Below, piece by piece: positions 1 through 64,000 of a stretch of 64,000 bases of DNA; positions within the stretch are counted from its first letter, which is position 1; the number at the start of each line of letters is the position of its first letter. This DNA comes from Comamonas sp. lk. Its GTDB lineage: Bacteria; Pseudomonadota; Gammaproteobacteria; Burkholderiales; Burkholderiaceae_C. The notes beneath the pieces are model-generated. The model saw only the letters and a program-made list of their open reading frames with translations. It ran no database searches and was not told where the DNA came from. A program made the position numbers and the translations under genes. Where the stretch lies: the NCBI RefSeq assembly GCF_900564145.1, contig NZ_UOOB01000002.1, positions 434,001 through 498,000 of the forward strand, in the 5' to 3' direction.

Positions 1-897
1 TGTGTTAATAAAAATTTCCGCGCATTCTTTTTCACATACATAATAATGACTGGCCTGCTGCCGAAAAACATCCCCTAAAGCACCAGCGACAAGTGCAGAA
101 GGAGCCCCCATGACTCTCTGAGTCAACGCGAAAAAACCTGGTGCCGCACTATTAAACAAAGCACCCAGAAATAAATTAGGTAATTGAAAAGATGCAGCAT
201 TAATACCATGAGCAAATATTAAATACTTGGGAAAATTTAGATATTTCCTCGCCAATAAAAATATTCTTTTCTTATTAATATTCAATATTATTTTTTTATC
301 TTCATGAAAAACTGATTTTGCCAAAACAGCACAAGATAAAGCTCTTCCTCCTATATCCCCCTCAATTAACCCAGCCCCCTCACTCGTCATAGATCCAGAG
401 CTTAGTTGTAGCAATGCAGTGCTGCTTCCTTGTGCTGTACGACTAATAGCCAAGCGCTTGTATTGAGCTTTACGATTGCTCCAATAGCTCAAGCTTTGAT
501 ATGTACCCATCAAAAGAGTAGATAGCGGCATCCAATACAGCCATGGAGAAATTTCAGGAACTTTCAGCAAGTTTGTGATCCGCGCATTAAATAACCAAAT
601 AATCACAAATAAAATAATACTGACAAAAAAACTTAGCATAATAGATAGCATGACTATATGCATAGCATCGCGATCACGCTTTGGCAACACAATCGCTAAT
701 TCATACCTGCCAGTGACCATGACTGCCAGAATGGAAACGACAGACATATAGAGAGCAAACAATCCAAACTCTTCAGGACTGTAAAGACGTGTGAGAATGG
801 GGCTGATGGCAATGGGAATAGCCTGTGCCAAGCCAGTTCCAGTCATCAGCGTGAGTACGTTGCGTGTATAAGCGCTTTTGGGGAAAAGTTTTCGCAT
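1..897 (-). CDS. Wzx-like polysaccharide flippase, C-terminus cut by window edge
   Basis: The reading frame opens with ATG at 897 and stays open to the left edge, so about 299 N-terminal residues are visible. The protein begins MRKLFPKSAYTRNVLTLMTG and continues with hydrophobic segments and an LTRLYSPEEFG motif. That pattern is typical of the PST/Wzx oligosaccharide flippases, which move undecaprenyl-linked repeat units across the inner membrane. Its start lies 6 bases after the stop of the acyltransferase gene, so the two are probably co-translated. The coding sequence is visibly more AT-rich than the housekeeping genes to the right, as is common for O-antigen export genes. The family call rests on N-terminal pattern and context; the exact substrate cannot be told. 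Confidence 0.8.
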   Translation of the reverse strand, partial: MRKLFPKSAYTRNVLTLMTGTGLAQAIPIAISPILTRLYSPEEFGLFALYMSVVSILAVMVTGRYELAIVLPKRDRDAMHIVMLSIMLSFFVSIILFVIIWLFNARITNLLKVPEISPWLYWMPLSTLLMGTYQSLSYWSNRKAQYKRLAISRTAQGSSTALLQLSSGSMTSEGAGLIEGDIGGRALSCAVLAKSVFHEDKKIILNINKKRIFLLARKYLNFPKYLIFAHGINAASFQLPNLFLGALFNSAAPGFFALTQRVMGAPSALVAGALGDVFRQQASHYYVCEKECAEIFINT

Positions 898-903
898 TCA
901 GCT

Positions 904-2745
904 TCAATCCATTATTTTCTTGAATGCAGCACTAACCACAGCGGCATAGGTTTTGGCACCTTCTTCATTCAGATGATGCTCATCCATGTAAATAGGCATA
1001 TTTTTATAAAATGGTGCTTCCGAAAATATTTTTGTCTTCTCGAAATTCAGACTAACCACTCCTGAATGATGTGCGGCAATTTCTTGCAATGTGGTATTGC
1101 TCTTCTGATATGCAGAGTCGATCTCTATTTCCGGGTCCAGCCCCAACGCCTTTATGCGAATCGCCCTTAATGGATTCTTACTCAGCAAAGGTTCTTGCTC
1201 TAGGATATAAATCTTTGATCCTGCTTGGCTTTGCGTCATCAAAAATGCATTCAACGCATTTTTGAATTCAACAGAAGAAAATTGCCAACTCCAAAAAGCG
1301 GCAATGAATATCATATTGGTATTATGTAGATATTTTTCTACTTGCTTGATCTGCTCTAAGCATGGCTTGTGAGCCCACTCCGCAATCCGCTGATAATCAA
1401 ACCCCTGAATAGGTACACAGCTGCTGGCAGTAATGATTCTGGCCTTGAAGCCCAACCCCTTGCCCAATTGGTCAAAAAACAGGTTAAGCATGGCAGCATG
1501 GGAGTCGCCTAACACGAGCACCTCTTTATCGCTATTCAAGTCGCCCTGCAGGCAGTCCCCAATGATCTGTCCATGGCAGATAACAGATGGATCGGCATAA
1601 CGCTGATACTCGATGGGCAGCGGCGGCGGTGACAACGCCCGATTGAGCGTTGCCACACTCGGTACGGTTACCAAAGCTGCGCATGTCAGCAGACCATAGC
1701 CCACGACTTGGCGAGCGCCCGTACGGCTGACTCGCAGCGGAACCTCCACCCGATAGAAAGACAAGGTGGCCAACAATAAAGTAACAGCAAGGAACAGCAT
1801 ACTGGAGGACATGTCCAGTAATTGTTCTCCGGTGTAGTAGCGCAGCAAAGCAAGTACCGGCCAATGCCACAGGTAGAGCGAATACGATAGTTCGCCCACC
1901 CAGACCATGGGACGGCTGCCGAGCAGGCGCCGCGTAAAGCCTTGCGCTGGCTGCAAAAGAATGAATGCTGCGCCCATCACAGGCAACAACGCGGGCAGGC
2001 CAGGAAAGGGACCTAACCGAGGCTGCACTACAGCTGCCGACAATACCAGCACCAAGCCCGCAGCCGCAGCCCAAGCGTGCCGCCCACCTTTGTAACTGTG
2101 TGCATGCGCAGCAATCAAACCACCTGCGAAAAACTCGGGCAGGCGGGCATACAGGCTGTAATAGGTATCTTGATGAATGCCCAGCACGCTCAGCCTGTAT
2201 TGCGTCAGGACCGTCAGACCGACAAGTAACAGGCCCAATATCCACTTGAGCGCTCTGACTGGTAACAACAGAACCAGAAACGGCGCCAGCAGGTAAAACT
2301 GGATTTCCACTGCCAGCGACCAAGTATGCAGCAAGGGCTGTTCGTGAGTGGCTGGGGCGAAGTAATCACCAAAACCGGCAAAGTAGCTATTGCTGTGAAA
2401 CCAAACAGCTTGATTCAGTCCTTTTTTGTAAATCGCTAAATCCTGAGGCAGCAGTAATACTGCAGCCAAAATCGACACCAGCACCAGCATCGCGAAATAT
2501 GCTGGCGCAATGCGTTTGATGCGGCTGATGTAAAAGTAGCGCAGCGTAGCTGTCAACCGATAGTCAGGCTGGACCTTTTTCTGTAGCAGGATGCGGACGA
2601 TAAGGTAGCCCGAAATGACCAGAAAAACATCCACCCCCACAAACCCGCCGGGCAGCCAGGCGGGGTTGTAGTGGAACAGCAGCACAGCAAGCACTGCGAT
2701 AGCACGCAAACCCTGAATCTCTGGGCGGTAATGGGTGGTACTCAT
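904..2745 (-). CDS. OafA/YrhL-type acyltransferase with C-terminal SGNH domain
   Basis: This 613-residue membrane protein carries the acyltransferase-3 signature at the N-terminus (RPEIQGLRAIAVLAVLLFHY, then GGFVGVDVFLVISGYLI), about ten hydrophobic segments to residue ~360, and a periplasmic SGNH hydrolase-like domain. That domain shows the GDSHAAML block near residue 415 and a DEHHLNEEGA block near the end. The family O-acylates surface polysaccharide, with the membrane part presenting the acyl group and the SGNH part transferring it. It sits between wbpE and the flippase in the polysaccharide operon, so O-acetylation of the repeat unit is the likely role. The GC content drops in the 3' third, towards the left edge. 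Confidence 0.9.
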   Translation of the reverse strand: MSTTHYRPEIQGLRAIAVLAVLLFHYNPAWLPGGFVGVDVFLVISGYLIVRILLQKKVQPDYRLTATLRYFYISRIKRIAPAYFAMLVLVSILAAVLLLPQDLAIYKKGLNQAVWFHSNSYFAGFGDYFAPATHEQPLLHTWSLAVEIQFYLLAPFLVLLLPVRALKWILGLLLVGLTVLTQYRLSVLGIHQDTYYSLYARLPEFFAGGLIAAHAHSYKGGRHAWAAAAGLVLVLSAAVVQPRLGPFPGLPALLPVMGAAFILLQPAQGFTRRLLGSRPMVWVGELSYSLYLWHWPVLALLRYYTGEQLLDMSSSMLFLAVTLLLATLSFYRVEVPLRVSRTGARQVVGYGLLTCAALVTVPSVATLNRALSPPPLPIEYQRYADPSVICHGQIIGDCLQGDLNSDKEVLVLGDSHAAMLNLFFDQLGKGLGFKARIITASSCVPIQGFDYQRIAEWAHKPCLEQIKQVEKYLHNTNMIFIAAFWSWQFSSVEFKNALNAFLMTQSQAGSKIYILEQEPLLSKNPLRAIRIKALGLDPEIEIDSAYQKSNTTLQEIAAHHSGVVSLNFEKTKIFSEAPFYKNMPIYMDEHHLNEEGAKTYAAVVSAAFKKIMD

Positions 2746-2807
2746 AAAGTGGCGCTAAAAATCAATAGCAGCCAACGACCGCCTGACAATGGTTTACATG
2801 TATTTTT

Positions 2808-3896
2808 TTAACTACAAGCGCTGGCAACAGCCTGGGTAACTCGCAGAATGCTGCTTTCATCCAGATAAGGATGCATGGGCAGGCTTGTCACCTTTTGCGC
2901 TACAGCATCGCCCACAGGTAAGTGCACGTGAACATCAGCCACAGCTGGCTGTTTGTTGAGAGGTATCGGATAGTGCACGGCAGTGGGTATGCCTACAGCT
3001 TTGAGCTGCTCCTGCACTTGCTCTCGGCGATCCACCTGAATGGTGTATTGCGCCCAAGCACTGGTGTTATGCACCTCAATATGGGGAGAAGCGCTGATGC
3101 CATGCTGGCCAAGCAACTGGGTATACCGCTGGGCGACTTGCTGCCGCTGCGCGATTTCTTCATCCAATACGGCCAGCTTGGGCAACAAAATGGCAGCCTG
3201 CAAGGTATCCAAGCGGCTGTTCACTCCAACACGCACATGGTGATAACGACGATCCTGGCCATGGCGCGCAATTTGGCGCATGACCAAGGCCAACTCATCA
3301 TCGTTGGTGAAGATGGCGCCACCGTCACCATAGCAACCCAGAGGCTTGCTGGGGAAAAAACTGGTGCAGGCTATTGTGGTGAGGTTGCAGCTTTTCTTGC
3401 CTTTGTACGTAGCACCAAAGCTCTGCGCCGCATCCTCAATGACGGGAATACCGTGCTTTTGTGCAATGGTATTGATGGCGTCGTAATCCGCGCACTGGCC
3501 ATAAAGGCTAACGGGAATAATGGCTTTGGTGCGCGGAGTAATGGCTGCCTCAAGCTGCGCGGGATCCAGATTGTAAGTACGGCGGTCCACATCCACATAA
3601 ACCGGCTTGGCGCCTAGCAACGCCACGGTTTCAGCAGTGGCGATGTAAGTAAAGCCGGGAGTGATGACCTCATCACCCGGCCCAATGCCCAGCGCCATCT
3701 GTGCGATCTGCAGCGCATCGGTGCCGTTGGCCACGCTGATGCAATATTTGGCCCCTGTATAGGCAGCCAACTTTTCTTCCAGCTCGGCCACTTCGGGCCC
3801 CAGTATGTATTGGCCATGCACCAAGACGCGTTCGATGCCTGCATCGATGTCGCGTTTTAGCCGCTGGTATTGGGTTTTGAGATCGATGAAGTCCAT
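2808..3896 (-). CDS. wbpE: WbpE-type sugar-nucleotide aminotransferase (DegT/DnrJ/EryC1/StrS)
   Basis: A PLP-dependent transaminase of the DegT family. In the Wbp pathway it aminates the 3-keto group of UDP-2-acetamido-3-keto-uronic acid. The protein shows the family blocks SVANGTDAL, PGFTYIATAET, VIEDAAQSFGA (Asp155 would bind the PLP nitrogen) and SFFPSKPLGCYGDGGA, in which Lys184 should form the internal aldimine. I chose the start MDFIDLKTQY at 3896, which matches homologues; an upstream GTG at 3920 would add eight residues. It is the last of the wbpB-D-E set, 58 bases after wbpD, which supports the WbpE role over other DegT enzymes. Confidence 0.88.
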   Translation of the reverse strand: MDFIDLKTQYQRLKRDIDAGIERVLVHGQYILGPEVAELEEKLAAYTGAKYCISVANGTDALQIAQMALGIGPGDEVITPGFTYIATAETVALLGAKPVYVDVDRRTYNLDPAQLEAAITPRTKAIIPVSLYGQCADYDAINTIAQKHGIPVIEDAAQSFGATYKGKKSCNLTTIACTSFFPSKPLGCYGDGGAIFTNDDELALVMRQIARHGQDRRYHHVRVGVNSRLDTLQAAILLPKLAVLDEEIAQRQQVAQRYTQLLGQHGISASPHIEVHNTSAWAQYTIQVDRREQVQEQLKAVGIPTAVHYPIPLNKQPAVADVHVHLPVGDAVAQKVTSLPMHPYLDESSILRVTQAVASACS

Positions 3897-3954
3897 GGGT
3901 CTATGATTTTTTGCCCCCACAACATTCCGCTAGGGACAATGCAGGGGAATAAGG

Positions 3955-5492
<1,538 letters not shown>

Positions 5493-6788
5493 TTACAGGC
5501 GGAACACGCTAAAGCCGGTATCGGCCATTGCATGACGGTCGTACAGGCTTTTCACATCGGCCAGCACAGGTTGATTGCTGCGTGTCAGGGCTTTGAGCTG
5601 CAAAGGTGTAAGGGAGCGATATTCGTTGTGTCCCACGGCCACAACCAAGGCATCGACCGGTTGCTCAGGGCTAATCTGCCCCAAGGAAATACCGTATTCA
5701 TGCTGCACTTCGGCCGGATCGGCCCAGGCATCCGCCACCACAACCTGAGCACCCCAGCTTTCGAACTCACGCACCATGTCAGCAACCTTACTGTTGCGGA
5801 TGTCCGGACAGTTTTCCTTAAAGGTCATTCCAAGCACACCGATACGGCAACGCGGCACGTCCATACCGTTTTGCAGCATGCGCTGAATAGTAGTGCGCGC
5901 TACGTAGCGCGCCATGTTGTCGTTGATACGTCGCCCAGCCAGAATAACCTGAGGATGGTAGCCAACCTGCTCTGCCTTGTGAGTCAGATAATAGGGATCA
6001 ACACCAATGCAGTGCCCACCCACCATGCCTGGACGGAAAGGCAGAAAATTCCATTTACTGCCTGCTGCTTCCAAGACATCCAGGGTATCAATGCCCAAGC
6101 GGGCAAAAATAACGGACAGCTCATTGACCAGCGCAATATTCAAGTCACGCTGGGTGTTTTCAATCACCTTGGCAGCCTCCGCTACCTTGATGCTGCTGGC
6201 CTTATGGGTGCCCGCAATGATGATTTCGCGATACAGACCATCTACAGCATCCGCCACTGCAGGAGTACTTCCACTGGTGATTTTTTTGATTGTGGTCAGT
6301 GTGTTGACCTTGTCCCCGGGATTGATGCGCTCGGGACTGTAGCCGCAAAAAAAATCCTGATTGAACTTCAGACCGCTGATGCGCTCCAGTTCGGGCACGC
6401 AGACTTCTTCAGTGGCACCAGGGTACACCGTGGATTCGTAAATCACCACGTCACCCTTTTTCAAAACTGCTCCCACGGTCTGACTGGCCTTGATCAGGGG
6501 AGTGAGATCTGGCCGATTAGCCTCTCCCACTGGAGTCGGGACTGTCACAATAAAGATATGGCATTTTTTCAATTCGTTCGATTGGCAGCTATAGCGCAAA
6601 TATGCCGCAGCTTGTAACTGCTCGGATGTGCATTCCAAGGTGTGATCTTTGCCGCTTTGCAATTCTTCGACGCGCGCCCGATTGATATCAAAGCCAAGCA
6701 CCGGACGATGCTTACCAAACTCCACCGCCAACGGCAGACCAACATACCCAAGGCCGATAATGGCGATAGTGGCATCTGAAAAATTCAT
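5493..6788 (-). CDS. TviB/WbpO-type UDP-N-acetylhexosamine 6-dehydrogenase
   Basis: Nucleotide-sugar dehydrogenase of about 431 residues. It oxidises the C6 hydroxyl of UDP-GlcNAc (or UDP-GalNAc) to the uronic acid with two NAD+. Visible elements are the N-terminal NAD site (AIIGLGYVGLPLAVEFG), the thioester cysteine Cys260 within VGGHCIGVDPYYLTHKA, and FKENCPDIRNSK in the C-terminal domain. The sequence closely resembles Salmonella TviB from recall. I chose ATG 6788 (MNFSDATIAI), which has an AAGGA upstream; an in-frame ATG at 6833 would add 15 residues without family support. It is the first sugar gene after glyS and supplies the substrate for wbpB. Confidence 0.9.
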   Translation of the reverse strand: MNFSDATIAIIGLGYVGLPLAVEFGKHRPVLGFDINRARVEELQSGKDHTLECTSEQLQAAAYLRYSCQSNELKKCHIFIVTVPTPVGEANRPDLTPLIKASQTVGAVLKKGDVVIYESTVYPGATEEVCVPELERISGLKFNQDFFCGYSPERINPGDKVNTLTTIKKITSGSTPAVADAVDGLYREIIIAGTHKASSIKVAEAAKVIENTQRDLNIALVNELSVIFARLGIDTLDVLEAAGSKWNFLPFRPGMVGGHCIGVDPYYLTHKAEQVGYHPQVILAGRRINDNMARYVARTTIQRMLQNGMDVPRCRIGVLGMTFKENCPDIRNSKVADMVREFESWGAQVVVADAWADPAEVQHEYGISLGQISPEQPVDALVVAVGHNEYRSLTPLQLKALTRSNQPVLADVKSLYDRHAMADTGFSVFRL

Positions 6789-6869
6789 GGAATCAGTTTT
6801 CCTTAAAAATCGCTTGCGCCACGGCCATGGCATCGAACATAACCCTGGCCATGGTAAATAAACTGCAGA

Positions 6870-8984
6870 TCACACGGCCATTTTTGCCAGATCCGCCACC
6901 CGATTCATCGCTTCATGCAGCCTGAATAAAAGGCCCAAACGATTGGCCTTGAGTGACAGATCTTCCGCATTGACCATGACGTGTTCAAAGAACGCATCAA
7001 CCGGAGCGCGCAATGCTGCCAGGGTTTGCAGGCTGGCTGTGTAATCACCTGCTGCAAACTGTTGCTGGGCTTTCGGTGCCACAACTTGCAATGCAGCGTA
7101 CAAATCTTTTTCTGCCTGCTCCACAAGCAGCGCTTCGCTAACTTGCGCGTTCACGGAGCCCTCAGCCTTCTTCAAAATATTGCCCACGCGCTTATTGGCA
7201 GCTGCCAGTGCAGGAGCTTCTGGCAGTGCAGCAAACGCGCGCACGGCATCCAGACGCTTTTGCACGTCGGACAGGCGCTGAGGCTGCAAAGCCAGCACAG
7301 CCTCCACTTCCTGAGCACTAAAGCCCTGTTCACGGAACATATTGGCCAAGCGGTCATAAATGAATTCAACCAGCTGAGGCGTAGCATCCTGAATCTTGTC
7401 GCCAAAGGCGGGCAAGGTGCTGACCAACAGTGTTTGCAGATCCAGTTCCAGATCTTTTTCCACCAGCATGCGGATCACGCCCAAGGCATGGCGGCGCAGG
7501 GCGAAGGGGTCGCGGTCGCCGGTGGGCAGGTTGCCTATGCCGAACATGCCGACCAAGGTCTCCAGCTTGTCGGCCAGGGCCACAACTACACCAACATCGC
7601 CGCGAGGCAGCTCGTCGCCGGCAAAGCGGGGCTTGTAATGGTCCTCGATGGCATCGGCCACTGCCACATCCAGGCCATCGTTCAGGGCGTAGTAGCGACC
7701 CATGATGCCTTGCAGCTCGGGGAACTCACCCACCATGTCGGTCACCAAATCGGTCTTGGCCAACATGGCAGCCTGGTCGGCCTGGCGGCCCAGACCTGAG
7801 TTGCCCAGTTGCTGGGCGATGGTCTTGGCAATCTGGCGCACGCGGGCGATGCGCTCGCCTTGGGTGCCAAGCTTGTTGTGATAGACCACTTTATCCAGCA
7901 GCTCCACGCGGCTGGCCAGGGTTTTCTTGCGGTCCTGGTCAAAGAAGAATTTGGCGTCGGCCAGGCGCGGGCGTACCACGCGCTCATTGCCGCCGGTCAC
8001 GGCGCTTGCATCTTGCGGGCTGATATTGCTGACCACCAGAAACTGGTTGCTGAGCTTGCCATTCGCATCCAGCAGCGGGAAGTACTTCTGGTTGGCCTTC
8101 ATGGTCAGGATCAGGCATTCCTGCGGCACGTCGAGAAATTCCTTCTCGAATTCGCAGACCAGCACATTGGGGCGCTCGACCAAGGCCGTCACCTCGTCCA
8201 GCAGCGCTTCGTCTTCAATAGCGCTTACGCCGCCACCTACGCGCTCGGCAGCCGCTTTGAGCTGGCGGGCGATGTCGGCACGGCGTTCGGTGAAGCTGGC
8301 GATCACGGCACCTTCTTCGCGCAATTGCTCGGCATAGCTGTCGGCGTTTTGAATAACAACGGGGTCTACAGCGGCTTCAAAGCGGTGGCCGTGCGTGGCG
8401 GAGCCGGCAGTCAGGCCCAAGGCTTTCACGCCGATCAGCACCTCGGTGCCGTGCATCACAACCAGACCGTGGGCCGGACGTACAAAGTGCACGCTGCTCC
8501 AGCCATCTTGCAACTGGTAGCGCATGACCTTGGGAATAGGCAGCTTGGCCAGGGCTTCGTCCAGCGCTTTTTGCGCGCCGTCCGTGAGCGTCACGCCCTT
8601 GGCAGTGGATTCGTAGAACAGGGCTTCGGCCTTGCCTTCGCCCTGGCGCTTCAAATCGGCCGCGGTGGCTTCGTCAGCACCCAATGCCGCCAGCTTCTTG
8701 AGCAGTGCGGGCGTGGGCTTGCCTTCTGCATCCAGACCGACGGAGACGGGCATCAGCTTTTGCGAGACGGCTTTGTCTTCGCCCTGTGGCAGGACTTCGG
8801 TGATGTGTACGGCCAGACGGCGCGGCGAGGCATAGGCCGTCAGACGCGATTCGGTAGAGGCCAGCAAGCCCTGGGCTTTGAGCTGGTCAAACAGCACGGT
8901 GGCAAAAGCGTCGCCGAGCTTTTGCAGCACCTTGGGCGGCAGCTCTTCAACAAACAGTTCAACCAGTAAATTCGATGCGTTCAT
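6870..8984 (-). CDS. glyS: Glycyl-tRNA synthetase beta subunit
   Basis: A 704-residue protein beginning MNASNLLVELFVEELPPKVL, the standard GlyS opening. The family blocks KVMRYQ, VRPAHGLV and LTMKANQKYFPLL are present, with a C-terminal DALR-like tRNA-binding region. Together with GlyQ it forms the alpha2-beta2 enzyme that charges tRNA-Gly, and GlyS carries most tRNA contacts. It follows glyQ on the same strand after 89 bases. The polysaccharide operon starts 81 bases downstream with no clear terminator between, so readthrough into the sugar genes is possible. Confidence 0.97.
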   Translation of the reverse strand: MNASNLLVELFVEELPPKVLQKLGDAFATVLFDQLKAQGLLASTESRLTAYASPRRLAVHITEVLPQGEDKAVSQKLMPVSVGLDAEGKPTPALLKKLAALGADEATAADLKRQGEGKAEALFYESTAKGVTLTDGAQKALDEALAKLPIPKVMRYQLQDGWSSVHFVRPAHGLVVMHGTEVLIGVKALGLTAGSATHGHRFEAAVDPVVIQNADSYAEQLREEGAVIASFTERRADIARQLKAAAERVGGGVSAIEDEALLDEVTALVERPNVLVCEFEKEFLDVPQECLILTMKANQKYFPLLDANGKLSNQFLVVSNISPQDASAVTGGNERVVRPRLADAKFFFDQDRKKTLASRVELLDKVVYHNKLGTQGERIARVRQIAKTIAQQLGNSGLGRQADQAAMLAKTDLVTDMVGEFPELQGIMGRYYALNDGLDVAVADAIEDHYKPRFAGDELPRGDVGVVVALADKLETLVGMFGIGNLPTGDRDPFALRRHALGVIRMLVEKDLELDLQTLLVSTLPAFGDKIQDATPQLVEFIYDRLANMFREQGFSAQEVEAVLALQPQRLSDVQKRLDAVRAFAALPEAPALAAANKRVGNILKKAEGSVNAQVSEALLVEQAEKDLYAALQVVAPKAQQQFAAGDYTASLQTLAALRAPVDAFFEHVMVNAEDLSLKANRLGLLFRLHEAMNRVADLAKMAV

Positions 8985-8992
8985 AATATTTT

Positions 8993-9039
8993 GATAGCTA
9001 TCAGCGCTTGACAGATAAGGGCTGAAAGCTGAAATTGCT
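8993..9039 (+). repeat. Degenerate intergenic repeat, copy 1 (glyQ-glyS gap)
   Basis: The glyQ-glyS gap holds a segment of the form GATAGCT, AGCGCTT, AGATAAGGGCT, AAGCT. The same order of blocks recurs at 21507-21546, 27036-27072 and, reversed, at 31825-31866. It has partial dyad symmetry and does not look like a coding remnant. Confidence 0.5.
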
Positions 9040-9073
9040 TATATAGTGGGCTTGGGACAGCGCAACAGCGGAG

Positions 9074-10012
9074 TTACGCGGCCTTCTTGGCTTGCTGCTC
9101 GGCGGCTTTGGCCAGTTCGGCCAGCACTTCCTCGGCATGGGCCTTGGGCGCCATGGGGAAGCCCAGGCGAGCACGGCTGTCCAGATAGCTCTTGCCCACG
9201 GCACGGGCCAGGTTGCGGATGCGGGCTATATAGGCTGCGCGCTCGGTTACCGATATGGCGCCACGTGCATCCAGCAGATTGAAGGTATGGGCGGCCTTGA
9301 GCACTTGCTCATAAGCGGGCAGAGCCAGCTCGGCAGCGATCAGCTTGACGGCTGTTTCTTCATGGGCCGTGAAGGCGCTGAACAGAAAATCCACGTTCGA
9401 GTGATCGAAGTTGTAAGTGGACTGCTCGACCTCGTTCTGGTGATAGACGTCGCCATAGCTCAGGCCGTCGGTCCAGGTCAGGTTGTAGACGTTGTCCACA
9501 CCTTGCAGATACATGGCCAGGCGCTCCAGGCCGTAAGTGATTTCGCCGGTAGCGGGCTTGCAGTCAATGCCGGCCACTTGCTGGAAGTAGGTGAACTGGG
9601 TCACCTCCATGCCGTTGAGCCAGACTTCCCAGCCCAGACCCCAGGCGCCCAGCGTGGGGTTTTCCCAGTCGTCTTCCACAAAACGGATGTCGTTCTTCTT
9701 CAGATCAAAGCCCAGGGCTTCGAGCGAGCCCAGGTACAGCTCAAGAATGTTGTCCGGCGCTGGCTTGAGCACGACCTGGAACTGATAGTAGTGCTGCAGG
9801 CGGTTGGGGTTCTCGCCATAGCGGCCGTCCTTGGGGCGACGGCTGGGCTGCACATAGGCGGCCTTCCATGGCTCGGGGCCGATGGCGCGCAAAAAAGTGC
9901 CGGTGTGCGAGGTCCCTGCGCCCACTTCCATGTCATAGGGCTGGAGCAGTGCGCAGCCATGGTCGGCCCAGTAGGACTGCAGTTTCAGAATGATTTGTTG
10001 GAAGGTCAGCAT
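9074..10012 (-). CDS. glyQ: Glycyl-tRNA synthetase alpha subunit
   Basis: A 312-residue class II aminoacyl-tRNA synthetase subunit. It starts [20 protein letters not shown] and carries the GlyQ signatures [29 protein letters not shown] and [16 protein letters not shown]. GlyQ binds glycine and ATP; GlyS completes the tetramer. The C-terminus ends in an alanine/lysine-rich tail. It is the first gene of the glyQ-glyS pair, and a 383-base gap shared with the divergent SPFH gene lies upstream. Confidence 0.97.
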
Positions 10013-10395
10013 GACTTGGTCGGTCGCGTATCAGGAGCTACCTGGAGCGCTTATTTATATGGGTATGTCTGGCGGCTTGCACCGCGCGTGAACGGTGATT
10101 CTAAGTCTCTGTAATCCTACTTAGGCGTAGTCCGTATGCGCGGCCCCACAAGGCGCATTTTCGAGTCCATACGGCAACCGCACATTTCCAAATGTGCAGC
10201 AGGCTGGCAGGCCCTGATACAGCAGCTACAGCAAACTCACAGCCATTTACGGATATCGCCCAATAAAGACCTACGCAAGCCGCTCACTTTTTAACAATTT
10301 CCAGAGGCTGAGCAGACTTTGATGCAGGCTTGGCAGGCATTGCCTCCTAGAATGGACTATTGCTAATTCGTAGCCATCTACTTTCGGAGCCTGCC
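10013..10395. other. Divergent intergenic region between glyQ and the SPFH gene
   Basis: This 383-base stretch has no convincing ORF. It holds a near-perfect inverted repeat at 10180-10197 (eight-base arms GCACATTT and AAATGTGC around CC) with no following T-run, so it reads as a protein-binding site rather than a terminator. A GGAG just before 10396 is the likely ribosome-binding site of the SPFH gene. I could not find a convincing -35/-10 pair with normal spacing. Confidence 0.5.
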
Positions 10396-11508
10396 ATGGA
10401 CTTGATGAAAATCATCACCAAGCAACTGATTGAAATCATCGAATGGACCGATGATTCGCGCGACACGCTGTCCTACCGCTGGCCCGATGACGACAAGGAA
10501 ATCAAGAACGGCGCCCAGCTCATCGTGCGCGAGTCGCAACAGGCGCAATTCGTCTCCACCGGCCAGTTCGCCGATCTGTTCGGCCCAGGCAAGCACTCGC
10601 TGACGACGCAAAACATCCCCATTCTGTCCACCATCCAGGGCTGGAAGTACGGTTTCAACTCGCCGTTCAAGTGCGACGTCTACTTCATCAACACCCGCCT
10701 GTTCACCGGCAACAAATGGGGGACGTCCAACCCCATCATGATGCGCGACAAGGACTTCGGCGTGGTGCGTCTGCGGGCCTTCGGCACCTACGACTTTCGC
10801 ATCATCGACCCGGCCAAGTTCCTCAAGGAAGTGGCGGGCACGGACCAGAACTTCCGCCTCGACGAGTTTGCCGACACCATGCGCTCGCGCATCGTCAGCA
10901 TTTTCTCCGAAGCTCTGGCCAAGGCCCAGGTGCCGGCTCTGGACGTGGCACAGCGCTACAGCGAACTCGGCGATGCCCTGCTGCAGCTGATCAATCCAGC
11001 CATGAGCGACAAGTACGGCCTGGAGATCACCAGCTTTTTGCTGGAAAACGTCTCCGTGCCACCCGAGGTGGAGCAAGCCATCGACAAGCGCTCCAGCATG
11101 GGCGCCATCGGCAACCTCAATGACTATGTGAAGTACCAGATGGGTCAGGCCATGGCCAACGGTGGCGAAGGCGCGGCGGCAGCCACCATTCCCGCCACCA
11201 TGGCCATGGGCTTTGGCATGGCCCAGGAGATGATGAAGAGCATGCAAACCGGTGCTGCCGGCCTGCCTGCCGGTGCGACAGCTGCCACAGACCCGTTCTC
11301 GCCTGCGGCCGCTCAGGCGGCACAGGTCACGGCGGCACCCGCCACAGGCGGACTTCAGGTGCTGACCCCGGCCCAAGCCGCCCAAGTACTGGGCGTGGCG
11401 GAAGCTGATGTCATGGCCGAAATCCAGGCCGGCAACCTCAAGGCCCGCCAGATTGGCAGCCAGTGGCGTATCGCCCAAGCTGCACTTGACGACTTTCTGC
11501 GCGGTTGA
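10396..11508 (+). CDS. SPFH-domain protein with C-terminal excisionase-like helix-turn-helix
   Basis: About 370 residues starting MDLMKIITKQLIEIIEWTDD. Residues ~15-250 form an SPFH/YdjI ('virion core protein') domain, with RESQQAQFVSTGQFADLFGPG and the late segment ENVSVPPEVEQAIDKRSSMG. An Ala/Gly-rich linker follows (~260-320). The end, LTPAQAAQVLGVAEADVMAE to WRIAQAALDDFL, looks like a MerR/excisionase-type HTH. YdjI proteins bind anionic membrane regions and in Bacillus act with YdjG/YdjH and PspA in membrane stress. The zinc-ribbon protein two genes on resembles YdjG. I chose ATG 10396 because GGAG precedes it. The role of the HTH (DNA or protein binding) is unknown. Confidence 0.85.
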   Translation: MDLMKIITKQLIEIIEWTDDSRDTLSYRWPDDDKEIKNGAQLIVRESQQAQFVSTGQFADLFGPGKHSLTTQNIPILSTIQGWKYGFNSPFKCDVYFINTRLFTGNKWGTSNPIMMRDKDFGVVRLRAFGTYDFRIIDPAKFLKEVAGTDQNFRLDEFADTMRSRIVSIFSEALAKAQVPALDVAQRYSELGDALLQLINPAMSDKYGLEITSFLLENVSVPPEVEQAIDKRSSMGAIGNLNDYVKYQMGQAMANGGEGAAAATIPATMAMGFGMAQEMMKSMQTGAAGLPAGATAATDPFSPAAAQAAQVTAAPATGGLQVLTPAQAAQVLGVAEADVMAEIQAGNLKARQIGSQWRIAQAALDDFLRG

Positions 11509-11539
11509 TTCAAGAGCTTCATAGCAGGTAGCGATTGCC

Positions 11540-11923
11540 ATGACTGGTCCCAACCCTGTTTTTATCAGTACCACGCCTGTGCTGGCATCGCTGGATATTG
11601 CGCGCACGGTTGCGTTTTATGCGCGCGTGCTGGGCGCCAAATCCATACACGCCCAACCCGGCGAGTACGGCATCGTCTCGCTGGGCGGGCTGGAACTGCA
11701 CTTCTGGGCCTGCACGGATGCCGCCATTCCCAAATTGACCAGCTGCCGCATTCAGGTGGCGGGCATTGCGGCTCTCCATGCACAGTGCCTGACCCAAAAC
11801 GCGGTTCACCCCAACGGCGGCCTCTGCTGCCAGCCCTGGGGCACCCAGGAGTTCAGCTTTCTGGATGAGGACGGCAATTGCGTCACCTTCTACGAAGTGC
11901 AGCAAGCCGCGCCAGCCTCCTGA
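11540..11923 (+). CDS. VOC/glyoxalase-fold protein
   Basis: A single-domain protein of 127 residues with the paired beta-alpha-beta layout of the vicinal-oxygen-chelate superfamily. The first module is VFISTTPVLASLDIARTVAF to LGGLELHFWAC; the second ends FSFLDEDGNCVTFYEV. Glu in LELHF and in TFYEV are candidate metal ligands, as in bleomycin-resistance-like members. It begins 31 bases after the SPFH stop and is followed 18 bases later by the zinc-ribbon gene, so all three are probably one transcript. No substrate can be assigned; 'bleomycin resistance' would be over-annotation. Confidence 0.8.
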   Translation: MTGPNPVFISTTPVLASLDIARTVAFYARVLGAKSIHAQPGEYGIVSLGGLELHFWACTDAAIPKLTSCRIQVAGIAALHAQCLTQNAVHPNGGLCCQPWGTQEFSFLDEDGNCVTFYEVQQAAPAS

Positions 11924-11941
11924 CCTCTTTCCATTGTTGCC

Positions 11942-13108
11942 GTGGCTACACCTCCCGCCTCCACCTCCTCCAGCTCTTCCTTCACTGCAGCACCTGAAGC
12001 TGCACCGCCCTCCATGGTACGCAAGCACCCTTGCCCCGAGTGCGGTGCCAATCTGGAATGGAATGCCAAAGCCCAGGCTCTAAAATGCCCTTATTGCGGC
12101 ACCCAAGTACCCTGGAGCGAGGATACGCGTGAAGAGCTGGGCCGCGAGGTGGCTGAGCTGGATTTGGCGCAAGCCCTGCGCAATCCGGCCGCAGGCCGGG
12201 GCTGGGGAACCGAGGAGCGCTATGAGGTGCAGTGCCAGAATTGCCGGGCGATTTCGGTGTTTTTGGATCGCAAGGTCGCGCAGCGCTGTGATTTTTGCGG
12301 CTCGCCCTCCATCGTGGCGCACGAAGAGCGCAATGACGCCATCACGCCGCAAAGCATTCTGCCTTTCAAGATCAGCGACGGGCAGATTCGCGACAAGATT
12401 CGCCAGTGGTATGGCAGCCGCTGGTTTGCACCCAGCAAGCTCAAAAGCGCAGCACTGACGGATACGCTGCATGGCGTCTATCTGCCCTACTGGACTTTTG
12501 ACGCCCATGCAGCCGCCCGCTGGCAAGCCGAAGCAGGTTTCTATTACTACACCACCGAAACCTATCGCGACGCCAGCGGCAACACGCAAACGCGGCAAGT
12601 CCAGCATGTGCGCTGGGAGCCTGCGGCAGGCAGCCTGCAGCATTTCTTTGATGATGAACTGGTACCCGGAACCGTCGGCGTGCATCCCCAGCTGCTGCGC
12701 CAGGTAGAGCCCTTCCCCACCACCACCGACCTCAAGCCCTATACACCCGAGTTCGTGCGCGGCTGGACGGTGGAGCGCTATCAGGTTGATCTGTCCAAGG
12801 CCGCCCAGCTCAACGAGCAGGATATGGATTCACAGCTGCGCAGTCTGTGCTCCCGACAAGTGCCTGGCGACACGCAGCGCAATCTGCAAGTGCAGCGCGA
12901 ATACTCAGGCCGCACCTTCAAGCACACGCTGGTGCCGGTTTGGCTGGTGGGCTATACCTACGGCAGCAAGACCTACCAGATTGTGGCCAACGGCTATACC
13001 GGCCAAATTGCAGGCGAGAGACCGTATAGCTGGGTGAAGATCATGTTTGCCGCGCTGGCCGTACTGCTGCTGATCCTGCTGATCGCACCTCTATTAGTTC
13101 AGCAATAA
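11942..13108 (+). CDS. Double zinc-ribbon protein with C-terminal membrane anchor (YdjG-like)
   Basis: A 388-residue protein with two zinc-ribbon-like knuckles. The first uses Cys31/34 and Cys49/52 (CPECG, CPYCG), the second Cys98/101 and Cys116/119 (CQNC, CDFCG). A middle domain is rich in aromatic residues (LPYWTFDAHAAARW), and the only membrane segment is at the C-terminus (~365-385). The GTG at 11942 gives the full ORF; an ATG at 12014 (MVRKHPCPECG) is an alternative that loses a Ser/Pro-rich leader. Such proteins are often mislabelled as PriA-like helicases, but no helicase motif is present. With the SPFH gene upstream it recalls the YdjG-YdjI membrane-stress pair, though PspA is not seen here. 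Confidence 0.75.
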   Translation: MATPPASTSSSSSFTAAPEAAPPSMVRKHPCPECGANLEWNAKAQALKCPYCGTQVPWSEDTREELGREVAELDLAQALRNPAAGRGWGTEERYEVQCQNCRAISVFLDRKVAQRCDFCGSPSIVAHEERNDAITPQSILPFKISDGQIRDKIRQWYGSRWFAPSKLKSAALTDTLHGVYLPYWTFDAHAAARWQAEAGFYYYTTETYRDASGNTQTRQVQHVRWEPAAGSLQHFFDDELVPGTVGVHPQLLRQVEPFPTTTDLKPYTPEFVRGWTVERYQVDLSKAAQLNEQDMDSQLRSLCSRQVPGDTQRNLQVQREYSGRTFKHTLVPVWLVGYTYGSKTYQIVANGYTGQIAGERPYSWVKIMFAALAVLLLILLIAPLLVQQ

Positions 13109-13134
13109 AAAAGCCGCCTTTTGGCGGCTTTTTT
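13107..13134. terminator. Bidirectional rho-independent terminator
   Basis: A six-base GCCGCC/GGCGGC stem with a TTTT loop, flanked by an A-run on the left and a T-run on the right. It sits between the convergent zinc-ribbon gene and rfbC and should stop both. Confidence 0.9.
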
Positions 13135-13137
13135 CTA

Positions 13138-13689
13138 TTATGCAAACGTATCAGCTCTGCTGAGCACAGGCTGCTTCTGATCCTTATCAGATAACGAGAA
13201 CGGGACATCAAGTTTGGGCCAATCGATGCCGATATCGGGATCATTCCAGAGGACACCATGATCCGCTTGCGGTGAGTAATAAGCGGTGGTCTTGTAAACA
13301 AAATCGGCCGATTCACTGAGTACCAAGAACCCATGGGCAAATCCCGGTGGAATCCACAGCTGGCGGTGGTTTTCTGCCGTCAACTCCACCCCAACCCATC
13401 GACCGAAAGTAGACGAGCTGCTACGAATATCCACCGCCACATCAAAAACCGCGCCACTGACCACACGCACTAGTTTGCCCTGAGCGTGAGGTGGCAGCTG
13501 GTAATGCAGACCACGCAAAACACCTTGGCTGCTGCGGCTATGGTTGTCCTGAATGAATTCGTAGTTGCTACCCGTGGACTGATTGAACCAATCCTGGCGG
13601 AAACTTTCGAAAAAGAACCCGCGATCATCACAGCATACCTGTGGCTCGATTAGTTTGACCTCTGGAATTTCGGTAGATACGAGCTTCAT
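13138..13689 (-). CDS. rfbC: dTDP-4-dehydrorhamnose 3,5-epimerase
   Basis: RmlC, a cupin enzyme that epimerises C3 and C5 of dTDP-4-keto-6-deoxyglucose in dTDP-L-rhamnose synthesis. The 183-residue protein shows the family signatures [35 protein letters not shown] (with the catalytic His of RGLHYQ) and [15 protein letters not shown] chose ATG 13689 ([11 protein letters not shown]), which overlaps the rfbA stop by four bases; the longer ORF adds only seven residues. It is the last gene of the coaX-rmlB-D-A-C string, and the terminator at 13107-13134 follows directly. Confidence 0.96.
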
Positions 13690-14573
13690 CTCACGCGACC
13701 TTCCAAGCATTGCATCAGGTAACGCCCATAGCCATTCTTCATTAATGGCTTGGCCAGTTCCACGATCTGCTGAGCATCAATCCATCCAGATCGAAAAGCG
13801 ATTTCCTCTGGGCATGCCACTTTCAATCCCTGACGCTGCTCCAATGTTGCAATGAATTGCCCCGCCTCCAGCAAGCTATCGTGCGTTCCTGTGTCCAGCC
13901 ATGCATAGCCGCGCCCCATCAACTGCACGTTCAACAGACCACGATTGAGATAAGCTCGGTTCACATCGGTAATTTCCAGCTCTCCTCGCGCAGAAGGTCT
14001 GAGAGATTTGGCAATCTCGACAACTTGCGAGTCGTAAAAATACAGGCCAGTAATAGCGTAATTTGATTTGGGCTGCAGAGGTTTCTCTTCTATGGAGACA
14101 ACGCGGCCATTCCCGTCAAATTCAACGACGCCGTAACGATTCGGATCATTCACATGATAGGCAAACACCGTGGCACATTCATGCGCCTGATTAGCACTTC
14201 TCACAATGCCCTGTAAGTCATGCCCATAAAAAATATTATCCCCTAACACCAACGCACAAGGCGCCTCATTGAGAAACCCTTCGCCAATCAAAAATGCCTG
14301 AGCCAAGCCATCGGGGCTAGGCTGAACCGCATATTTCAACGTCAGTCCCCACTGACTTCCATCTCCGAGCAATTGCTCAAAACGCGGTGTATCCTGCGGC
14401 GTGCTGATTACCAAAATTTCACGAATCCCGGCCAGCATCAGTGTGCTCAGCGGGTAATAGATCATCGGTTTATCGTAGATCGGCAACAGTTGCTTGCTGA
14501 TCGCCAGGGTCGCGGGATGGAGGCGAGAGCCTGTACCGCCGGCCAAAATAATGCCTTTTCGTACTTGCTCCAT
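13686..14573 (-). CDS. rfbA: Glucose-1-phosphate thymidylyltransferase
   Basis: RmlA makes dTDP-glucose from dTTP and glucose-1-phosphate, the first step to dTDP-rhamnose. The ~295-residue protein begins [20 protein letters not shown], the nucleotide-binding signature, and carries [31 protein letters not shown] and [16 protein letters not shown] chose ATG 14573 because the GGT-G-R motif then sits at the usual distance and a GCGAGGT precedes it; the ORF extends 25 codons upstream without homology. It is 26 bases downstream of rfbD and overlaps rfbC. Confidence 0.96.
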
Positions 14574-14599
14574 ACCTCGCCTTCCCTTGTTGCCCGCAT

Positions 14600-15499
14600 T
14601 CAGAGGCATAAAACTTCGTACAAAAATCGATCGACTCCATGTTGCCACGCCGGTAATCTGAGTTGCATGGCAGCCGCGAGCTTGCGAGTGTCCAGGCGCG
14701 AATTCAAGGGGCGCTGCGCGCCCCTTAGGAAGGCCATTGCAGGCACCGCTGAAATCCGCCCCACCTTCCAGCCTATATCTGGGCGCACTCTTTGGGCTTC
14801 ACCAATCAGATAGCTCGCGTAGTTGTGCCAGTTGGTCTCCCCTGATGCCGCTAAATGGTATAGACCCAGATCCATCTTTTGGCTCATTGCCTGGCGTATC
14901 GCATGTGCCGTCACATCGGCGATCAGGTCGGCCCCCGTTGGCGCCCCCCACTGATCGTCGATGACATTCAGCTCATCGCGCTCCTGCGCCAAACGCAACA
15001 TGGTCTTCGCAAAATTACCGCCGCGTGCGGCATAAACCCAGCTGGTACGGAAAATCAGATGCCGACATCCGCTGGCCTGTATGCGCTGCTCGCCTTCAAG
15101 CTTGGTGCGGCCGTATACCGACAAAGGAGCGGTGACATCGCTCTCAACCCAAGGCCGCATGCCGCTGCCATCGAACACATAGTCGGTGCTGTAGTGCACT
15201 AGCAAGGCTCCCAGGCTTTTGGCCTCCATCGCCAGCAACTCTGGCGCCAGAGCATTCAAACGGTGAGCCCGATCCGGTTCTGATTCCGCCTTGTCCACAG
15301 CTGTATGGGCTGCTGCATTGACGATCACATCTGGCCGTATATGGCGCAAGGTTCGTTGCAACCCCTGCAGATCGGCCAGATCCCCGCAAAGCCCCTCTTC
15401 GGCAGTACGCCCCAGAGCGATGACCTCACCCAGCGGAGCAAGACTGCGTTGTAGCTCCCAACCGACCTGTCCATTTTTGCCCAAGAGCCAAATCTTCAT
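14600..15499 (-). CDS. rfbD: dTDP-4-dehydrorhamnose reductase
   Basis: RmlD, a short-chain dehydrogenase that performs the last step to dTDP-L-rhamnose. The 299-residue protein shows the N-terminal dinucleotide motif [37 protein letters not shown] and the catalytic YGRTKLEGE (Tyr-x3-Lys). Its start overlaps the rfbB stop by four bases, so translation is coupled. Confidence 0.96.
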
Positions 15500-16560
15500 G
15501 GCTGGTCTGCGTACTGTTTTTGCACCCAGTCACGATAAGAACCAGATTGCACATTGGCCACCCATTGCGGGTTGTCCAGATACCACTGGACCGTCTTGCG
15601 AATACCGGTTTCAAACGTTTCGGCAGGCGTCCACCCCAGTTCTCGCTCGATTTTTCGCGCATCAATGGCATAACGGCGGTCATGACCCAGTCGGTCGGTC
15701 ACAAAACTGATCTGCTCGACATACGATTTACCATCCTTACGGGGATGCAACTCGTCCAACAGCCCGCAAACTGTTTTGACGATATCAATATTGGCTTTCT
15801 CGTTCCAGCCGCCTACGTTATAGGTTTCGCCCACCTTGCCGGCATCCAGTACACGGCGGATGGCACTGCAATGGTCGCGCACATACAACCAGTCACGCAC
15901 CTGCATGCCATCGCCATAAATAGGCAATGGCTTTTCTGCCAGTGCGTTCACAATCATCAGCGGAATCAGCTTTTCGGGAAAATGCAGCGGACCATAGTTA
16001 TTGCTGCAATTCGTGGTCAGCACGGGTAAGCCATAGGTATGATGCCACGCGCGTACCAGATGATCCGATGCCGCCTTGCTGGCCGAATAAGGGCTGTTGG
16101 GCGCGTAGTTATGGTCTTCGGTAAATGCAGAGTCTGTAGACGACAGCGTGCCATAGACCTCATCCGTGGACACATGCAAAAAGCGAAATGCGGATTTATC
16201 AGCCAACGCCAGACCATTCCAATAACTACGCACGGATTCCAGCAAGCGGAAGGTTCCTACCACATTGGTCTGGATAAATTCTTCTGGTCCATGAATGGAA
16301 CGATCCACATGGCTTTCAGCCGCAAAATTGACGATGGCACGCGGTCGGTGTTGATCCAGCAGCTGAGAAATCAGCGCTCCATCCCCAATATCGGTTTGAA
16401 TAAAAATATGTCGTGGATCATTTTTAATAGAAGACAGATTTTCCAAATTCCCGGCATAGGTCAGCTTATCCAGATTCACGACTGGCTCGTCGCCATGCTT
16501 GAGCCAATCCAGCACAAAATTGGCGCCAATAAATCCTGCTCCGCCAGTCACAAAAATCAT
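15496..16560 (-). CDS. rfbB: dTDP-glucose 4,6-dehydratase
   Basis: RmlB, an NAD-dependent extended SDR enzyme that forms dTDP-4-keto-6-deoxyglucose. The 354-residue protein begins [19 protein letters not shown] (GxxGxxG) and shows [29 protein letters not shown] (catalytic Thr-Asp-Glu) and [20 protein letters not shown] (Tyr-x3-Lys). It lies 37 bases downstream of coaX with no terminator in between. Confidence 0.97.
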
Positions 16561-16597
16561 TTTTCGCTCCTGCCGGTCAGCGGTAAATCATTCAGAA

Positions 16598-17374
16598 TTA
16601 CTGGCCCCAGCGCTTTTGCGCCATCACCAGCAAGCCATCAAAAATGAGGTTGTTCATCAACTGAAACGGTCGGGTCATGCTCGGTGACATCTTCCAGCCG
16701 GCACCACCAGCCATGATGCACATGGGCTCCGCATTGCATTGCTCGGACAGATGCTGATACATGCGCTCCACGGCTCCCGCAATGGCATAGGTGCCGCCGC
16801 TGGTCAACGCATCACTGGTGTTCGTTGGGAAGCGCTGAACGTCACCCGTAGGAACATGCAGGCCTGCAGTCCCCCCTTCCAGGGCTCTGAGCATGATGCC
16901 ATGGCCCGGAATGATCAAACCGCCAAGGAAGTTTCCTTCTGTGTCCAGCGCATCCACCGTCACTGCCGTGCCCACCATGACGGTGATCAAGGGCCGCGCG
17001 GGGCCTTGCTGCAGCATATGGTGGCGCGCACCAATCATGGCTACCCAGCGGTCGGCACCCAGACGCAAGGGGTAGTCATAGCCATTGACCACTCCAGCCT
17101 CCTGGGCGGACGGTACCACCCACAGCGGCTCTAGATTCCAGCCCAGCATCATTTCGATCTGGTCATGCACACGGCGTTTGGCGGCATCACCAGCCACTAC
17201 GCAGCCCAGCATGTGATCGGGTGCAGGCAAGCCCGCCCAAGCACCTTCTGCCAGACGCTCGATATGCTCCAGGAATTCCGCGCCATGTGCCAGCAGCGCG
17301 GCACCCGGGCGAAAGTCGTCATACATGGCCCACTTCAAACGGGTGTTGCCAATGTCTATGGCCAAAAATGTCAT
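16598..17374 (-). CDS. coaX: Type III pantothenate kinase
   Basis: CoaX phosphorylates pantothenate in the first committed step of coenzyme A synthesis. The 258-residue ASKHA-fold protein has the phosphate-binding start [34 protein letters not shown] and [13 protein letters not shown]. In many betaproteobacteria coaX follows birA; here it instead heads the rml gene string. It is divergent from kbp, and the 173-base gap should hold both promoters. Confidence 0.95.
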
Positions 17375-17547
17375 GCGGCGGATTATCGGGACTTTTGTAT
17401 CACCCCCAAGTCAAGATGTCACATCCATTACAACTGGCGTTGAATTTCTTGAAAAGCTGACTGCAGGGATTTGTCTGGCGTGCACCTATCGCTTTTATCG
17501 TTAAAGTGGGACGTTCACCTTGCCTTACCACTTTGAGGAGTCAATCC

Positions 17548-18018
17548 ATGGGTCTTTTCAGTTTCATCAAGGAAGCCGGCGAAAAGCTGTTTGGCGGCGG
17601 CGATGCACACGCAGCAGCGCCTTCAGAGGATTTGAATGCCAAAGCAGCCCAGGCTATTGCGGCCTATATCAACACCCAGAATCTGGATGTGACCAATCTC
17701 CAGGTGCAATTTGATGCAACGCAAGGCAAGGTGACCGTGCAAGGCGATGCGCCCACGCAAGCGGTCAAGGAAAAAGTGACGCTGTGCTGCGGCAATGTGA
17801 CCAATGTGCAGGCTGTGGACAACCAGATCATCGTCACCAACCCCGAACCCGAGGCCCAGTTTCACGACGTGGTGCGCGGCGACACGCTGTCGGCCATCTC
17901 CAAGAAATATTACGGCGACGCCAACAAGTACAACACCATTTTTGAGGCCAACAAGCCCATGCTGAGCAGCCCGGACAGAATCTACCCCGGCCAGAAGCTG
18001 CGTATTCCAGCCCTGTAA
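17548..18018 (+). CDS. kbp: BON-LysM protein, Kbp/YgaU family
   Basis: A 156-residue protein starting MGLFSFIKEAGEKLFGG, almost identical in layout to E. coli Kbp (YgaU). A BON domain (~35-105, with VQGDAPTQAVKEKV) is followed by a C-terminal LysM (VVRGDTLSAISKKYYGDANK to IYPGQKLRIP). E. coli Kbp is a cytoplasmic K+-binding protein, and no signal peptide is seen here either. ATG 17548 follows a good GAGGAG. A terminator hairpin begins 21 bases after the stop, so the gene is probably monocistronic. Confidence 0.92.
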   Translation: MGLFSFIKEAGEKLFGGGDAHAAAPSEDLNAKAAQAIAAYINTQNLDVTNLQVQFDATQGKVTVQGDAPTQAVKEKVTLCCGNVTNVQAVDNQIIVTNPEPEAQFHDVVRGDTLSAISKKYYGDANKYNTIFEANKPMLSSPDRIYPGQKLRIPAL

Positions 18019-18038
18019 GCCATCCTGGCTGACCAATG

Positions 18039-18062
18039 AAAGCGCTCATCGAGCGCTTTTTT
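18039..18062 (+). terminator. Rho-independent terminator after kbp
   Basis: A nine-base stem AAAGCGCTC/GAGCGCTTT with an ATC loop, followed by more T residues. It overlaps the apparent upstream extension of the galE ORF, which argues that galE starts at 18102 and not at 18036. Confidence 0.9.
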
Positions 18063-18101
18063 CATCTCACTCCAAAGAGCACACACGCTAGACTCCAGCC
18101 C

Positions 18102-19124
18102 ATGAAAACCTTGCTCACCGGCGGCGCCGGCTACATCGGCAGCCATACCGCCATTGAATTGCTGCAGCATGGCCACGAAGTGGTCATTTTGGACAATTTC
18201 AGCAACAGCCACCCTGCAGCCATACATCGTGTGGAGCGCATCACGGGTCGCCACATTCCGGTCGTCGAGGGCGATGTCCGGGATCAGACCTTGCTCGAGA
18301 AGGTGCTGGCTGAACACCGTATCGACAGCGTGGTCCACTTCGCGGGAAAAAAGGCTGTGGGCGAATCCGTAGCCCAGCCGCTGGATTACTACGACAACAA
18401 CGTCAACGGCACGCTGGTGCTGCTGCGCGCCATGAAAACCCAAGGTGTGGATAAGCTGGTGTTCAGCTCGTCAGCCACGGTCTACGGAACGCCCCAATAT
18501 CTGCCACTCAACGAAATTCATCCGACTTCGGTCACCAATCCATATGGCCGCAGCAAGCTGATGGTGGAAGAGATTCTGGCCGACCTGTTTCATTCCGATC
18601 CACTTTGGTCCATCGCCGTACTGCGCTACTTCAACCCCATCGGAGCCCATGCCAGCGGACTGATCGGGGAAGACCCAGCGGATATCCCCAACAATCTGCT
18701 CCCATACATCGCTCAGGTTGCCGTAGGCCGTCGCGAAAAACTTCAGATTTTTGGCGGCAACTACGCCACTGTCGATGGCACAGGTGTACGCGACTACATC
18801 CATGTGGTGGATCTGGCCCGTGGCCACGTCAAAGCCCTGGAAACACTGCAGAATCTGCCCAAACCCGAGTTGCTGACCGTCAATCTCGGTACCGGCAAGG
18901 GCTACAGCGTTCTGGAAGTTCTGCACGCATTCGAAAAAGCCAGTGGCAAGTCCCTGCCCTACGCCATTGCTGAACGCCGCCCCGGAGACGTGGCCAGCTG
19001 CTACGCAGATCCTCTTCATGCCCGCAAAGTGCTGGGCTGGCAGGCCGAATATGATCTAGAGACCATGTGCGCCGACACCTGGCGCTGGCAAAGCCAGAAC
19101 CCCAACGGTTATCAAAGCAGCTGA
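18102..19124 (+). CDS. galE: UDP-glucose 4-epimerase
   Basis: GalE interconverts UDP-glucose and UDP-galactose (some members also the N-acetyl forms), feeding surface glycan synthesis. The 340-residue extended SDR shows TGGAGYIGSHTAIELLQHGH, VHFAGKKAVGES, FSSSATVYGTPQ and the catalytic NPYGRSKLMVEE. A terminator lies just upstream, so it should have its own promoter. It is convergent with the rhodanese gene. The nearby rml and wbp genes suggest a shared role in lipopolysaccharide or exopolysaccharide. Confidence 0.95.
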   Translation: MKTLLTGGAGYIGSHTAIELLQHGHEVVILDNFSNSHPAAIHRVERITGRHIPVVEGDVRDQTLLEKVLAEHRIDSVVHFAGKKAVGESVAQPLDYYDNNVNGTLVLLRAMKTQGVDKLVFSSSATVYGTPQYLPLNEIHPTSVTNPYGRSKLMVEEILADLFHSDPLWSIAVLRYFNPIGAHASGLIGEDPADIPNNLLPYIAQVAVGRREKLQIFGGNYATVDGTGVRDYIHVVDLARGHVKALETLQNLPKPELLTVNLGTGKGYSVLEVLHAFEKASGKSLPYAIAERRPGDVASCYADPLHARKVLGWQAEYDLETMCADTWRWQSQNPNGYQSS

Positions 19125-19155
19125 GCTCGTTCAATGGCAGCACCCTGGCCCGGAA

Positions 19156-19581
19156 TCACTGGCGCCAGGGCAGGCCCCGCTTGCGCCAGCCGCCTAGGTG
19201 ACCGCGCTGACCGCTGGCATCGACGTCGCCCTCAAAGCCTTCGAGAATGTTGTAAGCCTCCAGCCCCAGAGTGGCGGCGCGCTGCGCGGCAGCGACGGAG
19301 CGCACGCCGCTGCGGCATAGCAGCACCACTTTCTGGCCATCCGGCACGGCAGCACGCAACTGGCTGTCAAAGTCGGCGTTGGCGGCCATTCCCGGCCACT
19401 GTTTCCAGGCCACAGCCACGGCACCGGGCACTCTGCCCACCCATTCGCGCTCGGCATCGGTGCGCACATCCACCATCACGGCCTGGCCCGCCTGTATCCA
19501 TTGCCAGGCAAGCTCGGCAGGCACATCCCCGGCATAGCCTTGGGCGGCTTGAACTTCCAGCGGTCTCGACTGTTCTGTCAT
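19156..19581 (-). CDS. Single-domain rhodanese-like sulfurtransferase
   Basis: A 141-residue cytoplasmic protein with one rhodanese domain: VMVDVRTDAEREWVGRVPGA, then the active-site loop LLCRSGVRS (Cys expected to carry the persulfide) and a C-terminal GGWRKRGLPW. I chose ATG 19581 (MTEQSR), with AAAGGAT upstream. It is the last gene of the minus-strand run from corC. The physiological sulfur acceptor cannot be inferred. Confidence 0.88.
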   Translation of the reverse strand: MTEQSRPLEVQAAQGYAGDVPAELAWQWIQAGQAVMVDVRTDAEREWVGRVPGAVAVAWKQWPGMAANADFDSQLRAAVPDGQKVVLLCRSGVRSVAAAQRAATLGLEAYNILEGFEGDVDASGQRGHLGGWRKRGLPWRQ

Positions 19582-19624
19582 TGGCAATCCTTTGTATGGG
19601 TCTGCTGTCCACACTACTCCCCTG

Positions 19625-20623
19625 TCAATCCCAGGAAGGCAGGGGGTAGTTCTTCAATGCATTTCTTTGCGACTTCCAGCCGGGCAACACCTTGGCGACC
19701 TCAAACCAGAACTGGGGACTGTGGTCCATATGGTGCAGATGCGCCAGCTCATGCACCACCACATAGTCGATGACCTGGGGCGCATGCTGCAACAGTCGCC
19801 AATTGAGGCGAATCATGCCATCGCTGTTGGCGCTACCCCAGCGGGTACGCGCGCTGGTCAGTCTCAGCGCGTTCCAGCGCACGCCCACCACAGGGGCGAA
19901 ATGCAGCAATCTAGTAGTGAAATGGCTGCGGGCTTCGCGCAGTATCCAGGCCTGAACGGCCGCCCGAATCTGCACCTTTGTGGCTCCCTGAGGCAAGGGC
20001 AGATGCAGGCTTTGCGATCCGTCAGCACCCTGCTCGCGGTGGGTCTGGCGGGTACGCAGGCCTTCGGGGCCGTCCCCGCTCAAGCGCAGAACCAAGGGCT
20101 GCCCCAGATAGTCCAGCACGCCGCCGTCTCGCCATTCAATGCTTGATTGCGCTCTATGCGCCTCGCGCTGGCCAGCCTCCTGCAGCTTGCGCACAATCCA
20201 TGCGCCCTTGCTTTGCAGCGCCGACTCAACGTCGTGCAGCGCCACCCGTTGCGGCGCCGTGACTTCCAGGCCTTTGGCTCCGACGGAAAAGCCGATGCTA
20301 CGGCGGCTGGATCGGCGCAGCAGATAGAACACTTCAACCTCCTGCAACACCGAGCTGTGGCTGGCGTCAGGGTGGGCCGGCAGATCGGGCTCCAGCTCGC
20401 CTGCATCATCTTCAATTTCTATAGCATCCACCACAGAAGAGACATGCGGATTGGGAAGATTGATATCAAAACCCAGCAACTCCTGCTGCGCGCTCTGGAG
20501 CGACGGCAGCAGCGGCGCTGTCGGTGACACAGCCAACTGCCGGCGTGCAATCAGTTTGCCGGCACCATCCTCCACCACAGGCGGCACCAACCACTGCCAG
20601 GCTTGCTGCAAGGAGTTGCTCAT
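19625..20623 (-). CDS. YgjP/M48-type metallopeptidase
   Basis: A 332-residue protein whose C-terminal half is the DUF45/YgjP metal-dependent hydrolase domain. The zinc motif HELAHLHHMDHSPQFW is present, with the family signatures RWGSANSDGMIRLNWRLLQH and VIDYVVVHE. The first ~110 residues form a variable, acidic extension absent from E. coli YgjP. It is 43 bases upstream of the rhodanese gene and follows plsC on the same strand. The natural substrate of the family is unclear. Confidence 0.88.
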   Translation of the reverse strand: MSNSLQQAWQWLVPPVVEDGAGKLIARRQLAVSPTAPLLPSLQSAQQELLGFDINLPNPHVSSVVDAIEIEDDAGELEPDLPAHPDASHSSVLQEVEVFYLLRRSSRRSIGFSVGAKGLEVTAPQRVALHDVESALQSKGAWIVRKLQEAGQREAHRAQSSIEWRDGGVLDYLGQPLVLRLSGDGPEGLRTRQTHREQGADGSQSLHLPLPQGATKVQIRAAVQAWILREARSHFTTRLLHFAPVVGVRWNALRLTSARTRWGSANSDGMIRLNWRLLQHAPQVIDYVVVHELAHLHHMDHSPQFWFEVAKVLPGWKSQRNALKNYPLPSWD

Positions 20624-20671
20624 GGGTGGGGAATTTGCCTTACGCCGCTCAATGGCCTGCCCTAGCTTGGC

Positions 20672-21412
20672 TTACTTGGTATAAGCCTCGGGATCCAGGC
20701 GACGCATCTCGGCCTCGATCCAGGCTTGCACCTCGGCCATCAGCTCGTCGTGCTTGCGGCCTGCCGAGGGAATGGGCTTGCCCACGGAAACATCCACCAC
20801 ACCGGGCGTCTTGATAAAGGCCTTGCGGGGCCAGCACTTGGCCGATGTGACGGCCACCGGCACCACGGGCACACCGGTCATGATGGCCAGACGTGTGGCG
20901 CCCGTCTTGTAGTCGCCTACTTCGCCACGGGCGATGCGCGTGCCTTCGGGGAACATGATGACCCAGGTGCCCTTTTCCAGCAGACGCTTGCCCTGCTCCA
21001 CCACCTTGTGAAAGGCGCGGGAGCCTTGCGAACGATCGATGTGAATCATGTCCATGGCGCCTATGGACCAACCAAAGAACGGCACCTTGAGCAGTTCCTT
21101 CTTGAACACATAGGCCAGCGGGCGCGGCATGATGGCCGGCATGAGAAAGGTCTCATAGGTGGACTGGTGCTTGACCAGCAACACCACGCCCTGGTGCGGA
21201 TCGGTAGGCAGGTTTTCCATGCCCTGCAAGCGGTACTGAATCCCCAGCAAGGGGCGAGCGCTGTCCACGGACAGCTTCAGCCAGGAGCGCGCCACCGCAT
21301 AGACTTTGGCGGGAGAGCCACCCAGCCATTTGGTCAGCAAAACCGCCAGGGTGAAAGGAATCACGGTGATAGCCATCCACAGCATGTGAAGGACGGAGCG
21401 AATCAAAGGCAT
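20672..21412 (-). CDS. plsC: 1-acyl-sn-glycerol-3-phosphate acyltransferase
   Basis: PlsC converts lysophosphatidate to phosphatidate at the inner membrane. The ~246-residue protein has an N-terminal hydrophobic helix, motif I as KHQSTYE, a GWSIGAMDMIHIDRSQGSRA block, motif III FPEGTRIARGE, and the later VPVVPVAV. The catalytic motif is HX4E rather than the textbook HX4D, a form I recall as usual in this group. I chose ATG 21412; the longer ORF begins with TTG. It sits between gmhB and the YgjP-like gene. Confidence 0.92.
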   Translation of the reverse strand: MPLIRSVLHMLWMAITVIPFTLAVLLTKWLGGSPAKVYAVARSWLKLSVDSARPLLGIQYRLQGMENLPTDPHQGVVLLVKHQSTYETFLMPAIMPRPLAYVFKKELLKVPFFGWSIGAMDMIHIDRSQGSRAFHKVVEQGKRLLEKGTWVIMFPEGTRIARGEVGDYKTGATRLAIMTGVPVVPVAVTSAKCWPRKAFIKTPGVVDVSVGKPIPSAGRKHDELMAEVQAWIEAEMRRLDPEAYTK

Positions 21413-21506
21413 GGCGATCAATCAGGCTAGGCAAGATCCGTGCACGCGGCACCGGATCCAGGGAGTGGAAACAAGCAGATGGTGAGAGTCACACCAAACA
21501 ATAAAC

Positions 21507-21546
21507 ATAGCAGCTCGCGCATATTCTGCAAGGACTTGAGGCTATT
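21507..21546 (+). repeat. Degenerate intergenic repeat, copy 2 (gmhB-plsC gap)
   Basis: The segment reads ATAGC, GCGC, AGGACTTGAGGCT, matching the block order of the copies at 8993, 27036 and (reversed) 31825. It lies in the 181-base gap between gmhB and plsC, which otherwise shows nothing recognisable. Confidence 0.4.
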
Positions 21547-21593
21547 TTTGATTGAAATACCCTCCTATGCAAGCGGCTGACGCCAGCGCTCAG

Positions 21594-22169
21594 TCAGGGC
21601 CGCGCGTCCTCGCCCGCCACCTCAACGTCCCCCAAGGATAGCAAGGCGCTGACCGCCGCTTCCAGATCGGCAAAGCGCTGACTGCCTGCAGGCAAGTTCT
21701 GCACCTCCTGCCCCTCGGGACGGCCCGAGGACTCGACGAACATCAGATGCGCGCCCAGCGACTGGCCGGCCTGCAAATGCTCCAGCCCGCTGCCAATGGC
21801 CCAGACTTCAGCCCCCTCGGCACCATAGCGCTCGGCAATCTGCTCGAACAATGCGGCGCCGGGCTTGCGGCAGCTGCAAACTTCCTCCGGTGCATGGGGG
21901 CAGTAAAAAACCGCCTCCACCCGCGCGCCAGCCAGCGCCAGTTCGCGGTGCATCTTGGCATGCACGGCATTGAGCTCGATCACGTCAAACAGCCCTCGGC
22001 CCAGTCCCGGCTGATTGGTGGCCAGCACCACATGCCAGCCAGCACGATTCAGGCGCGAGACCGCCTCGAGCGCACCCGGCACGGCGACCCAGTCCTGGGG
22101 CTGGCCGATAAAGCCCTGGTCAACCCACTGGTTCAGAGTGCCATCACGGTCAAGGATTGCTAGCTTCAT
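21594..22169 (-). CDS. gmhB: D-glycero-beta-D-manno-heptose-1,7-bisphosphate 7-phosphatase
   Basis: A HAD-family phosphatase in ADP-heptose synthesis for the lipopolysaccharide inner core. The 191-residue protein begins MKLAILDRDGTLNQWV (catalytic Asp7 and Asp9) and carries the GmhB zinc loop CPHAPEEVCSCRKP. I chose ATG 22169, which puts the HAD motif at the N-terminus; the ORF extends 30 codons upstream without homology and no strong ribosome-binding site is seen. The fabB terminator lies upstream, so a separate promoter is likely. The C-terminus diverges somewhat from the family. Confidence 0.9.
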   Translation of the reverse strand: MKLAILDRDGTLNQWVDQGFIGQPQDWVAVPGALEAVSRLNRAGWHVVLATNQPGLGRGLFDVIELNAVHAKMHRELALAGARVEAVFYCPHAPEEVCSCRKPGAALFEQIAERYGAEGAEVWAIGSGLEHLQAGQSLGAHLMFVESSGRPEGQEVQNLPAGSQRFADLEAAVSALLSLGDVEVAGEDARP

Positions 22170-22270
22170 GGGGTGGTAGGCAAAAACGGTGAACGAAGTT
22201 TGACAGTGTGAGCCTGTCCCTGTGCAGATGTCGTCAGCGCGGCGGCAACCGCGCTGCAAGCCTGATCAGC

Positions 22271-22304
22271 AAAAAGCCCGCGCCTACCCCAAGGTAGCGC
22301 GGGC
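22271..22304 (-). terminator. Rho-independent terminator after fabB
   Basis: On the minus strand a GC-rich 12-base stem (with one bulge) and a four-base loop is followed by TTTTT. It begins 18 bases after the fabB stop. Confidence 0.88.
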
Positions 22305-22322
22305 CTGTGGCAAAGCCAGAGC

Positions 22323-23546
22323 TTACTGGCCTTCCCAGCGCTTGAGCACCAGAGAGGCATTGGTGCCGCCAAAGCCGAAGCTGTTGGAGAGCACGGTCTT
22401 CAACTCGGCATCGCGCGTCTGGGTCACCAAGGGCATGTCGCCCAGCAGCGGATCGGGCGTTTGCACATTGGCCGAACCGGCGATAAAGCCCTTGTTCAGC
22501 ATGATCAGGCAGTAAATCGCCTCCTGCACGCCGGTGGCGCCCAGCGAGTGACCGGTCAGCGACTTGGTCGACGAGAACGGCGGCACCTTGTCACCGAACA
22601 GTTCGCGCATGGCTCGCACTTCCTGCATATCGCCCACAGGAGTCGACGTGCCGTGCGTGTTGATGTAGTCGATGGGAGCGTCGATAGTCTCCATGGCCTG
22701 CTTCATGCAGGCAATGGCGCCGTCGCCCGAAGGAGCCACCATGTCTTCACCGTCGCTGGTGGCACCAAAGCCCACCACTTCGGCCAGGATGTTGGCACCA
22801 CGAGCCAGAGCATGCTCCAGGCTTTCCAGCACCACGGCGCCGCCGCCGCCGGCGATGACAAAACCGTCGCGGTTGGCGTCATAGGCGCGCGAGGCGACTT
22901 CCGGCGTCTCGTTGTACTTGCTGGACATAGCACCCATGCCGTCGAACAGCAGCGACATGCCCCAGGAAAGCTCTTCGCCGCCGCCGGCAAACATCACATC
23001 CTGCATGCCCCAGGCGATCTGCTGGGCCGCAGCGCCAATGCAGTGGGCCGAGGTGGAGCAGGCCGAGGTGATGGAGTAGTTGATGCCCTTGACCTTGAAA
23101 TTGGTCGCCAGACAGGCCGAGACGGTGGAGCTCATGCAGCGCGTGACCTGGTAAGGCCCCACGCGGCGAATGCCCTTCTCGCGCAGCGTGTCCGCCGCTT
23201 CGATCTGGTTGGCAGGCGAGCCGCCGCCCGAACCCATGATCAGGCCGGTACGCGGGTGGCTGACCTGCTCAGGCGTCAGACCGGCTTGCTTGATGGCGTC
23301 TTCCAGCGCGATCTGCGAGTAGGCCGCCGCATCGCCCATGAAGCGCAGTTGCTTGCGGTCAATGCGCGCTTCTATGTCGATTTCCGGCACACCGGCCACC
23401 TGGCTGCGCATGCCCAGCTCGGTGAATTTGGGGACGGCCTTGATGCCGGAGCGGCTCGCGCGCAGCGATGCCTCGACCGTATCCAAGTCGTTGCCTATGC
23501 ACGAGACAATGCCCGCGCCGGTGATGACTACCCGTTTCTTGCTCAT
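22323..23546 (-). CDS. fabB: 3-oxoacyl-ACP synthase I
   Basis: FabB is the condensing enzyme needed to elongate unsaturated acyl chains. The 407-residue thiolase-fold protein has the catalytic triad Cys163 ([11 protein letters not shown]), His298 ([11 protein letters not shown]) and His333 ([12 protein letters not shown]), plus the C-terminal GFGGTNAS. Its start overlaps the fabA stop by four bases. The fabA-fabB pairing identifies it as FabB rather than FabF. Confidence 0.97.
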
Positions 23547-24067
23547 GCTGGCTTTCCCTGGCCGTCGCCTTCACGCAGAAACAGACCTACGCGCAGGTCA
23601 TTGGCCACATAGATTTCCTTGCCATCGGCCAGCAGGCGTGCATCGCCAATGGCCATGTTCAGCTTGCGCTTGATGACTCGCTTGATATCAATTTCGTATG
23701 TCACCCGTTTGACATCGGGACCGACTTCACCGGTGAACTTGACTTCGCCAGCACCCAGAGCGCGGCCGCGACCGGGCAGACGCAGCCAGGTCAGGTAAAA
23801 GCCGATCAGCTGCCACATGGCATCCAGGCCCAGGCAGCCGGGCATGACAGGGTCGCCCTGGAAGTGGCACTTGAAGAACCACAGATCGGGGTTCACATCC
23901 AGCTCTGCCACGATCTTGCCCAGTCCATGGGCACCACCGTCTTCAGAGATGTGGGTGATGCGATCGAACATCAGCATGGGGGGCAGGGGCAGACGCCCGC
24001 TGTCGGCGCCAAAAAGCTTGCCTTCGCCGGAAGCGATCAGTTGTTCGTAGGAAAAAGAATCGGCCAT
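23543..24067 (-). CDS. fabA: 3-hydroxydecanoyl-ACP dehydratase/isomerase
   Basis: FabA dehydrates 3-hydroxydecanoyl-ACP and isomerises trans-2 to cis-3-decenoyl-ACP, the branch point to unsaturated fatty acids. The 174-residue hot-dog protein shows PMLMFDRI, the catalytic His68 in [14 protein letters not shown] and Asp82 in LGLDAMWQ. Overlap with fabB implies one transcript and matched synthesis. A 16-base hairpin lies 17 bases upstream of its start. Confidence 0.97.
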
Positions 24068-24084
24068 TATCTAAATTGCTCCAC

Positions 24085-24100
24085 GGCAGCCTGGGCTGCC
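24085..24100 (-). promoter_or_regulatory. Hairpin in the fabA 5' leader
   Basis: A perfect seven-base inverted repeat GGCAGCC-TG-GGCTGCC ends 17 bases before the fabA start. It has no T-run, so it could be an operator or a translation-controlling stem. Function is inferred only from position. Confidence 0.35.
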
Positions 24101-24292
24101 TGTATCTCTGAAATTCTGGGTCGGTTCAGCCCGCAAGTGGGCCAACAATATAAGCGGGCATTATCAAGGCTGGCGACTGCGCCCCTGCGACAAAAACCCG
24201 TAGAAAAACCCCAAACTCTGCCACAAATGCCGCGCCAGCCTGTGCTGGCACAGCTTAATCCTGACCATCTAGTAAGTCACTACCGAAGTATT

Positions 24293-25945
24293 TCAGGCTT
24301 TGCGAGGTGTTCGGCGAGCACGCCACCAGGCCAGGGCCAACAGGCCAAAACACAGTACCGCCAGTGGCACCAGCCCCAGGGCATGCACCCAGCGGGCATA
24401 GGGGGTGAGCCCTTCGCGCCCTTTGACCTCGGCGTGCAAAACAGCGCGTTCAAACGGCGCCAGCGCCTTGACCACAGCTCCCCTGTGGTCGATGACCACC
24501 GTGGCGCCGGTATTGGTGGCACGCAGCATGGGACGCTCGAACTCCAGCGTGCGCATGCGGCTGATGTTCAGGTGCTGATCGATGGCGATGGAGTTGCCAA
24601 ACCAGCCGATATTGCTGAAATTGACCAACACCGTAGGCGCCGTGGCCGCATCGCCGAAATTGGCGCCCAGCTCCTCGCCAAACAGATCTTCGTAGCAGAT
24701 ATTGGGCGACAGACGCTCGCCGGCCCAGTGCAGCGAGGGCTGCGCCAGGGCGCCGCGATTGAAGTCGCCCAGCGGGATGTTCATCAAATCGGTAAACCAG
24801 CGGAACATGGGCGGAATGAACTCGCCAAAAGGCACCAGATGGTGCTTGTCGTATGCATAGGGCCGGGTCTGGCCGGGCGCCCAGCCTTCCACCGTATTGG
24901 TAAAGCCTTGATCCCAGTTACCCAGGGGAATACCCAGCATGGCAGCCTGCTTGCCGCCTTGCTGCACAAAAGGCTGGCGCACAAAGTCCAGATAACCCTC
25001 GGGCAGTTGCTGGGGCAACAGCGGAATCGCCGTCTCGGGTGCCACCACCAGCTGCGCCGTGGCAGCATGCAGCTGCCGCGCATACCAGCCCAGGGCCACG
25101 GGAATGCCCGATCCCATTTCGAATTTCTCGTCTTGCGGAATATTTCCCTGCAGCAACTCCACGCTCATGCCGGGCAAGCCGCTGTCGCCATGGGTACTTG
25201 CGTTTTGCAGCCCCCACAGACCGCCCCAGGCCAGCAGCAAGGCCAGCGCCGAAGGCACGACCCACTTCAAGGCCGGTAGCGGCTGAGCGCTCTGCCTTCG
25301 CCACAGCAGGGCTGCCAGCCAGGCCGCCAGCCAGGCCGCTGCCCAGCCCGTGCCGTACACGCCCACCCAGCGCGGAAGCACGGCAAGCGGTCCTTCTACA
25401 TGGGCGTAGCCGCCGGCGCCCCAGGGGAAACCGGTCCACAGCCAGCCACGCGCCAGCTCGGCCAGCGTCCACAGCGAAGCAAAAACAATAGCTGCCTGCG
25501 CATTATCTACCTGGGTAAAGCGTTTGAAACACCAGGATGCAAAAGCGTAATAGCTGCCCAAAAATGCTGCCAGCGCCAGCACGGCAGCCACGGCCAGCGG
25601 CGCAGCCAGCCCGCCATAAGTATGCATGGAGATAAACAGCCACCAGAAGGTCGCGGCCAGCCAGCTGGTGGCAAACACCATGGCCTTGGCCGCCGCCCCC
25701 AGCGGGCTGCGCGCGGCCAGCAGTGCATGGACCAGCACGGCCAGCGAGAGAATTTGCAGCCACCACAACGGACGGCCGTAGCCGCCGACCAGCGTCAGCC
25801 AGCCATCGCCCTGACCGCGCGCCCAGGGCCAGGCCAGAGAGAAGGCCTGCAGCCCTCCGGCCGCAGCCACCAGCAGCCAGCTTGCCCACCCCATCCAGCC
25901 AGAGCGTTGGGTCTTGGAGGCAGAAAGGGCTTGGCTGGCTTGCAT
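24293..25945 (-). CDS. lnt: Apolipoprotein N-acyltransferase
   Basis: Lnt adds the third acyl chain to lipoproteins at the periplasmic face of the inner membrane. The ~550-residue protein has about six N-terminal hydrophobic segments, then a nitrilase domain with Glu304 (VAPETAIPLLP), Lys367 (YAYDKHHLVPFGEF) and Cys417 (SPNICYEDLFG), and a final membrane helix (~520-545). I chose ATG 25945 (MQASQALS): the longer ORF starts with a GTG inside a terminator hairpin. corC precedes it on the same strand, a common pairing in proteobacteria. Confidence 0.95.
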   Translation of the reverse strand: MQASQALSASKTQRSGWMGWASWLLVAAAGGLQAFSLAWPWARGQGDGWLTLVGGYGRPLWWLQILSLAVLVHALLAARSPLGAAAKAMVFATSWLAATFWWLFISMHTYGGLAAPLAVAAVLALAAFLGSYYAFASWCFKRFTQVDNAQAAIVFASLWTLAELARGWLWTGFPWGAGGYAHVEGPLAVLPRWVGVYGTGWAAAWLAAWLAALLWRRQSAQPLPALKWVVPSALALLLAWGGLWGLQNASTHGDSGLPGMSVELLQGNIPQDEKFEMGSGIPVALGWYARQLHAATAQLVVAPETAIPLLPQQLPEGYLDFVRQPFVQQGGKQAAMLGIPLGNWDQGFTNTVEGWAPGQTRPYAYDKHHLVPFGEFIPPMFRWFTDLMNIPLGDFNRGALAQPSLHWAGERLSPNICYEDLFGEELGANFGDAATAPTVLVNFSNIGWFGNSIAIDQHLNISRMRTLEFERPMLRATNTGATVVIDHRGAVVKALAPFERAVLHAEVKGREGLTPYARWVHALGLVPLAVLCFGLLALAWWRARRTPRKA

Positions 25946-25971
25946 TGCTAAGGCTGAAAGTAAGGGGCGCG

Positions 25972-26000
25972 AACAAAACACCCAACCGAGGGGTTGGGTG
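25972..26000 (-). terminator. Rho-independent terminator between corC and lnt
   Basis: On the minus strand a perfect nine-base stem CACCCAACC/GGTTGGGTG with loop CCTC is followed by TTTTGTT. It begins 24 bases after the corC stop and ends 27 bases before the lnt start. Confidence 0.85.
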
Positions 26001-26023
26001 CGGGAAGGACGGATGGCGCAAGC

Positions 26024-26905
26024 TTAACTGCGCACCACACTGTCTGGCGAGGGATCTCGGACGACCTTGAACCAGCGCACCGCACCGCCCTTGGTGTGCA
26101 GCACGGTAAATTCCAGTCCGCCCAGGTGAATCTGCTCGCCACGCTTGGGCACATGGCCCATTTCGTGAGCAATCAAGCCGCCGATGGTGTCGAAGTGCGC
26201 CTCATGCACGCTGGTGTGCAGCGTGGTTTCGAACTCTTCGCTCACATGCTCGATGGAGGCATCGCCTGCCACGCGGTAGCTGTTGTCGGCCAGGGCAAAG
26301 ATATCGCCCTCGTCCTCGGGGATATCGAATTCGTCCTCGATCTCGCCTACGATTTCCTCGAGCACGTCTTCAATCGTCACCAGACCGGCCACACGACCGA
26401 ACTCGTCGATGACGATGGCCAGATGATTGCGGTTGGCGCGGAACTCGCGCAGCAAATCGTTAAGGTTCTTGCTCTCGGGCACAAACAAGGCCGGGCGTAC
26501 CAGTGCGCGCAGATTCAGGCTGGGAGAGCGCTGCAGCTTGAGCAAATCCTTGGCCATGAGAATGCCAATGATGTTCTCGCGCTCTCCCTGGTAGACCGGA
26601 AAGCGCGAATGCGCCGTGGTGATCACCTGGTGCAGGATTTCCTCGAAGGGGGCGTCGATATTCAGCAGATCCATGCGTGGCGCAGCCACCATGACTTCGC
26701 CAGCGCTCATATCCGCCATGCGGATGACGCGCTCGAGCATGACGCGGGACTCGGTGCCGATGACCTGATTGTCTTCGGCGTCGGCCAGGGTTTCTATCAG
26801 TTCATCGGCAGATTCCGGTGCCGGATGGATGAACTCAGCCACCTTTTGCAGGAAGCTTCGCTTGTCTTCCCTCTCGGAAAGTCGCGCAGGATGGGGGTCG
26901 GACAC
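26024..26905 (-). CDS. corC: CorC/HlyC-type CBS-domain protein
   Basis: A 293-residue soluble member of the CorC/HlyC family. Two CBS motifs span ~65-190 (MVAAPRMDLLNIDAPFEEIL, VIDEFGRVAGLVTIEDVLEE), followed by an acidic EIEDEFDIPEDEGDI stretch and a C-terminal CorC_HlyC domain with DTIGGLIAHEMGHVPKRGE. The family is tied to magnesium/cobalt efflux and divalent-cation control. The start codon is GTG at 26905. The neighbour lnt fits the usual corC-lnt order, although a terminator now lies between them. Confidence 0.92.
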   Translation of the reverse strand: MSDPHPARLSEREDKRSFLQKVAEFIHPAPESADELIETLADAEDNQVIGTESRVMLERVIRMADMSAGEVMVAAPRMDLLNIDAPFEEILHQVITTAHSRFPVYQGERENIIGILMAKDLLKLQRSPSLNLRALVRPALFVPESKNLNDLLREFRANRNHLAIVIDEFGRVAGLVTIEDVLEEIVGEIEDEFDIPEDEGDIFALADNSYRVAGDASIEHVSEEFETTLHTSVHEAHFDTIGGLIAHEMGHVPKRGEQIHLGGLEFTVLHTKGGAVRWFKVVRDPSPDSVVRS

Positions 26906-27035
26906 TGTCTTGGAGTGCAGGACGTGCGGTAGTCAAACAAGCCTAGAAGAATAGCGGATTGTGTTGACGCACGGCTTTCCGTCCTGAAAAAGCCATGAGC
27001 CGTTATCTCGATGGACACAGAATTGCTACCAATTC

Positions 27036-27072
27036 GATAGCTTGTAGCGCAATCAGATAAAGCGCTGCAAGC
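27036..27072 (+). repeat. Degenerate intergenic repeat, copy 3 (GNAT-corC gap)
   Basis: The segment GATAGCTTGTAGCGC, AGATAAAGCGCT, CAAGC aligns block for block with the copy at 8993-9039. It lies 15 bases downstream of the GNAT gene's stop, between that gene and corC. Confidence 0.5.
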
Positions 27073-27086
27073 CCATCAAGCCTTTA

Positions 27087-27809
27087 TCACTCGGCGGACT
27101 TGTGCCGGCCTTCCTGAACACCTTTGCGCACTTCCTGCACGCCGGCAAGAAAGGCCCAGAAGTTGTTGGCCTGCTTTTTGAGCTGGTAGTCCATCTCGCC
27201 GAGATGCTCGGTCACCAAGGTGCTGACATGGGTGTCCAGCCCGGCGGGAGGCAGCTCCAGATAGGCTTCGGACTCCGAGCCGTCGCGCTTGACGGTGGCG
27301 CCGGCCTTGCGCGCAATCTTGAGCATGGCCGTATTCTCGGACAGTGCGTGAATGAACATCATCGACACATCCTTGGTGCGGGCATGCAGCACGGCACGGT
27401 CAAACAGACGCGAGCCCAGTCCCTTGCCGCGGGCGGTCTTGAGTACCGAGACGCCAAACTCCGCGCATTTCTCATGCTCGGGGTGACCGGCAAACGCCAG
27501 GTGCGCCATCGCAATCAGCTCCAGGCGGCGGTTGAAGATGCCGAAGATGTCGTCGCGCGAGAAATCCAGATGCTCGGCATAGCGGCGCACCTGCTCGTCG
27601 CTGGCCGCATAGCCGAAGCGCAGATAGCGGTCGCCTGCATCGAGCTTGAGCAGATGCAGAGTCACGCGCTCGCGGTGGCGCTCACTCAAGGTACGAATGG
27701 GGACCAAGGACGGCGAGCGGCGCTCGGCGTCATGGGACTTGCCCATGCCACGCAGCCAGCTTGCGCCGGCCTGCCAGGGCGATTTCAACCAGTCTTTGGA
27801 ATCGTTCAT
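27087..27809 (-). CDS. GNAT-family N-acetyltransferase
   Basis: An acetyl-CoA-dependent acyltransferase of 240 residues. The core shows RYAEHLDFSRDDIFGIFNRR, FGVSVLKTARGKGLGSRLFD (the acetyl-CoA pyrophosphate loop, R/Q-x2-G-x-G/A) and FIHALSENTAMLKIARKAG. I chose ATG 27809 (MNDSKDWLKSPWQ); the longer ORF adds 12 residues. A C-terminal extension of ~60 residues is rich in charged residues. The substrate is unknown. The gene is transcribed towards corC. Confidence 0.8.
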   Translation of the reverse strand: MNDSKDWLKSPWQAGASWLRGMGKSHDAERRSPSLVPIRTLSERHRERVTLHLLKLDAGDRYLRFGYAASDEQVRRYAEHLDFSRDDIFGIFNRRLELIAMAHLAFAGHPEHEKCAEFGVSVLKTARGKGLGSRLFDRAVLHARTKDVSMMFIHALSENTAMLKIARKAGATVKRDGSESEAYLELPPAGLDTHVSTLVTEHLGEMDYQLKKQANNFWAFLAGVQEVRKGVQEGRHKSAE

Positions 27810-27950
27810 GGTTAGAAATATAAGTACAAACCCGAATATCGGCAAGTCCCATGCTGCAATGCAATATTTCCGTAAGGATTTTGCGTTAATTCAACACCTT
27901 AGCTCTGTATTTGCACTAGCTCATGGTCCATATGAAGCAGGTAAAAAAAC

Positions 27951-28433
27951 CTATAGCGGCACGGCCGTTGTCACCTTGACTCTGTCCATTACAAAGCTGG
28001 TCTTGCAATCTTGCACGCTGGGGTGCTTGAGCAGCGTATCCATGATGAAACGGCTGTAATGCTGCATGTCGGCCACCACCACGCGCAGCAGATAATCCAT
28101 CTCTCCCGTCAGGGACACGCACTCCACCACTTCGGGCCAAGTCTGAACGCTGGCGCGAAACACGTCCATAGGGTTGCGCTTGCTGGTTTCCGTGTATTTT
28201 TCCAATCGCACATTGAGGTAAGCCGTCAGGCCCAGGCCCACGGATTCGGGCTGCACCAGCGCCACATAGCGGTCGATGACGCCGCCTTCCTCCAGCCGCT
28301 TGACGCGGCGCAGCACGGCACTGGGCGACAGGCCGACCTGCTCCCCGATGACGTCATAGGTTTCTCGGCCATTGGCCTGCAATCGGCGCAAAATCGCCTT
28401 GTCCAGTTTGTCGATGGTGTGGGTAACGTTCAT
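27951..28433 (-). CDS. Lrp/AsnC-family regulator, probably of hpd
   Basis: A 160-residue regulator with an N-terminal winged HTH (LDKAILRRLQANGRETYDVI, GLSPSAVLRRVKRLEEGGVI) and a C-terminal RAM ligand domain (YTETSKRNPMDVFRASVQTW, CVSLTGEMDYLLRVVVADMQ). It is divergent from hpd across a 259-base gap containing spaced TTGCA-type half-sites, so autoregulation and control of tyrosine catabolism are likely. An aromatic amino acid as effector is inferred from the neighbours. Confidence 0.9.
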   Translation of the reverse strand: MNVTHTIDKLDKAILRRLQANGRETYDVIGEQVGLSPSAVLRRVKRLEEGGVIDRYVALVQPESVGLGLTAYLNVRLEKYTETSKRNPMDVFRASVQTWPEVVECVSLTGEMDYLLRVVVADMQHYSRFIMDTLLKHPSVQDCKTSFVMDRVKVTTAVPL

Positions 28434-28493
28434 GGCGGGGCAGTATAAGAAGCAAGCAGTTTTTCTTCCGGGTTAACCCTTGATAACCATTTA

Positions 28494-28564
28494 AATTGCA
28501 AGAAATTAAAGTTTTGCGCAATTTTCATGCAAACAACGGCTTTTGCACACCTCAGATTTGCAAA
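28494..28564. promoter_or_regulatory. Phased TTGCA half-site array between asnC and hpd
   Basis: Five TTGCA/TGCA-type cores are centred near 28498, 28517, 28530, 28545 and 28560 in an AT-rich stretch, with steps of about 13 to 19 bases. Regular multi-site arrays of this kind are typical of Lrp-family binding. Assignment to the adjacent AsnC protein is inferred. Confidence 0.5.
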
Positions 28565-28692
28565 AACACTGCCATAGGCCTGTCCTACAGTGAGAACAAC
28601 ATCGACACGCTTTCGAAGCGGTTGACACGCGCTTGAAACGAGGCGCTGTGTGAGCAGCATGGCTGTCGTGCATTCACTGGCTGGAGAACTCT

Positions 28693-29808
28693 ATGAACGC
28701 CCCTCTGCAAAAAGACAACACCACCGGCTTCCAGACCTGGGACAACCCCATGGGCACGGACGGCTTTGAATTCGTCGAGTACGCCGCCCCCGATCCGGTG
28801 GCCATGGGCGAGTTGTTCGAACGCATGGGCTTCAGCGCCGTGGCCAAGCACCGCCGCAAGAACGTGACCCTGTACCGCCAGGGCGAGATCAACTTCATCA
28901 TCAACGCCGAGCCGGACAGCTTTGCCCAGCGCTTTGCCCGCCTGCACGGCCCCAGCGTCTGCGCCATTGCCGTGCGTGTGGACGATGCCAAATTTGCCTA
29001 TGAGCGCGCCATCTCCCTCGGTGCCTGGGGCTATGCCCAGCACGCCGCACCTGGCGAGCTGAACATTCCCGCCATCAAGGGCATCGGCGATTCGCTGATC
29101 TATTTCATCGACAAATGGCGCGGCAAGAACGGTGCCAAGGATGGCGAACTGGGCAACATCAGCTTCTTCGATGTGGACTTCGAGCCACTGCCCGGCGCCG
29201 ATCTGCACCCCGTTGGCCTGGGCCTGACCTATATCGACCACCTGACCAACAACGTCTACCGTGGCCGCATGGCAGAGCTGGCCGAGTTCTACGAGCGCAT
29301 CTTCAATTTCCGCGAAATCCGCTATTTCGACATCGAAGGCCAGTCCACCGGCGTCAAGAGCAAGGCCATGACCAGCCCCTGCGGCAAGATCCGCATCCCC
29401 ATCAACGAGGAAGGCAATGACAAGGCCGGCCAGATTCAGGAATATCTGGACATGTACAAGGGCGAAGGCATTCAGCACATTGCCCTGGGATCGACCAATC
29501 TGTACGACACCGTGGACGGCCTGCAGCTGAACGGCATCAAGCTGCTCAACACCAGCGAAACCTATTACGAGCTGCTGCCCAAGCGCATCCCCGAGCTCCA
29601 GGAGCCCATCAGCGAACTGATGGCGCGCAACATCCTGGTGGACGGCCAGCCCGACGAGCTGCTGCTGCAGATCTTCAGCGAAAACCAGCTGGGCCCCATC
29701 TTCTTCGAGTTCATTCAACGCAAGGGCAATAGCGGCTTTGGCGAGGGCAACTTCAAGGCCTTGTTCGAGACCATGGAGCTGGACCAGATGCGCCGCGGCG
29801 TGCTGTAA
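28693..29808 (+). CDS. hpd: 4-hydroxyphenylpyruvate dioxygenase
   Basis: HPPD converts 4-hydroxyphenylpyruvate to homogentisate, the second step of tyrosine breakdown. The 371-residue protein has two VOC halves, and the Fe(II) ligands are visible in the C-terminal half: His183 (TYIDHLTNNV), His262 (GIQHIALGS) and Glu339 (IFFEFIQRKG). GGAGA precedes ATG 28693. It is divergent from the AsnC gene, and phhA two genes on completes a phenylalanine-to-homogentisate route. The aminotransferase and homogentisate dioxygenase are not in the window. Confidence 0.97.
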   Translation: MNAPLQKDNTTGFQTWDNPMGTDGFEFVEYAAPDPVAMGELFERMGFSAVAKHRRKNVTLYRQGEINFIINAEPDSFAQRFARLHGPSVCAIAVRVDDAKFAYERAISLGAWGYAQHAAPGELNIPAIKGIGDSLIYFIDKWRGKNGAKDGELGNISFFDVDFEPLPGADLHPVGLGLTYIDHLTNNVYRGRMAELAEFYERIFNFREIRYFDIEGQSTGVKSKAMTSPCGKIRIPINEEGNDKAGQIQEYLDMYKGEGIQHIALGSTNLYDTVDGLQLNGIKLLNTSETYYELLPKRIPELQEPISELMARNILVDGQPDELLLQIFSENQLGPIFFEFIQRKGNSGFGEGNFKALFETMELDQMRRGVL

Positions 29809-29915
29809 GCCCCAGCGCCACAGGGCGGGATTTCTTTCCTGAACTGGATCGGCACGGCAGCCAGGCTTTCTATACTCCCGAGCGCCAGACAACGGCAGAC
29901 AAACCGGAAACCATT

Positions 29916-30881
29916 GTGAAACGCTCTCTCGTACTCGCCGCCCTGCTGTGTGGATCGGCTTTTGCCGCCCTGGCGCAAAACGCCAGCCGCCCCCTGTCCT
30001 TTGTGGTGCCCTACCCGGCCGGCGGGCCGCTGGATATCTCCGCGCACCTGCTCGCCCAGGGCGCACAGCAGGCACTGGGGGCCATCACGGTGGCCAACAA
30101 GCCAGGCGCCGGCGGGGCCACGGGGGTCGATCTGATTGCCAAGGCCAAGCCTCAGGACAATCTGGTGGTCATGGGCGCCGTGGCGACGCACGCCATCCTG
30201 CCCCACCTGGGCACGCCCCTGCCCTATGACGCTCAAAAGGATTTCAAGCCGCTGATTCTGGTGGCACGCGTTCCCAACGTGCTGGTGCTGACCAAGGCCA
30301 GAGCCACGGAGTTGAAGCTGCAGACAACGGCCAATCTGGTGGCCTTTCTCAAGGCCCATCCCAACGGTCTGAAGATGGGCTCGGCCGGCAACGGCAGTGT
30401 GGGCCATATTGCTGGCGAGATGCTCAAGGCGCTGGCCAATCTGCGCATGGTCAACCAGCAATACGCCGGGGCGGCAGCGGCGCAAAAAGCCTTGCTCAGC
30501 GGCGAGGTGGATCTGGTGTTCGACAACCTGGCCTCGGCTCTGCCGCTGATCCAGTCGGGCGAGCTGGTGGCCCTGTCGGTCACCACGCCGGATCGCAATA
30601 TCGCGCTGCGCGACGTGCCCAGCCTGAACGAAGCGGTTCCCGGCTTTGACGTGGCCACCTGGTTTGGCGTGTTTGCCCCCGCCAGCCTGCCCGACAAGGA
30701 TGCGCAGAACTATGCACGGGCTTTTCAGGCCGCACTGGCCGACCCCAAATACAAGGACCAGTACCGCAAGATGGGCATTGCCCCGGAAGACATGCGTCTG
30801 CAGGAGTTCGCAGACTTTGTGAAACGCGAAAACCGTAAATTTCAGTTTTTGATCAGCGCAACCAAGATCAAGGCCAGCTGA
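29916..30881 (+). CDS. Bug-family periplasmic solute receptor
   Basis: A 321-residue tripartite-tricarboxylate-transporter receptor (Bug/TctC family). A signal peptide (MKRSLVLAALLCGSAFAALA) is followed by the family opening PLSFVVPYPAGGPLDISAHL, then GAGGATGVDLIAKAKP, GSAGNGSVGHIAGEM and a C-terminal MGIAPEDMRLQEFADFVKRE. The start is GTG 29916. No TctA/TctB membrane genes are nearby, as is usual for the expanded Bug families of betaproteobacteria. Its place between hpd and phhA suggests an aromatic or aromatic-derived acid as ligand, but this is inference. Confidence 0.9.
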   Translation: MKRSLVLAALLCGSAFAALAQNASRPLSFVVPYPAGGPLDISAHLLAQGAQQALGAITVANKPGAGGATGVDLIAKAKPQDNLVVMGAVATHAILPHLGTPLPYDAQKDFKPLILVARVPNVLVLTKARATELKLQTTANLVAFLKAHPNGLKMGSAGNGSVGHIAGEMLKALANLRMVNQQYAGAAAAQKALLSGEVDLVFDNLASALPLIQSGELVALSVTTPDRNIALRDVPSLNEAVPGFDVATWFGVFAPASLPDKDAQNYARAFQAALADPKYKDQYRKMGIAPEDMRLQEFADFVKRENRKFQFLISATKIKAS

Positions 30882-30933
30882 GCCCTTGCAGCGAGCGAGC
30901 GGCTTGGCCGGTTTGTGAATGCATCAGGAGAAC

Positions 30934-31788
30934 ATGATGGGACAAGCACCCGTGGTTTATGGCCAGTCCGACCGCCCGCCGCGCGGCGATTACAGCCGAG
31001 CCAAAGAAGACTACACCTGTGCGCAGGATTACGCGGCCTATACCGAGGCCGATCACAGCACTTATCACCGACTGTACGAACGTCAGAGTGCGCTGCTGCC
31101 CGGCCTGGCCAGCCAGCACTTCATTGACGCCCTGCCGGCGCTGGGCGCCAAGGAGCGCATTCCGCGCTTTGAGGAAGTCAACGAGCGGCTGTACAAGGCC
31201 ACGGGCTGGGAGATCGTGGGCGTGCCCGGTCTGATTCCCGAAGTGCCGTTCTTCTCGCTGTTGGCCCAGCGCAAGTTCCCGGTCACGGACTGGATTCGAC
31301 GCCCGGAGGAGTTCGAGTACATCGTCGAGCCCGACATCTTTCACGATCTGTTCGGCCATATCCCCTTGCTTTTCAACCCGGTGATTGCCGACTTCGTTCA
31401 GGCCTACGGCCAGGGCGGACTGAAAGCGGCCGAGCTGGGCGCTTGCGAGATGCTCTCGCGTCTGTACTGGTACACCATCGAATTCGGGCTGATTCGTGAA
31501 AGCGGCGGCGTGCGCGCCTATGGCGCCGGCATCCTGAGTTCAGCCGGCGAGCTGAACTACAGCGTGACCAGCCCCGAGCCCCATCGCCTGCCGCTGGAGC
31601 TGGAACGCGCCATGCGCACGCTCTACAAGATCGACACCTACCAGCAGACCTATTTCGTCATCGACGACATGCAGCAGCTGCTGGACCTGGCCAACGCCGA
31701 CTTTGCCCCGCTGTATGCGCAGCTGCGCCAGCAACCCACCATAGGCGCCAAGCAATTGCTACCGGGCGAGCAGTTGATTCCGGTCTGA
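30934..31788 (+). CDS. phhA: Phenylalanine 4-hydroxylase
   Basis: The monomeric bacterial hydroxylase makes tyrosine from phenylalanine with Fe(II) and a pterin cofactor. The Fe ligands are the two His of FHDLFGHIPL and the Glu of WYTIEFGL. Other family blocks are RIPRFEEVNERLYKATGW, VPGLIPEVPFFSLLA and GAGILSSAGEL. An AGGAG at 30926-30930 favours ATG 30934 or 30937 over the in-frame ATG 30919, which lies before it. The pterin carbinolamine dehydratase gene (phhB) is not in the window. The gene follows hpd and the Bug gene on the same strand. Confidence 0.95.
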   Translation: MMGQAPVVYGQSDRPPRGDYSRAKEDYTCAQDYAAYTEADHSTYHRLYERQSALLPGLASQHFIDALPALGAKERIPRFEEVNERLYKATGWEIVGVPGLIPEVPFFSLLAQRKFPVTDWIRRPEEFEYIVEPDIFHDLFGHIPLLFNPVIADFVQAYGQGGLKAAELGACEMLSRLYWYTIEFGLIRESGGVRAYGAGILSSAGELNYSVTSPEPHRLPLELERAMRTLYKIDTYQQTYFVIDDMQQLLDLANADFAPLYAQLRQQPTIGAKQLLPGEQLIPV

Positions 31789-31824
31789 GCGGCGCGCCAG
31801 GCGCCAGCGATGGAATTCAAGCAA

Positions 31825-31866
31825 AATTCGGCTCTAGTGGCTATGAATAAAGCGCATAAAGCTATC
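31825..31866 (-). repeat. Degenerate intergenic repeat, copy 4 (after phhA)
   Basis: Read on the minus strand it gives GATAGCTTTATGCGCTTTAT then AGCCACTAGAGCC, matching copies 1-3. It is followed by an eight-base inverted repeat AAAGCTAT/ATAGCTTT (31858-31880) that may act as a weak terminator for phhA. Confidence 0.45.
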
Positions 31867-32010
31867 AAATAAATAGCTTTATGCCGCAAGCCGCCGCCAT
31901 TGCAACTACGCAGCGCCTGACGCTCTGCGCTACAGATTGAAACCCTGCCGGCCTCACACACCCTATAGTGACTGTGGCCGCGCCCTCAGGCGCTCACTTT
32001 CATTTCTCAC

Positions 32011-34458
32011 ATGCACCAACGCCTTACCCGCTTGCTGCGCTGGTTTCTGGCGCTGCATCTTTGTATCGGCATGGCCTTCGCGGCCGAGCCCTCCTTGCTG
32101 GCCGACGCTCAGTCCGAGCCCTCCGAAAAAATCAGCAGCGCTGTCGCTGCCATGGAGCAGATCCGCAAGTCGCTGGACGATGCAGATGCGCCCGAGACAC
32201 TGCAGTCGCTTTCGGAAAAATCTCTCAAGACCAAGCGCGATGCCGATGCTGCCGTGACGGCGCTGGAGCCCTTGCTCAAACAACTGGATGCCCGCATTGC
32301 ACAGCTGGGCCCGGTGACCGAAGGAGCGGTGGAGGACAGCGAAATTCGCACACAGCGCAAAGAGCTGGACGCGCTGCGCAGCGATCTGGACTCCTCCATC
32401 AAACGCGGCAAGTTGCTGTCCATTGAAGCGCAGCAGACCTCGGACTCCATAGAGAAAATGCGCACCCAGCAGTTCAATGCGCAAATTGCCCGCAAGGTGG
32501 CCTCCCCCCTGTCTCCCTCGCTATGGAAACAGTTTGCCGAGCATGTGCCTGTGGACCTGCAGCGCGTGGCCGGCCTGTACCGCCAGGGTCAGACGACTTT
32601 CGCTGCGGCCATTGAAAAAGATGGCTGGTCCACGCCGCTGCTGGGCCTGCTGGGTGCCCTGGTGCTGATGTTTCCTCTGCGCATGTGGCTGCGCCATGCC
32701 GGGCGTCAGTTTGCGATGTCGGAAAAAGCACCGGACGCCCGTTTGCGCCGCACCGGCCTGGCCGTATGGTTGCTGCTGGTCGGCACCCTGCTGCCCGGAC
32801 TGGCCAGTCTGGTGTTCATCGAATGCCTGCGCTCCATCGATGCGATTGCACCGCGCCTGCAAAGCGTGGCGGACGCCTGGATCAAGTCCTCGTTTGTGGC
32901 GGCTTTCTTCCTCTCCGTCAGCGCCTGCATGCTGATGCCCAAGCGCCCTTCATGGCGACTGCTCAACATCGACGATATTGCCGCACCCGCCCTGACCCGC
33001 TTTGCCTGGGGTGCAGCATTTATGACCTGGTTTGCCATGCTGCTCAACGCACTGAGCATTGCGGCGCGTACCAGTGCCGTAACCACGGTGGCTCTGGATG
33101 GACTGATTGCACTGACCTATGTGGCCCTCATCGCGACGGTGCTGGTCACCCTCAAAAAGCAGCGCCAGCGGCACAACGCCATGGCCGAGGAAAAAGCACA
33201 GAACGCCGAATCCAGTCATCCCGTGCAGCGTGGCGGCTGGCTGATGCTGGCCTGGCTGGGTGGGCATATCACGGTGCTGGCGGCACTGATTGCAGCGCTG
33301 CTGGGCTATCTGAACTTCTCGGTGTTCGTGGCCACGCAAATGGTGTGGATCACCGTGGTGGTGCTGGCCACCACGCTGCTCATGAAGTTTGCCGATGACT
33401 TCTTTACCTGGTTGCTTTCGGCGGAGAGCCGTAGCGGACGCGCCATCGCCCAGGGCACGGGCATACGCGCCGCACGTGTGGAGCAAGCCGGCGTGCTGCT
33501 TTCGGCCCTGGTGCGTGTGGCACTGTTGCTGGGCGGCCTTGCAGCACTGACCGCACCGTTTGGCAATTCCAGCAGCTTGCTGAGCATGGGCGACTCCGTG
33601 GCCCAAGGCCTGACCATAGGCGGCACCGTGCTCAAGCCTTTTGCCGTGGTGCGTGCCATCGTCGTGGCCGTGATCGGCTGGACCATCTTCAGCACCTTGC
33701 AGCACTGGCTGGTGGAGACCTACCTGCCCAGGACCGAGCTGGACATAGGCGCACGCAACTCCATCAGCACCGTGGCCCGCTATGTGGGAATCACGCTGGC
33801 CGTGCTCTGGACGCTGGCCGCCCTTGGCATAGGCTTTGAAAAACTGGCTCTGGTGGCCAGTGCACTGTCCGTCGGTATCGGTTTTGGTCTGCAGGCGATT
33901 ACGCAGAACTTTGTCTCCGGCCTCATCTTGCTGGCCGAGCGGCCCGTAAAAATCGGCGACCGCGTGCGTATCGGCGATCAGGTGGGCGATATCCGCCGCA
34001 TCAGCGTGCGCGCCACCGAGATCCAGACCGATGACAAGGCCACGCTCATCGTGCCCAACTCCGAGCTGATCACCAAGCCCGTGCAGAACCTGACCATGGA
34101 CGGCGCGCTGGGTCGCATCTCCATGGCGTTTTCCGTGCCTTTGAGCACCGACATCGTGCGCCTGAAGTCCATTGTTCTGGGCATTTATGCGGCACACGAA
34201 GCCGTGCTGGAAAACCCCGTTCCCGCCATGTATGTGGACTCCCTCAACGGCAGCGTGGTGAACATCACCAGCTTTGGCCATGTCTCCAGCCCGCGCAATG
34301 TCTACGGCACACGCAGCGATCTGCTGTTCGAATTGCTCAAGCAGACCGCCGAGCAAGGCATTGCCCTGGTGTCTGCCACCGACATCCACGTGATCCGCGA
34401 CCGGGCTGCGCCAGTCGCTCCTGCTGCGGAAGTGCAGACCAAGGCAGATCCTGCTTAA
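32011..34458 (+). CDS. DUF3772-type mechanosensitive channel (MscS superfamily)
   Basis: An 815-residue inner-membrane channel protein. A signal peptide (to ~residue 28) precedes a periplasmic, coiled-coil-rich DUF3772 region (~40-190) and about ten membrane segments. The C-terminal MscS core contains GIGFGLQAITQNFVSGLILL, then ERPVKIGDRVRIGDQVGDIR and TLIVPNSELITKPVQN. Large MscS paralogues of this type (MscK/YbdG-like in layout) release solutes on hypo-osmotic shock. The start ATG 32011 has only a weak ribosome-binding site. The stop overlaps, tail to tail, the stop of the lipase-like gene on the other strand. Confidence 0.9.
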   Translation: MHQRLTRLLRWFLALHLCIGMAFAAEPSLLADAQSEPSEKISSAVAAMEQIRKSLDDADAPETLQSLSEKSLKTKRDADAAVTALEPLLKQLDARIAQLGPVTEGAVEDSEIRTQRKELDALRSDLDSSIKRGKLLSIEAQQTSDSIEKMRTQQFNAQIARKVASPLSPSLWKQFAEHVPVDLQRVAGLYRQGQTTFAAAIEKDGWSTPLLGLLGALVLMFPLRMWLRHAGRQFAMSEKAPDARLRRTGLAVWLLLVGTLLPGLASLVFIECLRSIDAIAPRLQSVADAWIKSSFVAAFFLSVSACMLMPKRPSWRLLNIDDIAAPALTRFAWGAAFMTWFAMLLNALSIAARTSAVTTVALDGLIALTYVALIATVLVTLKKQRQRHNAMAEEKAQNAESSHPVQRGGWLMLAWLGGHITVLAALIAALLGYLNFSVFVATQMVWITVVVLATTLLMKFADDFFTWLLSAESRSGRAIAQGTGIRAARVEQAGVLLSALVRVALLLGGLAALTAPFGNSSSLLSMGDSVAQGLTIGGTVLKPFAVVRAIVVAVIGWTIFSTLQHWLVETYLPRTELDIGARNSISTVARYVGITLAVLWTLAALGIGFEKLALVASALSVGIGFGLQAITQNFVSGLILLAERPVKIGDRVRIGDQVGDIRRISVRATEIQTDDKATLIVPNSELITKPVQNLTMDGALGRISMAFSVPLSTDIVRLKSIVLGIYAAHEAVLENPVPAMYVDSLNGSVVNITSFGHVSSPRNVYGTRSDLLFELLKQTAEQGIALVSATDIHVIRDRAAPVAPAAEVQTKADPA

Positions 34459-35381
34459 ACAGCCGCCTGCAGACACAGCTGCGCATGGGTTTGCAGGCAA
34501 GCCCGCCACAGCCGCTCGTCAAACAGCAGCTGCATATGGGCGACGTCTTCCAACAGGTGCTGCTCGGCACCTGGCAGCAGGGCCAGATCAGACGGGAAAA
34601 CAATGTTGTCGCTGCGGCTGGCCCAGCAGCTAAAACGCACAGCGTCCGGCGGCCAGCCCAGCCTGTCGATCCAGTCACTGCCCTCGCGCATATCGCGTGC
34701 CGGCAAGCGACGGGCAAAGCGGGCCAGCCATGCGCCCCGGTGCGGAGTCGCCACCGTGATCACATGGGCTGCCTGGGCCACTTGCTGCTCGGCAGACAAG
34801 GTATTGAGCCAGGCCCGTACCACCAAGCCGCCCATGCTGTGCGCAACAATCAGCGGCGCTCGGCCGGTGGCCTTCATCATGCGCTGCACGCTGGCCGCCA
34901 GATCGGCCACCATGGCATCCATGGGCGCGCCCTGCGCGGGCTCCAGCGTCACAGCGGTGCAGGCAATCCCCAGCTTCTTGAGCTTGCGCAGCCACGGTGC
35001 CCAGACGGCGCGATTGCAAAAATAGCCATGCACCAGCACCAGACCGACCGGCTGCTGCGGGCTGCAACTCCAGCCATCAGCTTCAGCCTGTGCCCTGAAC
35101 GGCATGCGCCAGCCAAACACCTGCAGCGACAAAAGCCACTCGTTCGCCCAGGCGCGCACCAGCACCACGGCGGGCGGCAAAAGCAGGCCACGCTGTGCGC
35201 AGACACGGCGCATCAGCAGCATTTGCGAACCCAGGTGCAGCGCCACCACCACGAACGGCCAGACAAAGCCCGCCAGCGCCAAGATTGGCGAGTGCTGCCA
35301 GCACCAGAGACTCCACCCCAGAGCCAGCATGGCATTGCAAAGTACGACGGCTTGCCAGATTCTTGCGTTCACAGATTCCAT
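34455..35381 (-). CDS. Lipase-like alpha/beta hydrolase
   Basis: About 308 residues starting MESVNARIWQAVVLCNAM. Two to three N-terminal hydrophobic segments (~5-55) are followed by an alpha/beta-hydrolase fold with the oxyanion segment LVLVHGYFCNRAVW and the nucleophile elbow IVAHSMGGLVVRAWL (Ser of HSMGG). A later ATPHRGAWLARF and a final His region (EQHLLEDVAHMQLL) fit triacylglycerol-lipase-like enzymes. ATG 35381 touches an AGGAG; GTG 35372 sits nine bases after it and may be the true start. An inner-membrane-anchored esterase is likely; the substrate is unknown. Confidence 0.82.
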   Translation of the reverse strand: MESVNARIWQAVVLCNAMLALGWSLWCWQHSPILALAGFVWPFVVVALHLGSQMLLMRRVCAQRGLLLPPAVVLVRAWANEWLLSLQVFGWRMPFRAQAEADGWSCSPQQPVGLVLVHGYFCNRAVWAPWLRKLKKLGIACTAVTLEPAQGAPMDAMVADLAASVQRMMKATGRAPLIVAHSMGGLVVRAWLNTLSAEQQVAQAAHVITVATPHRGAWLARFARRLPARDMREGSDWIDRLGWPPDAVRFSCWASRSDNIVFPSDLALLPGAEQHLLEDVAHMQLLFDERLWRACLQTHAQLCLQAAV

Positions 35382-35585
35382 CTCCTGCATGCACGCTACC
35401 AGAGAGTCGCCCAGGCAGCAGTCCCTAGGACAAGCCCCGGTAGACCCTGAAAAACTCCCTGACAGAATCTGCGCAACAGCTGCGCCCACGGGAGGCAGCG
35501 CGCAAATTCAGGGCTCTCTTGCTATCTCTTTGTATGCAATCAGCCAAACGGTGATTCAGGCCGGCTGGCTTAACCAGGGATCTTT

Positions 35586-37283
35586 ATGGACGCAGCACCG
35601 TGGCTCAAGAACTACCCCCCCAATGTGCCCCATGAGGTGCATCCGGAGCAGTACCGTTCCCTGGTGCACTTGCTGGAAGACTCTTTTACCCAGCATGCAG
35701 AGCGTCCGTTCTCTGTCTGCATGGACCGCTGGATGAGCTATGGCGAGCTCAATCAGCTCTCCACCCAGATGGGAGCCTGGTTGCAAAGCCTGGGTCTCGA
35801 GCCCGATGCCCGCGTGGCCATCATGCTGCCCAATATTCCCCAATTTTCCGTGAGCATGGCCGGCGTTCTGCGCGCGGGCTTCACCTGCGTGAACGTGAAC
35901 CCCCTCTACACGGCACGCGAGCTAGAGCATCAGCTCAAAGACTCGGGTGCCACGGCCATCATCATTCTGGAAAACTTTGCCCACACCCTGGCCGATGTAC
36001 TGGAGCGCACCTCCATACGTCACATCTGCCTGACCGCCATGGGCGACCAGCTGGGCGGTGCCTTCGGCAGCTGGATCACCTTTGCCGTGCGCAATCTGGC
36101 CAAGATGGTGCCGGCATTTGACCTGCCGCTGGGCAGCGGCCCCAGCAGCCGACAGGTCACCCCGTTCAAACAGGCGCTTGCCCAGGGCGCACAGCGCACG
36201 CTCAAGCCCAGCACTGCCACTCTGGATTCCGTGGCCTTTCTTCAGTACACGGGCGGCACCACAGGCCTGTCCAAAGGCGCGGTGCTTACGCACCGCAACA
36301 TCGTGGCGGCTGCGCTGCAGGCCCATGCCTGGTTCACGCCGGCACTCGACGGCAAGGTGAAGGGCAATGAAACCCACATCATTGCCGCACTGCCGCTCTA
36401 TCACATCTTCGCGCTCACCGTCTGTCTGTTTGCCATGCGACTGGGCGCCAGTCTGAGCCTGGTACCCAACCCGCGCGACATTCCCAAGTTTGTGAAAGTG
36501 CTGGGACAGCGCCCCTATCACATACTGCCGGCCGTCAACACCTTGTTCAACGCGCTGCTCAATAACGCGCAGTTCCGTCGGCTCGATTTTTCGCAGCTGC
36601 GCATTTCGCAGGCCGGCGGCATGGCGGCCTCGGAAGGCACGGCCCGGCAGTGGCAGCAGGTCACCGGCAGCGCCATGATCGAAGGCTGGGGCATGAGCGA
36701 GACCTGCGCCATAGGCACCAACAATCCGGTGACCAATGATCACTTCAGCGCCACCATAGGTCTGCCTCTTCCCGGGATTTCCGTAGCCATCAAGGATGAC
36801 GAGGGCAACAGTCTGCCCATAGGCGAGTCGGGAGAGCTGTGCATCAAGGGGGCGAATGTCATGCGCGGCTATTACAACCAGCCGGTGGAAACGGCCAAGG
36901 CCTTCACGGCCGACGGCTATATGCGTACCGGCGATATAGGCGTGCTCGATGTCGAAGGCTTTACCCGCATCATTGACCGCAAGAAAGACATGATGGTGGT
37001 CAGCGGCTTCAACGTCTATCCCAACGAGCTGGAGAACGTGATCTCCTTGTGCCCCGGCGTGCTGGAATGCGCGGCTGTGGGCGTGAAGGACGAGCGCCAG
37101 GGCGAATCCATCAAGGTCTATGTGGTGCGCAGCGATCCATCCCTCACCGAAGACCGGGTCATGCGCTACTGCCAGGAGCAGCTCACGGGCTACAAGCGCC
37201 CCCGCTTCATCGAGTTTCGCGACGAGCTGCCCAAGACCAATGTGGGCAAGATCCTGAGGCGCGAGCTGCGCGACAAGCCCTGA
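35586..37283 (+). CDS. fadD: Long-chain fatty acid-CoA ligase
   Basis: A 565-residue adenylate-forming enzyme that activates long-chain fatty acids to acyl-CoA. The ATP/AMP motif is QYTGGTTGLSKGAVLTHRN, followed by GWGMSETCAIGTNN, the FadD-type signature GYMRTGDIGVLDVEGFTRII DRKKD (split here for length) and VSGFNVYPNELENVI; the catalytic Lys lies in the final KTNVGKILRREL. AGGGA precedes ATG 35586. The overall length and motifs match FadD. Confidence 0.93.
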   Translation: MDAAPWLKNYPPNVPHEVHPEQYRSLVHLLEDSFTQHAERPFSVCMDRWMSYGELNQLSTQMGAWLQSLGLEPDARVAIMLPNIPQFSVSMAGVLRAGFTCVNVNPLYTARELEHQLKDSGATAIIILENFAHTLADVLERTSIRHICLTAMGDQLGGAFGSWITFAVRNLAKMVPAFDLPLGSGPSSRQVTPFKQALAQGAQRTLKPSTATLDSVAFLQYTGGTTGLSKGAVLTHRNIVAAALQAHAWFTPALDGKVKGNETHIIAALPLYHIFALTVCLFAMRLGASLSLVPNPRDIPKFVKVLGQRPYHILPAVNTLFNALLNNAQFRRLDFSQLRISQAGGMAASEGTARQWQQVTGSAMIEGWGMSETCAIGTNNPVTNDHFSATIGLPLPGISVAIKDDEGNSLPIGESGELCIKGANVMRGYYNQPVETAKAFTADGYMRTGDIGVLDVEGFTRIIDRKKDMMVVSGFNVYPNELENVISLCPGVLECAAVGVKDERQGESIKVYVVRSDPSLTEDRVMRYCQEQLTGYKRPRFIEFRDELPKTNVGKILRRELRDKP

Positions 37284-37335
37284 CTTCATCTTTTCGAGAA
37301 AAAACGCGAGTTTTCCAAAAGGTCAAAAATAATGC

Positions 37336-37344
37336 TGCTAGAAT
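37336..37344 (+). promoter_or_regulatory. Extended -10 promoter of the tRNA-Val pair
   Basis: TGCTAGAAT is an extended -10 (TGnTAGAAT) ending 10 bases before the first tRNA. No good -35 is seen at 17 bases, which is acceptable for an extended -10 promoter. Confidence 0.5.
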
Positions 37345-37354
37345 AGCGTTCTTC

Positions 37355-37429
37355 GGGTGATTAGCTCAGCGGTAGAGCACTGCCTTCACACGGCAGGGGT
37401 CACATGTTCGATCCATGTATCACCCACCA
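37355..37429 (+). tRNA. tRNA-Val(CAC), copy 1
   Basis: A complete 75-base cloverleaf with encoded CCA. The acceptor stem is GGGTGAT/ATCACCC, the D stem GCTC/GAGC, the anticodon stem CTGCC/GGCAG with loop TTCACAC (anticodon CAC), and the T loop TTCGATC. Five bases separate it from copy 2, so the two share a precursor. Confidence 0.97.
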
Positions 37430-37434
37430 TTTTT

Positions 37435-37509
37435 GCGCGATTAGCTCAGCGGTAGAGCACTGCCTTCACACGGCAGGGGTCACATGTTCGATCCATGTAT
37501 CGCGCACCA
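37435..37509 (+). tRNA. tRNA-Val(CAC), copy 2 with a different acceptor stem
   Basis: A 75-base tRNA with encoded CCA and anticodon CAC. The body is identical to copy 1, but the acceptor stem is GCGCGAT/ATCGCGC: three base pairs (2-71, 3-70, 4-69) differ, with both strands changed together so pairing is kept. Confidence 0.97.
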
Positions 37510-37516
37510 AATAAAA

Positions 37517-37553
37517 GCCTCTTGAATCAACGATTCAAGAGGCTTTTTGTTTT
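37517..37553 (+). terminator. Rho-independent terminator of the tRNA operon
   Basis: A perfect 12-base stem GCCTCTTGAATC/GATTCAAGAGGC with an AAC loop is followed by TTTTTGTTTT. It starts seven bases after tRNA copy 2 and may also act on rrtA transcripts because an A-run precedes it. Confidence 0.93.
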
Positions 37554-37593
37554 GCTGTACCTGAGCTTCATCCGGTGGAGCACCGCCTAGCGG

Positions 37594-38196
37594 CTATTGA
37601 GTCAATTCACGGCCACGCAACTGACGGCTACAGCCTGTCAGCGCACCCAGAATGCCGCCCAGAACTCCAAACCAGTGCGCCTGGGTAACGATGTATCCAC
37701 CGATCAGCCTTTGCTCGCGCAAATCGGGGCCGACCCAGGACTGCCAGCCCAGCCAACCCATCACTACAAGCAGCACCATGGCGGCCATGCCATCGCGATG
37801 TAGCAGCACCGGGGGCAGCAGCATCCAGACAATCAAACCGTAAAGCACGCCGGACAGGCCGACATAGTCATTGACTTGGGGCGAAATGCCCCACAGCAGC
37901 AGCGAGACCATAGCTCCAAGCACAGCCATGCTCGTGAGCAATCGCCGCACTGTCCACATGGCATCGGCCAGCGCGCAACATAACAACAGGCCACAGGCAT
38001 TGATTGCCATGTGAGCCCAGCTCAGATGCACCCAGTGGGCCGTCAGCATCCGCCACCATTGCCCTAATGCCTGGGCCTGCACCTCATAGCGCAGCAGCTC
38101 TCGCCAAGACAGTGGCAAAGCCTGTAGCACAGTCATCAACAAACACAGCGCCAGCGCACACGGCCACAGCGCAAAAGGGCCGGGGCCGGGCCTCAT
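37594..38196 (-). CDS. rrtA: Rhombosortase (rhomboid-family protease for GlyGly-CTERM proteins)
   Basis: A 200-residue, six-segment rhomboid of the short rhombosortase type. The expected intramembrane dyad is Ser115 (VGLSGVLYG) and His174 (AHWFGVLGG); the conserved WRMLTAHWVHLSWAHMAIN segment carries the His/Asn positions of the oxyanion region. Rhombosortases cleave the C-terminal GlyGly-CTERM tail of proteins exported by type II secretion (shown for Vibrio VesB). Its start overlaps ybaN by four bases, and two proteins with such tails are encoded about 2-5 kb upstream in the same string. The family call is strong; the pairing is inferred. Confidence 0.88.
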   Translation of the reverse strand: MRPGPGPFALWPCALALCLLMTVLQALPLSWRELLRYEVQAQALGQWWRMLTAHWVHLSWAHMAINACGLLLCCALADAMWTVRRLLTSMAVLGAMVSLLLWGISPQVNDYVGLSGVLYGLIVWMLLPPVLLHRDGMAAMVLLVVMGWLGWQSWVGPDLREQRLIGGYIVTQAHWFGVLGGILGALTGCSRQLRGRELTQ

Positions 38197-38627
38197 GCCT
38201 CAGGCTCTGGCCTCAGCCATAGCCAAACCAGCACGCAGGCCATGACAGCCAGCGCCAAACCGGTCAGCCATGGTTTTTCGGACAGATGGAAAATCAGCGC
38301 GGAGCTAAACAGCATGCTGACGCTTGCAGTCCATTTGACACGGCGGCTCACCTGCCCTCCCTCATCCCAGTTGCGCAATATGGGCCCGAACGTGGAGTGC
38401 GCATAGAGCCAGCCATGCAGTCTTGGCGAGCTGCGCATGGCGGCCCATGCCGCCATCAGGATGAAGACGGTTGTGGGCATGCCGGGCACCACGGCACCAA
38501 TCAAGCCCAGTACCACGCACAGCACAGCAAACGCCATCAAAAGACAGCGCAAAGGCAGGGACAGAGGCCGTGGGCTGGCAGCCTTTTCTGCGGATGACGT
38601 TTCGGGCGAGGAAGAAGGATCTGTCAT
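38193..38627 (-). CDS. ybaN: YbaN/DUF454 inner-membrane protein
   Basis: A 144-residue protein with a Ser/Pro-rich N-terminus and three or four membrane helices. The DUF454 signature is clear: LGLIGAVVPGMPTTVFILMA, AAMRSSPRLHGWLYAHSTFG and GPILRNWDEGGQVSRRVKW. The biochemical role of the family is unknown. It starts three bases after the gspN stop and overlaps rrtA by four, so it is tightly coupled to the gene string that includes heme oxygenase and the heme-type receptor. Confidence 0.9.
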   Translation of the reverse strand: MTDPSSSPETSSAEKAASPRPLSLPLRCLLMAFAVLCVVLGLIGAVVPGMPTTVFILMAAWAAMRSSPRLHGWLYAHSTFGPILRNWDEGGQVSRRVKWTASVSMLFSSALIFHLSEKPWLTGLALAVMACVLVWLWLRPEPEA

Positions 38628-38630
38628 GAG

Positions 38631-39491
38631 TCAAGGAAGCTGAGGGCGCACGATGCTCCACGCAATATCTCCGCCACGGTTTCCTATTAGGTTCAATATA
38701 TTGGCCAGCGCCGCATCTTGCCCAGGTTCTGCCTGAGCCTGCCCCTGAAAGCGCCAATGACCCGCAAGCTGCTGGCCTTTTCCGCTCAGGCGCAATGCAC
38801 CTTGCAACGTGCCCAGTTCAAACCCCAGACCCGTTCCCGATTCTGTACCCCGAGCGTCCAGGACCATGCGATAGCTGCCCAAGGGACGCAGAGTGGAGAG
38901 CCGGGACGAAAGCGACAAAGCCTTCAGCTCCAGGCTGCCGCGCATGGACGCCGCATCCAGGCTTTTTGACCATTGAAGAAAAGACGAAGACAGCTGAATA
39001 CGGCCTTCAAAGCTCAAGGTATTCCAGGGCGTACCCAAGCCCGCAAGAACCTGGGCCGGTAATTGCCAATCCAGAGCCGACAGCTGAAACAGCTGTTGAA
39101 ATGGCAGCCAGAACAGCTGTAGCCGCTGCTTCTGGCAGCAGGCATGCTCCAAGCTGACACCCATACCCCAGCCACGGTCTTGAGTGCCTGGTACCGCAGC
39201 GCTCAGGCCCGCATGCAGCTGCCAGCTCAATCGTCCCGGTAATGCCTGGGCATCCCGACTGCCTGCCCCGCCAGCCAAAACCAGCACTGCAGAGCCCTTC
39301 CAAATCGAGCCGCGTGCGTCCTGCAACAAGACGTGCCGCCCGCTCGCAGACGCAACGGTATCGGCGATCCAACGCGCAGGAAAAAACACCAGCAGACACA
39401 GCAGCCCGCCAACCAAGGCCCCCGCCAGAGCCCAGCGCCAAGGCGCACCGGCTGTTGCGGGCTTTTCCATCTCAGTTCTGCGCCATCGCAT
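38631..39491 (-). CDS. gspN: Type II secretion system protein N
   Basis: A 286-residue bitopic inner-membrane protein. One N-terminal helix (~20-42, ALAGALVGGLLCLLVFFPAR) precedes a periplasmic domain with the GspN blocks DARGSIWKGSAVLVL, LPGRLSWQL, GLGTPWNTLSFEGRIQL, SSRLSTLRPLGSYRM and a terminal NILNLIGNRGGD. In type II systems GspN is an accessory inner-membrane component. No other gsp gene is in the window, so this copy is an orphan here. It starts 12 bases after the heme oxygenase stop and is followed at once by ybaN and rrtA. ATG 39470 is an alternative start. Confidence 0.87.
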   Translation of the reverse strand: MRWRRTEMEKPATAGAPWRWALAGALVGGLLCLLVFFPARWIADTVASASGRHVLLQDARGSIWKGSAVLVLAGGAGSRDAQALPGRLSWQLHAGLSAAVPGTQDRGWGMGVSLEHACCQKQRLQLFWLPFQQLFQLSALDWQLPAQVLAGLGTPWNTLSFEGRIQLSSSFLQWSKSLDAASMRGSLELKALSLSSRLSTLRPLGSYRMVLDARGTESGTGLGFELGTLQGALRLSGKGQQLAGHWRFQGQAQAEPGQDAALANILNLIGNRGGDIAWSIVRPQLP

Positions 39492-39503
39492 GCCAGCTAT
39501 GGT

Positions 39504-40151
39504 CTAGAGCGCTGCTTCATGGGCTTCGCTGTGACCGGCAACCCGGCTTTCGGCAGGGCAAGGAAAGTGCTGCTCTAGCAAGCTGCCAAAACGGTCATAG
39601 GCCGCATTGGCTCCGGCGATCACCCGGTCTTGCGTCGCCGTGTCGCTGAGCGCTGGCGCATCCAGAGACGCCACAAATGCGCGCCAGGCCATAGCCCTGC
39701 CCTGCGGGTAGGCAGCCAGATTGCGGGCACCAAAAGTCTCCGACAAGCCCAACCGTTCCCTGGCCTCTTTGAACAAAAAAGCCGCTCCCAAGGTCGAGCC
39801 TTCCGACACATACAGCCAGCCCAAGGCCTCGGGCATGCCAACGCCTTCACTGGCCAGCGCGCTTTGAGGCACTGCAGCTCCCAAATCGGCCAGGTCCGCC
39901 AGAGAAGCTTCCTCACGCCCGCGCGCTTCCAGATCGGGAACCGCCTTCTTCACGGCGGTGTCATGAAACAAATGCTCCACATCTCGTTGAAACAGATACT
40001 GAGCCGCCACAAAGCGCGCATAGCTGCCAAGGTCCGCAAACGGATTGCCCTGCGCCATCAACTCGTGCATGCGCTCATGCTGCTGCGCCGTCTCGATCTT
40101 GAGCCGCTGAGACAGTCTGGACCCGCTCACGAGGTCGGTTTGAGCATTCAT
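39504..40151 (-). CDS. hemO: Biliverdin-producing heme oxygenase
   Basis: A 215-residue helical enzyme that opens heme to biliverdin, CO and iron in the cytoplasm. The proximal heme ligand should be His25 in ETAQQHERMHELM, and the distal helix carries GWLYVSEGSTLGAAFLF with its flexible Gly/Ser kink. AAGGAA precedes ATG 40151. It lies in the same orientation and gene string as the heme-type receptor upstream and would release iron from imported heme. Similarity is closer to the HemO/PigA/BphO group than to mammalian HO. Confidence 0.92.
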   Translation of the reverse strand: MNAQTDLVSGSRLSQRLKIETAQQHERMHELMAQGNPFADLGSYARFVAAQYLFQRDVEHLFHDTAVKKAVPDLEARGREEASLADLADLGAAVPQSALASEGVGMPEALGWLYVSEGSTLGAAFLFKEARERLGLSETFGARNLAAYPQGRAMAWRAFVASLDAPALSDTATQDRVIAGANAAYDRFGSLLEQHFPCPAESRVAGHSEAHEAAL

Positions 40152-40246
40152 ATGATTTCCTTACTTCCATTCAATCGATGAAGCGCCCCAAGCCATTGCA
40201 TCTCTGTGCAATCGGCCAGGGAAACGCTGGGCAGATCTACGTCGCC

Positions 40247-42157
40247 TCAGTTCTGCGACGGCTGCGATGTACGGCGGCGTGCCCAGGCCAGGACGGCCAG
40301 TGGCGCCAGCAGCAGCACGCTCAATGGTCCGCCACCGCCGCCATTGCTGCTGCCGCTATTTCCGCTGTTGCCCGTGTTACCAGTTCCGGTGTCAGGCTTT
40401 GTCACGGAAGTTGCTTGTACGCTGACTTTGCTGCTCACAGGCTGGCCATCGTTCTGGCTGCTGCAAGTCAGGGTGTAGCTGTTCTCGCCTTCGGCAGCCA
40501 ATACAACAGGTACCTTGCTGGCACTGGTTTGCTGCGCACCGCTCCATGCACCGCTGGCACTGCAGCTGCTGGCCTGGCTGGTAGCCCAGCTCAGCTCGAT
40601 GGTGGAGCCCACGGCAGCCGTAGTCACAGAGGCCGTCAGCGCCTGGCTGAATGCAGCAATGGGTAGTGGCACGTCGATGGAGAAAATCGTACCGTTGCCG
40701 GGCGCGGTCGTCGTCGTCGTCACCGGCTGGCCGTCACCACCGACGTTGGCCGCGCCATAGAGCTTCTGCACACCGCCCGCGACCGCGCCTGCGCTCAGGC
40801 CGGTCAGGGTTCCGCCTTCGCTACCCATGTCGAAACGGTGCAGGACTTCGTAGTTGTCGTCGGCGTGATCAGCAGCGGCTCCGACCTTGATCCGGTACAG
40901 CGTGCCCGCGCCATAGGGCGTGGCCAGGCCGGATTTTGGCGTATTCATGGTCGAACCATCGGTGGCCGTCGTACCGTAGATATTGCCGTCTGCGGCCAGC
41001 ACCAGCGGGCCTGATGGCGCACTGCCATCGGCCTGTGCCGTGCCATCTTTCGCCAAGGTGTCGCTGCCACGGAAGTAGTGCACAACGGCAAAGCTCTTGG
41101 GGTCGGACTTCTTCACGCGCCAGATCGTGCCGCCATAGCGGTTGTCCATCGTGTTACCCGCAGTGGGCGCGTTGAATTGCGTTGTACCGTAAAGCCATTC
41201 ACCAACCTCGACCATGCCGACGATGCGCTGGCCCTTGGCCGTGGGCTCGCCATCGCGTGCGCGCATAAAGGTGTGCAACAACTCGACCTTGGACGCATCG
41301 AGCGAGCCCTTGCCGGTAACGCCTTCCTCGATGGCTGCCTTACTCAGCTTGACCAACGTTCCCACCGAGCGTCCCTGATAGTCCGTGGTAAGCGCACTGT
41401 CCACCACTCCATCGGCCGATACCCCGGTCAGCACATACAAGGCCTGGTCCTTGCTGCTCCACACACTGGCCACCGGCGCGCCCCCCTTGGGGTGCAACTG
41501 CTTGTTGCCTTGCTGCTGCTCGTATTGGCAGAAATCCACTACTTTGGAGTAGCTGCGATCGGCATTCATGCGCCACAAAATATTGGCCGTGGTACTCACG
41601 CTGCAAGCCGATGCGGATTCGCCCGAGCCCATGTAGAGATTGCCTGCGGTGTCGAGTGCCATGCTTCCCAGTGGCTTGAAGTTGGGCGCTGGCAGCGCCA
41701 CAGCCTTGCCGTCCTTGATGCTGAAGACTACGGCTGCGGTTTCCCAGAAATTGCCACCCGGGGGAACGGCACCATTGCCAGAGACAAGAAAGCCGCCATC
41801 GGCAGTAGGCACCAGCGGGGTCGACCCTTGGTAGATGCTGCCCAGTAGTTCGAAGCGGTGGTTAGCACCCGTGGTGTCGAGGCCATAAACCGTGCCCTGC
41901 CCCCAGAACGCACCAGCACTCGGCGAGGCACCGAGGAAGGTGTGGCCATAGAGGCGGCCATCAGTAGCCAGCACTGGCGGTACAGCCGGCTTGGCACCTC
42001 CCTTGTTCTCGCCACCAAACTTGTGCAGCACCGTGGGCTTGAAGGCGGCTGGCAGCGTCTGAGCCACGGCATGCGCCAAGGGTAGAGCCAGTGCCAGAGC
42101 GGGAACTGCGACACGTGCAACACGCCGCAGAGCGGGTTGGATTGAATTCATGGCCAT
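40247..42157 (-). CDS. GlyGly-CTERM protein with GloVer-type repeats, copy 1
   Basis: About 636 residues. A signal peptide (MAMNSIQPALRRVARV to AVAQ) is followed by Gloeo/Verruco-type repeats, seen as VLATDGRLYG, ADGNIYGTTATDG and GTLYRIKVG, probably forming a beta-propeller. An Ig-like domain comes next (TIELSWATSQASSCSASG, with paired Cys). The tail is the GlyGly-CTERM triad: a glycine run at ~606-610, a hydrophobic helix (PLSVLLLAPLAVLAWA) and RRR. Such tails mark type II secretion cargo cleaved by rhombosortase. AGGAAAG fixes the start at 42157; the ORF extends 81 codons further without homology. Ligand unknown; a role in heme or hemoprotein capture is inferred from the neighbours. Confidence 0.83.
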   Translation of the reverse strand: MAMNSIQPALRRVARVAVPALALALPLAHAVAQTLPAAFKPTVLHKFGGENKGGAKPAVPPVLATDGRLYGHTFLGASPSAGAFWGQGTVYGLDTTGANHRFELLGSIYQGSTPLVPTADGGFLVSGNGAVPPGGNFWETAAVVFSIKDGKAVALPAPNFKPLGSMALDTAGNLYMGSGESASACSVSTTANILWRMNADRSYSKVVDFCQYEQQQGNKQLHPKGGAPVASVWSSKDQALYVLTGVSADGVVDSALTTDYQGRSVGTLVKLSKAAIEEGVTGKGSLDASKVELLHTFMRARDGEPTAKGQRIVGMVEVGEWLYGTTQFNAPTAGNTMDNRYGGTIWRVKKSDPKSFAVVHYFRGSDTLAKDGTAQADGSAPSGPLVLAADGNIYGTTATDGSTMNTPKSGLATPYGAGTLYRIKVGAAADHADDNYEVLHRFDMGSEGGTLTGLSAGAVAGGVQKLYGAANVGGDGQPVTTTTTAPGNGTIFSIDVPLPIAAFSQALTASVTTAAVGSTIELSWATSQASSCSASGAWSGAQQTSASKVPVVLAAEGENSYTLTCSSQNDGQPVSSKVSVQATSVTKPDTGTGNTGNSGNSGSSNGGGGGPLSVLLLAPLAVLAWARRRTSQPSQN

Positions 42158-42197
42158 TGACTTTCCTGGTGTGAAAAACGATGAGAAAAGAACACGC

Positions 42198-44321
42198 TCA
42201 ACCGAGCGTCTGGGAGTTGCGTGCGCGGCGGCGGTAGACTGCCAAGCCCGCCAAGGGAGCCAAAAGCCACAAAGCCAAAGGCCCGCCGCCGCCATTGCCG
42301 TAGGACACCTGATTGCCGTCTTCGGCGGTTGCCGGGGTGCTGACATAAACCACGGCGGCAGCAGAAACCTGGGCACCTGCTGCGCCGCCTGCCACATCAC
42401 AGGTCAGGGTGTAGCGATAAGTGCCTCGGGCCGGACGTAGATCGACGCTGCCCTGTGTAGCCACAGAACCCACCCAGTCACCTGCTGTCGATGCCGCCGA
42501 GCATTGCTTGGTGTTGTTGGTGATCCAGGTCAGCGAGACGGTTTCGCCGGCCTTGATCTCACCGGCGCTGGCTACCAGGCTTGCGTCAGCGCGCGGGGTT
42601 TCGGCCGAATCCACCGCGAGCTGGAAAATGGTGCCGAAATCGGTGGCCACGGTCAGGCCCGCACTGTTCAGATAGTGGCCGCCCATGGCCGTCACGCCAT
42701 ACAGACGGCCGTCGGAGCCAGTGCGCACGCCTACGGGCTTGCGACCATCCTTGCCAGAGAAGGAGTGCACCAGCTCAAAACCGCTTTGCGTCACCTGGCC
42801 GTCGCCATTCACCACCATGCTTGCCGGCCGGATACGGTAGACCGCACCGCAGCCGACTTCGGAGTTGGCTGCCGCGCTGGACGGCACGCACAGATTGCCA
42901 CCGCCGGACATGGTGGTGCCGTAGATGGCCCCATCAGCCCCCAGGGCCATGGGGCCGCGCGGCGTCGCACCGTCGGCATTGCTGAAGGTATGAAGTATCT
43001 GCAGCGGGCCGCCCGCCTTGGCAATGCGGTACAGCGCGCCATAGGGCTTGGGGCCGTCGTAATAGGGCAAATCCTTGATGTAACTCAGCGTGGCGCTTGG
43101 CGCCCACTTGCGCGAGCCGCAGGACGGGTTGTCGCGCGTGACGCTCTTGATATAAGTCCCGGTGATGCTGCTGTTGACATGCACATAGCAGTCGCCTACC
43201 GAAGTCCCGCCGTACAAATATCCATCACCACCATCGATCAGCGAAGACAGGCTGTGCTCCTGCCCGGAGCCCATGGTCCGGTTGGTCACATCGCCACCCG
43301 CCGTCACTCCCGCTTCGTACGGAATGCCGCTGGGATAGAGCACAAAGCCTTCGCTGTTGGCGTTGTCATGGATATTGATTTCGCCTTCGGCCAGCGTGAA
43401 GGTATGCAGCACGGCAAAGCCCGAGCCGTCGGCTGCATTGATGCGATAGAGCGTGCCCGTGGGCGTAGTGAGGGCTGTCGGCGTGGTGGGAGCCAGCGGC
43501 AGGCCACGGTTGTATGCGGTCACGCCATACAGCACACCATCCTTGCCCAGAATCAGGTCGTTTGCCGTCTGGCGCATGCCTGAAGGCCCGACGGAAAACT
43601 CATGCAGCGTGCTTACGCTGCCGGAGGCGATATGGAGCTTGAAAATCCGCCCCTGCCCCTTGGGCCCCTTGTCGATACCATACAGGTTGTCCTGCGCATC
43701 GATGACCAGTGCGCCATTGGGCGAGTACAGCTGGCCGCGCGTACCCTGCACCAAGGCGGAATTGGCACCGTCATAGTCGGTGCGGACAATAACGCCCAGA
43801 CCTACGGCAGGGGAATAGGAAATATCGCTGGGCTGGTTCTTGCCTGCATATTTTTGGCCGTTGATGGTCGTCATCACCGCATACAGGCTGCCGTCAGATG
43901 CGCGCACCGGCGTCCCCGAGATGCGGCCGTGCAGATCATTGGCCGGGTTATAGGCTACGCGCTCGTAGACCGAGACACCGGCTCGCATGGTGTACATGCC
44001 AAAAGAGGTGTACATCTGCGAGGACAGAATCGACGGCCCGCCGCCGTTGAAACCGCCAAACAGATAGCCGGCGCTTGAACCAGGACGCACCGCATACAAA
44101 GGCGGCGAACTTGGGTAACGGGCTCCGGGCCAGCCAATGGTTCCATCGGGCGTGGTGACGTCGTCACCGGCAGGGCGCAGCGCGGTGAGCATGGTCAGCT
44201 TGACGTCGCTTACCTTGGTCTGTGCAAGGGATGGCAAGGCCGCGCACAGCGCACCGGCGGCCAAGCAGGCAGCCACGCTGCGACGCCATGGCATGCCATG
44301 GGAAACGGAAAAGGACATCAT
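42198..44321 (-). CDS. GlyGly-CTERM protein with GloVer-type repeats, copy 2
   Basis: About 707 residues and a homologue of the next gene in the string. A signal peptide (MMSFSVSHGM to LPSLAQ) precedes a long propeller-like region with GKDGVLYGVTAYN, GADGAIYGTTMSGGG, GSDGRLYGVTAMGG and the strand motif LHTFSNADGATPRGP. An Ig-like domain (TVSLTWITNNTKQCSAAS) and a GlyGly-CTERM tail follow: glycines ~677-680, helix PLALWLLAPLAGLAVY, then RRRAR. GGAG places the start at 44321, 53 bases after the receptor stop; the copy 1 gene follows 40 bases on. The large ORF upstream extension is out of frame with the receptor and rejected. Function is unknown. Confidence 0.83.
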   Translation of the reverse strand: MMSFSVSHGMPWRRSVAACLAAGALCAALPSLAQTKVSDVKLTMLTALRPAGDDVTTPDGTIGWPGARYPSSPPLYAVRPGSSAGYLFGGFNGGGPSILSSQMYTSFGMYTMRAGVSVYERVAYNPANDLHGRISGTPVRASDGSLYAVMTTINGQKYAGKNQPSDISYSPAVGLGVIVRTDYDGANSALVQGTRGQLYSPNGALVIDAQDNLYGIDKGPKGQGRIFKLHIASGSVSTLHEFSVGPSGMRQTANDLILGKDGVLYGVTAYNRGLPLAPTTPTALTTPTGTLYRINAADGSGFAVLHTFTLAEGEINIHDNANSEGFVLYPSGIPYEAGVTAGGDVTNRTMGSGQEHSLSSLIDGGDGYLYGGTSVGDCYVHVNSSITGTYIKSVTRDNPSCGSRKWAPSATLSYIKDLPYYDGPKPYGALYRIAKAGGPLQILHTFSNADGATPRGPMALGADGAIYGTTMSGGGNLCVPSSAAANSEVGCGAVYRIRPASMVVNGDGQVTQSGFELVHSFSGKDGRKPVGVRTGSDGRLYGVTAMGGHYLNSAGLTVATDFGTIFQLAVDSAETPRADASLVASAGEIKAGETVSLTWITNNTKQCSAASTAGDWVGSVATQGSVDLRPARGTYRYTLTCDVAGGAAGAQVSAAAVVYVSTPATAEDGNQVSYGNGGGGPLALWLLAPLAGLAVYRRRARNSQTLG

Positions 44322-44374
44322 GCGGATCTCCAGCAAAGCAATGGGGGATGGGTCTGACATGCGCAGACCGGGAA

Positions 44375-46981
44375 TCAGAACGTGATCGACAAGGTGGCTG
44401 TGGCCGTGCGACCCGGGCCGATGAAGTAGCTGCCGCCCTGCATTTCTGAGTAGTTCAGGTCGCGCAGGTTGTTGATGGCGACACGCAAGATGGCATTCGA
44501 GGAAATCTCGTAACTGGCCCACAGATCGAATAACCGCCAGGACTTCTGGTTGTAGCGCTCGCCCTGTGCCGTCCAGACGCTGCTATTGGTGCTGGGTGCC
44601 TGAAAGCGCATGCGACCGCCGAGCGTGAGTTTTTTGTCGAGCAGTCGCACACCCGCGCTCAGGCTGGCGGTTTTCTTGGGCGGCAGCACATACCAGATGT
44701 TGGCGTCACCCGCCTGGCCCAGATTGTTGTTGGGGTAGCCCGTCAGGCTGCCCAGAGGAAAGGAGTCATACCCCCCTTTGCCGGTATTGACGAGCATGTG
44801 GGTGTAATTGAGGCTGCCGAACACGCGACCGTTGTCATAGTCGCCCTGCAGCTCCAGGCCTTTGCTGCGAAACGGGTCCTGCAGATTCACATAGGCATAC
44901 GGCCCCAGCAGGCCGCCGCCGGCGGTATCTATGGGCGACATGATGCGCGCCAGGGTCACATAGTCCTTGACCTTGTTGTTGAACCAGGCGGCCTTGACGC
45001 GCAGCTTGTCGCCCCGGCTGAGAACGTCGTCAAACATGCCGTTGGCACCGACTTCCCAGTTGCGCGAACGCTCGGCGCGCAAATCCGGATTGGGATAGTA
45101 AGGGAAGAGGCTGCCTGTGTGCTGACCCCACATCAGCGCTTCCGTCAGCGCCGGTGGGCGCATGCCCCGGCCTACGCTGGCGAACAGCTGAACAGCTTCT
45201 ATCGGTTTGAGCGCCAGTGCCAGGCGGGGCGCAAACGCACCGTCGTTTCGATCCGCCTTGAAGCGGGTGTACAAGGCCGTGGCAGGCGGGCGCACGCCCG
45301 GAGGATTGATCAGCGAGCCCACACGCATGCGACCATCGCCCTGCATGCCATACCAGTCATAGCGCAGGCCGCCGGTCAGCTCCAGCCAATCGCTGTGCAT
45401 CCAGTTGACTTCACCAAACAGACTGGCCACGGTGCGCTTGCCTTTGGGGGTAGCGCCCGAATACAAAGCCGTCGTTCCCGCATCGGCCCCCACGGACAGA
45501 GCCTGCGCCTGCGGATCGGTCCAGTCATGGAAGAACTCCGCTCCAGTCTTGACCAGTGCCGCATCCTTGGGCCCCCATTTCAGGCGGGAGGTGTTCTCCA
45601 GCGTGCCGCCCACAGTGCTGGTCTGGTAGCGCAGATCGTAGGCGTAAGAGTCCAGCGTGCCGCCCGCATAGCGGTGGGCCTGGTTGCGGGTGCGGGTGTA
45701 GTAGAGGCTGGACTTGAGGTCCACCAAGGCGTTTTCTGACGGATTCCAGGCATAGTTGGCCAGCAAGGTGTCGGTGCGGACATGGTTGAGAATGCCGCCG
45801 CCGCTGGCCGACTGCGGCTTCTCGCCAAACTTGGCATCCATGCCGATATAGCTGAACTTGATCTGCTGCTCGGGTGCAAAGCGCCAGGTGCTCTTGAGCA
45901 GGACCGAGGTCTGATCCTGGGAAGTCAGCTGGCTCACGCCATGGGTGGTCCCGTCCCTTTGACTCGAAGCTGATTCACGTCGGCCTTTTTCAAACTCACC
46001 CACTTTTTTTCGGCTGACCAGCATCACCATATCGAGGTCTTCGCTGGGTTTGAGACCCAGGGCGGCACTGCCGGCAAAGTGATAGCCATTGCTGCCGCTG
46101 GACAGGTTCAGGCGTGCCCCGCGGGTTTGCCCATCCTTGACCAGATCGTCGGCCTCCAGCGTGCGAAAGTTGACGACACCGGCAATCATTCCCGCACCGC
46201 CCACCGTGGAGGTCGGACCTTTGGAGATGTCCACGCCACCGATCATTTCCGGGTCCAGGTACACCGAGCCATTGGAGCCATGGCCGCTTTGCTGGTAGTT
46301 CTGGCGCGTACCGTCAATCATCACGTTGACGCGACCAAAGTCCTGCATGCCCCGGATATTCACCGAAACGCCAGGGTCCATGCGGCTTTGCGAGGTGTAC
46401 ACCCCTGGCACCTCGGCAAGCACATCGGCGGTGTTGCGCGGCGGCAGCCGGTCTATCTCTTCGCGTGTGACCACAGCCACCGAACCGGCCGTTTCAAACA
46501 CCTGCTGGCGGGCATCCTTTTTGGCGACCACGGTCACCTCGCCCATGTTGCGCTCCTGCGCTTGGGCTCGAACACCGTCTGGATTTTTCAGCGCGCGTGC
46601 CGGAGCCGATCGGATGCGCCATGCGCCCTGCCCTTCGCTTTGCGCTTGCAGAGGATGACTCTCTAGCAGCGAATCCAGCACGCCTTGGATCGTGGCCACA
46701 CCCTTGAAACCGCGGCTTTGCTTGCCCTGAACCAGTTCGGGGTCGTAGGCAATCATGATCTGCGCCTCGCGAGCCAGCTGGTTCAGCGCAGTCTCCACGG
46801 ACGCAGCCGGAATCGAGAACGAGCGCAAGGCCTTGTCGGAAGCTTGCGTGGCAGGCTGAGCATTCGCGACCAGCGGCAGCAGCGTGCCCGAAGTCAGGCT
46901 GACGGCAGCAGCAGCCATGGCGAGCACGGTGGGGCGCCAATGGGCAGGAGCACGCATGCGCGGCAGGCGACGGGAGGGCAT
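44375..46981 (-). CDS. TonB-dependent heme/hemoprotein receptor with STN signalling domain
   Basis: An 868-residue outer-membrane receptor. The signal peptide (to ~residue 42) is followed by an STN/secretin_N domain (~48-120, RSFSIPAASVETALNQLARE, IQGVLDSLLESHPLQ), then a plug with VVTREEIDRLPPRNTADVLAEV as the TonB-linked start, DFGRVNVMIDGTRQNYQQSG, DISKGPTST and a 22-strand barrel ending in Phe. The plug and barrel resemble the hemin/hemoglobin receptor group (BhuR/HasR type). The STN domain and the upstream sigma-FecR pair indicate transmembrane signalling on ligand binding. AAAGGA precedes ATG 46981. The ligand is inferred from family resemblance and hemO. Confidence 0.88.
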   Translation of the reverse strand: MPSRRLPRMRAPAHWRPTVLAMAAAAVSLTSGTLLPLVANAQPATQASDKALRSFSIPAASVETALNQLAREAQIMIAYDPELVQGKQSRGFKGVATIQGVLDSLLESHPLQAQSEGQGAWRIRSAPARALKNPDGVRAQAQERNMGEVTVVAKKDARQQVFETAGSVAVVTREEIDRLPPRNTADVLAEVPGVYTSQSRMDPGVSVNIRGMQDFGRVNVMIDGTRQNYQQSGHGSNGSVYLDPEMIGGVDISKGPTSTVGGAGMIAGVVNFRTLEADDLVKDGQTRGARLNLSSGSNGYHFAGSAALGLKPSEDLDMVMLVSRKKVGEFEKGRRESASSQRDGTTHGVSQLTSQDQTSVLLKSTWRFAPEQQIKFSYIGMDAKFGEKPQSASGGGILNHVRTDTLLANYAWNPSENALVDLKSSLYYTRTRNQAHRYAGGTLDSYAYDLRYQTSTVGGTLENTSRLKWGPKDAALVKTGAEFFHDWTDPQAQALSVGADAGTTALYSGATPKGKRTVASLFGEVNWMHSDWLELTGGLRYDWYGMQGDGRMRVGSLINPPGVRPPATALYTRFKADRNDGAFAPRLALALKPIEAVQLFASVGRGMRPPALTEALMWGQHTGSLFPYYPNPDLRAERSRNWEVGANGMFDDVLSRGDKLRVKAAWFNNKVKDYVTLARIMSPIDTAGGGLLGPYAYVNLQDPFRSKGLELQGDYDNGRVFGSLNYTHMLVNTGKGGYDSFPLGSLTGYPNNNLGQAGDANIWYVLPPKKTASLSAGVRLLDKKLTLGGRMRFQAPSTNSSVWTAQGERYNQKSWRLFDLWASYEISSNAILRVAINNLRDLNYSEMQGGSYFIGPGRTATATLSITF

Positions 46982-47134
46982 TGAAAAGTCCTTTCATGAA
47001 AGCCGCCGCATCAGACCGACCGAACGACAAGTCTGTTTTGAGGCGCTACTGTCAACAAGGACGAAGCAATTCGCCAAACCCGTAATTTTTTTGCAAAAAA
47101 TTTGTTGATATCAGCTGTACCAAGAAGTGCCAAG

Positions 47135-48115
47135 TCAGCCACGCGGCATCAGCGTGACCCAGTAGCGCGTGCGTCGGTGCAGCTCTATGGGCCAGGTTTT
47201 CTGCAGCAAGTCCAGGCTGCGCTCGGTGTCCTTCAAGCTGAACACTCCGGAAATGCGCAGCTGCGCCACACGCTCATCGCAAGCAAGATGACCGAGCCGA
47301 TAGCGACCTAGCTGCGCCACAAACACCGACAGCGGCATGCTGCGCGCCACCAGTACGCCATCCGTCCAGGCGTCGTCATCGCCATTACTTGCCTGCAGCT
47401 CATGAACCTGGCCGGTATCAAACCAGGCTTGCTGGCCCTGGCGCAGAACTCGCACTTCGGAAGAACCATGGGGCTGCAGCTCGACCGCATCGCTTTGCAC
47501 CTGCACCTGGGTGCCGTCTTCCTGAAGATGGGTTTGAAACCGGGTTCCCAGCGCCCGCACCCGCCCATGCATCGTCTGCACAAGCAAAGGTCTGTAATGC
47601 TGTGCACCGGTATCGGCACCCGAACTCAGAGCGATCCGCCCCTTGAGCAAAACCAGGCGGCGCTCATTCTCATCAAAGCGCAGATCCACCGCCGTCGCGG
47701 TATCCATGAGCAGCACCGAGCCATCGGCCAGCACCACGCGGCGCACTTCGCCCACACCGGTGCGCAGATCGGCAAGCAAGGCGCTTTCAGACCAAGGCTG
47801 GCGCAACAACAACGCCGTACATCCCGTGCCCATGGCAACGGCCAACAGTCCCATGGCCTTGCGCCGCCCCATGTGCTTGCGGGCGGCATCCATGGTTTGC
47901 TGCGCCAGGGCTGCCGGCACGGGCGGCATGGAGGCGAAACGGCCTTGAATGCACTGCAACCGCTCCCAGGCCAGGGCATGCTCGGGCGCGGCCTCTCTCC
48001 AGCGCAGGCACTCATCCCAGGCAGCTGGCGAGGCGTTGCCGGACTGAAGCCGCACCATCCATGCAATCGCCTGCTGAACGACGGCGGGCGAAGGCTCACG
48101 GGCAAAGCCGCTCAT
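47135..48115 (-). CDS. FecR-type anti-sigma/signal transducer
   Basis: A 326-residue inner-membrane regulator. The N-terminal cytoplasmic DUF4880-like region (QQAIAWMVRLQSGNASPAAW, HALAWERLQ) would bind the sigma factor; one membrane segment lies at ~residues 87-103. The periplasmic FecR domain has RTGVGEVRRVVLADGSVLLM, ALGTRFQTHLQEDGTQVQVQ and a C-terminal STN-like DERVAQLRISGVFSL that should touch the receptor STN domain. The start overlaps the sigma stop by four bases. The set sigma-FecR-receptor matches the HurI-HurR-BhuR and HasI-HasS-HasR layouts. Confidence 0.92.
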   Translation of the reverse strand: MSGFAREPSPAVVQQAIAWMVRLQSGNASPAAWDECLRWREAAPEHALAWERLQCIQGRFASMPPVPAALAQQTMDAARKHMGRRKAMGLLAVAMGTGCTALLLRQPWSESALLADLRTGVGEVRRVVLADGSVLLMDTATAVDLRFDENERRLVLLKGRIALSSGADTGAQHYRPLLVQTMHGRVRALGTRFQTHLQEDGTQVQVQSDAVELQPHGSSEVRVLRQGQQAWFDTGQVHELQASNGDDDAWTDGVLVARSMPLSVFVAQLGRYRLGHLACDERVAQLRISGVFSLKDTERSLDLLQKTWPIELHRRTRYWVTLMPRG

Positions 48116-48630
48116 GCCACAGCATCCAGATAAGCGATGCGATAGCAGTGGGCAAAAGCTGTCGCCATGTATTTTTCGACGGAGCTCAGGGACACACCCA
48201 GGCGTGCGGCCACCTCTTTGTAGGTCAGGCCGTCGAGCTGAGCCAGCAAAAAGGCACTGCGTGCACGGGTACCCAGGCCATCAAGCATGCGATCGATCTG
48301 CTCCAATGCCTGCAACACCATGGCACGCTCCTCGGGCGAGGGGCTCACCGGCTCGGGCATCAGCGCCAGAGTCTCCAGGTAGGCTCGCTCCAGCGACATG
48401 CGCCGGCAATGGTCGATGAGCACGCTGCGCGCCACGGTGGCAAGAAAAGCGCGCGGCTCCTGCAGTTCTGGCGGGCACTGTTTGAGAAGGCGCACAAATG
48501 TGTCCTGCGCCAGATCCGATGCTTCCTGCACGCAATGCACGCGCCGGTGCAGCCAATGCACCAACCATCCATGGTGGTCGCTATAAAGCGTATGTAAAAG
48601 CGAAGAGGAACTAGCTTGCGCACCAGCCAT
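48112..48630 (-). CDS. FecI-type ECF sigma factor
   Basis: A 172-residue iron-starvation sigma factor with region 2 (LHRRVHCVQEASDLAQDTFV to AFLATVARSVLIDHCRR) and region 4 (LDGLGTRARSAFLLAQLDG, YKEVAARLGVSLSSVEKYM). It should direct RNA polymerase to the receptor promoter when the receptor-FecR relay signals. A perfect 6-3-6 palindrome typical of Fur sites lies 37 bases upstream, so iron should repress it. It is divergent from the MBL gene. Confidence 0.93.
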   Translation of the reverse strand: MAGAQASSSSLLHTLYSDHHGWLVHWLHRRVHCVQEASDLAQDTFVRLLKQCPPELQEPRAFLATVARSVLIDHCRRMSLERAYLETLALMPEPVSPSPEERAMVLQALEQIDRMLDGLGTRARSAFLLAQLDGLTYKEVAARLGVSLSSVEKYMATAFAHCYRIAYLDAVA

Positions 48631-48666
48631 GGCTCATGATTTCCCTAGAGCTTTCAGCAACATTAC

Positions 48667-48681
48667 TGAGAATCGTTCTCA
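48667..48681. promoter_or_regulatory. Fur-box-like palindrome before the sigma gene
   Basis: TGAGAATCGTTCTCA is a perfect 6-3-6 inverted repeat matching the Fur core (TGAGAA-n3-TTCTCA). It lies between the divergent sigma and MBL genes, close to the sigma start. Confidence 0.8.
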
Positions 48682-48843
48682 ATTGTATTTGAATGTTGCC
48701 ATCCGATACGAGGGCATGACATATCCCTGCGAAAGCTCTGGAAAAGATCGGGCCATGCGCCTGCACCCGCCCGCGACACGGTGTTGGCCGACGCTCTGCT
48801 AGTCTTGTGCCAAACAAGACACAAGAGATGCGAGACAAGTCCC

Positions 48844-49797
48844 ATGCACCCAAGCCCTATCTCTCTGCCTGCAGGCATGACCGTGCTGGAGCGCGGCTGG
48901 CTTTCGGCCAACAACATCGTGTTCGCGGCCCAGCCCGGCGATATGGAAGGGGCTGCGGTGGTGGACACAGGCTATGTGGCCCATGCACAGCAAACCGTGG
49001 ATCTGGTGGCCGCCACTTTGCAGGGACAGCCGCTGGCACGCATTCTCAACACCCATTTGCATAGCGATCATTGCGGCGGCAATGCGGCGCTGCAGGCGGC
49101 TTATCCACAGGTGCAGACTTTCATAGCACCCGGGCAAGCGGCCCTGGTTCATGACTGGGATGAGGCGGCACTGAGCTACCAGCCCACGGGCCAGGAATGC
49201 CCGCGCTTTGCCATCAGCGGCGTGCTGCAGCCGGGCAACACGGTGCGGCTCTCGGGTCTGGATTGGCAGATCCACGCCGCGCCCGGGCATGATCCGCATT
49301 CCATCGTGTTGTTCGAGCCCGCCAGTCGCACGCTGATCTCGGCCGACGCGCTCTGGGAAAACGGCTTTGGCGTAGTCTTTCCCGAGATCGAAGGGATTGC
49401 AGCTTTCGACGAGGTGGCGGCCACGCTGGATGTGATCGAGCAGCTGCAGCCCCAGAGCATCGTTCCCGGCCACGGCAGCGTATTCACCGGCGTGGATGCA
49501 GCGTTGGCGTTGGCCCGCAAACGTCTGGATGGCTTTGTGCAATCGCCCGAGCGCCATGCCAGCTATGCCGCCAAGGTGTTGCTCAAATACAAGCTGCTGG
49601 AGTGGCAAAGCATTGATCTGGACGATCTGCAGACCTGGCTGCAGAACACTGCTTATTTCGGCATGCTGCATCGCCGCTATTTTGGCGTTCAGACTCTGCA
49701 GCAATGGCAGCAATCGCTGGTGGAAAGCCTGGTCGCCAGCGGCGCAGCCCGCGTGCAGACGCTGGCAGAGAATCGCCAGATTCTGCATAACGCCTGA
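48844..49797 (+). CDS. MBL-fold metallohydrolase
   Basis: A 317-residue metallo-beta-lactamase-fold enzyme. The zinc motif is NTHLHSDHCGG (HxHxDH, near residue 72), followed by PGHDPHSIVLFE, an ISADALWENGFG Asp and PGHGSVFTGVD (final His). A helical C-terminal domain of ~90 residues (VLLKYKLLEWQSIDL, AYFGMLHRRYFGV) is typical of the glyoxalase-II-like/DUF4336-free hydrolase group. I chose ATG 48844 (MHPSPISLPAG); the longer ORF adds 21 residues. The substrate is unknown. It shares the Fur-box-containing gap with the sigma gene, so iron control is possible. Confidence 0.85.
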   Translation: MHPSPISLPAGMTVLERGWLSANNIVFAAQPGDMEGAAVVDTGYVAHAQQTVDLVAATLQGQPLARILNTHLHSDHCGGNAALQAAYPQVQTFIAPGQAALVHDWDEAALSYQPTGQECPRFAISGVLQPGNTVRLSGLDWQIHAAPGHDPHSIVLFEPASRTLISADALWENGFGVVFPEIEGIAAFDEVAATLDVIEQLQPQSIVPGHGSVFTGVDAALALARKRLDGFVQSPERHASYAAKVLLKYKLLEWQSIDLDDLQTWLQNTAYFGMLHRRYFGVQTLQQWQQSLVESLVASGAARVQTLAENRQILHNA

Positions 49798-49909
49798 CTC
49801 ACAATTAAATAGCAGCAAACGCTTTCATTGATTGCGTTTCAACCGTTTTATATCTAGACCGTGGCGCCAACCGGAGGAGACGGCAGCTCTGAAGAAATCT
49901 GCGGCGCAC

Positions 49910-50728
49910 TCAGTTGCCGGCGCCCAGTTCCTCATGGTGGCCGGACTCACCCTGCTTCCAGTACGAAGCAATGCGCATGCGCTTGGGGTTGGCGCCGGGC
50001 TTGCTCAGCATGCGCTTGCGCAGATCGGCCATGGCGCGGTTCTCGCCCGCCGCCCAGACAAAGCCTTCGCCCTGGGGCAGTTCCAGCGCATCCACGGCAT
50101 CGGCCAGCGAAGCCACCCATTGCAAATCCAGTGCGGCCTGGCTGCTCCAGGCACGCTGATCGGCAGCATTCGCCAGCTGCACGCGCACGATGGCGCGGCT
50201 GCCTGCGGGCAGTTCGGCCAGGCGGCGCTCAATGGCGGGCATGGCGGTTTCGTCGCCCAGCAGCACATGCCAGGGCAGGTCTGCCGCAATCACCAGACTG
50301 CCGCGCGGGCCGGCCAAGCCCAGCCACTGGCCCACGGGAGCGTTTTGCGCCCATTCCACCGCCGGGCCGGTGCCGTGGACGGCAAATTCCATTTGCAAGG
50401 TGTTGGCGGCCGCGTCAAAGTGCAGCGGCGTGTAGTCGCGCATGGTGGGGCGCTCGCCCTCCACATGCGGGCGGCCGTCGACGATTTGCGGCAAATTGGG
50501 TTTTTCCAGTCCGGCCTGCGGCAGGATGAGCTTGGTGTGATCGTCAAAGCCGGCACTGACAAAGCCTTCCAGCTCGGGGCCTCCCAAGGTCAGACGAATA
50601 AAGCCGGGGCTGGTTTGCTCACGCGCCAGCACTTGCACGTGGCGGGAACGGAAAGGATGGCGCACGCGCTGCATCACGGAGTCTGTGCCATGGCTGGCGA
50701 GGGCGCTGTTTGTCTCGTTGATGGACAT
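49910..50728 (-). CDS. Siderophore-interacting protein / ferric-siderophore reductase (ViuB-like)
   Basis: A ~272-residue FAD-dependent reductase of the SIP family, which frees iron from ferric siderophores in the cytoplasm. An N-terminal FAD-binding barrel contains FIRLTLGGPELEGF and the flavin motif MRDYTPLHF; the C-terminal NAD(P)H half has LLGDETAMPAIERRLAELP and VWAAGENRAMADLRKRM, with a late IASYWKQGESGHHEE. ATG 50728 is used; a GTG at 50755 would overlap one of the palindromes. It is divergent from marR, which probably represses it. Confidence 0.9.
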   Translation of the reverse strand: MSINETNSALASHGTDSVMQRVRHPFRSRHVQVLAREQTSPGFIRLTLGGPELEGFVSAGFDDHTKLILPQAGLEKPNLPQIVDGRPHVEGERPTMRDYTPLHFDAAANTLQMEFAVHGTGPAVEWAQNAPVGQWLGLAGPRGSLVIAADLPWHVLLGDETAMPAIERRLAELPAGSRAIVRVQLANAADQRAWSSQAALDLQWVASLADAVDALELPQGEGFVWAAGENRAMADLRKRMLSKPGANPKRMRIASYWKQGESGHHEELGAGN

Positions 50729-50740
50729 AGGAGTGAGTTT

Positions 50741-50787
50741 GTTGATAAAGTCCACCAAATATCCAAGATTAAGTTGACTTTGTCAAC
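50741..50787. promoter_or_regulatory. Two palindromic operators between the reductase and marR
   Basis: GTTGACTTTGTCAAC (50773-50787) is a perfect 6-3-6 palindrome. GTTGATAAAGTCCAC (50741-50755) matches it at most arm positions. Their centres are 32 bases apart, about three helical turns, on the same DNA face. Binding by the adjacent MarR protein is inferred. Confidence 0.65.
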
Positions 50788-50803
50788 AATAAATTCCCAC
50801 ACC

Positions 50804-51262
50804 ATGAATTCATCTTTGTCTGCCGACGTGTTTGACGCGCTGCATGAACTGGTTCGCCTGTTTCGTGCGCGCATGCGCAAATCCATGGAATCCGTACACC
50901 CGGAGCTGACCTTCAACGAGATTCGCGTGCTGGTCCATACGGGCCGACGCCCGGGTCTGACGCAAAAGGACATGGTGGAACACAGCCATGCCGACAAGGC
51001 GCAGATGGCGCGCACTCTGGCCCAGCTGGAAGAAAAAGGATGGCTGCTGCGCACGGCCAGCGAAAGCGACAAGCGCGTGCGCTGCCTGCAACTGAGCGCG
51101 CAGGGCCAGGCGCTGTATGTCCAGCTGCGCCAGCTGCGCGACAAGGTGGCCAGGGATTTGCTGCAGGATTGCCCCGAGTCCCAGCAAGCCCAGCTGCTGG
51201 CCTTGCTGCAACTGGCTGGCGACGGCGCCAAACGACGTGACAAACAACTACAGCAGCCATGA
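50804..51262 (+). CDS. MarR-family regulator
   Basis: A 152-residue winged-helix regulator: MNSSLSADVFDALHELVRLF, the HTH LTFNEIRVLVHTG to GLTQKDMVEHSHADKAQMAR, the wing LEEKGWLLRTASESDKRVRC and C-terminal dimer helices. ATG 50804 begins 17 bases after the palindrome at 50773-50787, which overlaps the expected promoter, so autoregulation is likely. The much longer ORF upstream is antisense to the reductase and rejected. Its effector is unknown; a link to siderophore use is inferred. Confidence 0.92.
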   Translation: MNSSLSADVFDALHELVRLFRARMRKSMESVHPELTFNEIRVLVHTGRRPGLTQKDMVEHSHADKAQMARTLAQLEEKGWLLRTASESDKRVRCLQLSAQGQALYVQLRQLRDKVARDLLQDCPESQQAQLLALLQLAGDGAKRRDKQLQQP

Positions 51263-51566
51263 TGCGGCGGAATGGACTGCGAATCGGAACCTCCAGTAAG
51301 CACTTACGCTTCTGGCCACGCATTGAATAGAGTTTGTCCGACAACAGGCATCTTTAATTGTTGCAGTGCAACAACAATCCATGAAGCCAGCGTAAATATT
51401 TGCAAAGAAACAAGTGGGAATCATTATCATTCGCAGCGTTCCGTATCCGCGTACGGCCTCAGCCAGCCATGGACTATGACCTGCACCGAAAGCGTCTGCA
51501 CACTTTCCGGAGGCAAGCAAAAAAATTACTCCTCGCCAGCCAGCAGTCTTCATCCAAGTCTTCATC
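51263..51566 (+). other. Leader region of the fiu gene
   Basis: This 304-base gap contains no convincing ORF. It holds a clear Fur-box-like sequence at 51417-51434 and should contain the fiu promoter. No terminator hairpin was seen after marR. Confidence 0.6.
51417..51434. promoter_or_regulatory. Fur-box-like site before fiu
   Basis: GGAATCATTATCATTCGC matches the Fur consensus of repeated ATAAT/ATTAT hexamers closely. It lies about 130 bases upstream of the fiu start. Confidence 0.75.
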
Positions 51567-53891
51567 ATGGCGAAACCCAACACATATATCCAAAGCCGTA
51601 AACACTCCCAGGCGGGCCTGACATCACCCGTCAGCCTGCTGGCGGCGGCCACCGCTCTGGCGGCCCTGGGCCTTCCGGCCCATGCTCAGTCCACAGACAA
51701 CGCTCCCGTCCTCAAGGAAGTGAAGGTCGAAAGCGCTGCCGATACGGGCTACACGCCGGGCACGATTTCCTCGCCCAAGTTCACCCAGCCTCTGGTCAAC
51801 ACCACGCAGACCGTCTCCATCATCAAGGAGCAGCTGTTGCAGGAGCAAGGCGCGACCACGCTGACCGAAGCACTGCGCAATGTGCCCGGCGCCGGCACCT
51901 TCTACGCAGGCGAGAACGGCAACACCAGCACGGGCGATGCCGTATACATGCGCGGCTTTGACAGCTCCAGCAGCATTTATGTGGATGGCGTGCGCGACAT
52001 AGGCGCCATCTCGCGCGATATGTTTAATATCGAGCAGATCGAAGTCACCAAAGGCCCGGCCGGCACCGACTACGGCCGCAGCGCGCCCACCGGCGCTATC
52101 AACCTGGTGAGCAAGCAGGCCAATCTGACCAACAGCTTTGGCGGCTCCCTGGGCTTTGGCTCGGCCAGCTACAAGCGCGGCAATGTGGACCTGAACCGCG
52201 TGATCAATGCAGAAACCGGTACGGCCGTGCGTCTGAATGCCATGGTGCAAGACTCCGGCGTGGCCGGTCGCGACCGCGTGGCCAACGACCGCTGGGGCAT
52301 TGCACCCTCGTTCGCCTTTGGCCTGAACTCTCCCACCCGCGTGTTCGTGAACCTGCTGCACGTCAAGCAGGACAATGTGCCCGACGGCGGCGTGCTGACC
52401 ATAGGCCTGCCTGGCTATAGCTCGCCAGACCCCGCCAATCGCCCTTACCTCACCGGTGCGTCGCGCGTCAACAGCAAGAACTTCTACGGCACGGCCTCCG
52501 ACCGCGACAACGTGACCGCCGACATGGCCACGCTGCGTGTGGAGCATGATTTCTCTGCCACCACCAAGCTGCGCAACACCACGCGCTGGGGCCAGACCAA
52601 GCAGGACTATCTGCTGACCGCCTTCATGGCAGCAGGCACCGGCACCAACAGCATCCAGACACCCAACGCGAATGACCCCTCCACCTGGAGCATGGCGCGC
52701 AACATCAATACCAAGGATCAGGTCAACCGCATCCTGACCAACCAGACCAATCTGAACACCAGCTTTGCCACCGGCACGGTGCGCCATGATCTGAGCACCG
52801 GCCTGGAACTGACGCGCGAGGAGCAGACCAATTACGGCCTGGCCACCGCCGGCGTCGTGCCCCGCGTCAGCGTGTACAACCCCGACTCCAGCATCTATCT
52901 GCCTGCCTATCTGCGCAACGGCGCCGACAGCAAGGGCACGACAGACACGGTGGCCCTGTATGCCTTCGACACGCTCAAGTTCAACGAGCAATGGCAGGCC
53001 AATGTGGGTCTGCGCTGGGATCACTACAAGTCTTCCTACAACGCCAGCGCCGTCTGCACGGCGACCTCCACCACCCAGCCTTGCGGCAGCAATCCTGTAG
53101 GCACCGTGGTGCACACCACCTCGGACGGCCTGTCCAAGACCGGCAATCTGCTGAGCTGGAAGGCCGGCCTGCTCTACAAGCCCGCACCCAACGGCAGCGT
53201 GTACCTGAACTACGCCCTGTCCCAGCAGCCACCGGGCGGCAACAACTTCACGCTGTCTGCCGTGGCCAACAACTCGGCCAATCCCAATATGGATCCGCAA
53301 AAGGCCAAGACTGCCGAAATCGGTACCAAGTGGGAGCTGCTGGACAAGAACCTGCTGCTGACCGGCGCGCTGTTCCGCACCGAAGTCACCAATGAAATCG
53401 TGACCAACCCCGACGGCAGCGTGAACCAGACCGGCAAGAAGACCGTGCAAGGCCTGGAGCTGGGCGTGATCGGCCAGATCAGCAAGGCCTGGGGCATGAG
53501 CGCCGGCTACACCGTGCAAAACACCAAGGTGGCCAACGGCGCCAACGTGGCGGCCGATGCCAGCAGCGGCCTGACCTACACCCCCAAGAACGCCTTCAGC
53601 CTGTGGAGCACGTACCAGCTGCCCTTTGGCCTGACGATCGGTGGCGGTGCACGCTACTCCGGTGGCCTCAAGCGCGGCACGGACGGTGCCGTGGGTACGC
53701 CCAACTTCACCGAGTCGTACTGGGTGGTGGACGCCATGGCCAGCTACCGCGTCAACAAGAACCTGGACATTCAGCTGAATGTCTACAACCTGTTTGACAA
53801 GAGCTATGTGGCAGCCATCAACAAGAGCGGCTACCGCTACTTCCCCGGCATTTCGCGCTCGGCACGTCTGACGGCCAACTTCAGGTTCTAA
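51567..53891 (+). CDS. fiu: Catecholate siderophore receptor Fiu
   Basis: A 774-residue TonB-dependent outer-membrane receptor. After the signal peptide (to ~AQ41) the plug carries EQGATTLTEALRNVPGAGTF, YAGENGNTSTGDAVYMRGFD and VTKGPAGTDYGRSAPTGAIN; the barrel has LTIGLPGYSSPDPANR, YALSQQPPGGNNFTL and YNLFDKSYVAAINKSGYRYF and ends in Phe. Many of these segments match E. coli Fiu, recalled from memory, which takes up ferric catechols and monocatechol siderophores. The next gene is piuC/ybiX, exactly as in the E. coli fiu-ybiX pair. A Fur-box-like site lies upstream. Confidence 0.93.
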   Translation: MAKPNTYIQSRKHSQAGLTSPVSLLAAATALAALGLPAHAQSTDNAPVLKEVKVESAADTGYTPGTISSPKFTQPLVNTTQTVSIIKEQLLQEQGATTLTEALRNVPGAGTFYAGENGNTSTGDAVYMRGFDSSSSIYVDGVRDIGAISRDMFNIEQIEVTKGPAGTDYGRSAPTGAINLVSKQANLTNSFGGSLGFGSASYKRGNVDLNRVINAETGTAVRLNAMVQDSGVAGRDRVANDRWGIAPSFAFGLNSPTRVFVNLLHVKQDNVPDGGVLTIGLPGYSSPDPANRPYLTGASRVNSKNFYGTASDRDNVTADMATLRVEHDFSATTKLRNTTRWGQTKQDYLLTAFMAAGTGTNSIQTPNANDPSTWSMARNINTKDQVNRILTNQTNLNTSFATGTVRHDLSTGLELTREEQTNYGLATAGVVPRVSVYNPDSSIYLPAYLRNGADSKGTTDTVALYAFDTLKFNEQWQANVGLRWDHYKSSYNASAVCTATSTTQPCGSNPVGTVVHTTSDGLSKTGNLLSWKAGLLYKPAPNGSVYLNYALSQQPPGGNNFTLSAVANNSANPNMDPQKAKTAEIGTKWELLDKNLLLTGALFRTEVTNEIVTNPDGSVNQTGKKTVQGLELGVIGQISKAWGMSAGYTVQNTKVANGANVAADASSGLTYTPKNAFSLWSTYQLPFGLTIGGGARYSGGLKRGTDGAVGTPNFTESYWVVDAMASYRVNKNLDIQLNVYNLFDKSYVAAINKSGYRYFPGISRSARLTANFRF

Positions 53892-53897
53892 ACAGCA

Positions 53898-53997
53898 CCC
53901 CCTGAGGCGCTAGGCGCCCTCCCCCTCTCTCGCTTCGCGGGAGAGGGGGACGACATCTTCGCTGCGGGGCGGCGGGGCCGCCTAGGCCCTTGCTTGA
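53898..53997 (+). repeat. Palindromic intergenic repeat, plus-oriented copy
   Basis: A ~100-base element running CCCCCTGAG, then a strong hairpin (CCCCCTCTC, TCGCTTCGCG, GAGAGGGGG), then GCTGCGGGGCGGCGGGGCCG and CCTAGGCCCTTGCTTGA. A near-identical copy lies inverted at 54934-55031. It begins seven bases after the fiu stop. Confidence 0.9.
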
Positions 53998-54094
53998 TGT
54001 CTCTGGCTTGGGCCATGCCTGCTTGAAGGCTGCGCTCTTTTTACGCTTTCAGCCCCGCAACTGCGGGGCTTTTCCGTCCGAGGAAATTCAAAAA

Positions 54095-54787
54095 ATGATG
54101 CTGCATATCCCCAATGTTCTAAGCCGCGAGCAAGTCGCCAGCATGCGTGCCGCCATCGATGCGGCCGATTGGGTGGACGGCCGTGCCACCGTGGGCAGCC
54201 AGGGAGCCCAGGTCAAGCGCAATCGCCAGCTGCCCGAGGACTCCCCCATCGCCTTGCAGCAGGGCCGCATCATCGAGCAGGCGCTGGCAACCAATAGCTT
54301 GTTTTTCAGCGCCGCCCTGCCCGCGCGCAGCATGCCGCCGCTGTTCAACCGCTACAGCGACAGCGAAACCTACGGTCTGCATGTGGACGGCGCGGCGCGC
54401 CGCGTGGCCGGTGCGGCCATGGGCGGCCCCCAGTGGCTGCGCACCGATCTGTCCTGCACGCTGTTTCTCTGCGAGCCCGAAGATTACGAAGGTGGCGAGC
54501 TGGTGGTGGTGGACACCTACGGCACGCACGAAGTCAAGCTGCCCGCGGGCGATCTCATCCTCTACCCGTCATCGAGCCTGCACCGGGTCGAAGCCGTCAC
54601 CCGCGGCGAGCGTGTCTGCTCCTTCTTCTGGGCCCAGAGCCTGGTGCGCGACGACAGCCGCCGCGCCCTGCTATTCGAGATGGATCAGGCCATCACCCGC
54701 TTGCGCGCCCAGTTGGGCGAAACGCCAGAGACCGTCAGCCTCACCGGCAACTATCACAACCTGCTGCGCATGTGGGCAGAGACTTAA
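54095..54787 (+). CDS. piuC: PiuC/YbiX-type Fe(II)/2-oxoglutarate dioxygenase
   Basis: A 230-residue PKHD-type hydroxylase. The iron ligands are His96 and Asp98 in YGLHVDGA and His163 in [11 protein letters not shown]; an Arg ten residues later should bind 2-oxoglutarate. Other family blocks are [32 protein letters not shown] and NYHNLLRMW at the end. AGGAAA precedes the double ATG at 54095/54098. It accompanies fiu here as in other bacteria, although its substrate is not established. Intergenic palindromic repeats flank it on both sides. Confidence 0.93.
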
Positions 54788-54796
54788 TGCGCGCAT

Positions 54797-54887
54797 AAAA
54801 AAGGAGCTGCTTACGCTGGCTCAATCATGGTTTCAAGCCTTAATTGACTTGAAATCCTTTGATTAAAAGCGCAAGAAGCTCCTTTTA
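54797..54887. repeat. Large imperfect hairpin after piuC
   Basis: Outer arms of 19 bases (AAAAGGAGCTGCTTACGCT and AGCGCAAGAAGCTCCTTTT, 17 of 19 paired) enclose a second stem GGTTTCAAG/CTTGAAATCC. The right arm ends in TTTTAT. It may act as terminator between piuC and the convergent CirA-like gene; a GCCAGCGTAA block recurs at 60421-60486. Confidence 0.65.
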
Positions 54888-54933
54888 TTGAAATTACACA
54901 CAGCCAAAACTGGCGCAATCCAAGTCAGGAAGG

Positions 54934-55031
54934 TCAAGCAAGGGCCTAGGCGGCCCCGCCGCCCCGCAGCGAGGACCTTGTCCCCCTCCCGCGAAGCGAG
55001 AGAGGGGGAAGCCGCAAAGCGGCTCAGGGGG
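54934..55031 (-). repeat. Palindromic intergenic repeat, minus-oriented copy
   Basis: The inverted counterpart of 53898-53997, differing at a modest number of positions. It begins four bases after the stop of the CirA-like gene, just as the other copy follows fiu. Confidence 0.9.
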
Positions 55032-55035
55032 AGCT

Positions 55036-57195
55036 TCAAAATTTCAGGTTTGCCGTAATCCAGAAAGTACGGCCGGCCTGCGTCACGCCCGAGACGGAAG
55101 AACCTCCCTGGAAGTAGCTGTTGACCCAGGTCGGCGTGCCGTTGACGTTGACCAGGCTGTACTTGCGGAAGTCCTTGTTGAACAGATTGAAGATGTTGGC
55201 GTTGATGCTCAGGTTCTTGTTGACCTGGTAGCTACCACCCAGATGGAACAGCTGGTAGCTCTTGATATCGCCCACTGCGTCAAACACGGCCTTGTTGGCA
55301 TTGCTCAGGTTGGCGTAGGAGCCGCTGAAACGCGGGCTCTTGCCGCGCAGCTCGCCGCGCAGCCACAAGCGCCACTGGCTGTGCGGCGTCCAGTCCAGCT
55401 GCGCGCTGCCGATGTGGCGAGCGGTGTTGGCCAGTTGGCCGTTACGCACACCGCCTTCAATCACTTCGCTGTCGGTGAAGGTGTAACCGGCGCGCACGGC
55501 CCATTGCTTGTTCAGCTGGGCGCGGGTGCTCAGCTCCAGACCCTTGGTCTTGGCCTTGTCCACGTTGATGGCGTAATCGGCCGTGGGGTTGAAGGCACAG
55601 CTGGAAATCGCCACCGAAGCGCAGTTACCGCCGCTGCTGATCTTGTCCTTGATGTCGTTGTGGAACAACGTAGCGCCGGCCGTCCAGCCCGCCTTGTTGT
55701 CAAACAAGGCCGACAGCTCCACGCTGGTGCTGACTTCAGGCTTGAGGTTGGGGTTGCCGATGTTGATGGTCGTACCCTGGCCGCTGACGCCGCTGACGCC
55801 GTCGATCAGCTGGTTCAGGCGCGGTGCCTTGAAGCCCCTGCTGACGCCGCCCTTGAAGGTCCAGTTCGTGGTTGCATCCCAGACCACATAGGCACGGGGG
55901 CTGAAGTGGCCGCCAAACGCGTCGTGGTGGTCATAGCGGCCGCCCAGCGTAGCGGTCAGGCCTTCGCGCAAACGCCATTCGTCTTCGGCAAAGAACGACC
56001 ACATGGTCTGCTTGTGGCTTTGAGGCAACAGGCCGTCCTTGAGTTTGGCATCCCAGAGCTGACCGCCCAAGGTCATGATGTGCTTGTCGCCCAAAGGAGC
56101 AACCAGCTTGGTGTCCAGCACCACATTGGTGGTCTTGAGCTCGCGGTCGCTGCCGCTGCGCGGATCGCCCTTGGGCACGGCGGCGCCGGGAATGGTACGG
56201 CCGATGGTCTCGGTTTCCGTGTGCATCAGGCTGCTTTCCAGCAAGCCAAAGCCCAGGCGGCTGGCATGACCGATGGCAAGCTGATCGCGGTTGAAGCGCA
56301 GGGCGTCCTTGTAACCGGGTGGGTTGTTGGGTGTCAGCGCATCACGGCTGCCCAGGCGGCCATCTTCGTTGTTGTACCAGGTGCGGGCCTGCTCCACATC
56401 CAGCCAGATATCGTGCTGGCGGTTGGGTGTCAGCGTCAGGCGTGCGCCCAGATTGTGCTGGCGGCTTTCAGCCGGGGCCGGGTTGCGGGCCTGGGTCGGC
56501 TGGTTGGCATTGGGAGCCAGGACCCAGTCCGAAGCCTCGCGGCCACTGTAGCTGCCGCGCACGGCCAGACCCAGCAGATCGGACTTGATGGGGCCGTTGA
56601 TGTAGATATTGCTCTTGTACTGGTTGCCCCATTCGCTGTCTTGCGGAATGCCGGCACCGATGCTGACCTCGCCGCCCCACTCCTTGGCCACCTTGCGGGT
56701 GATGATGTTGATCACGCCGCCCATGGCATCCGAGCCGTAGAGGGTGGACATGGGGCCGCGAATGACTTCGATGCGTTCAATGGCCGACACCGGTGGCATG
56801 AAGCTGGTCAGCGCCGCGCCAAAGCCGTTGGGCGTGACGTCGCCGGCCACGTTCTGGCGACGGCCGTCGATCAGGATCAGCGTGTAGTCGCTGGGCATGC
56901 CGCGAATGCTGATATCCAGGCCGCCGGTCTTGCCCGTACCGCCCATGACGTCGATGCCTTCCACGCCTTGCAGGGCTTCGGCCAGATCACGGAAATTCTT
57001 GCTTTCCAGCTCTTCGCGGATCACCACCGAAATCGAGGCAGGCGCATTCTTGAGCTCTTGCTCAAAGCCGGAGGCAGACACCACCACTTCGCTCATGGTG
57101 TGGGCTTCCTGAGCGACTGCGTTGACGCAGGCGGCTGCGGCCAGCGCCAGCAAAGTGGGTTGCAAAAGCATGCGACGTGTCGCAATTTTGGACAT
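55036..57195 (-). CDS. TonB-dependent siderophore receptor, CirA-like
   Basis: A ~719-residue outer-membrane receptor. After the signal peptide (to ~AQ29) the plug runs VVVSASGFEQELKNAPASIS, LDISIRGMPSDYTLILIDGR, RIEVIRGPMSTLYGSDAMGG and VINIITRKV, then a barrel ending in LKF. It follows E. coli CirA closely in the plug and in FFAEDEWRLREGL, FSPRAYVVWDAT and KGGVSRGFKAPRLNQL. CirA takes up catechol breakdown products and linear catecholates; the ligand here is inferred. GGGAG precedes ATG 57195. Two Fur-like sites lie ~150-190 bases upstream. Confidence 0.88.
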   Translation of the reverse strand: MSKIATRRMLLQPTLLALAAAACVNAVAQEAHTMSEVVVSASGFEQELKNAPASISVVIREELESKNFRDLAEALQGVEGIDVMGGTGKTGGLDISIRGMPSDYTLILIDGRRQNVAGDVTPNGFGAALTSFMPPVSAIERIEVIRGPMSTLYGSDAMGGVINIITRKVAKEWGGEVSIGAGIPQDSEWGNQYKSNIYINGPIKSDLLGLAVRGSYSGREASDWVLAPNANQPTQARNPAPAESRQHNLGARLTLTPNRQHDIWLDVEQARTWYNNEDGRLGSRDALTPNNPPGYKDALRFNRDQLAIGHASRLGFGLLESSLMHTETETIGRTIPGAAVPKGDPRSGSDRELKTTNVVLDTKLVAPLGDKHIMTLGGQLWDAKLKDGLLPQSHKQTMWSFFAEDEWRLREGLTATLGGRYDHHDAFGGHFSPRAYVVWDATTNWTFKGGVSRGFKAPRLNQLIDGVSGVSGQGTTINIGNPNLKPEVSTSVELSALFDNKAGWTAGATLFHNDIKDKISSGGNCASVAISSCAFNPTADYAINVDKAKTKGLELSTRAQLNKQWAVRAGYTFTDSEVIEGGVRNGQLANTARHIGSAQLDWTPHSQWRLWLRGELRGKSPRFSGSYANLSNANKAVFDAVGDIKSYQLFHLGGSYQVNKNLSINANIFNLFNKDFRKYSLVNVNGTPTWVNSYFQGGSSVSGVTQAGRTFWITANLKF

Positions 57196-57338
57196 GATGA
57201 CTCCCACGCCAGACAGAAGTTGGCGTTTTGATACTGAGATTGGATGTGCGGGCTACGGGGAGCCCGGAGAGGCGGCTGGCGGAGCAGCGCAAGAGAGACA
57301 AGCCTGAGTTGTGTTTCTATTTGTAGGCTCGACGGGGG

Positions 57339-57381
57339 CGATTATCATTCAACAAACAAAAACCATTCTCATTCTTGTTAT
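57339..57381. promoter_or_regulatory. Fur-box-like cluster before the CirA-like gene
   Basis: Two partial Fur sites read on the minus strand: AAGAATGAGAATGG and GAATGATAATCG, about 20 bases apart. Each matches the GATAAT-type hexamer repeat. The rest of the 350-base gap (57196-57545) holds only the slt terminator. Confidence 0.65.
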
Positions 57382-57464
57382 TAATTTGAAGGTCATTGCT
57401 GTGTTGTGCAGCTGCCGTGGTATCTGTGCGCGAACCAGAACCGCAGCCTTTGGACCGAACAAGC

Positions 57465-57503
57465 ATAAAAAAAGCGCTCAACCCCATACAGGGTGAGCGC
57501 TTT
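57465..57503 (-). terminator. Rho-independent terminator after slt
   Basis: On the minus strand AAAGCGCTCA and TGAGCGCTTT form a ten-base stem around a 13-base loop, followed by seven or more T residues. It lies 43 bases after the slt stop. Confidence 0.85.
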
Positions 57504-57545
57504 CAGCCAGCAAAAAGATAGCTAACTAGCAGGCATGGCAGCCGA

Positions 57546-59525
57546 TCAAGGCAGGTCTTTCATGGGCTCGGCTTCATTGCTGGGGCGCGGGCCTACCGTG
57601 CCCAGCCGGCTTTTGAGCGACTGCGGCTGGCCTGTGATCAAGGCCGCATAGTTGGTGGTGTTGGACAACACTTTTTTCACATAGTCACGCGTTTCACTGA
57701 AAGGCACGTTTTCGGCCCAGATGGCAGCATCCAGCACCGGGCCGTTGCGCCAGTTGCGCGGTCGGCCCGGGCCGGCGTTGTAGCCTGCGGCAGCCATGGC
57801 CATGGAGCCGTCAAAGTCGTCCAGCGCCAGTTTCAGATAGGCCGTGCCTATGGTGATGTTGGTGTCCCGGTCGTTGATCATGCCCGGCGTGAAGTCGCTC
57901 AGGCCAATCTTCTTGGCCGTCCAGCGCGCCGTGGCCGGCATGACCTGCATCAGGCCGGAAGCGCCCACACCCGAGCGCGCATCCATGATGAAGCGGCTTT
58001 CCTGACGGATCAGGCCATAGACATAGGCCGGATCCAGCCCGATGTTGCGCGACTTGCTGAGCACGGTATCGCGGTAAGGCATGGGAAAGCGCTGATTCCA
58101 GTCCGCAAAGGTCTTGGTGCGCTCGCTGGTGTTGATACAGCGATCCCAGACATGGCGCTCGCAGGCCAGATCGGCGGCGGCATACAGCTCGCGGTCGCCC
58201 AGGCCGCCGGGCTGGTGCAGATTGGTGCTGTAGTTCCACTCGCGCACGCCTTCGCTGCGCAGGCCGATCTGAATCGCATACAGGCTGCGGGCCAGACCGG
58301 GGTTGGCGCGGGCCGAAGCTTTTTCCTGGGCCGTCAAAGGCGCGGGAGCCGGGGGCACGCTGATGCGCTGACCGATTTCCTCCAGAGCCAGTTGCTCGTA
58401 GAAGCTGGCCGAGCCGGCCGTATCTTCCAGCAGTTGGCGGGCTTCGGCTCTTTCCTCGGCATTGGGGCGGCCGGCCAGCATGGCCTTGGCTTTCCAGTAG
58501 CTCCAGGTCGGGTCGGTGCGCTCGGGGCCCATGGCGTCAATCGCGCGGTGCACGGCCTTCCAGTCGCCGGCGCGCAGAGCTGCGCGAGCCTTCCAGCCCA
58601 GCAGGTCGTCGCTCAGGTCTTCGTTGCGGCGCACCTTGCCAAAATAGCTGTTGGCATCGGGCGAGAGCTTGAAAGCCGCCTGCTTGCCCGCCACCGCCCA
58701 GGCCCAGTTGCGCTCTTCTGCGTTCAGCTGCACGCCCCAGCCGCCTTCGATCTGCGTGGTGGCGGCATCGGGGTCGCTGGCCGCCATGCGGATCAGGGCC
58801 AGCAAGGCCAGCTCCTTGCGCTCGCGGCCGCGGGATTTGCTCTGGCCGGACAGGTATTTGGCCGGAGAGGCAAACACCTGAGCTACCTGATCGGCCGCAT
58901 CGGGAGCGACGATGGCCACCGCATCGCGCGCGGCCTTTTGCCGGTTGGCTTCGGTGGCTGTGCGGGCGCGGCGCCAGATGTCGGCATCAGTGAGCTGTTT
59001 TTGCGCATACAACTGGCCGGCCGCCGTGGTGCAGCCGTCATCGGCATCTTTTTGCGCCAGCCACAGATCGCGCACCTGCTGGCCCGCATTGGGCGCGATG
59101 CGGCCTTGCGCTGCATCGGCCAGCACGGCGTAGCAGGCCACGGATTTGTCGTCGCGCATGCGGAACTGCGGATAGACGCGGGCAAACGTCAGCCAGTCGC
59201 GCTGCTTGCCCAGCAGCAGCAGCCAGTCGTTGCGCATGCGGTCTTCCTGATAGGTGCCGGCATAGCGCGTGAGAAAGGCCTGGATTTCATCGGGCGAAGC
59301 CGTCTCAAGACGGCTCTTGAGTTCCCAGTACGCGGCCCAAGGTTCGAGGGGGTGACCGCTGGCCTGCGGCAGCAACTGCGCCAGCGTGGACCGGTCTCGC
59401 TTGAGGAATGCTTTTTGCATGTCCAGCAAGACGGCATCTGCCGAGTTTTGCGCCTGAGCCAGCGGAGCGGCTACAGTCAAAAGGGAAGCCGCACAAAGCG
59501 GTGTCAAAATCTTCAGCCAGTGCAT
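57546..59525 (-). CDS. slt: Soluble lytic transglycosylase
   Basis: A 659-residue periplasmic Slt70-type enzyme that cleaves peptidoglycan to 1,6-anhydro muropeptides. A signal peptide (MHWLKILTPL to AQAQ) precedes a long helical superhelix and a C-terminal lysozyme-like domain with the catalytic Glu in YGLIRQESRFIMDARS, then GASGLMQVMPATARWTAKKI and AAAGYNAGPGRPRNWRNG. The start codon lies 15 bases from that of fau on the other strand, and no purine-rich ribosome-binding site precedes it. Confidence 0.94.
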   Translation of the reverse strand: MHWLKILTPLCAASLLTVAAPLAQAQNSADAVLLDMQKAFLKRDRSTLAQLLPQASGHPLEPWAAYWELKSRLETASPDEIQAFLTRYAGTYQEDRMRNDWLLLLGKQRDWLTFARVYPQFRMRDDKSVACYAVLADAAQGRIAPNAGQQVRDLWLAQKDADDGCTTAAGQLYAQKQLTDADIWRRARTATEANRQKAARDAVAIVAPDAADQVAQVFASPAKYLSGQSKSRGRERKELALLALIRMAASDPDAATTQIEGGWGVQLNAEERNWAWAVAGKQAAFKLSPDANSYFGKVRRNEDLSDDLLGWKARAALRAGDWKAVHRAIDAMGPERTDPTWSYWKAKAMLAGRPNAEERAEARQLLEDTAGSASFYEQLALEEIGQRISVPPAPAPLTAQEKASARANPGLARSLYAIQIGLRSEGVREWNYSTNLHQPGGLGDRELYAAADLACERHVWDRCINTSERTKTFADWNQRFPMPYRDTVLSKSRNIGLDPAYVYGLIRQESRFIMDARSGVGASGLMQVMPATARWTAKKIGLSDFTPGMINDRDTNITIGTAYLKLALDDFDGSMAMAAAGYNAGPGRPRNWRNGPVLDAAIWAENVPFSETRDYVKKVLSNTTNYAALITGQPQSLKSRLGTVGPRPSNEAEPMKDLP

Positions 59526-59540
59526 GGAGGAATTTATCTG

Positions 59541-60113
59541 ATGGACAAAGCAGCTTTACGCCGCAAGTTGATTGACCAGCGCCTTAACCTTTCCGACCGC
59601 TTGCAGCGCGCGGAGGCGCTGCAGCAGGTGATGCGCTTTTGGCTGATAGACCGGCCCGATTCCGTGATTGGCGCCTATTGGCCCATCAAGGGAGAGTTCG
59701 ATCCGCTGCCAGCCCTGCATCGCTGGAAAGAAGATGGCGAGCTACAGGGTACTCCACAACGGCGCAAGATTGGACTGCCCGTCATCGATAAGCAACGCAA
59801 GACGCTGAGCTTTCATGCCTGGTACCCCGGTTGCCCCATGGAAGAGGATGCCTATGGCATCCCCAAACCCAAGGATACCGAGGTGCTCACGCCCACGCTG
59901 CTTTTCGTGCCCTGCGTGGGTTATGCCGCCGGCGGCTACCGCCTGGGCTATGGCGGCGGTTTTTATGACCGCACGCTGGCAGCGCTGCAGCCTCGGCCCT
60001 TTACTGTGGGCCTGGGCTATACCAACGGCTATGTGGATGACTTCAGCCCCGAAGCCCACGATTTGCCGCTGGACGCCATCCTCAACGACAACGGCGTGGT
60101 CTGGCCGGTATGA
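59541..60113 (+). CDS. fau: 5-formyltetrahydrofolate cyclo-ligase
   Basis: The enzyme converts 5-formyl-THF to 5,10-methenyl-THF with ATP. The 190-residue protein begins MDKAALRRKLIDQRLNL and shows IGAYWPIKGEFDPLPAL, FVPCVGYAAGGYRLGYGGGF YDRTL (split for length) and the late VGLGYTNGYV. GGAGG sits ten bases before ATG 59541 and overlaps the slt start region. The upstream ORF extension is antisense to slt and rejected. The next small gene overlaps its stop by four bases. Confidence 0.94.
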   Translation: MDKAALRRKLIDQRLNLSDRLQRAEALQQVMRFWLIDRPDSVIGAYWPIKGEFDPLPALHRWKEDGELQGTPQRRKIGLPVIDKQRKTLSFHAWYPGCPMEEDAYGIPKPKDTEVLTPTLLFVPCVGYAAGGYRLGYGGGFYDRTLAALQPRPFTVGLGYTNGYVDDFSPEAHDLPLDAILNDNGVVWPV

Positions 60114-60397
60114 GTCATCCGCGCAAAAACATTCCCCAGCGCCGCTACCGGCAGCGTCCGCCGCTGACCGTCATGCAGCAACCGCTGTCGCACGGCGAGG
60201 TTCAGCGTCTGCAAGCCCATATGCGGCGCCACGGGCCGCGCAGCCTCACGCCTGCGCAGCACGATGCCATCTGGGATTTTCTGTTCGAGCAGCCTGAAAG
60301 CCATAGCTGGATCAGCCAGATGGTCGATCAGATCCATGCCGGCCAGAAAGCCCTGCGCCCCGCAAGCACCCGACTGGAAACGGCAGCACCGAGCTGA
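60110..60397 (+). CDS. Small basic hypothetical protein coupled to fau
   Basis: A 95-residue protein that I do not recognise. The N-terminus is strongly basic (HPRKNIPQRRYRQRP), followed by a predicted helical middle (LSHGEVQRLQAHMRRHGPRS, TPAQHDAIWDFLFEQPESHS). There is no signal peptide, membrane segment or cysteine. The ATGA overlap with fau supports real translation. The basic helical build could suit nucleic-acid or ribosome binding, but this is a guess. Confidence 0.6.
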   Translation: MSHPRKNIPQRRYRQRPPLTVMQQPLSHGEVQRLQAHMRRHGPRSLTPAQHDAIWDFLFEQPESHSWISQMVDQIHAGQKALRPASTRLETAAPS

Positions 60398-60420
60398 AGC
60401 GCTGTCAGCGCTCCTGATTA

Positions 60421-60486
60421 GAGAGCAGCCAGCGTAATTTCAACCTTGATTTCAATGTGATTTTTATCTGAAATCCATTGAAATCA
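60421..60486. repeat. Hairpin repeat between the small gene and queC
   Basis: Perfect ten-base arms GATTTCAATG and CATTGAAATC enclose an AT-rich loop, preceded by GCCAGCGTAATTTCAACC. The GCCAGCGTAA block matches, reversed, the hairpin at 54797-54887. Both sit between convergent genes, so a terminator-like role is plausible. Confidence 0.55.
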
Positions 60487-60505
60487 TGTGACAGATGCTC
60501 CTGTT

Positions 60506-61273
60506 TTAGGACTGAGCGGCGCTGGCGGCCCGCCAGTGCTTCCAGCCTTGTGCACGCAGCTCGCAAGCCGGGCAGTTGCCGCAGCCATAGCCCCAGTCGT
60601 GCAGCTCCTCGCGCACGCCTTGGTAGCAGGTATGGGTCTCGGTGCGGATCAGCTCGACCAGCGCATCGCCGCCCAGGTCGTGGGCCATTTGCCAGGTCTG
60701 GGCCTTGTCCAGCCACATCAGCGGCGTATCAATGCGCAGCCTGCGCTCCAACCCCAGATTCAGCGCCAGCTGCTGGGCCTTCATGGTGTCGTCACGGCAA
60801 TCGGGGTAGCCGGAGTAATCGGTCTCGCAAACGCCGGTGACGATGACCGTCAAACCGCGGCGGTAGGCCAGCGCACCCGCCAGCGTGAGAAACAGCAGAT
60901 TGCGCCCCGGCACAAAAGTGTTGGGCAAGCCGTCGGCCTGCATGGCAAACGCCACGTCATCGGTCAGGGACGAGCCGCCGATCTGCTTGAGCACATCCAG
61001 CGAGAGCACATGGTCCTCACCCAGGCGCGGCGCCCACTGGGGGAAGCGGCGGGCCAGCTCCTGGCGCACGCTCAGCCTCACCTCCATCTCCACGCTATGG
61101 CGCTGACCGTAGTCAAAACCCAGCGTCTCCACGCGCTCATACATGGCCAGCGCCTGGGCCAGGCAGGTGGTCGAGTCCTGGCCGCCGGAAAACAGCACCA
61201 GAGCCGTCTTGTGATGGCCTGCGCCGGCCGGCGTGGAGGTGGGGTGGGGAGTGTGGGACGTAGTTTGGGACAT
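60506..61273 (-). CDS. queC: 7-cyano-7-deazaguanine synthase
   Basis: QueC makes preQ0 from 7-carboxy-7-deazaguanine with ATP and ammonia in queuosine synthesis. The 255-residue protein has the PP-loop [19 protein letters not shown] and [20 protein letters not shown], and the zinc-binding C-terminus with Cys in THTCYQGV and [14 protein letters not shown] ~20-residue Thr/Pro/His-rich leader precedes the PP-loop. No other queuosine gene is in the window. Confidence 0.95.
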
Positions 61274-61394
61274 AGGCCTGCAATTAGATCACCGCGCCCA
61301 CGACCGCAGAGGCCGCCGGGCTATGCCGTAGACAAGGTATAGGCAGCTTCAGCCATTCATTGCTAAGCTTGAGCCCGCACTGCTGGAGACTGTC

Positions 61395-62078
61395 ATGCTC
61401 ACTCTTTACATAGGCAACAAAAACTATTCATCCTGGTCTATGCGCCCCTGGGTGCTGATGCGCCAGACCGGGATTGCCTTCGAGGAGCAGATGCTGCGGT
61501 TTGACGGCTTCGGTCCGGACTCCAGCTTCAAGCAGCGGGCCCTGGCCCTGTCGCCGGCCGGCCGCGTGCCCATCCTCATCGACGGCGGACTGAGGCTGTG
61601 GGACAGTCTGGCCATCAGCGAATACTTGGCCGAGAAGTTTCCGGAAAAACACCTCTGGCCCCAGCAGCTGCTCAACCGCGCCCGCGCGCGCTGCCTGGTG
61701 GCCGAGATGCACAGCAGCTTTACCTCCTTGCGCAGCCTGTGTCCCATGAATATCGAGGCCCGTCTGCCAGAAGTCGGCGCCAAGCTCTGGGTCGAACACC
61801 CGCCGCTGCGCGCCGATGTGCAGCTGCTGCAGGATCTCTGGACGCCGCTGCTCGCTGCCGCCAACGGCCCCATGCTGTTTGACCAGTTCAGCATTGCCGA
61901 TGCCTTCTTCGCCCCCGTCTGCATGCGCTTGAACACCTACGCCCTGCCCCTCTCGCCCGCCGTGCAAGCCTATGTACAGCGCGTCAGCAACCTGCCCGCC
62001 GTGCAGGAATGGGTGCAGGCGGCGCGCGCCGAGCGCGACTTCCGGCCCTTTGAAGAACCTTATCGCTCCCAGCCCTGA
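61395..62078 (+). CDS. Glutathione S-transferase family protein
   Basis: A 227-residue GST. The thioredoxin-like N-terminal domain (MLTLYIGNKNYSSWSMRPWV) carries the likely catalytic Ser of SSWS and the glutathione-binding PAGRVPILIDG and WDSLAISEYLAE. An all-helical C-terminal domain follows (ARARCLVAEMHSSFTSLRSL, FSIADAFFAPVCMRLNTY). GGAG precedes ATG 61395. It is 30 bases upstream of cca on the same strand. The electrophile cannot be inferred. Confidence 0.9.
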   Translation: MLTLYIGNKNYSSWSMRPWVLMRQTGIAFEEQMLRFDGFGPDSSFKQRALALSPAGRVPILIDGGLRLWDSLAISEYLAEKFPEKHLWPQQLLNRARARCLVAEMHSSFTSLRSLCPMNIEARLPEVGAKLWVEHPPLRADVQLLQDLWTPLLAAANGPMLFDQFSIADAFFAPVCMRLNTYALPLSPAVQAYVQRVSNLPAVQEWVQAARAERDFRPFEEPYRSQP

Positions 62079-62108
62079 AAGCGCGCCGATAGCCACTACC
62101 ATTGCCGG

Positions 62109-63389
62109 ATGAGCGAAGTGAAGGTCAACGAGTTTCAGATCTACAAGGTCGGCGGTGCCGTACGCGACCAGTTGCTGGGTCTGCCTGTCAACGATACCGA
62201 CTGGGTGGTGGTGGGCGCCACGCCCGAGCAGATGACGGCCCGCGGCTATGTGGCCGTGGGCAGGGACTTCCCCGTCTTTCTGCACCCGAAAACCCATGAG
62301 GAATATGCGCTGGCCCGCACCGAGCGCAAGAACGGCATGGGCTACCGCGGCTTCGTGGTGCACACGGCCGCAGATGTGACGCTGGAAGAAGACCTGGCAC
62401 GGCGCGATCTGACTATCAATGCCATAGCGGCCCCCGCAGACTGGAAAAGCGCCAGCGAGCTAAAAGACCTGGTAGACCCCTATAACGGCCAGCAAGACCT
62501 GCGAGACAAGGTGCTGCGCCACGTCACCGAAGCGTTTCGCGAGGACCCGGTGCGCATACTGCGCCTGGCCCGTTTTGCGGCTCGCTTTACCGCGTTTTCC
62601 GTAGCTCCCGAAACCCTGCAGCTGATGCGCGAAATGGTAGCGGCCGGCGAGGTCGATGCCCTGGTGCCCGAGCGCGTGTGGCAGGAAATCAGCCGTGGCC
62701 TGATGGAGGAGCAGCCTTCGCGCATGTTCGAGCTTTTGCGCGAATGCGGCGCGCTGGCCGTGCTGCTGCCCGAACTCGACCGCCTCTGGGGCGTGCCTCA
62801 GCGCGCCGAATACCACCCGGAAGTCGACAGCGGCGTGCACGCCATGATGGTGCTGGACATGTCGGCCCGGCTGCAGACGCCGCTGACCGTGCGCTTTGCC
62901 TGCCTGTGCCATGACTTTGGCAAGGGCACAACGCCCGCCGACGTGCTGCCCCGCCATATCGGCCATGAACAGCGCAGCGCCCGTCTGCTCAAGGACGTTT
63001 GCGAGCGCTGGCGCGTGCCCAACGAATGCCGCGAGCTGGCCGACCTGGTGGCCCGCGAGCACGGCAATATTCACCGCAGCCATGAGCTCAATGCGGCCGC
63101 CCTGCTGCGCCTGCTGGAGCGCTGCGATGCCATACGCAAGCCCGCACGTTTTGAAGAAGCCTTGATGGCCTGCGAATGCGATGCACGCGGCCGCCTGGGT
63201 TTTGAAGATGCCGCCTACCCTCAGCGCCAGCGCCTGGGAGGCGCCATGCAAGCGGCTTTGGCGGTGGACACCGCCCCGGTAGCCCAGGCCGCTGCCCAGC
63301 GCGGGCTCAAAGGCAAGGCCATTGGCGAAGCCGTGAGCAAGGCCCGCGAGCAGGCGATTGCCGACTGGCTGACCCGGCAGAGCATTTGA
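62109..63389 (+). CDS. cca: Multifunctional CCA-adding tRNA nucleotidyltransferase
   Basis: The enzyme builds or repairs the tRNA 3'-CCA end; the HD domain adds phosphatase and phosphodiesterase activity. The 426-residue protein shows the class II start FQIYKVGGAVRDQLLGLPVN and DTDWVVVGATPEQM, then EEDLARRDLTINAIA, REDPVRILRLARFAARF, and an HD domain with HAMMVLDMSARLQTPLTVRF and LCHDFGKG. Length and HD domain match the E. coli-type long form. Confidence 0.96.
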   Translation: MSEVKVNEFQIYKVGGAVRDQLLGLPVNDTDWVVVGATPEQMTARGYVAVGRDFPVFLHPKTHEEYALARTERKNGMGYRGFVVHTAADVTLEEDLARRDLTINAIAAPADWKSASELKDLVDPYNGQQDLRDKVLRHVTEAFREDPVRILRLARFAARFTAFSVAPETLQLMREMVAAGEVDALVPERVWQEISRGLMEEQPSRMFELLRECGALAVLLPELDRLWGVPQRAEYHPEVDSGVHAMMVLDMSARLQTPLTVRFACLCHDFGKGTTPADVLPRHIGHEQRSARLLKDVCERWRVPNECRELADLVAREHGNIHRSHELNAAALLRLLERCDAIRKPARFEEALMACECDARGRLGFEDAAYPQRQRLGGAMQAALAVDTAPVAQAAAQRGLKGKAIGEAVSKAREQAIADWLTRQSI

Positions 63390-63434
63390 TTTCTGCCGCT
63401 GATGCGCCCAGGCGCGCAGCAACGCAGCAGGAAC

Positions 63435-63869
63435 TCAAATCACCGACTGCACCCAGCGCACGATCTCTCCGGGCGGCAGCGCGCCCGAGATGCGACCCAG
63501 CTCCCGCCCTTCCTTGAACACCACCATGGTGGGAATGCTGCGGATGCCAAAAGGTGCCGAGGCCTGGGGATGGGCCTCGGTATCGAGCTTGGCAAACTGC
63601 GCCTGGCCCGCCAAGGTCTGCGCCGCCTGGGCAAAGCCCGGAGCCATCATGCGGCAAGGCCCGCACCAGGGCGCCCAGAAATCCACCACCACCGGCAGCT
63701 GGCTGCGGCCCCTGTGCCGGGCAAAGCTGTCCGCATCCAGAGCCACAGGCTCGCCCGTCACCAAGGGCTTATGGCAGCTGCCGCAGTCCGGGCTGTTCGC
63801 CAGCTGCTCTTTGGCAATGCGGTTGGTGGTGTGGCAGTGGGGGCAGACGTAGTGCAGGGATTCGGACAT
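63435..63869 (-). CDS. trxC: Thioredoxin 2
   Basis: A 144-residue thioredoxin with an N-terminal zinc site (YVCPHCHTTN and CGSC) and the redox-active DFWAPWCGPCRMMAPGF, followed by IRSIPTMVVFKEGREL with the cis-Pro. The zinc ribbon identifies TrxC rather than TrxA. I chose ATG 63869 (MSESLHYVCPHCH); the ORF extends 27 codons upstream without homology. It is convergent with cca. In E. coli trxC is under OxyR; no OxyR site is claimed here. Confidence 0.95.
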   Translation of the reverse strand: MSESLHYVCPHCHTTNRIAKEQLANSPDCGSCHKPLVTGEPVALDADSFARHRGRSQLPVVVDFWAPWCGPCRMMAPGFAQAAQTLAGQAQFAKLDTEAHPQASAPFGIRSIPTMVVFKEGRELGRISGALPPGEIVRWVQSVI

Positions 63870-63974
63870 GGGCAGAACTTTCGGCAAGCGTTTCGGGTGA
63901 CAAGGCCGGACGGCCTTGTGGCAGCCTGATAGTTGCAGCCACGGCGGCAAGATTCAAGCCCCGGAAATCGCGGC

Positions 63975-64000
63975 TCAGAGTTTCACAAAGCGTGCGATCA
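63975..64000 (-). CDS. Possible C-terminal end of a gene entering from the right
   Basis: On the minus strand the last bases read in frame as IARFVKL followed by TGA, which looks like a protein C-terminus. Eight codons are too few to identify a family, and the frame itself is a guess. Confidence 0.25.

Follow-up and report, generated by a model that had tools for sequence, protein, structure and literature searches.

The Has genes of Serratia marcescens are arranged in the order hasI-hasS-hasR-hasA-hasD-hasE-hasB (PMC9249621). A hemO cluster of Acinetobacter baumannii has been reported to encode a heme oxygenase, a TonB receptor, the secreted heme scavenger HphA and a dedicated export factor (PMC8560813). 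Dedicated GlyGly-CTERM/rhombosortase pairs, with cargo and enzyme genes near each other, were described in 2011, including Comamonas testosteroni KF-1, in which two consecutive targets lie fewer than five genes from the rhombosortase (PMC3237569). The Vibrio cholerae rhombosortase cargo VesB was reported in 2018 to gain a glycerophosphoethanolamine moiety (PMC6219818). More recently, in 2025, surface lipoproteins exported by the T2SS of A. baumannii were reported to require GspN; GspN is AsmA-like, and AsmA-like proteins have been implicated in phospholipid transport (PMC12802150).

Analysis of a stretch of 64,000 nucleotides from Comamonas sp. lk (here called the window) has revealed a block of nine genes at 37594-48630, all on the minus strand, in the order sigma factor, FecR, receptor, GloVer1, GloVer2, heme oxygenase, GspN, YbaN and rhombosortase (Table 1). 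A preliminary description of this DNA had given the same nine same-strand genes in this order, and profile matches over curated cut-offs confirm it. The order sigma - anti-sigma - HasR-type receptor is common to Serratia Has and the Comamonas block, as are a Fur site before the sigma gene, a HasI target before the receptor, and a secreted-protein gene with secretion helpers behind the receptor (compared with the available part of PMC9249621). In place of HasA, HasDE and HasB, the Comamonas block encodes two GloVer/GlyGly-CTERM proteins, heme oxygenase, GspN, YbaN and rhombosortase. No hasD/hasE exporter or hasB was found among the nine genes, and the HasA profile PF06438 matched nothing in the genome at E<=1; the control genomes also gave no HasA over the cut-off. 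The A. baumannii hemO region (HphA, HphR, Slam HsmA) likewise gathers heme oxygenase, TonB receptor, secreted heme scavenger and export factor in one cluster, but there HphA leaves via the Slam protein, and rhombosortase, GspN and GloVer are not mentioned in the available part of that report (PMC8560813). In contrast to the pairs of 2011, the Comamonas pair lies inside a candidate heme operon with an extra gspN; the main text of PMC3237569 contains none of heme, iron, TonB and GspN as a whole word, and no title or abstract was found that ties the C. testosteroni cargo-rhombosortase neighbourhood to heme or GspN. The preliminary description had known of no described system combining these parts. 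The cargo-rhombosortase proximity in C. testosteroni was already in print, judging from the part of PMC3237569 available, which the preliminary description had not noted; what is added here is its setting in a candidate heme operon and the extra gspN.

Table 1. Features of the nine-gene block and its flanks (positions in the window).
Feature	Position	Strand	Evidence
Terminator-like hairpin, 16 pairs	37513..37547		46 nt past the rhombosortase gene
Rhombosortase	37594..38196	-	TIGR03902 130.6 bits (cut-off 84); Rhomboid domain 48.3 bits, over curated cut-off
YbaN/DUF454 protein	38193..38627	-	PF04304 122.8 bits
GspN2, second GspN of the genome	38631..39491	-	PF01203 (T2SSN) 70.6 bits
Heme oxygenase, PigA/Pa-HO like	39504..40151	-	PF01126 81.8 bits; PDB 1sk7 Pa-HO 161.8 bits
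GloVer protein 2	40247..42157	-	signal-peptide-like N terminus, GlyGly-CTERM tail; TIGR03803 47.6 bits (cut-off 44)
GloVer protein 1	42198..44318	-	signal-peptide-like N terminus, GlyGly-CTERM tail; TIGR03803 87.1 bits (cut-off 44)
HasR-type TonB-dependent heme receptor with STN signalling domain	44375..46981	-	TIGR01785 499.5 bits (cut-off 316.85)
Conserved promoter-like stretch before receptor	47042..47086	-	core TTACGGGTTT
FecR/HasS-type anti-sigma factor	47135..48115	-	PF04773, PF16220; FecR domain 59.3 bits, over curated cut-off
ECF sigma factor, FecI/HasI type	48112..48630	-	NF009180 204.9 bits (cut-off 184); Sigma70_r4_2 54.1 bits and Sigma70_r2 52 bits, both over curated cut-offs
Fur-box-like palindrome	48667..48681		TGAGAATCGTTCTCA on the plus strand; upstream of sigma gene

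The genes are closely spaced. The sigma and FecR genes share 4 nt, and a gap of 153 nt, which holds the promoter-like stretch, separates FecR from the receptor. Gaps of 56 nt lead to GloVer1 (ATG at 44318), 40 nt to GloVer2 (ATG at 42157), 95 nt to the heme oxygenase, 12 nt to gspN and 3 nt to ybaN, which overlaps the rhombosortase gene by 4 nt. We infer co-transcription of the nine genes. A search of genomes for the conserved order, proposed in the preliminary description, returned the identical nine-gene order in four other Comamonas genomes, with protein identities of 71-96% across their blocks; the order is therefore beyond chance. The 11.1-kb block occupies two different chromosomal settings, and a chance neighbourhood was rejected on the five genomes and two contexts together. 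The segment 37594-39600 had no match among 72,556 plasmid records. A split form occurs in one further genome (G447), in which sigma, FecR, receptor, GloVer1 and GloVer2 lie at one site and gspN2, ybaN and the rhombosortase gene at another. An in-frame stop interrupts GloVer1 in genome G013. The terminator-like hairpin after the block has a similar counterpart in one of the other blocks (L036), and none like it was found in L033-L035.

Regulatory sites are also conserved, the Fur-like box and the HasI-like core both occurring in 5/5 blocks. Within the Fur-like palindrome AATTGAGAAYGATTCTCAGTAAT is invariant in all five; the 15-mer is perfect in L033-L035 and has two differences in the window and in L036. 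The promoter-like stretch before the receptor (45 nt) has three variable positions across the five blocks, and its core TTACGGGTTT agrees at 10 of 11 positions with the HasI -35 target given for Serratia in the available part of PMC9249621. The exact core occurs once in the window against 0.03 expected. Because the window has four HasI-like sites at one mismatch, we rely on the exact core and its conservation alone. The block is apparently under iron control. At the GloVer locus of G447 neither a Fur-like site (two mismatches allowed) nor a HasI-like site (one allowed) was found. Fur-like sites with one mismatch also lie beside other Comamonas heme clusters (L070 and L071).

The preliminary description had called the receptor heme-like and had overlooked its HasR type. 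HasR is its best match among solved structures, with 345.5 bits across residues 45-861. In the printed alignment H234 of the receptor aligns to HasR position 189, and H621 sits one column off position 603; we take these two HasR positions to be the heme ligands. Both histidines are kept by the receptors of all five blocks and by the G447 copy (54% identical), but not by one other Comamonas heme-cluster receptor that was aligned. A term search of PMC11633176 for the HasR ligand numbers gave no match.

The two proteins encoded behind the receptor are the only GlyGly-CTERM proteins over the cut-off in the genome by TIGR03501 profile search (cut-off 15.5), with tails of 19.0 bits at 42225-42290 for GloVer1 and 20.6 bits at 40271-40336 for GloVer2. 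In hmmscan of the proteins, GloVer1 scored 14.3 bits, slightly below the same cut-off, and GloVer2 had no TIGR03501 row at E<=0.1. Both tails carry the cargo pattern of a GlyGly motif, a hydrophobic helix and a basic end. Surface anchoring and T2SS export of the GloVer proteins, put forward in the preliminary description, would fit known families, and so would the hemophore or hemoprotein-receptor role suggested there. The predicted model of GloVer1 is poor (mean pLDDT 50), its profile matched no solved structure at E<=1, and its Foldseek matches are taken as a fold class only. Most of those listed (50 of 186, E<=0.001) belong to beta-propeller proteins, and PKD or Ig-like parts accompany some of them; both GloVer proteins are probably beta-propellers. 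The conserved histidines noticed in them are those of LHxF in the repeats.

The rhombosortase of the block is the only one in the genome, so that the sole enzyme and the sole two over-cut-off cargoes are paired in one block. S115 (of GLSG) and H174, presumably the catalytic pair, are invariant in the five blocks. Of the 53 Comamonas genomes, 38 were searched for rhombosortase. In the order, 20 rhombosortase loci of 7-20 kb, all over the cut-off, were fetched; a GlyGly-type tail was found by regular expression within 4 kb in 17 of them, a count that leaves out L054, in which the match is the rhombosortase itself. A common gspN-rhombosortase neighbourhood in the order was considered and rejected, gspN being found in 0/20 of these loci with a 24-sequence profile.

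GspN2 is an extra copy, which the preliminary description had not recognized. The other gspN (C1:904708-905337; 41% identical) adjoins the one over-cut-off gspD of the genome (the two together at C1:902617-905337), whereas the GspN2 gene sits in the heme block and not with the T2SS apparatus, in which profiles were applied to gspD and gspN and the remaining genes were identified from ORF positions. In a sample of 250 genomes from the order, 98 carry gspN and one of these has two copies; among 53 Comamonas genomes six have two copies, and they are the ones in which the block, whole or split, occurs. The weak GspN2 model (mean pLDDT 67), with a helix at 17-35 followed by strands, is consistent with a T2SSN domain behind one N-terminal membrane helix; it had no PDB relative at E<=0.001. 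In a tree of 27 rows, including a mis-cut of 31 residues (ord_G043), GspN2 forms one clade on one side of a 100/100 branch, with its attachment among family-level GspN not settled. Given the relatedness of the block genomes and the single GspN2 clade, the co-occurrence of gspN2 and block may be a single event. GspN2 would be a dedicated factor for the GloVer cargo, which recalls the InvL/PulA systems, where GspN assists the T2SS with lipidated cargo anchored at the surface; those proteins carry an N-terminal lipobox, whereas the Comamonas lipid would be C-terminal and GspN2, the second copy, is encoded away from the T2SS locus (available part of PMC12802150).

Conserved order, Fur-like box, HasI-like site, two settings and exclusive cargo-enzyme pairing together give good support to the earlier view of the block as a single heme unit, here one inherited together, that brings GlyGly-CTERM cargo and a rhombosortase of its own. 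We consider it fairly probable that this is a Has-type heme operon in which hasA-hasDE has been replaced by two rhombosortase-anchored, T2SS-exported proteins and a dedicated GspN. Iron-loaded Fur would repress the sigma gene; on engagement of the receptor, FecR would free the sigma factor, and the HasI-like promoter would fire the receptor and downstream genes. The GloVer proteins, in the position of Serratia hasA (hemophore) and hasDE (its exporter), would cross the inner membrane by Sec, be retained by the GlyGly-CTERM helix, be cut by the rhombosortase of the operon and receive a C-terminal lipid. GspN2 would then hand them to the T2SS for surface display, where they would capture heme or hemoproteins next to the receptor, and the imported heme would be opened by heme oxygenase. 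More tentatively, and as a possibility that we rate below even, GspN may be a periplasmic lipid-shielding carrier for rhombosortase-lipidated T2SS cargo, with a private GspN-rhombosortase pair displaying a new class of tethered beta-propeller hemophores beside the HasR-type receptor in place of a HasDE-exported one. The block suggests surface-tethered heme capture and makes a lipid-carrier role of GspN testable. If true, a tethered, T2SS-borne kind of hemophore would stand beside HasDE-exported HasA and Slam-exported HphA, and the role of GspN for N-terminally lipidated T2SS cargo (PMC12802150, as far as available) would be united with the C-terminal lipid-type moiety of rhombosortase cargo (PMC6219818). 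No published test of GspN on rhombosortase cargo was found; a genome with two GspN, one confined to a rhombosortase/cargo operon, offers a natural test of whether GspN is chosen by lipid anchor.

Other readings of the block have to be weighed. The GloVer proteins might be iron-starvation surface proteins (adhesin, carbohydrate binder or hydrolase), anchored by the rhombosortase, with the receptor alone importing heme. Some known receptors import free heme and need no hemophore, and lectins, galactose oxidase and lactonases are among the 50 of 186 Foldseek matches listed for the low-confidence GloVer1 model. We regard this as unlikely, since both genes directly follow the receptor in all five blocks, and do so once more at the diverged G447 locus, which lacks the rest. 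GloVer1 identity between blocks (85-96%) is moreover close to that of the receptor (89-95%) and higher than those of gspN and the rhombosortase; GloVer2 falls to 74% in one genome. It is rather doubtful, if slightly less so, that GspN2, YbaN and rhombosortase are passengers on an iron-starvation transcript, GspN2 serving other T2SS cargo or general lipid transfer unlinked to GloVer. The AsmA-like nature of GspN and its absence from the order-level rhombosortase loci agree with such a reading, as do two Aquabacterium loci in which hmuO-rrt and ybaN-rrt occur without gspN, but across the Comamonas genomes and the order sample a second gspN was found only where the block, intact or split, is present, and in G447 gspN2-ybaN-rrt persist as a group at a site that has lost the upstream part.

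The split in G447 could also point to two or more adjacent transcription units with separate functions, one from sigma to GloVer1 or GloVer2 and the remainder to rhombosortase. A hairpin with a pyrimidine-rich tail at the GloVer1 end, kept in the four loci examined, could stop part of the transcripts, and a sigma-70-like match lies near the end of gspN (38724-38695), at chance level (2 found, 2.7 expected). We consider separate units quite improbable. GloVer2 and the heme oxygenase gene lie 95 nt apart, which speaks for separate units, but this gap holds neither a conserved promoter-like stretch nor a sigma-70-like match, and the cargo of the rhombosortase is encoded in the first part.

The genome that holds the window is 4.9 Mb in two contigs, and its same-genus relatives are Comamonas. 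Profile matches name each of the nine genes of the block (see table) and bear out the preliminary description, which had placed them on one strand in this order. The last four genes, from heme oxygenase to rhombosortase, are separated by 12, 3, and -4 nt, and the most likely GloVer starts leave gaps of 56 and 40 nt before GloVer1 and GloVer2. The conserved order that the preliminary description had suggested seeking in related genomes is present, identical for all nine genes, in five genomes including that of the window, and the genomic case for the block as one unit from sigma to rhombosortase, as claimed, is strong. In the four other block loci (L033-L036), protein identity to the window is 90-96% for sigma, 77-88% for FecR, 89-95% for the receptor, 85-96% for GloVer1, 74-91% for GloVer2, 86% for heme oxygenase, 71-83% for the gspN product, 76-92% for the ybaN product, and 72-76% for rhombosortase. 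One in-frame stop, a draft error or real, breaks GloVer1 of genome G013. The match to L033 (from G029, placed with C. testosteroni through DNA identity only) has nearly the same ends as those to L034 and L035. These three loci share flanks that differ from those of the window; six flank proteins of the window were tested, and not one was found there. On the rhombosortase side, where the comparison with C. suwonensis (L036) was made as its contig ends on the sigma side, both genomes carry an acyl-CoA ligase, a hydrolase, an MscS-like gene, and tandem tRNA-Val genes. The tRNA genes directly adjoin the block in these two genomes, are absent beside it in L033-L035, and are a possible insertion site for it.

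Coordinates of the block and associated features (window positions unless a locus is given)
Feature	Location	Strand	Content
Nine-gene block	37594-48630	minus	FecI-like sigma, FecR, TonB-dependent heme receptor with STN domain, two GloVer proteins, heme oxygenase, GspN, DUF454/YbaN, rhombosortase
GloVer1 start (most likely)	44318		
GloVer2 start (most likely)	42157		
Match to L033	48689 to 37618		starts just before Fur-like palindrome, ends 24 nt before rhombosortase stop
Tandem tRNA-Val genes	37355-37509		
Iron-uptake genes adjoining block	49910-57207		siderophore-interacting protein, two further TonB-dependent receptors
Fur-like site among these genes	51415		3 mismatches
Broken GloVer1, G013	L034:8367-10544		
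Aquabacterium gene pair (MAG)	L046:9312-10579		heme oxygenase gene overlapping rhombosortase gene
GloVer protein, another genus	L104:10007-11680		
Heme oxygenase-like frame, another family	L065:16464-17210		E 4e-10

Upstream of the sigma gene, at a Fur-like palindrome, AATTGAGAAYGATTCTCAGTAAT is identical in all five blocks. The 153-nt gap between the FecR and receptor genes holds a stretch of 45 nt in which three positions vary among the five blocks, and TTACGGGTTT sits inside this conserved stretch. The review PMC9249621 places TTTACGGGTTT in the -35 regions of both hasS and hasR and regards it as the likely target of the Serratia sigma factor HasI, backed by mutagenesis upstream of hasS. 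The 10-base core of the HasI-like site occurs once in 64 kb against 0.03 expected. At the GloVer1 end a hairpin is followed by a pyrimidine-rich tail. This feature, kept in the four loci compared and coming from a scan with 13 terminator-like sites against 8.9 expected, counts against a single simple transcript for the block; the gap between GloVer2 and heme oxygenase is poorly conserved.

The best solved relatives of the receptor are HasR chains (345.5 bits over residues 45-861). In the alignment its plug histidine, residue 234, pairs with HasR 189, and its loop histidine 621 is one column away from HasR 603; residues 189 and 603 are the HasR ligands. All five blocks retain the two histidines, as does the 54%-identical receptor of G447, a genome of the same genus with a split block; the aligned receptor from a different heme cluster of G447 does not keep them. 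The closest match to the heme oxygenase is Pa-HO. Three Comamonas genomes (L068, L070, L071) have a different sigma-FecR-receptor-heme oxygenase cluster, and these stretches gave no match to GloVer, gspN, or rhombosortase.

The claimed GlyGly-CTERM cargo and rhombosortase are both in the block and exclusive to it in this genome: no protein other than the two GloVer proteins exceeds the GlyGly-CTERM cut-off (a third hit, at 13.4 bits, is below it), and the rhombosortase is the sole family match. An over-cut-off rhombosortase was found in five of 61 genomes, all among the 37 Comamonas of that set and the same five that carry the block. For C. testosteroni KF-1, PMC3237569 reports two consecutive GlyGly-CTERM proteins, encoded fewer than five genes away from the rhombosortase. 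Cargo adjoining rhombosortase is ordinary in the order; of 20 loci fetched, 17 had a GlyGly-type tail near rhombosortase by a rule made for this analysis. Judged from a low-confidence model, the GloVer fold probably combines a beta-propeller and a C-terminal Ig-like domain. A GloVer protein of another genus (L104) ends differently from the block proteins: its Gly-rich tail contains a Cys ahead of the hydrophobic helix.

The genome has two gspN genes 41% identical, one beside its only over-cut-off gspD and one (gspN2) in the block. In a sample of 250 genomes from the order, gspN is present in 98 and occurs in two copies in this genome alone. A search of 53 Comamonas genomes (E<=1e-8) gave two copies in six, one in 34, and none in 13; those with two are G447 and the five genomes that carry the block. 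The rhombosortase search covered 37 of the 53, and rhombosortase was also found in G447. The block was taken as absent from the other 15 on the ground that they yielded neither a close heme oxygenase nor a close receptor, with at most 17 candidate frames scored per genome in one of these searches. Because GspN2 forms one clade in the GspN tree, this co-occurrence may reflect one origin retained with the block.

G447 has sigma-FecR-receptor-GloVer1-GloVer2 together at L067, where the rest of the block is absent, and elsewhere (L044/L069) pieces of the sigma and heme oxygenase genes, with loss between them, followed by an intact-looking gspN2-ybaN-rhombosortase; its T2SS gspN is about 20 kb from gspN2. 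The GloVer genes therefore go with the HasR-type receptor, and gspN2, ybaN, and rhombosortase go together. Neither a Fur-like nor a HasI-like site was found at the diverged G447 locus at the thresholds used.

PMC9249621 gives the Serratia gene order as hasI-hasS-hasR-hasA-hasD-hasE-hasB. In the positions that hasA and its exporter genes take behind hasR in Serratia, the block encodes two predicted exported proteins, followed further along by two factors of a different export route. According to PMC12802150, T2SS surface lipoproteins need GspN and soluble effectors do not, and its proposed role is to shield acyl chains. On the simplest interpretation, the lipidated GloVer proteins would be carried by GspN2; the GloVer proteins are putative heme binders. 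The parts of the block are known and their combination is a new variant; in line with the preliminary description, no such system was found among the listed titles and abstract openings of mostly open literature on rhombosortase/GlyGly-CTERM, GspN, and hemophores with type II secretion (20 of 47 papers), and Comamonas heme gave no paper. PMC3237569 contains none of heme, iron, TonB, and GspN as a whole word, GspN and EpsN are absent from the text of the rhombosortase papers PMC6219818 and PMC13393428, and PMC12802150 names rhombosortase in its reference list only. The putative link between GspN and rhombosortase is a sharp prediction.

Partial arrangements also occur in Aquabacterium. The overlapping gene pair at L046 is near a groEL-like frame, and at L045 ybaN precedes rhombosortase; gspN was not found in these two loci. 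A groEL-like frame flanks the G447 remnant too; both frames were recognised by eye. At L065, about 4.6 kb separate the heme oxygenase-like frame from a rhombosortase that has GlyGly-type cargo of its own.
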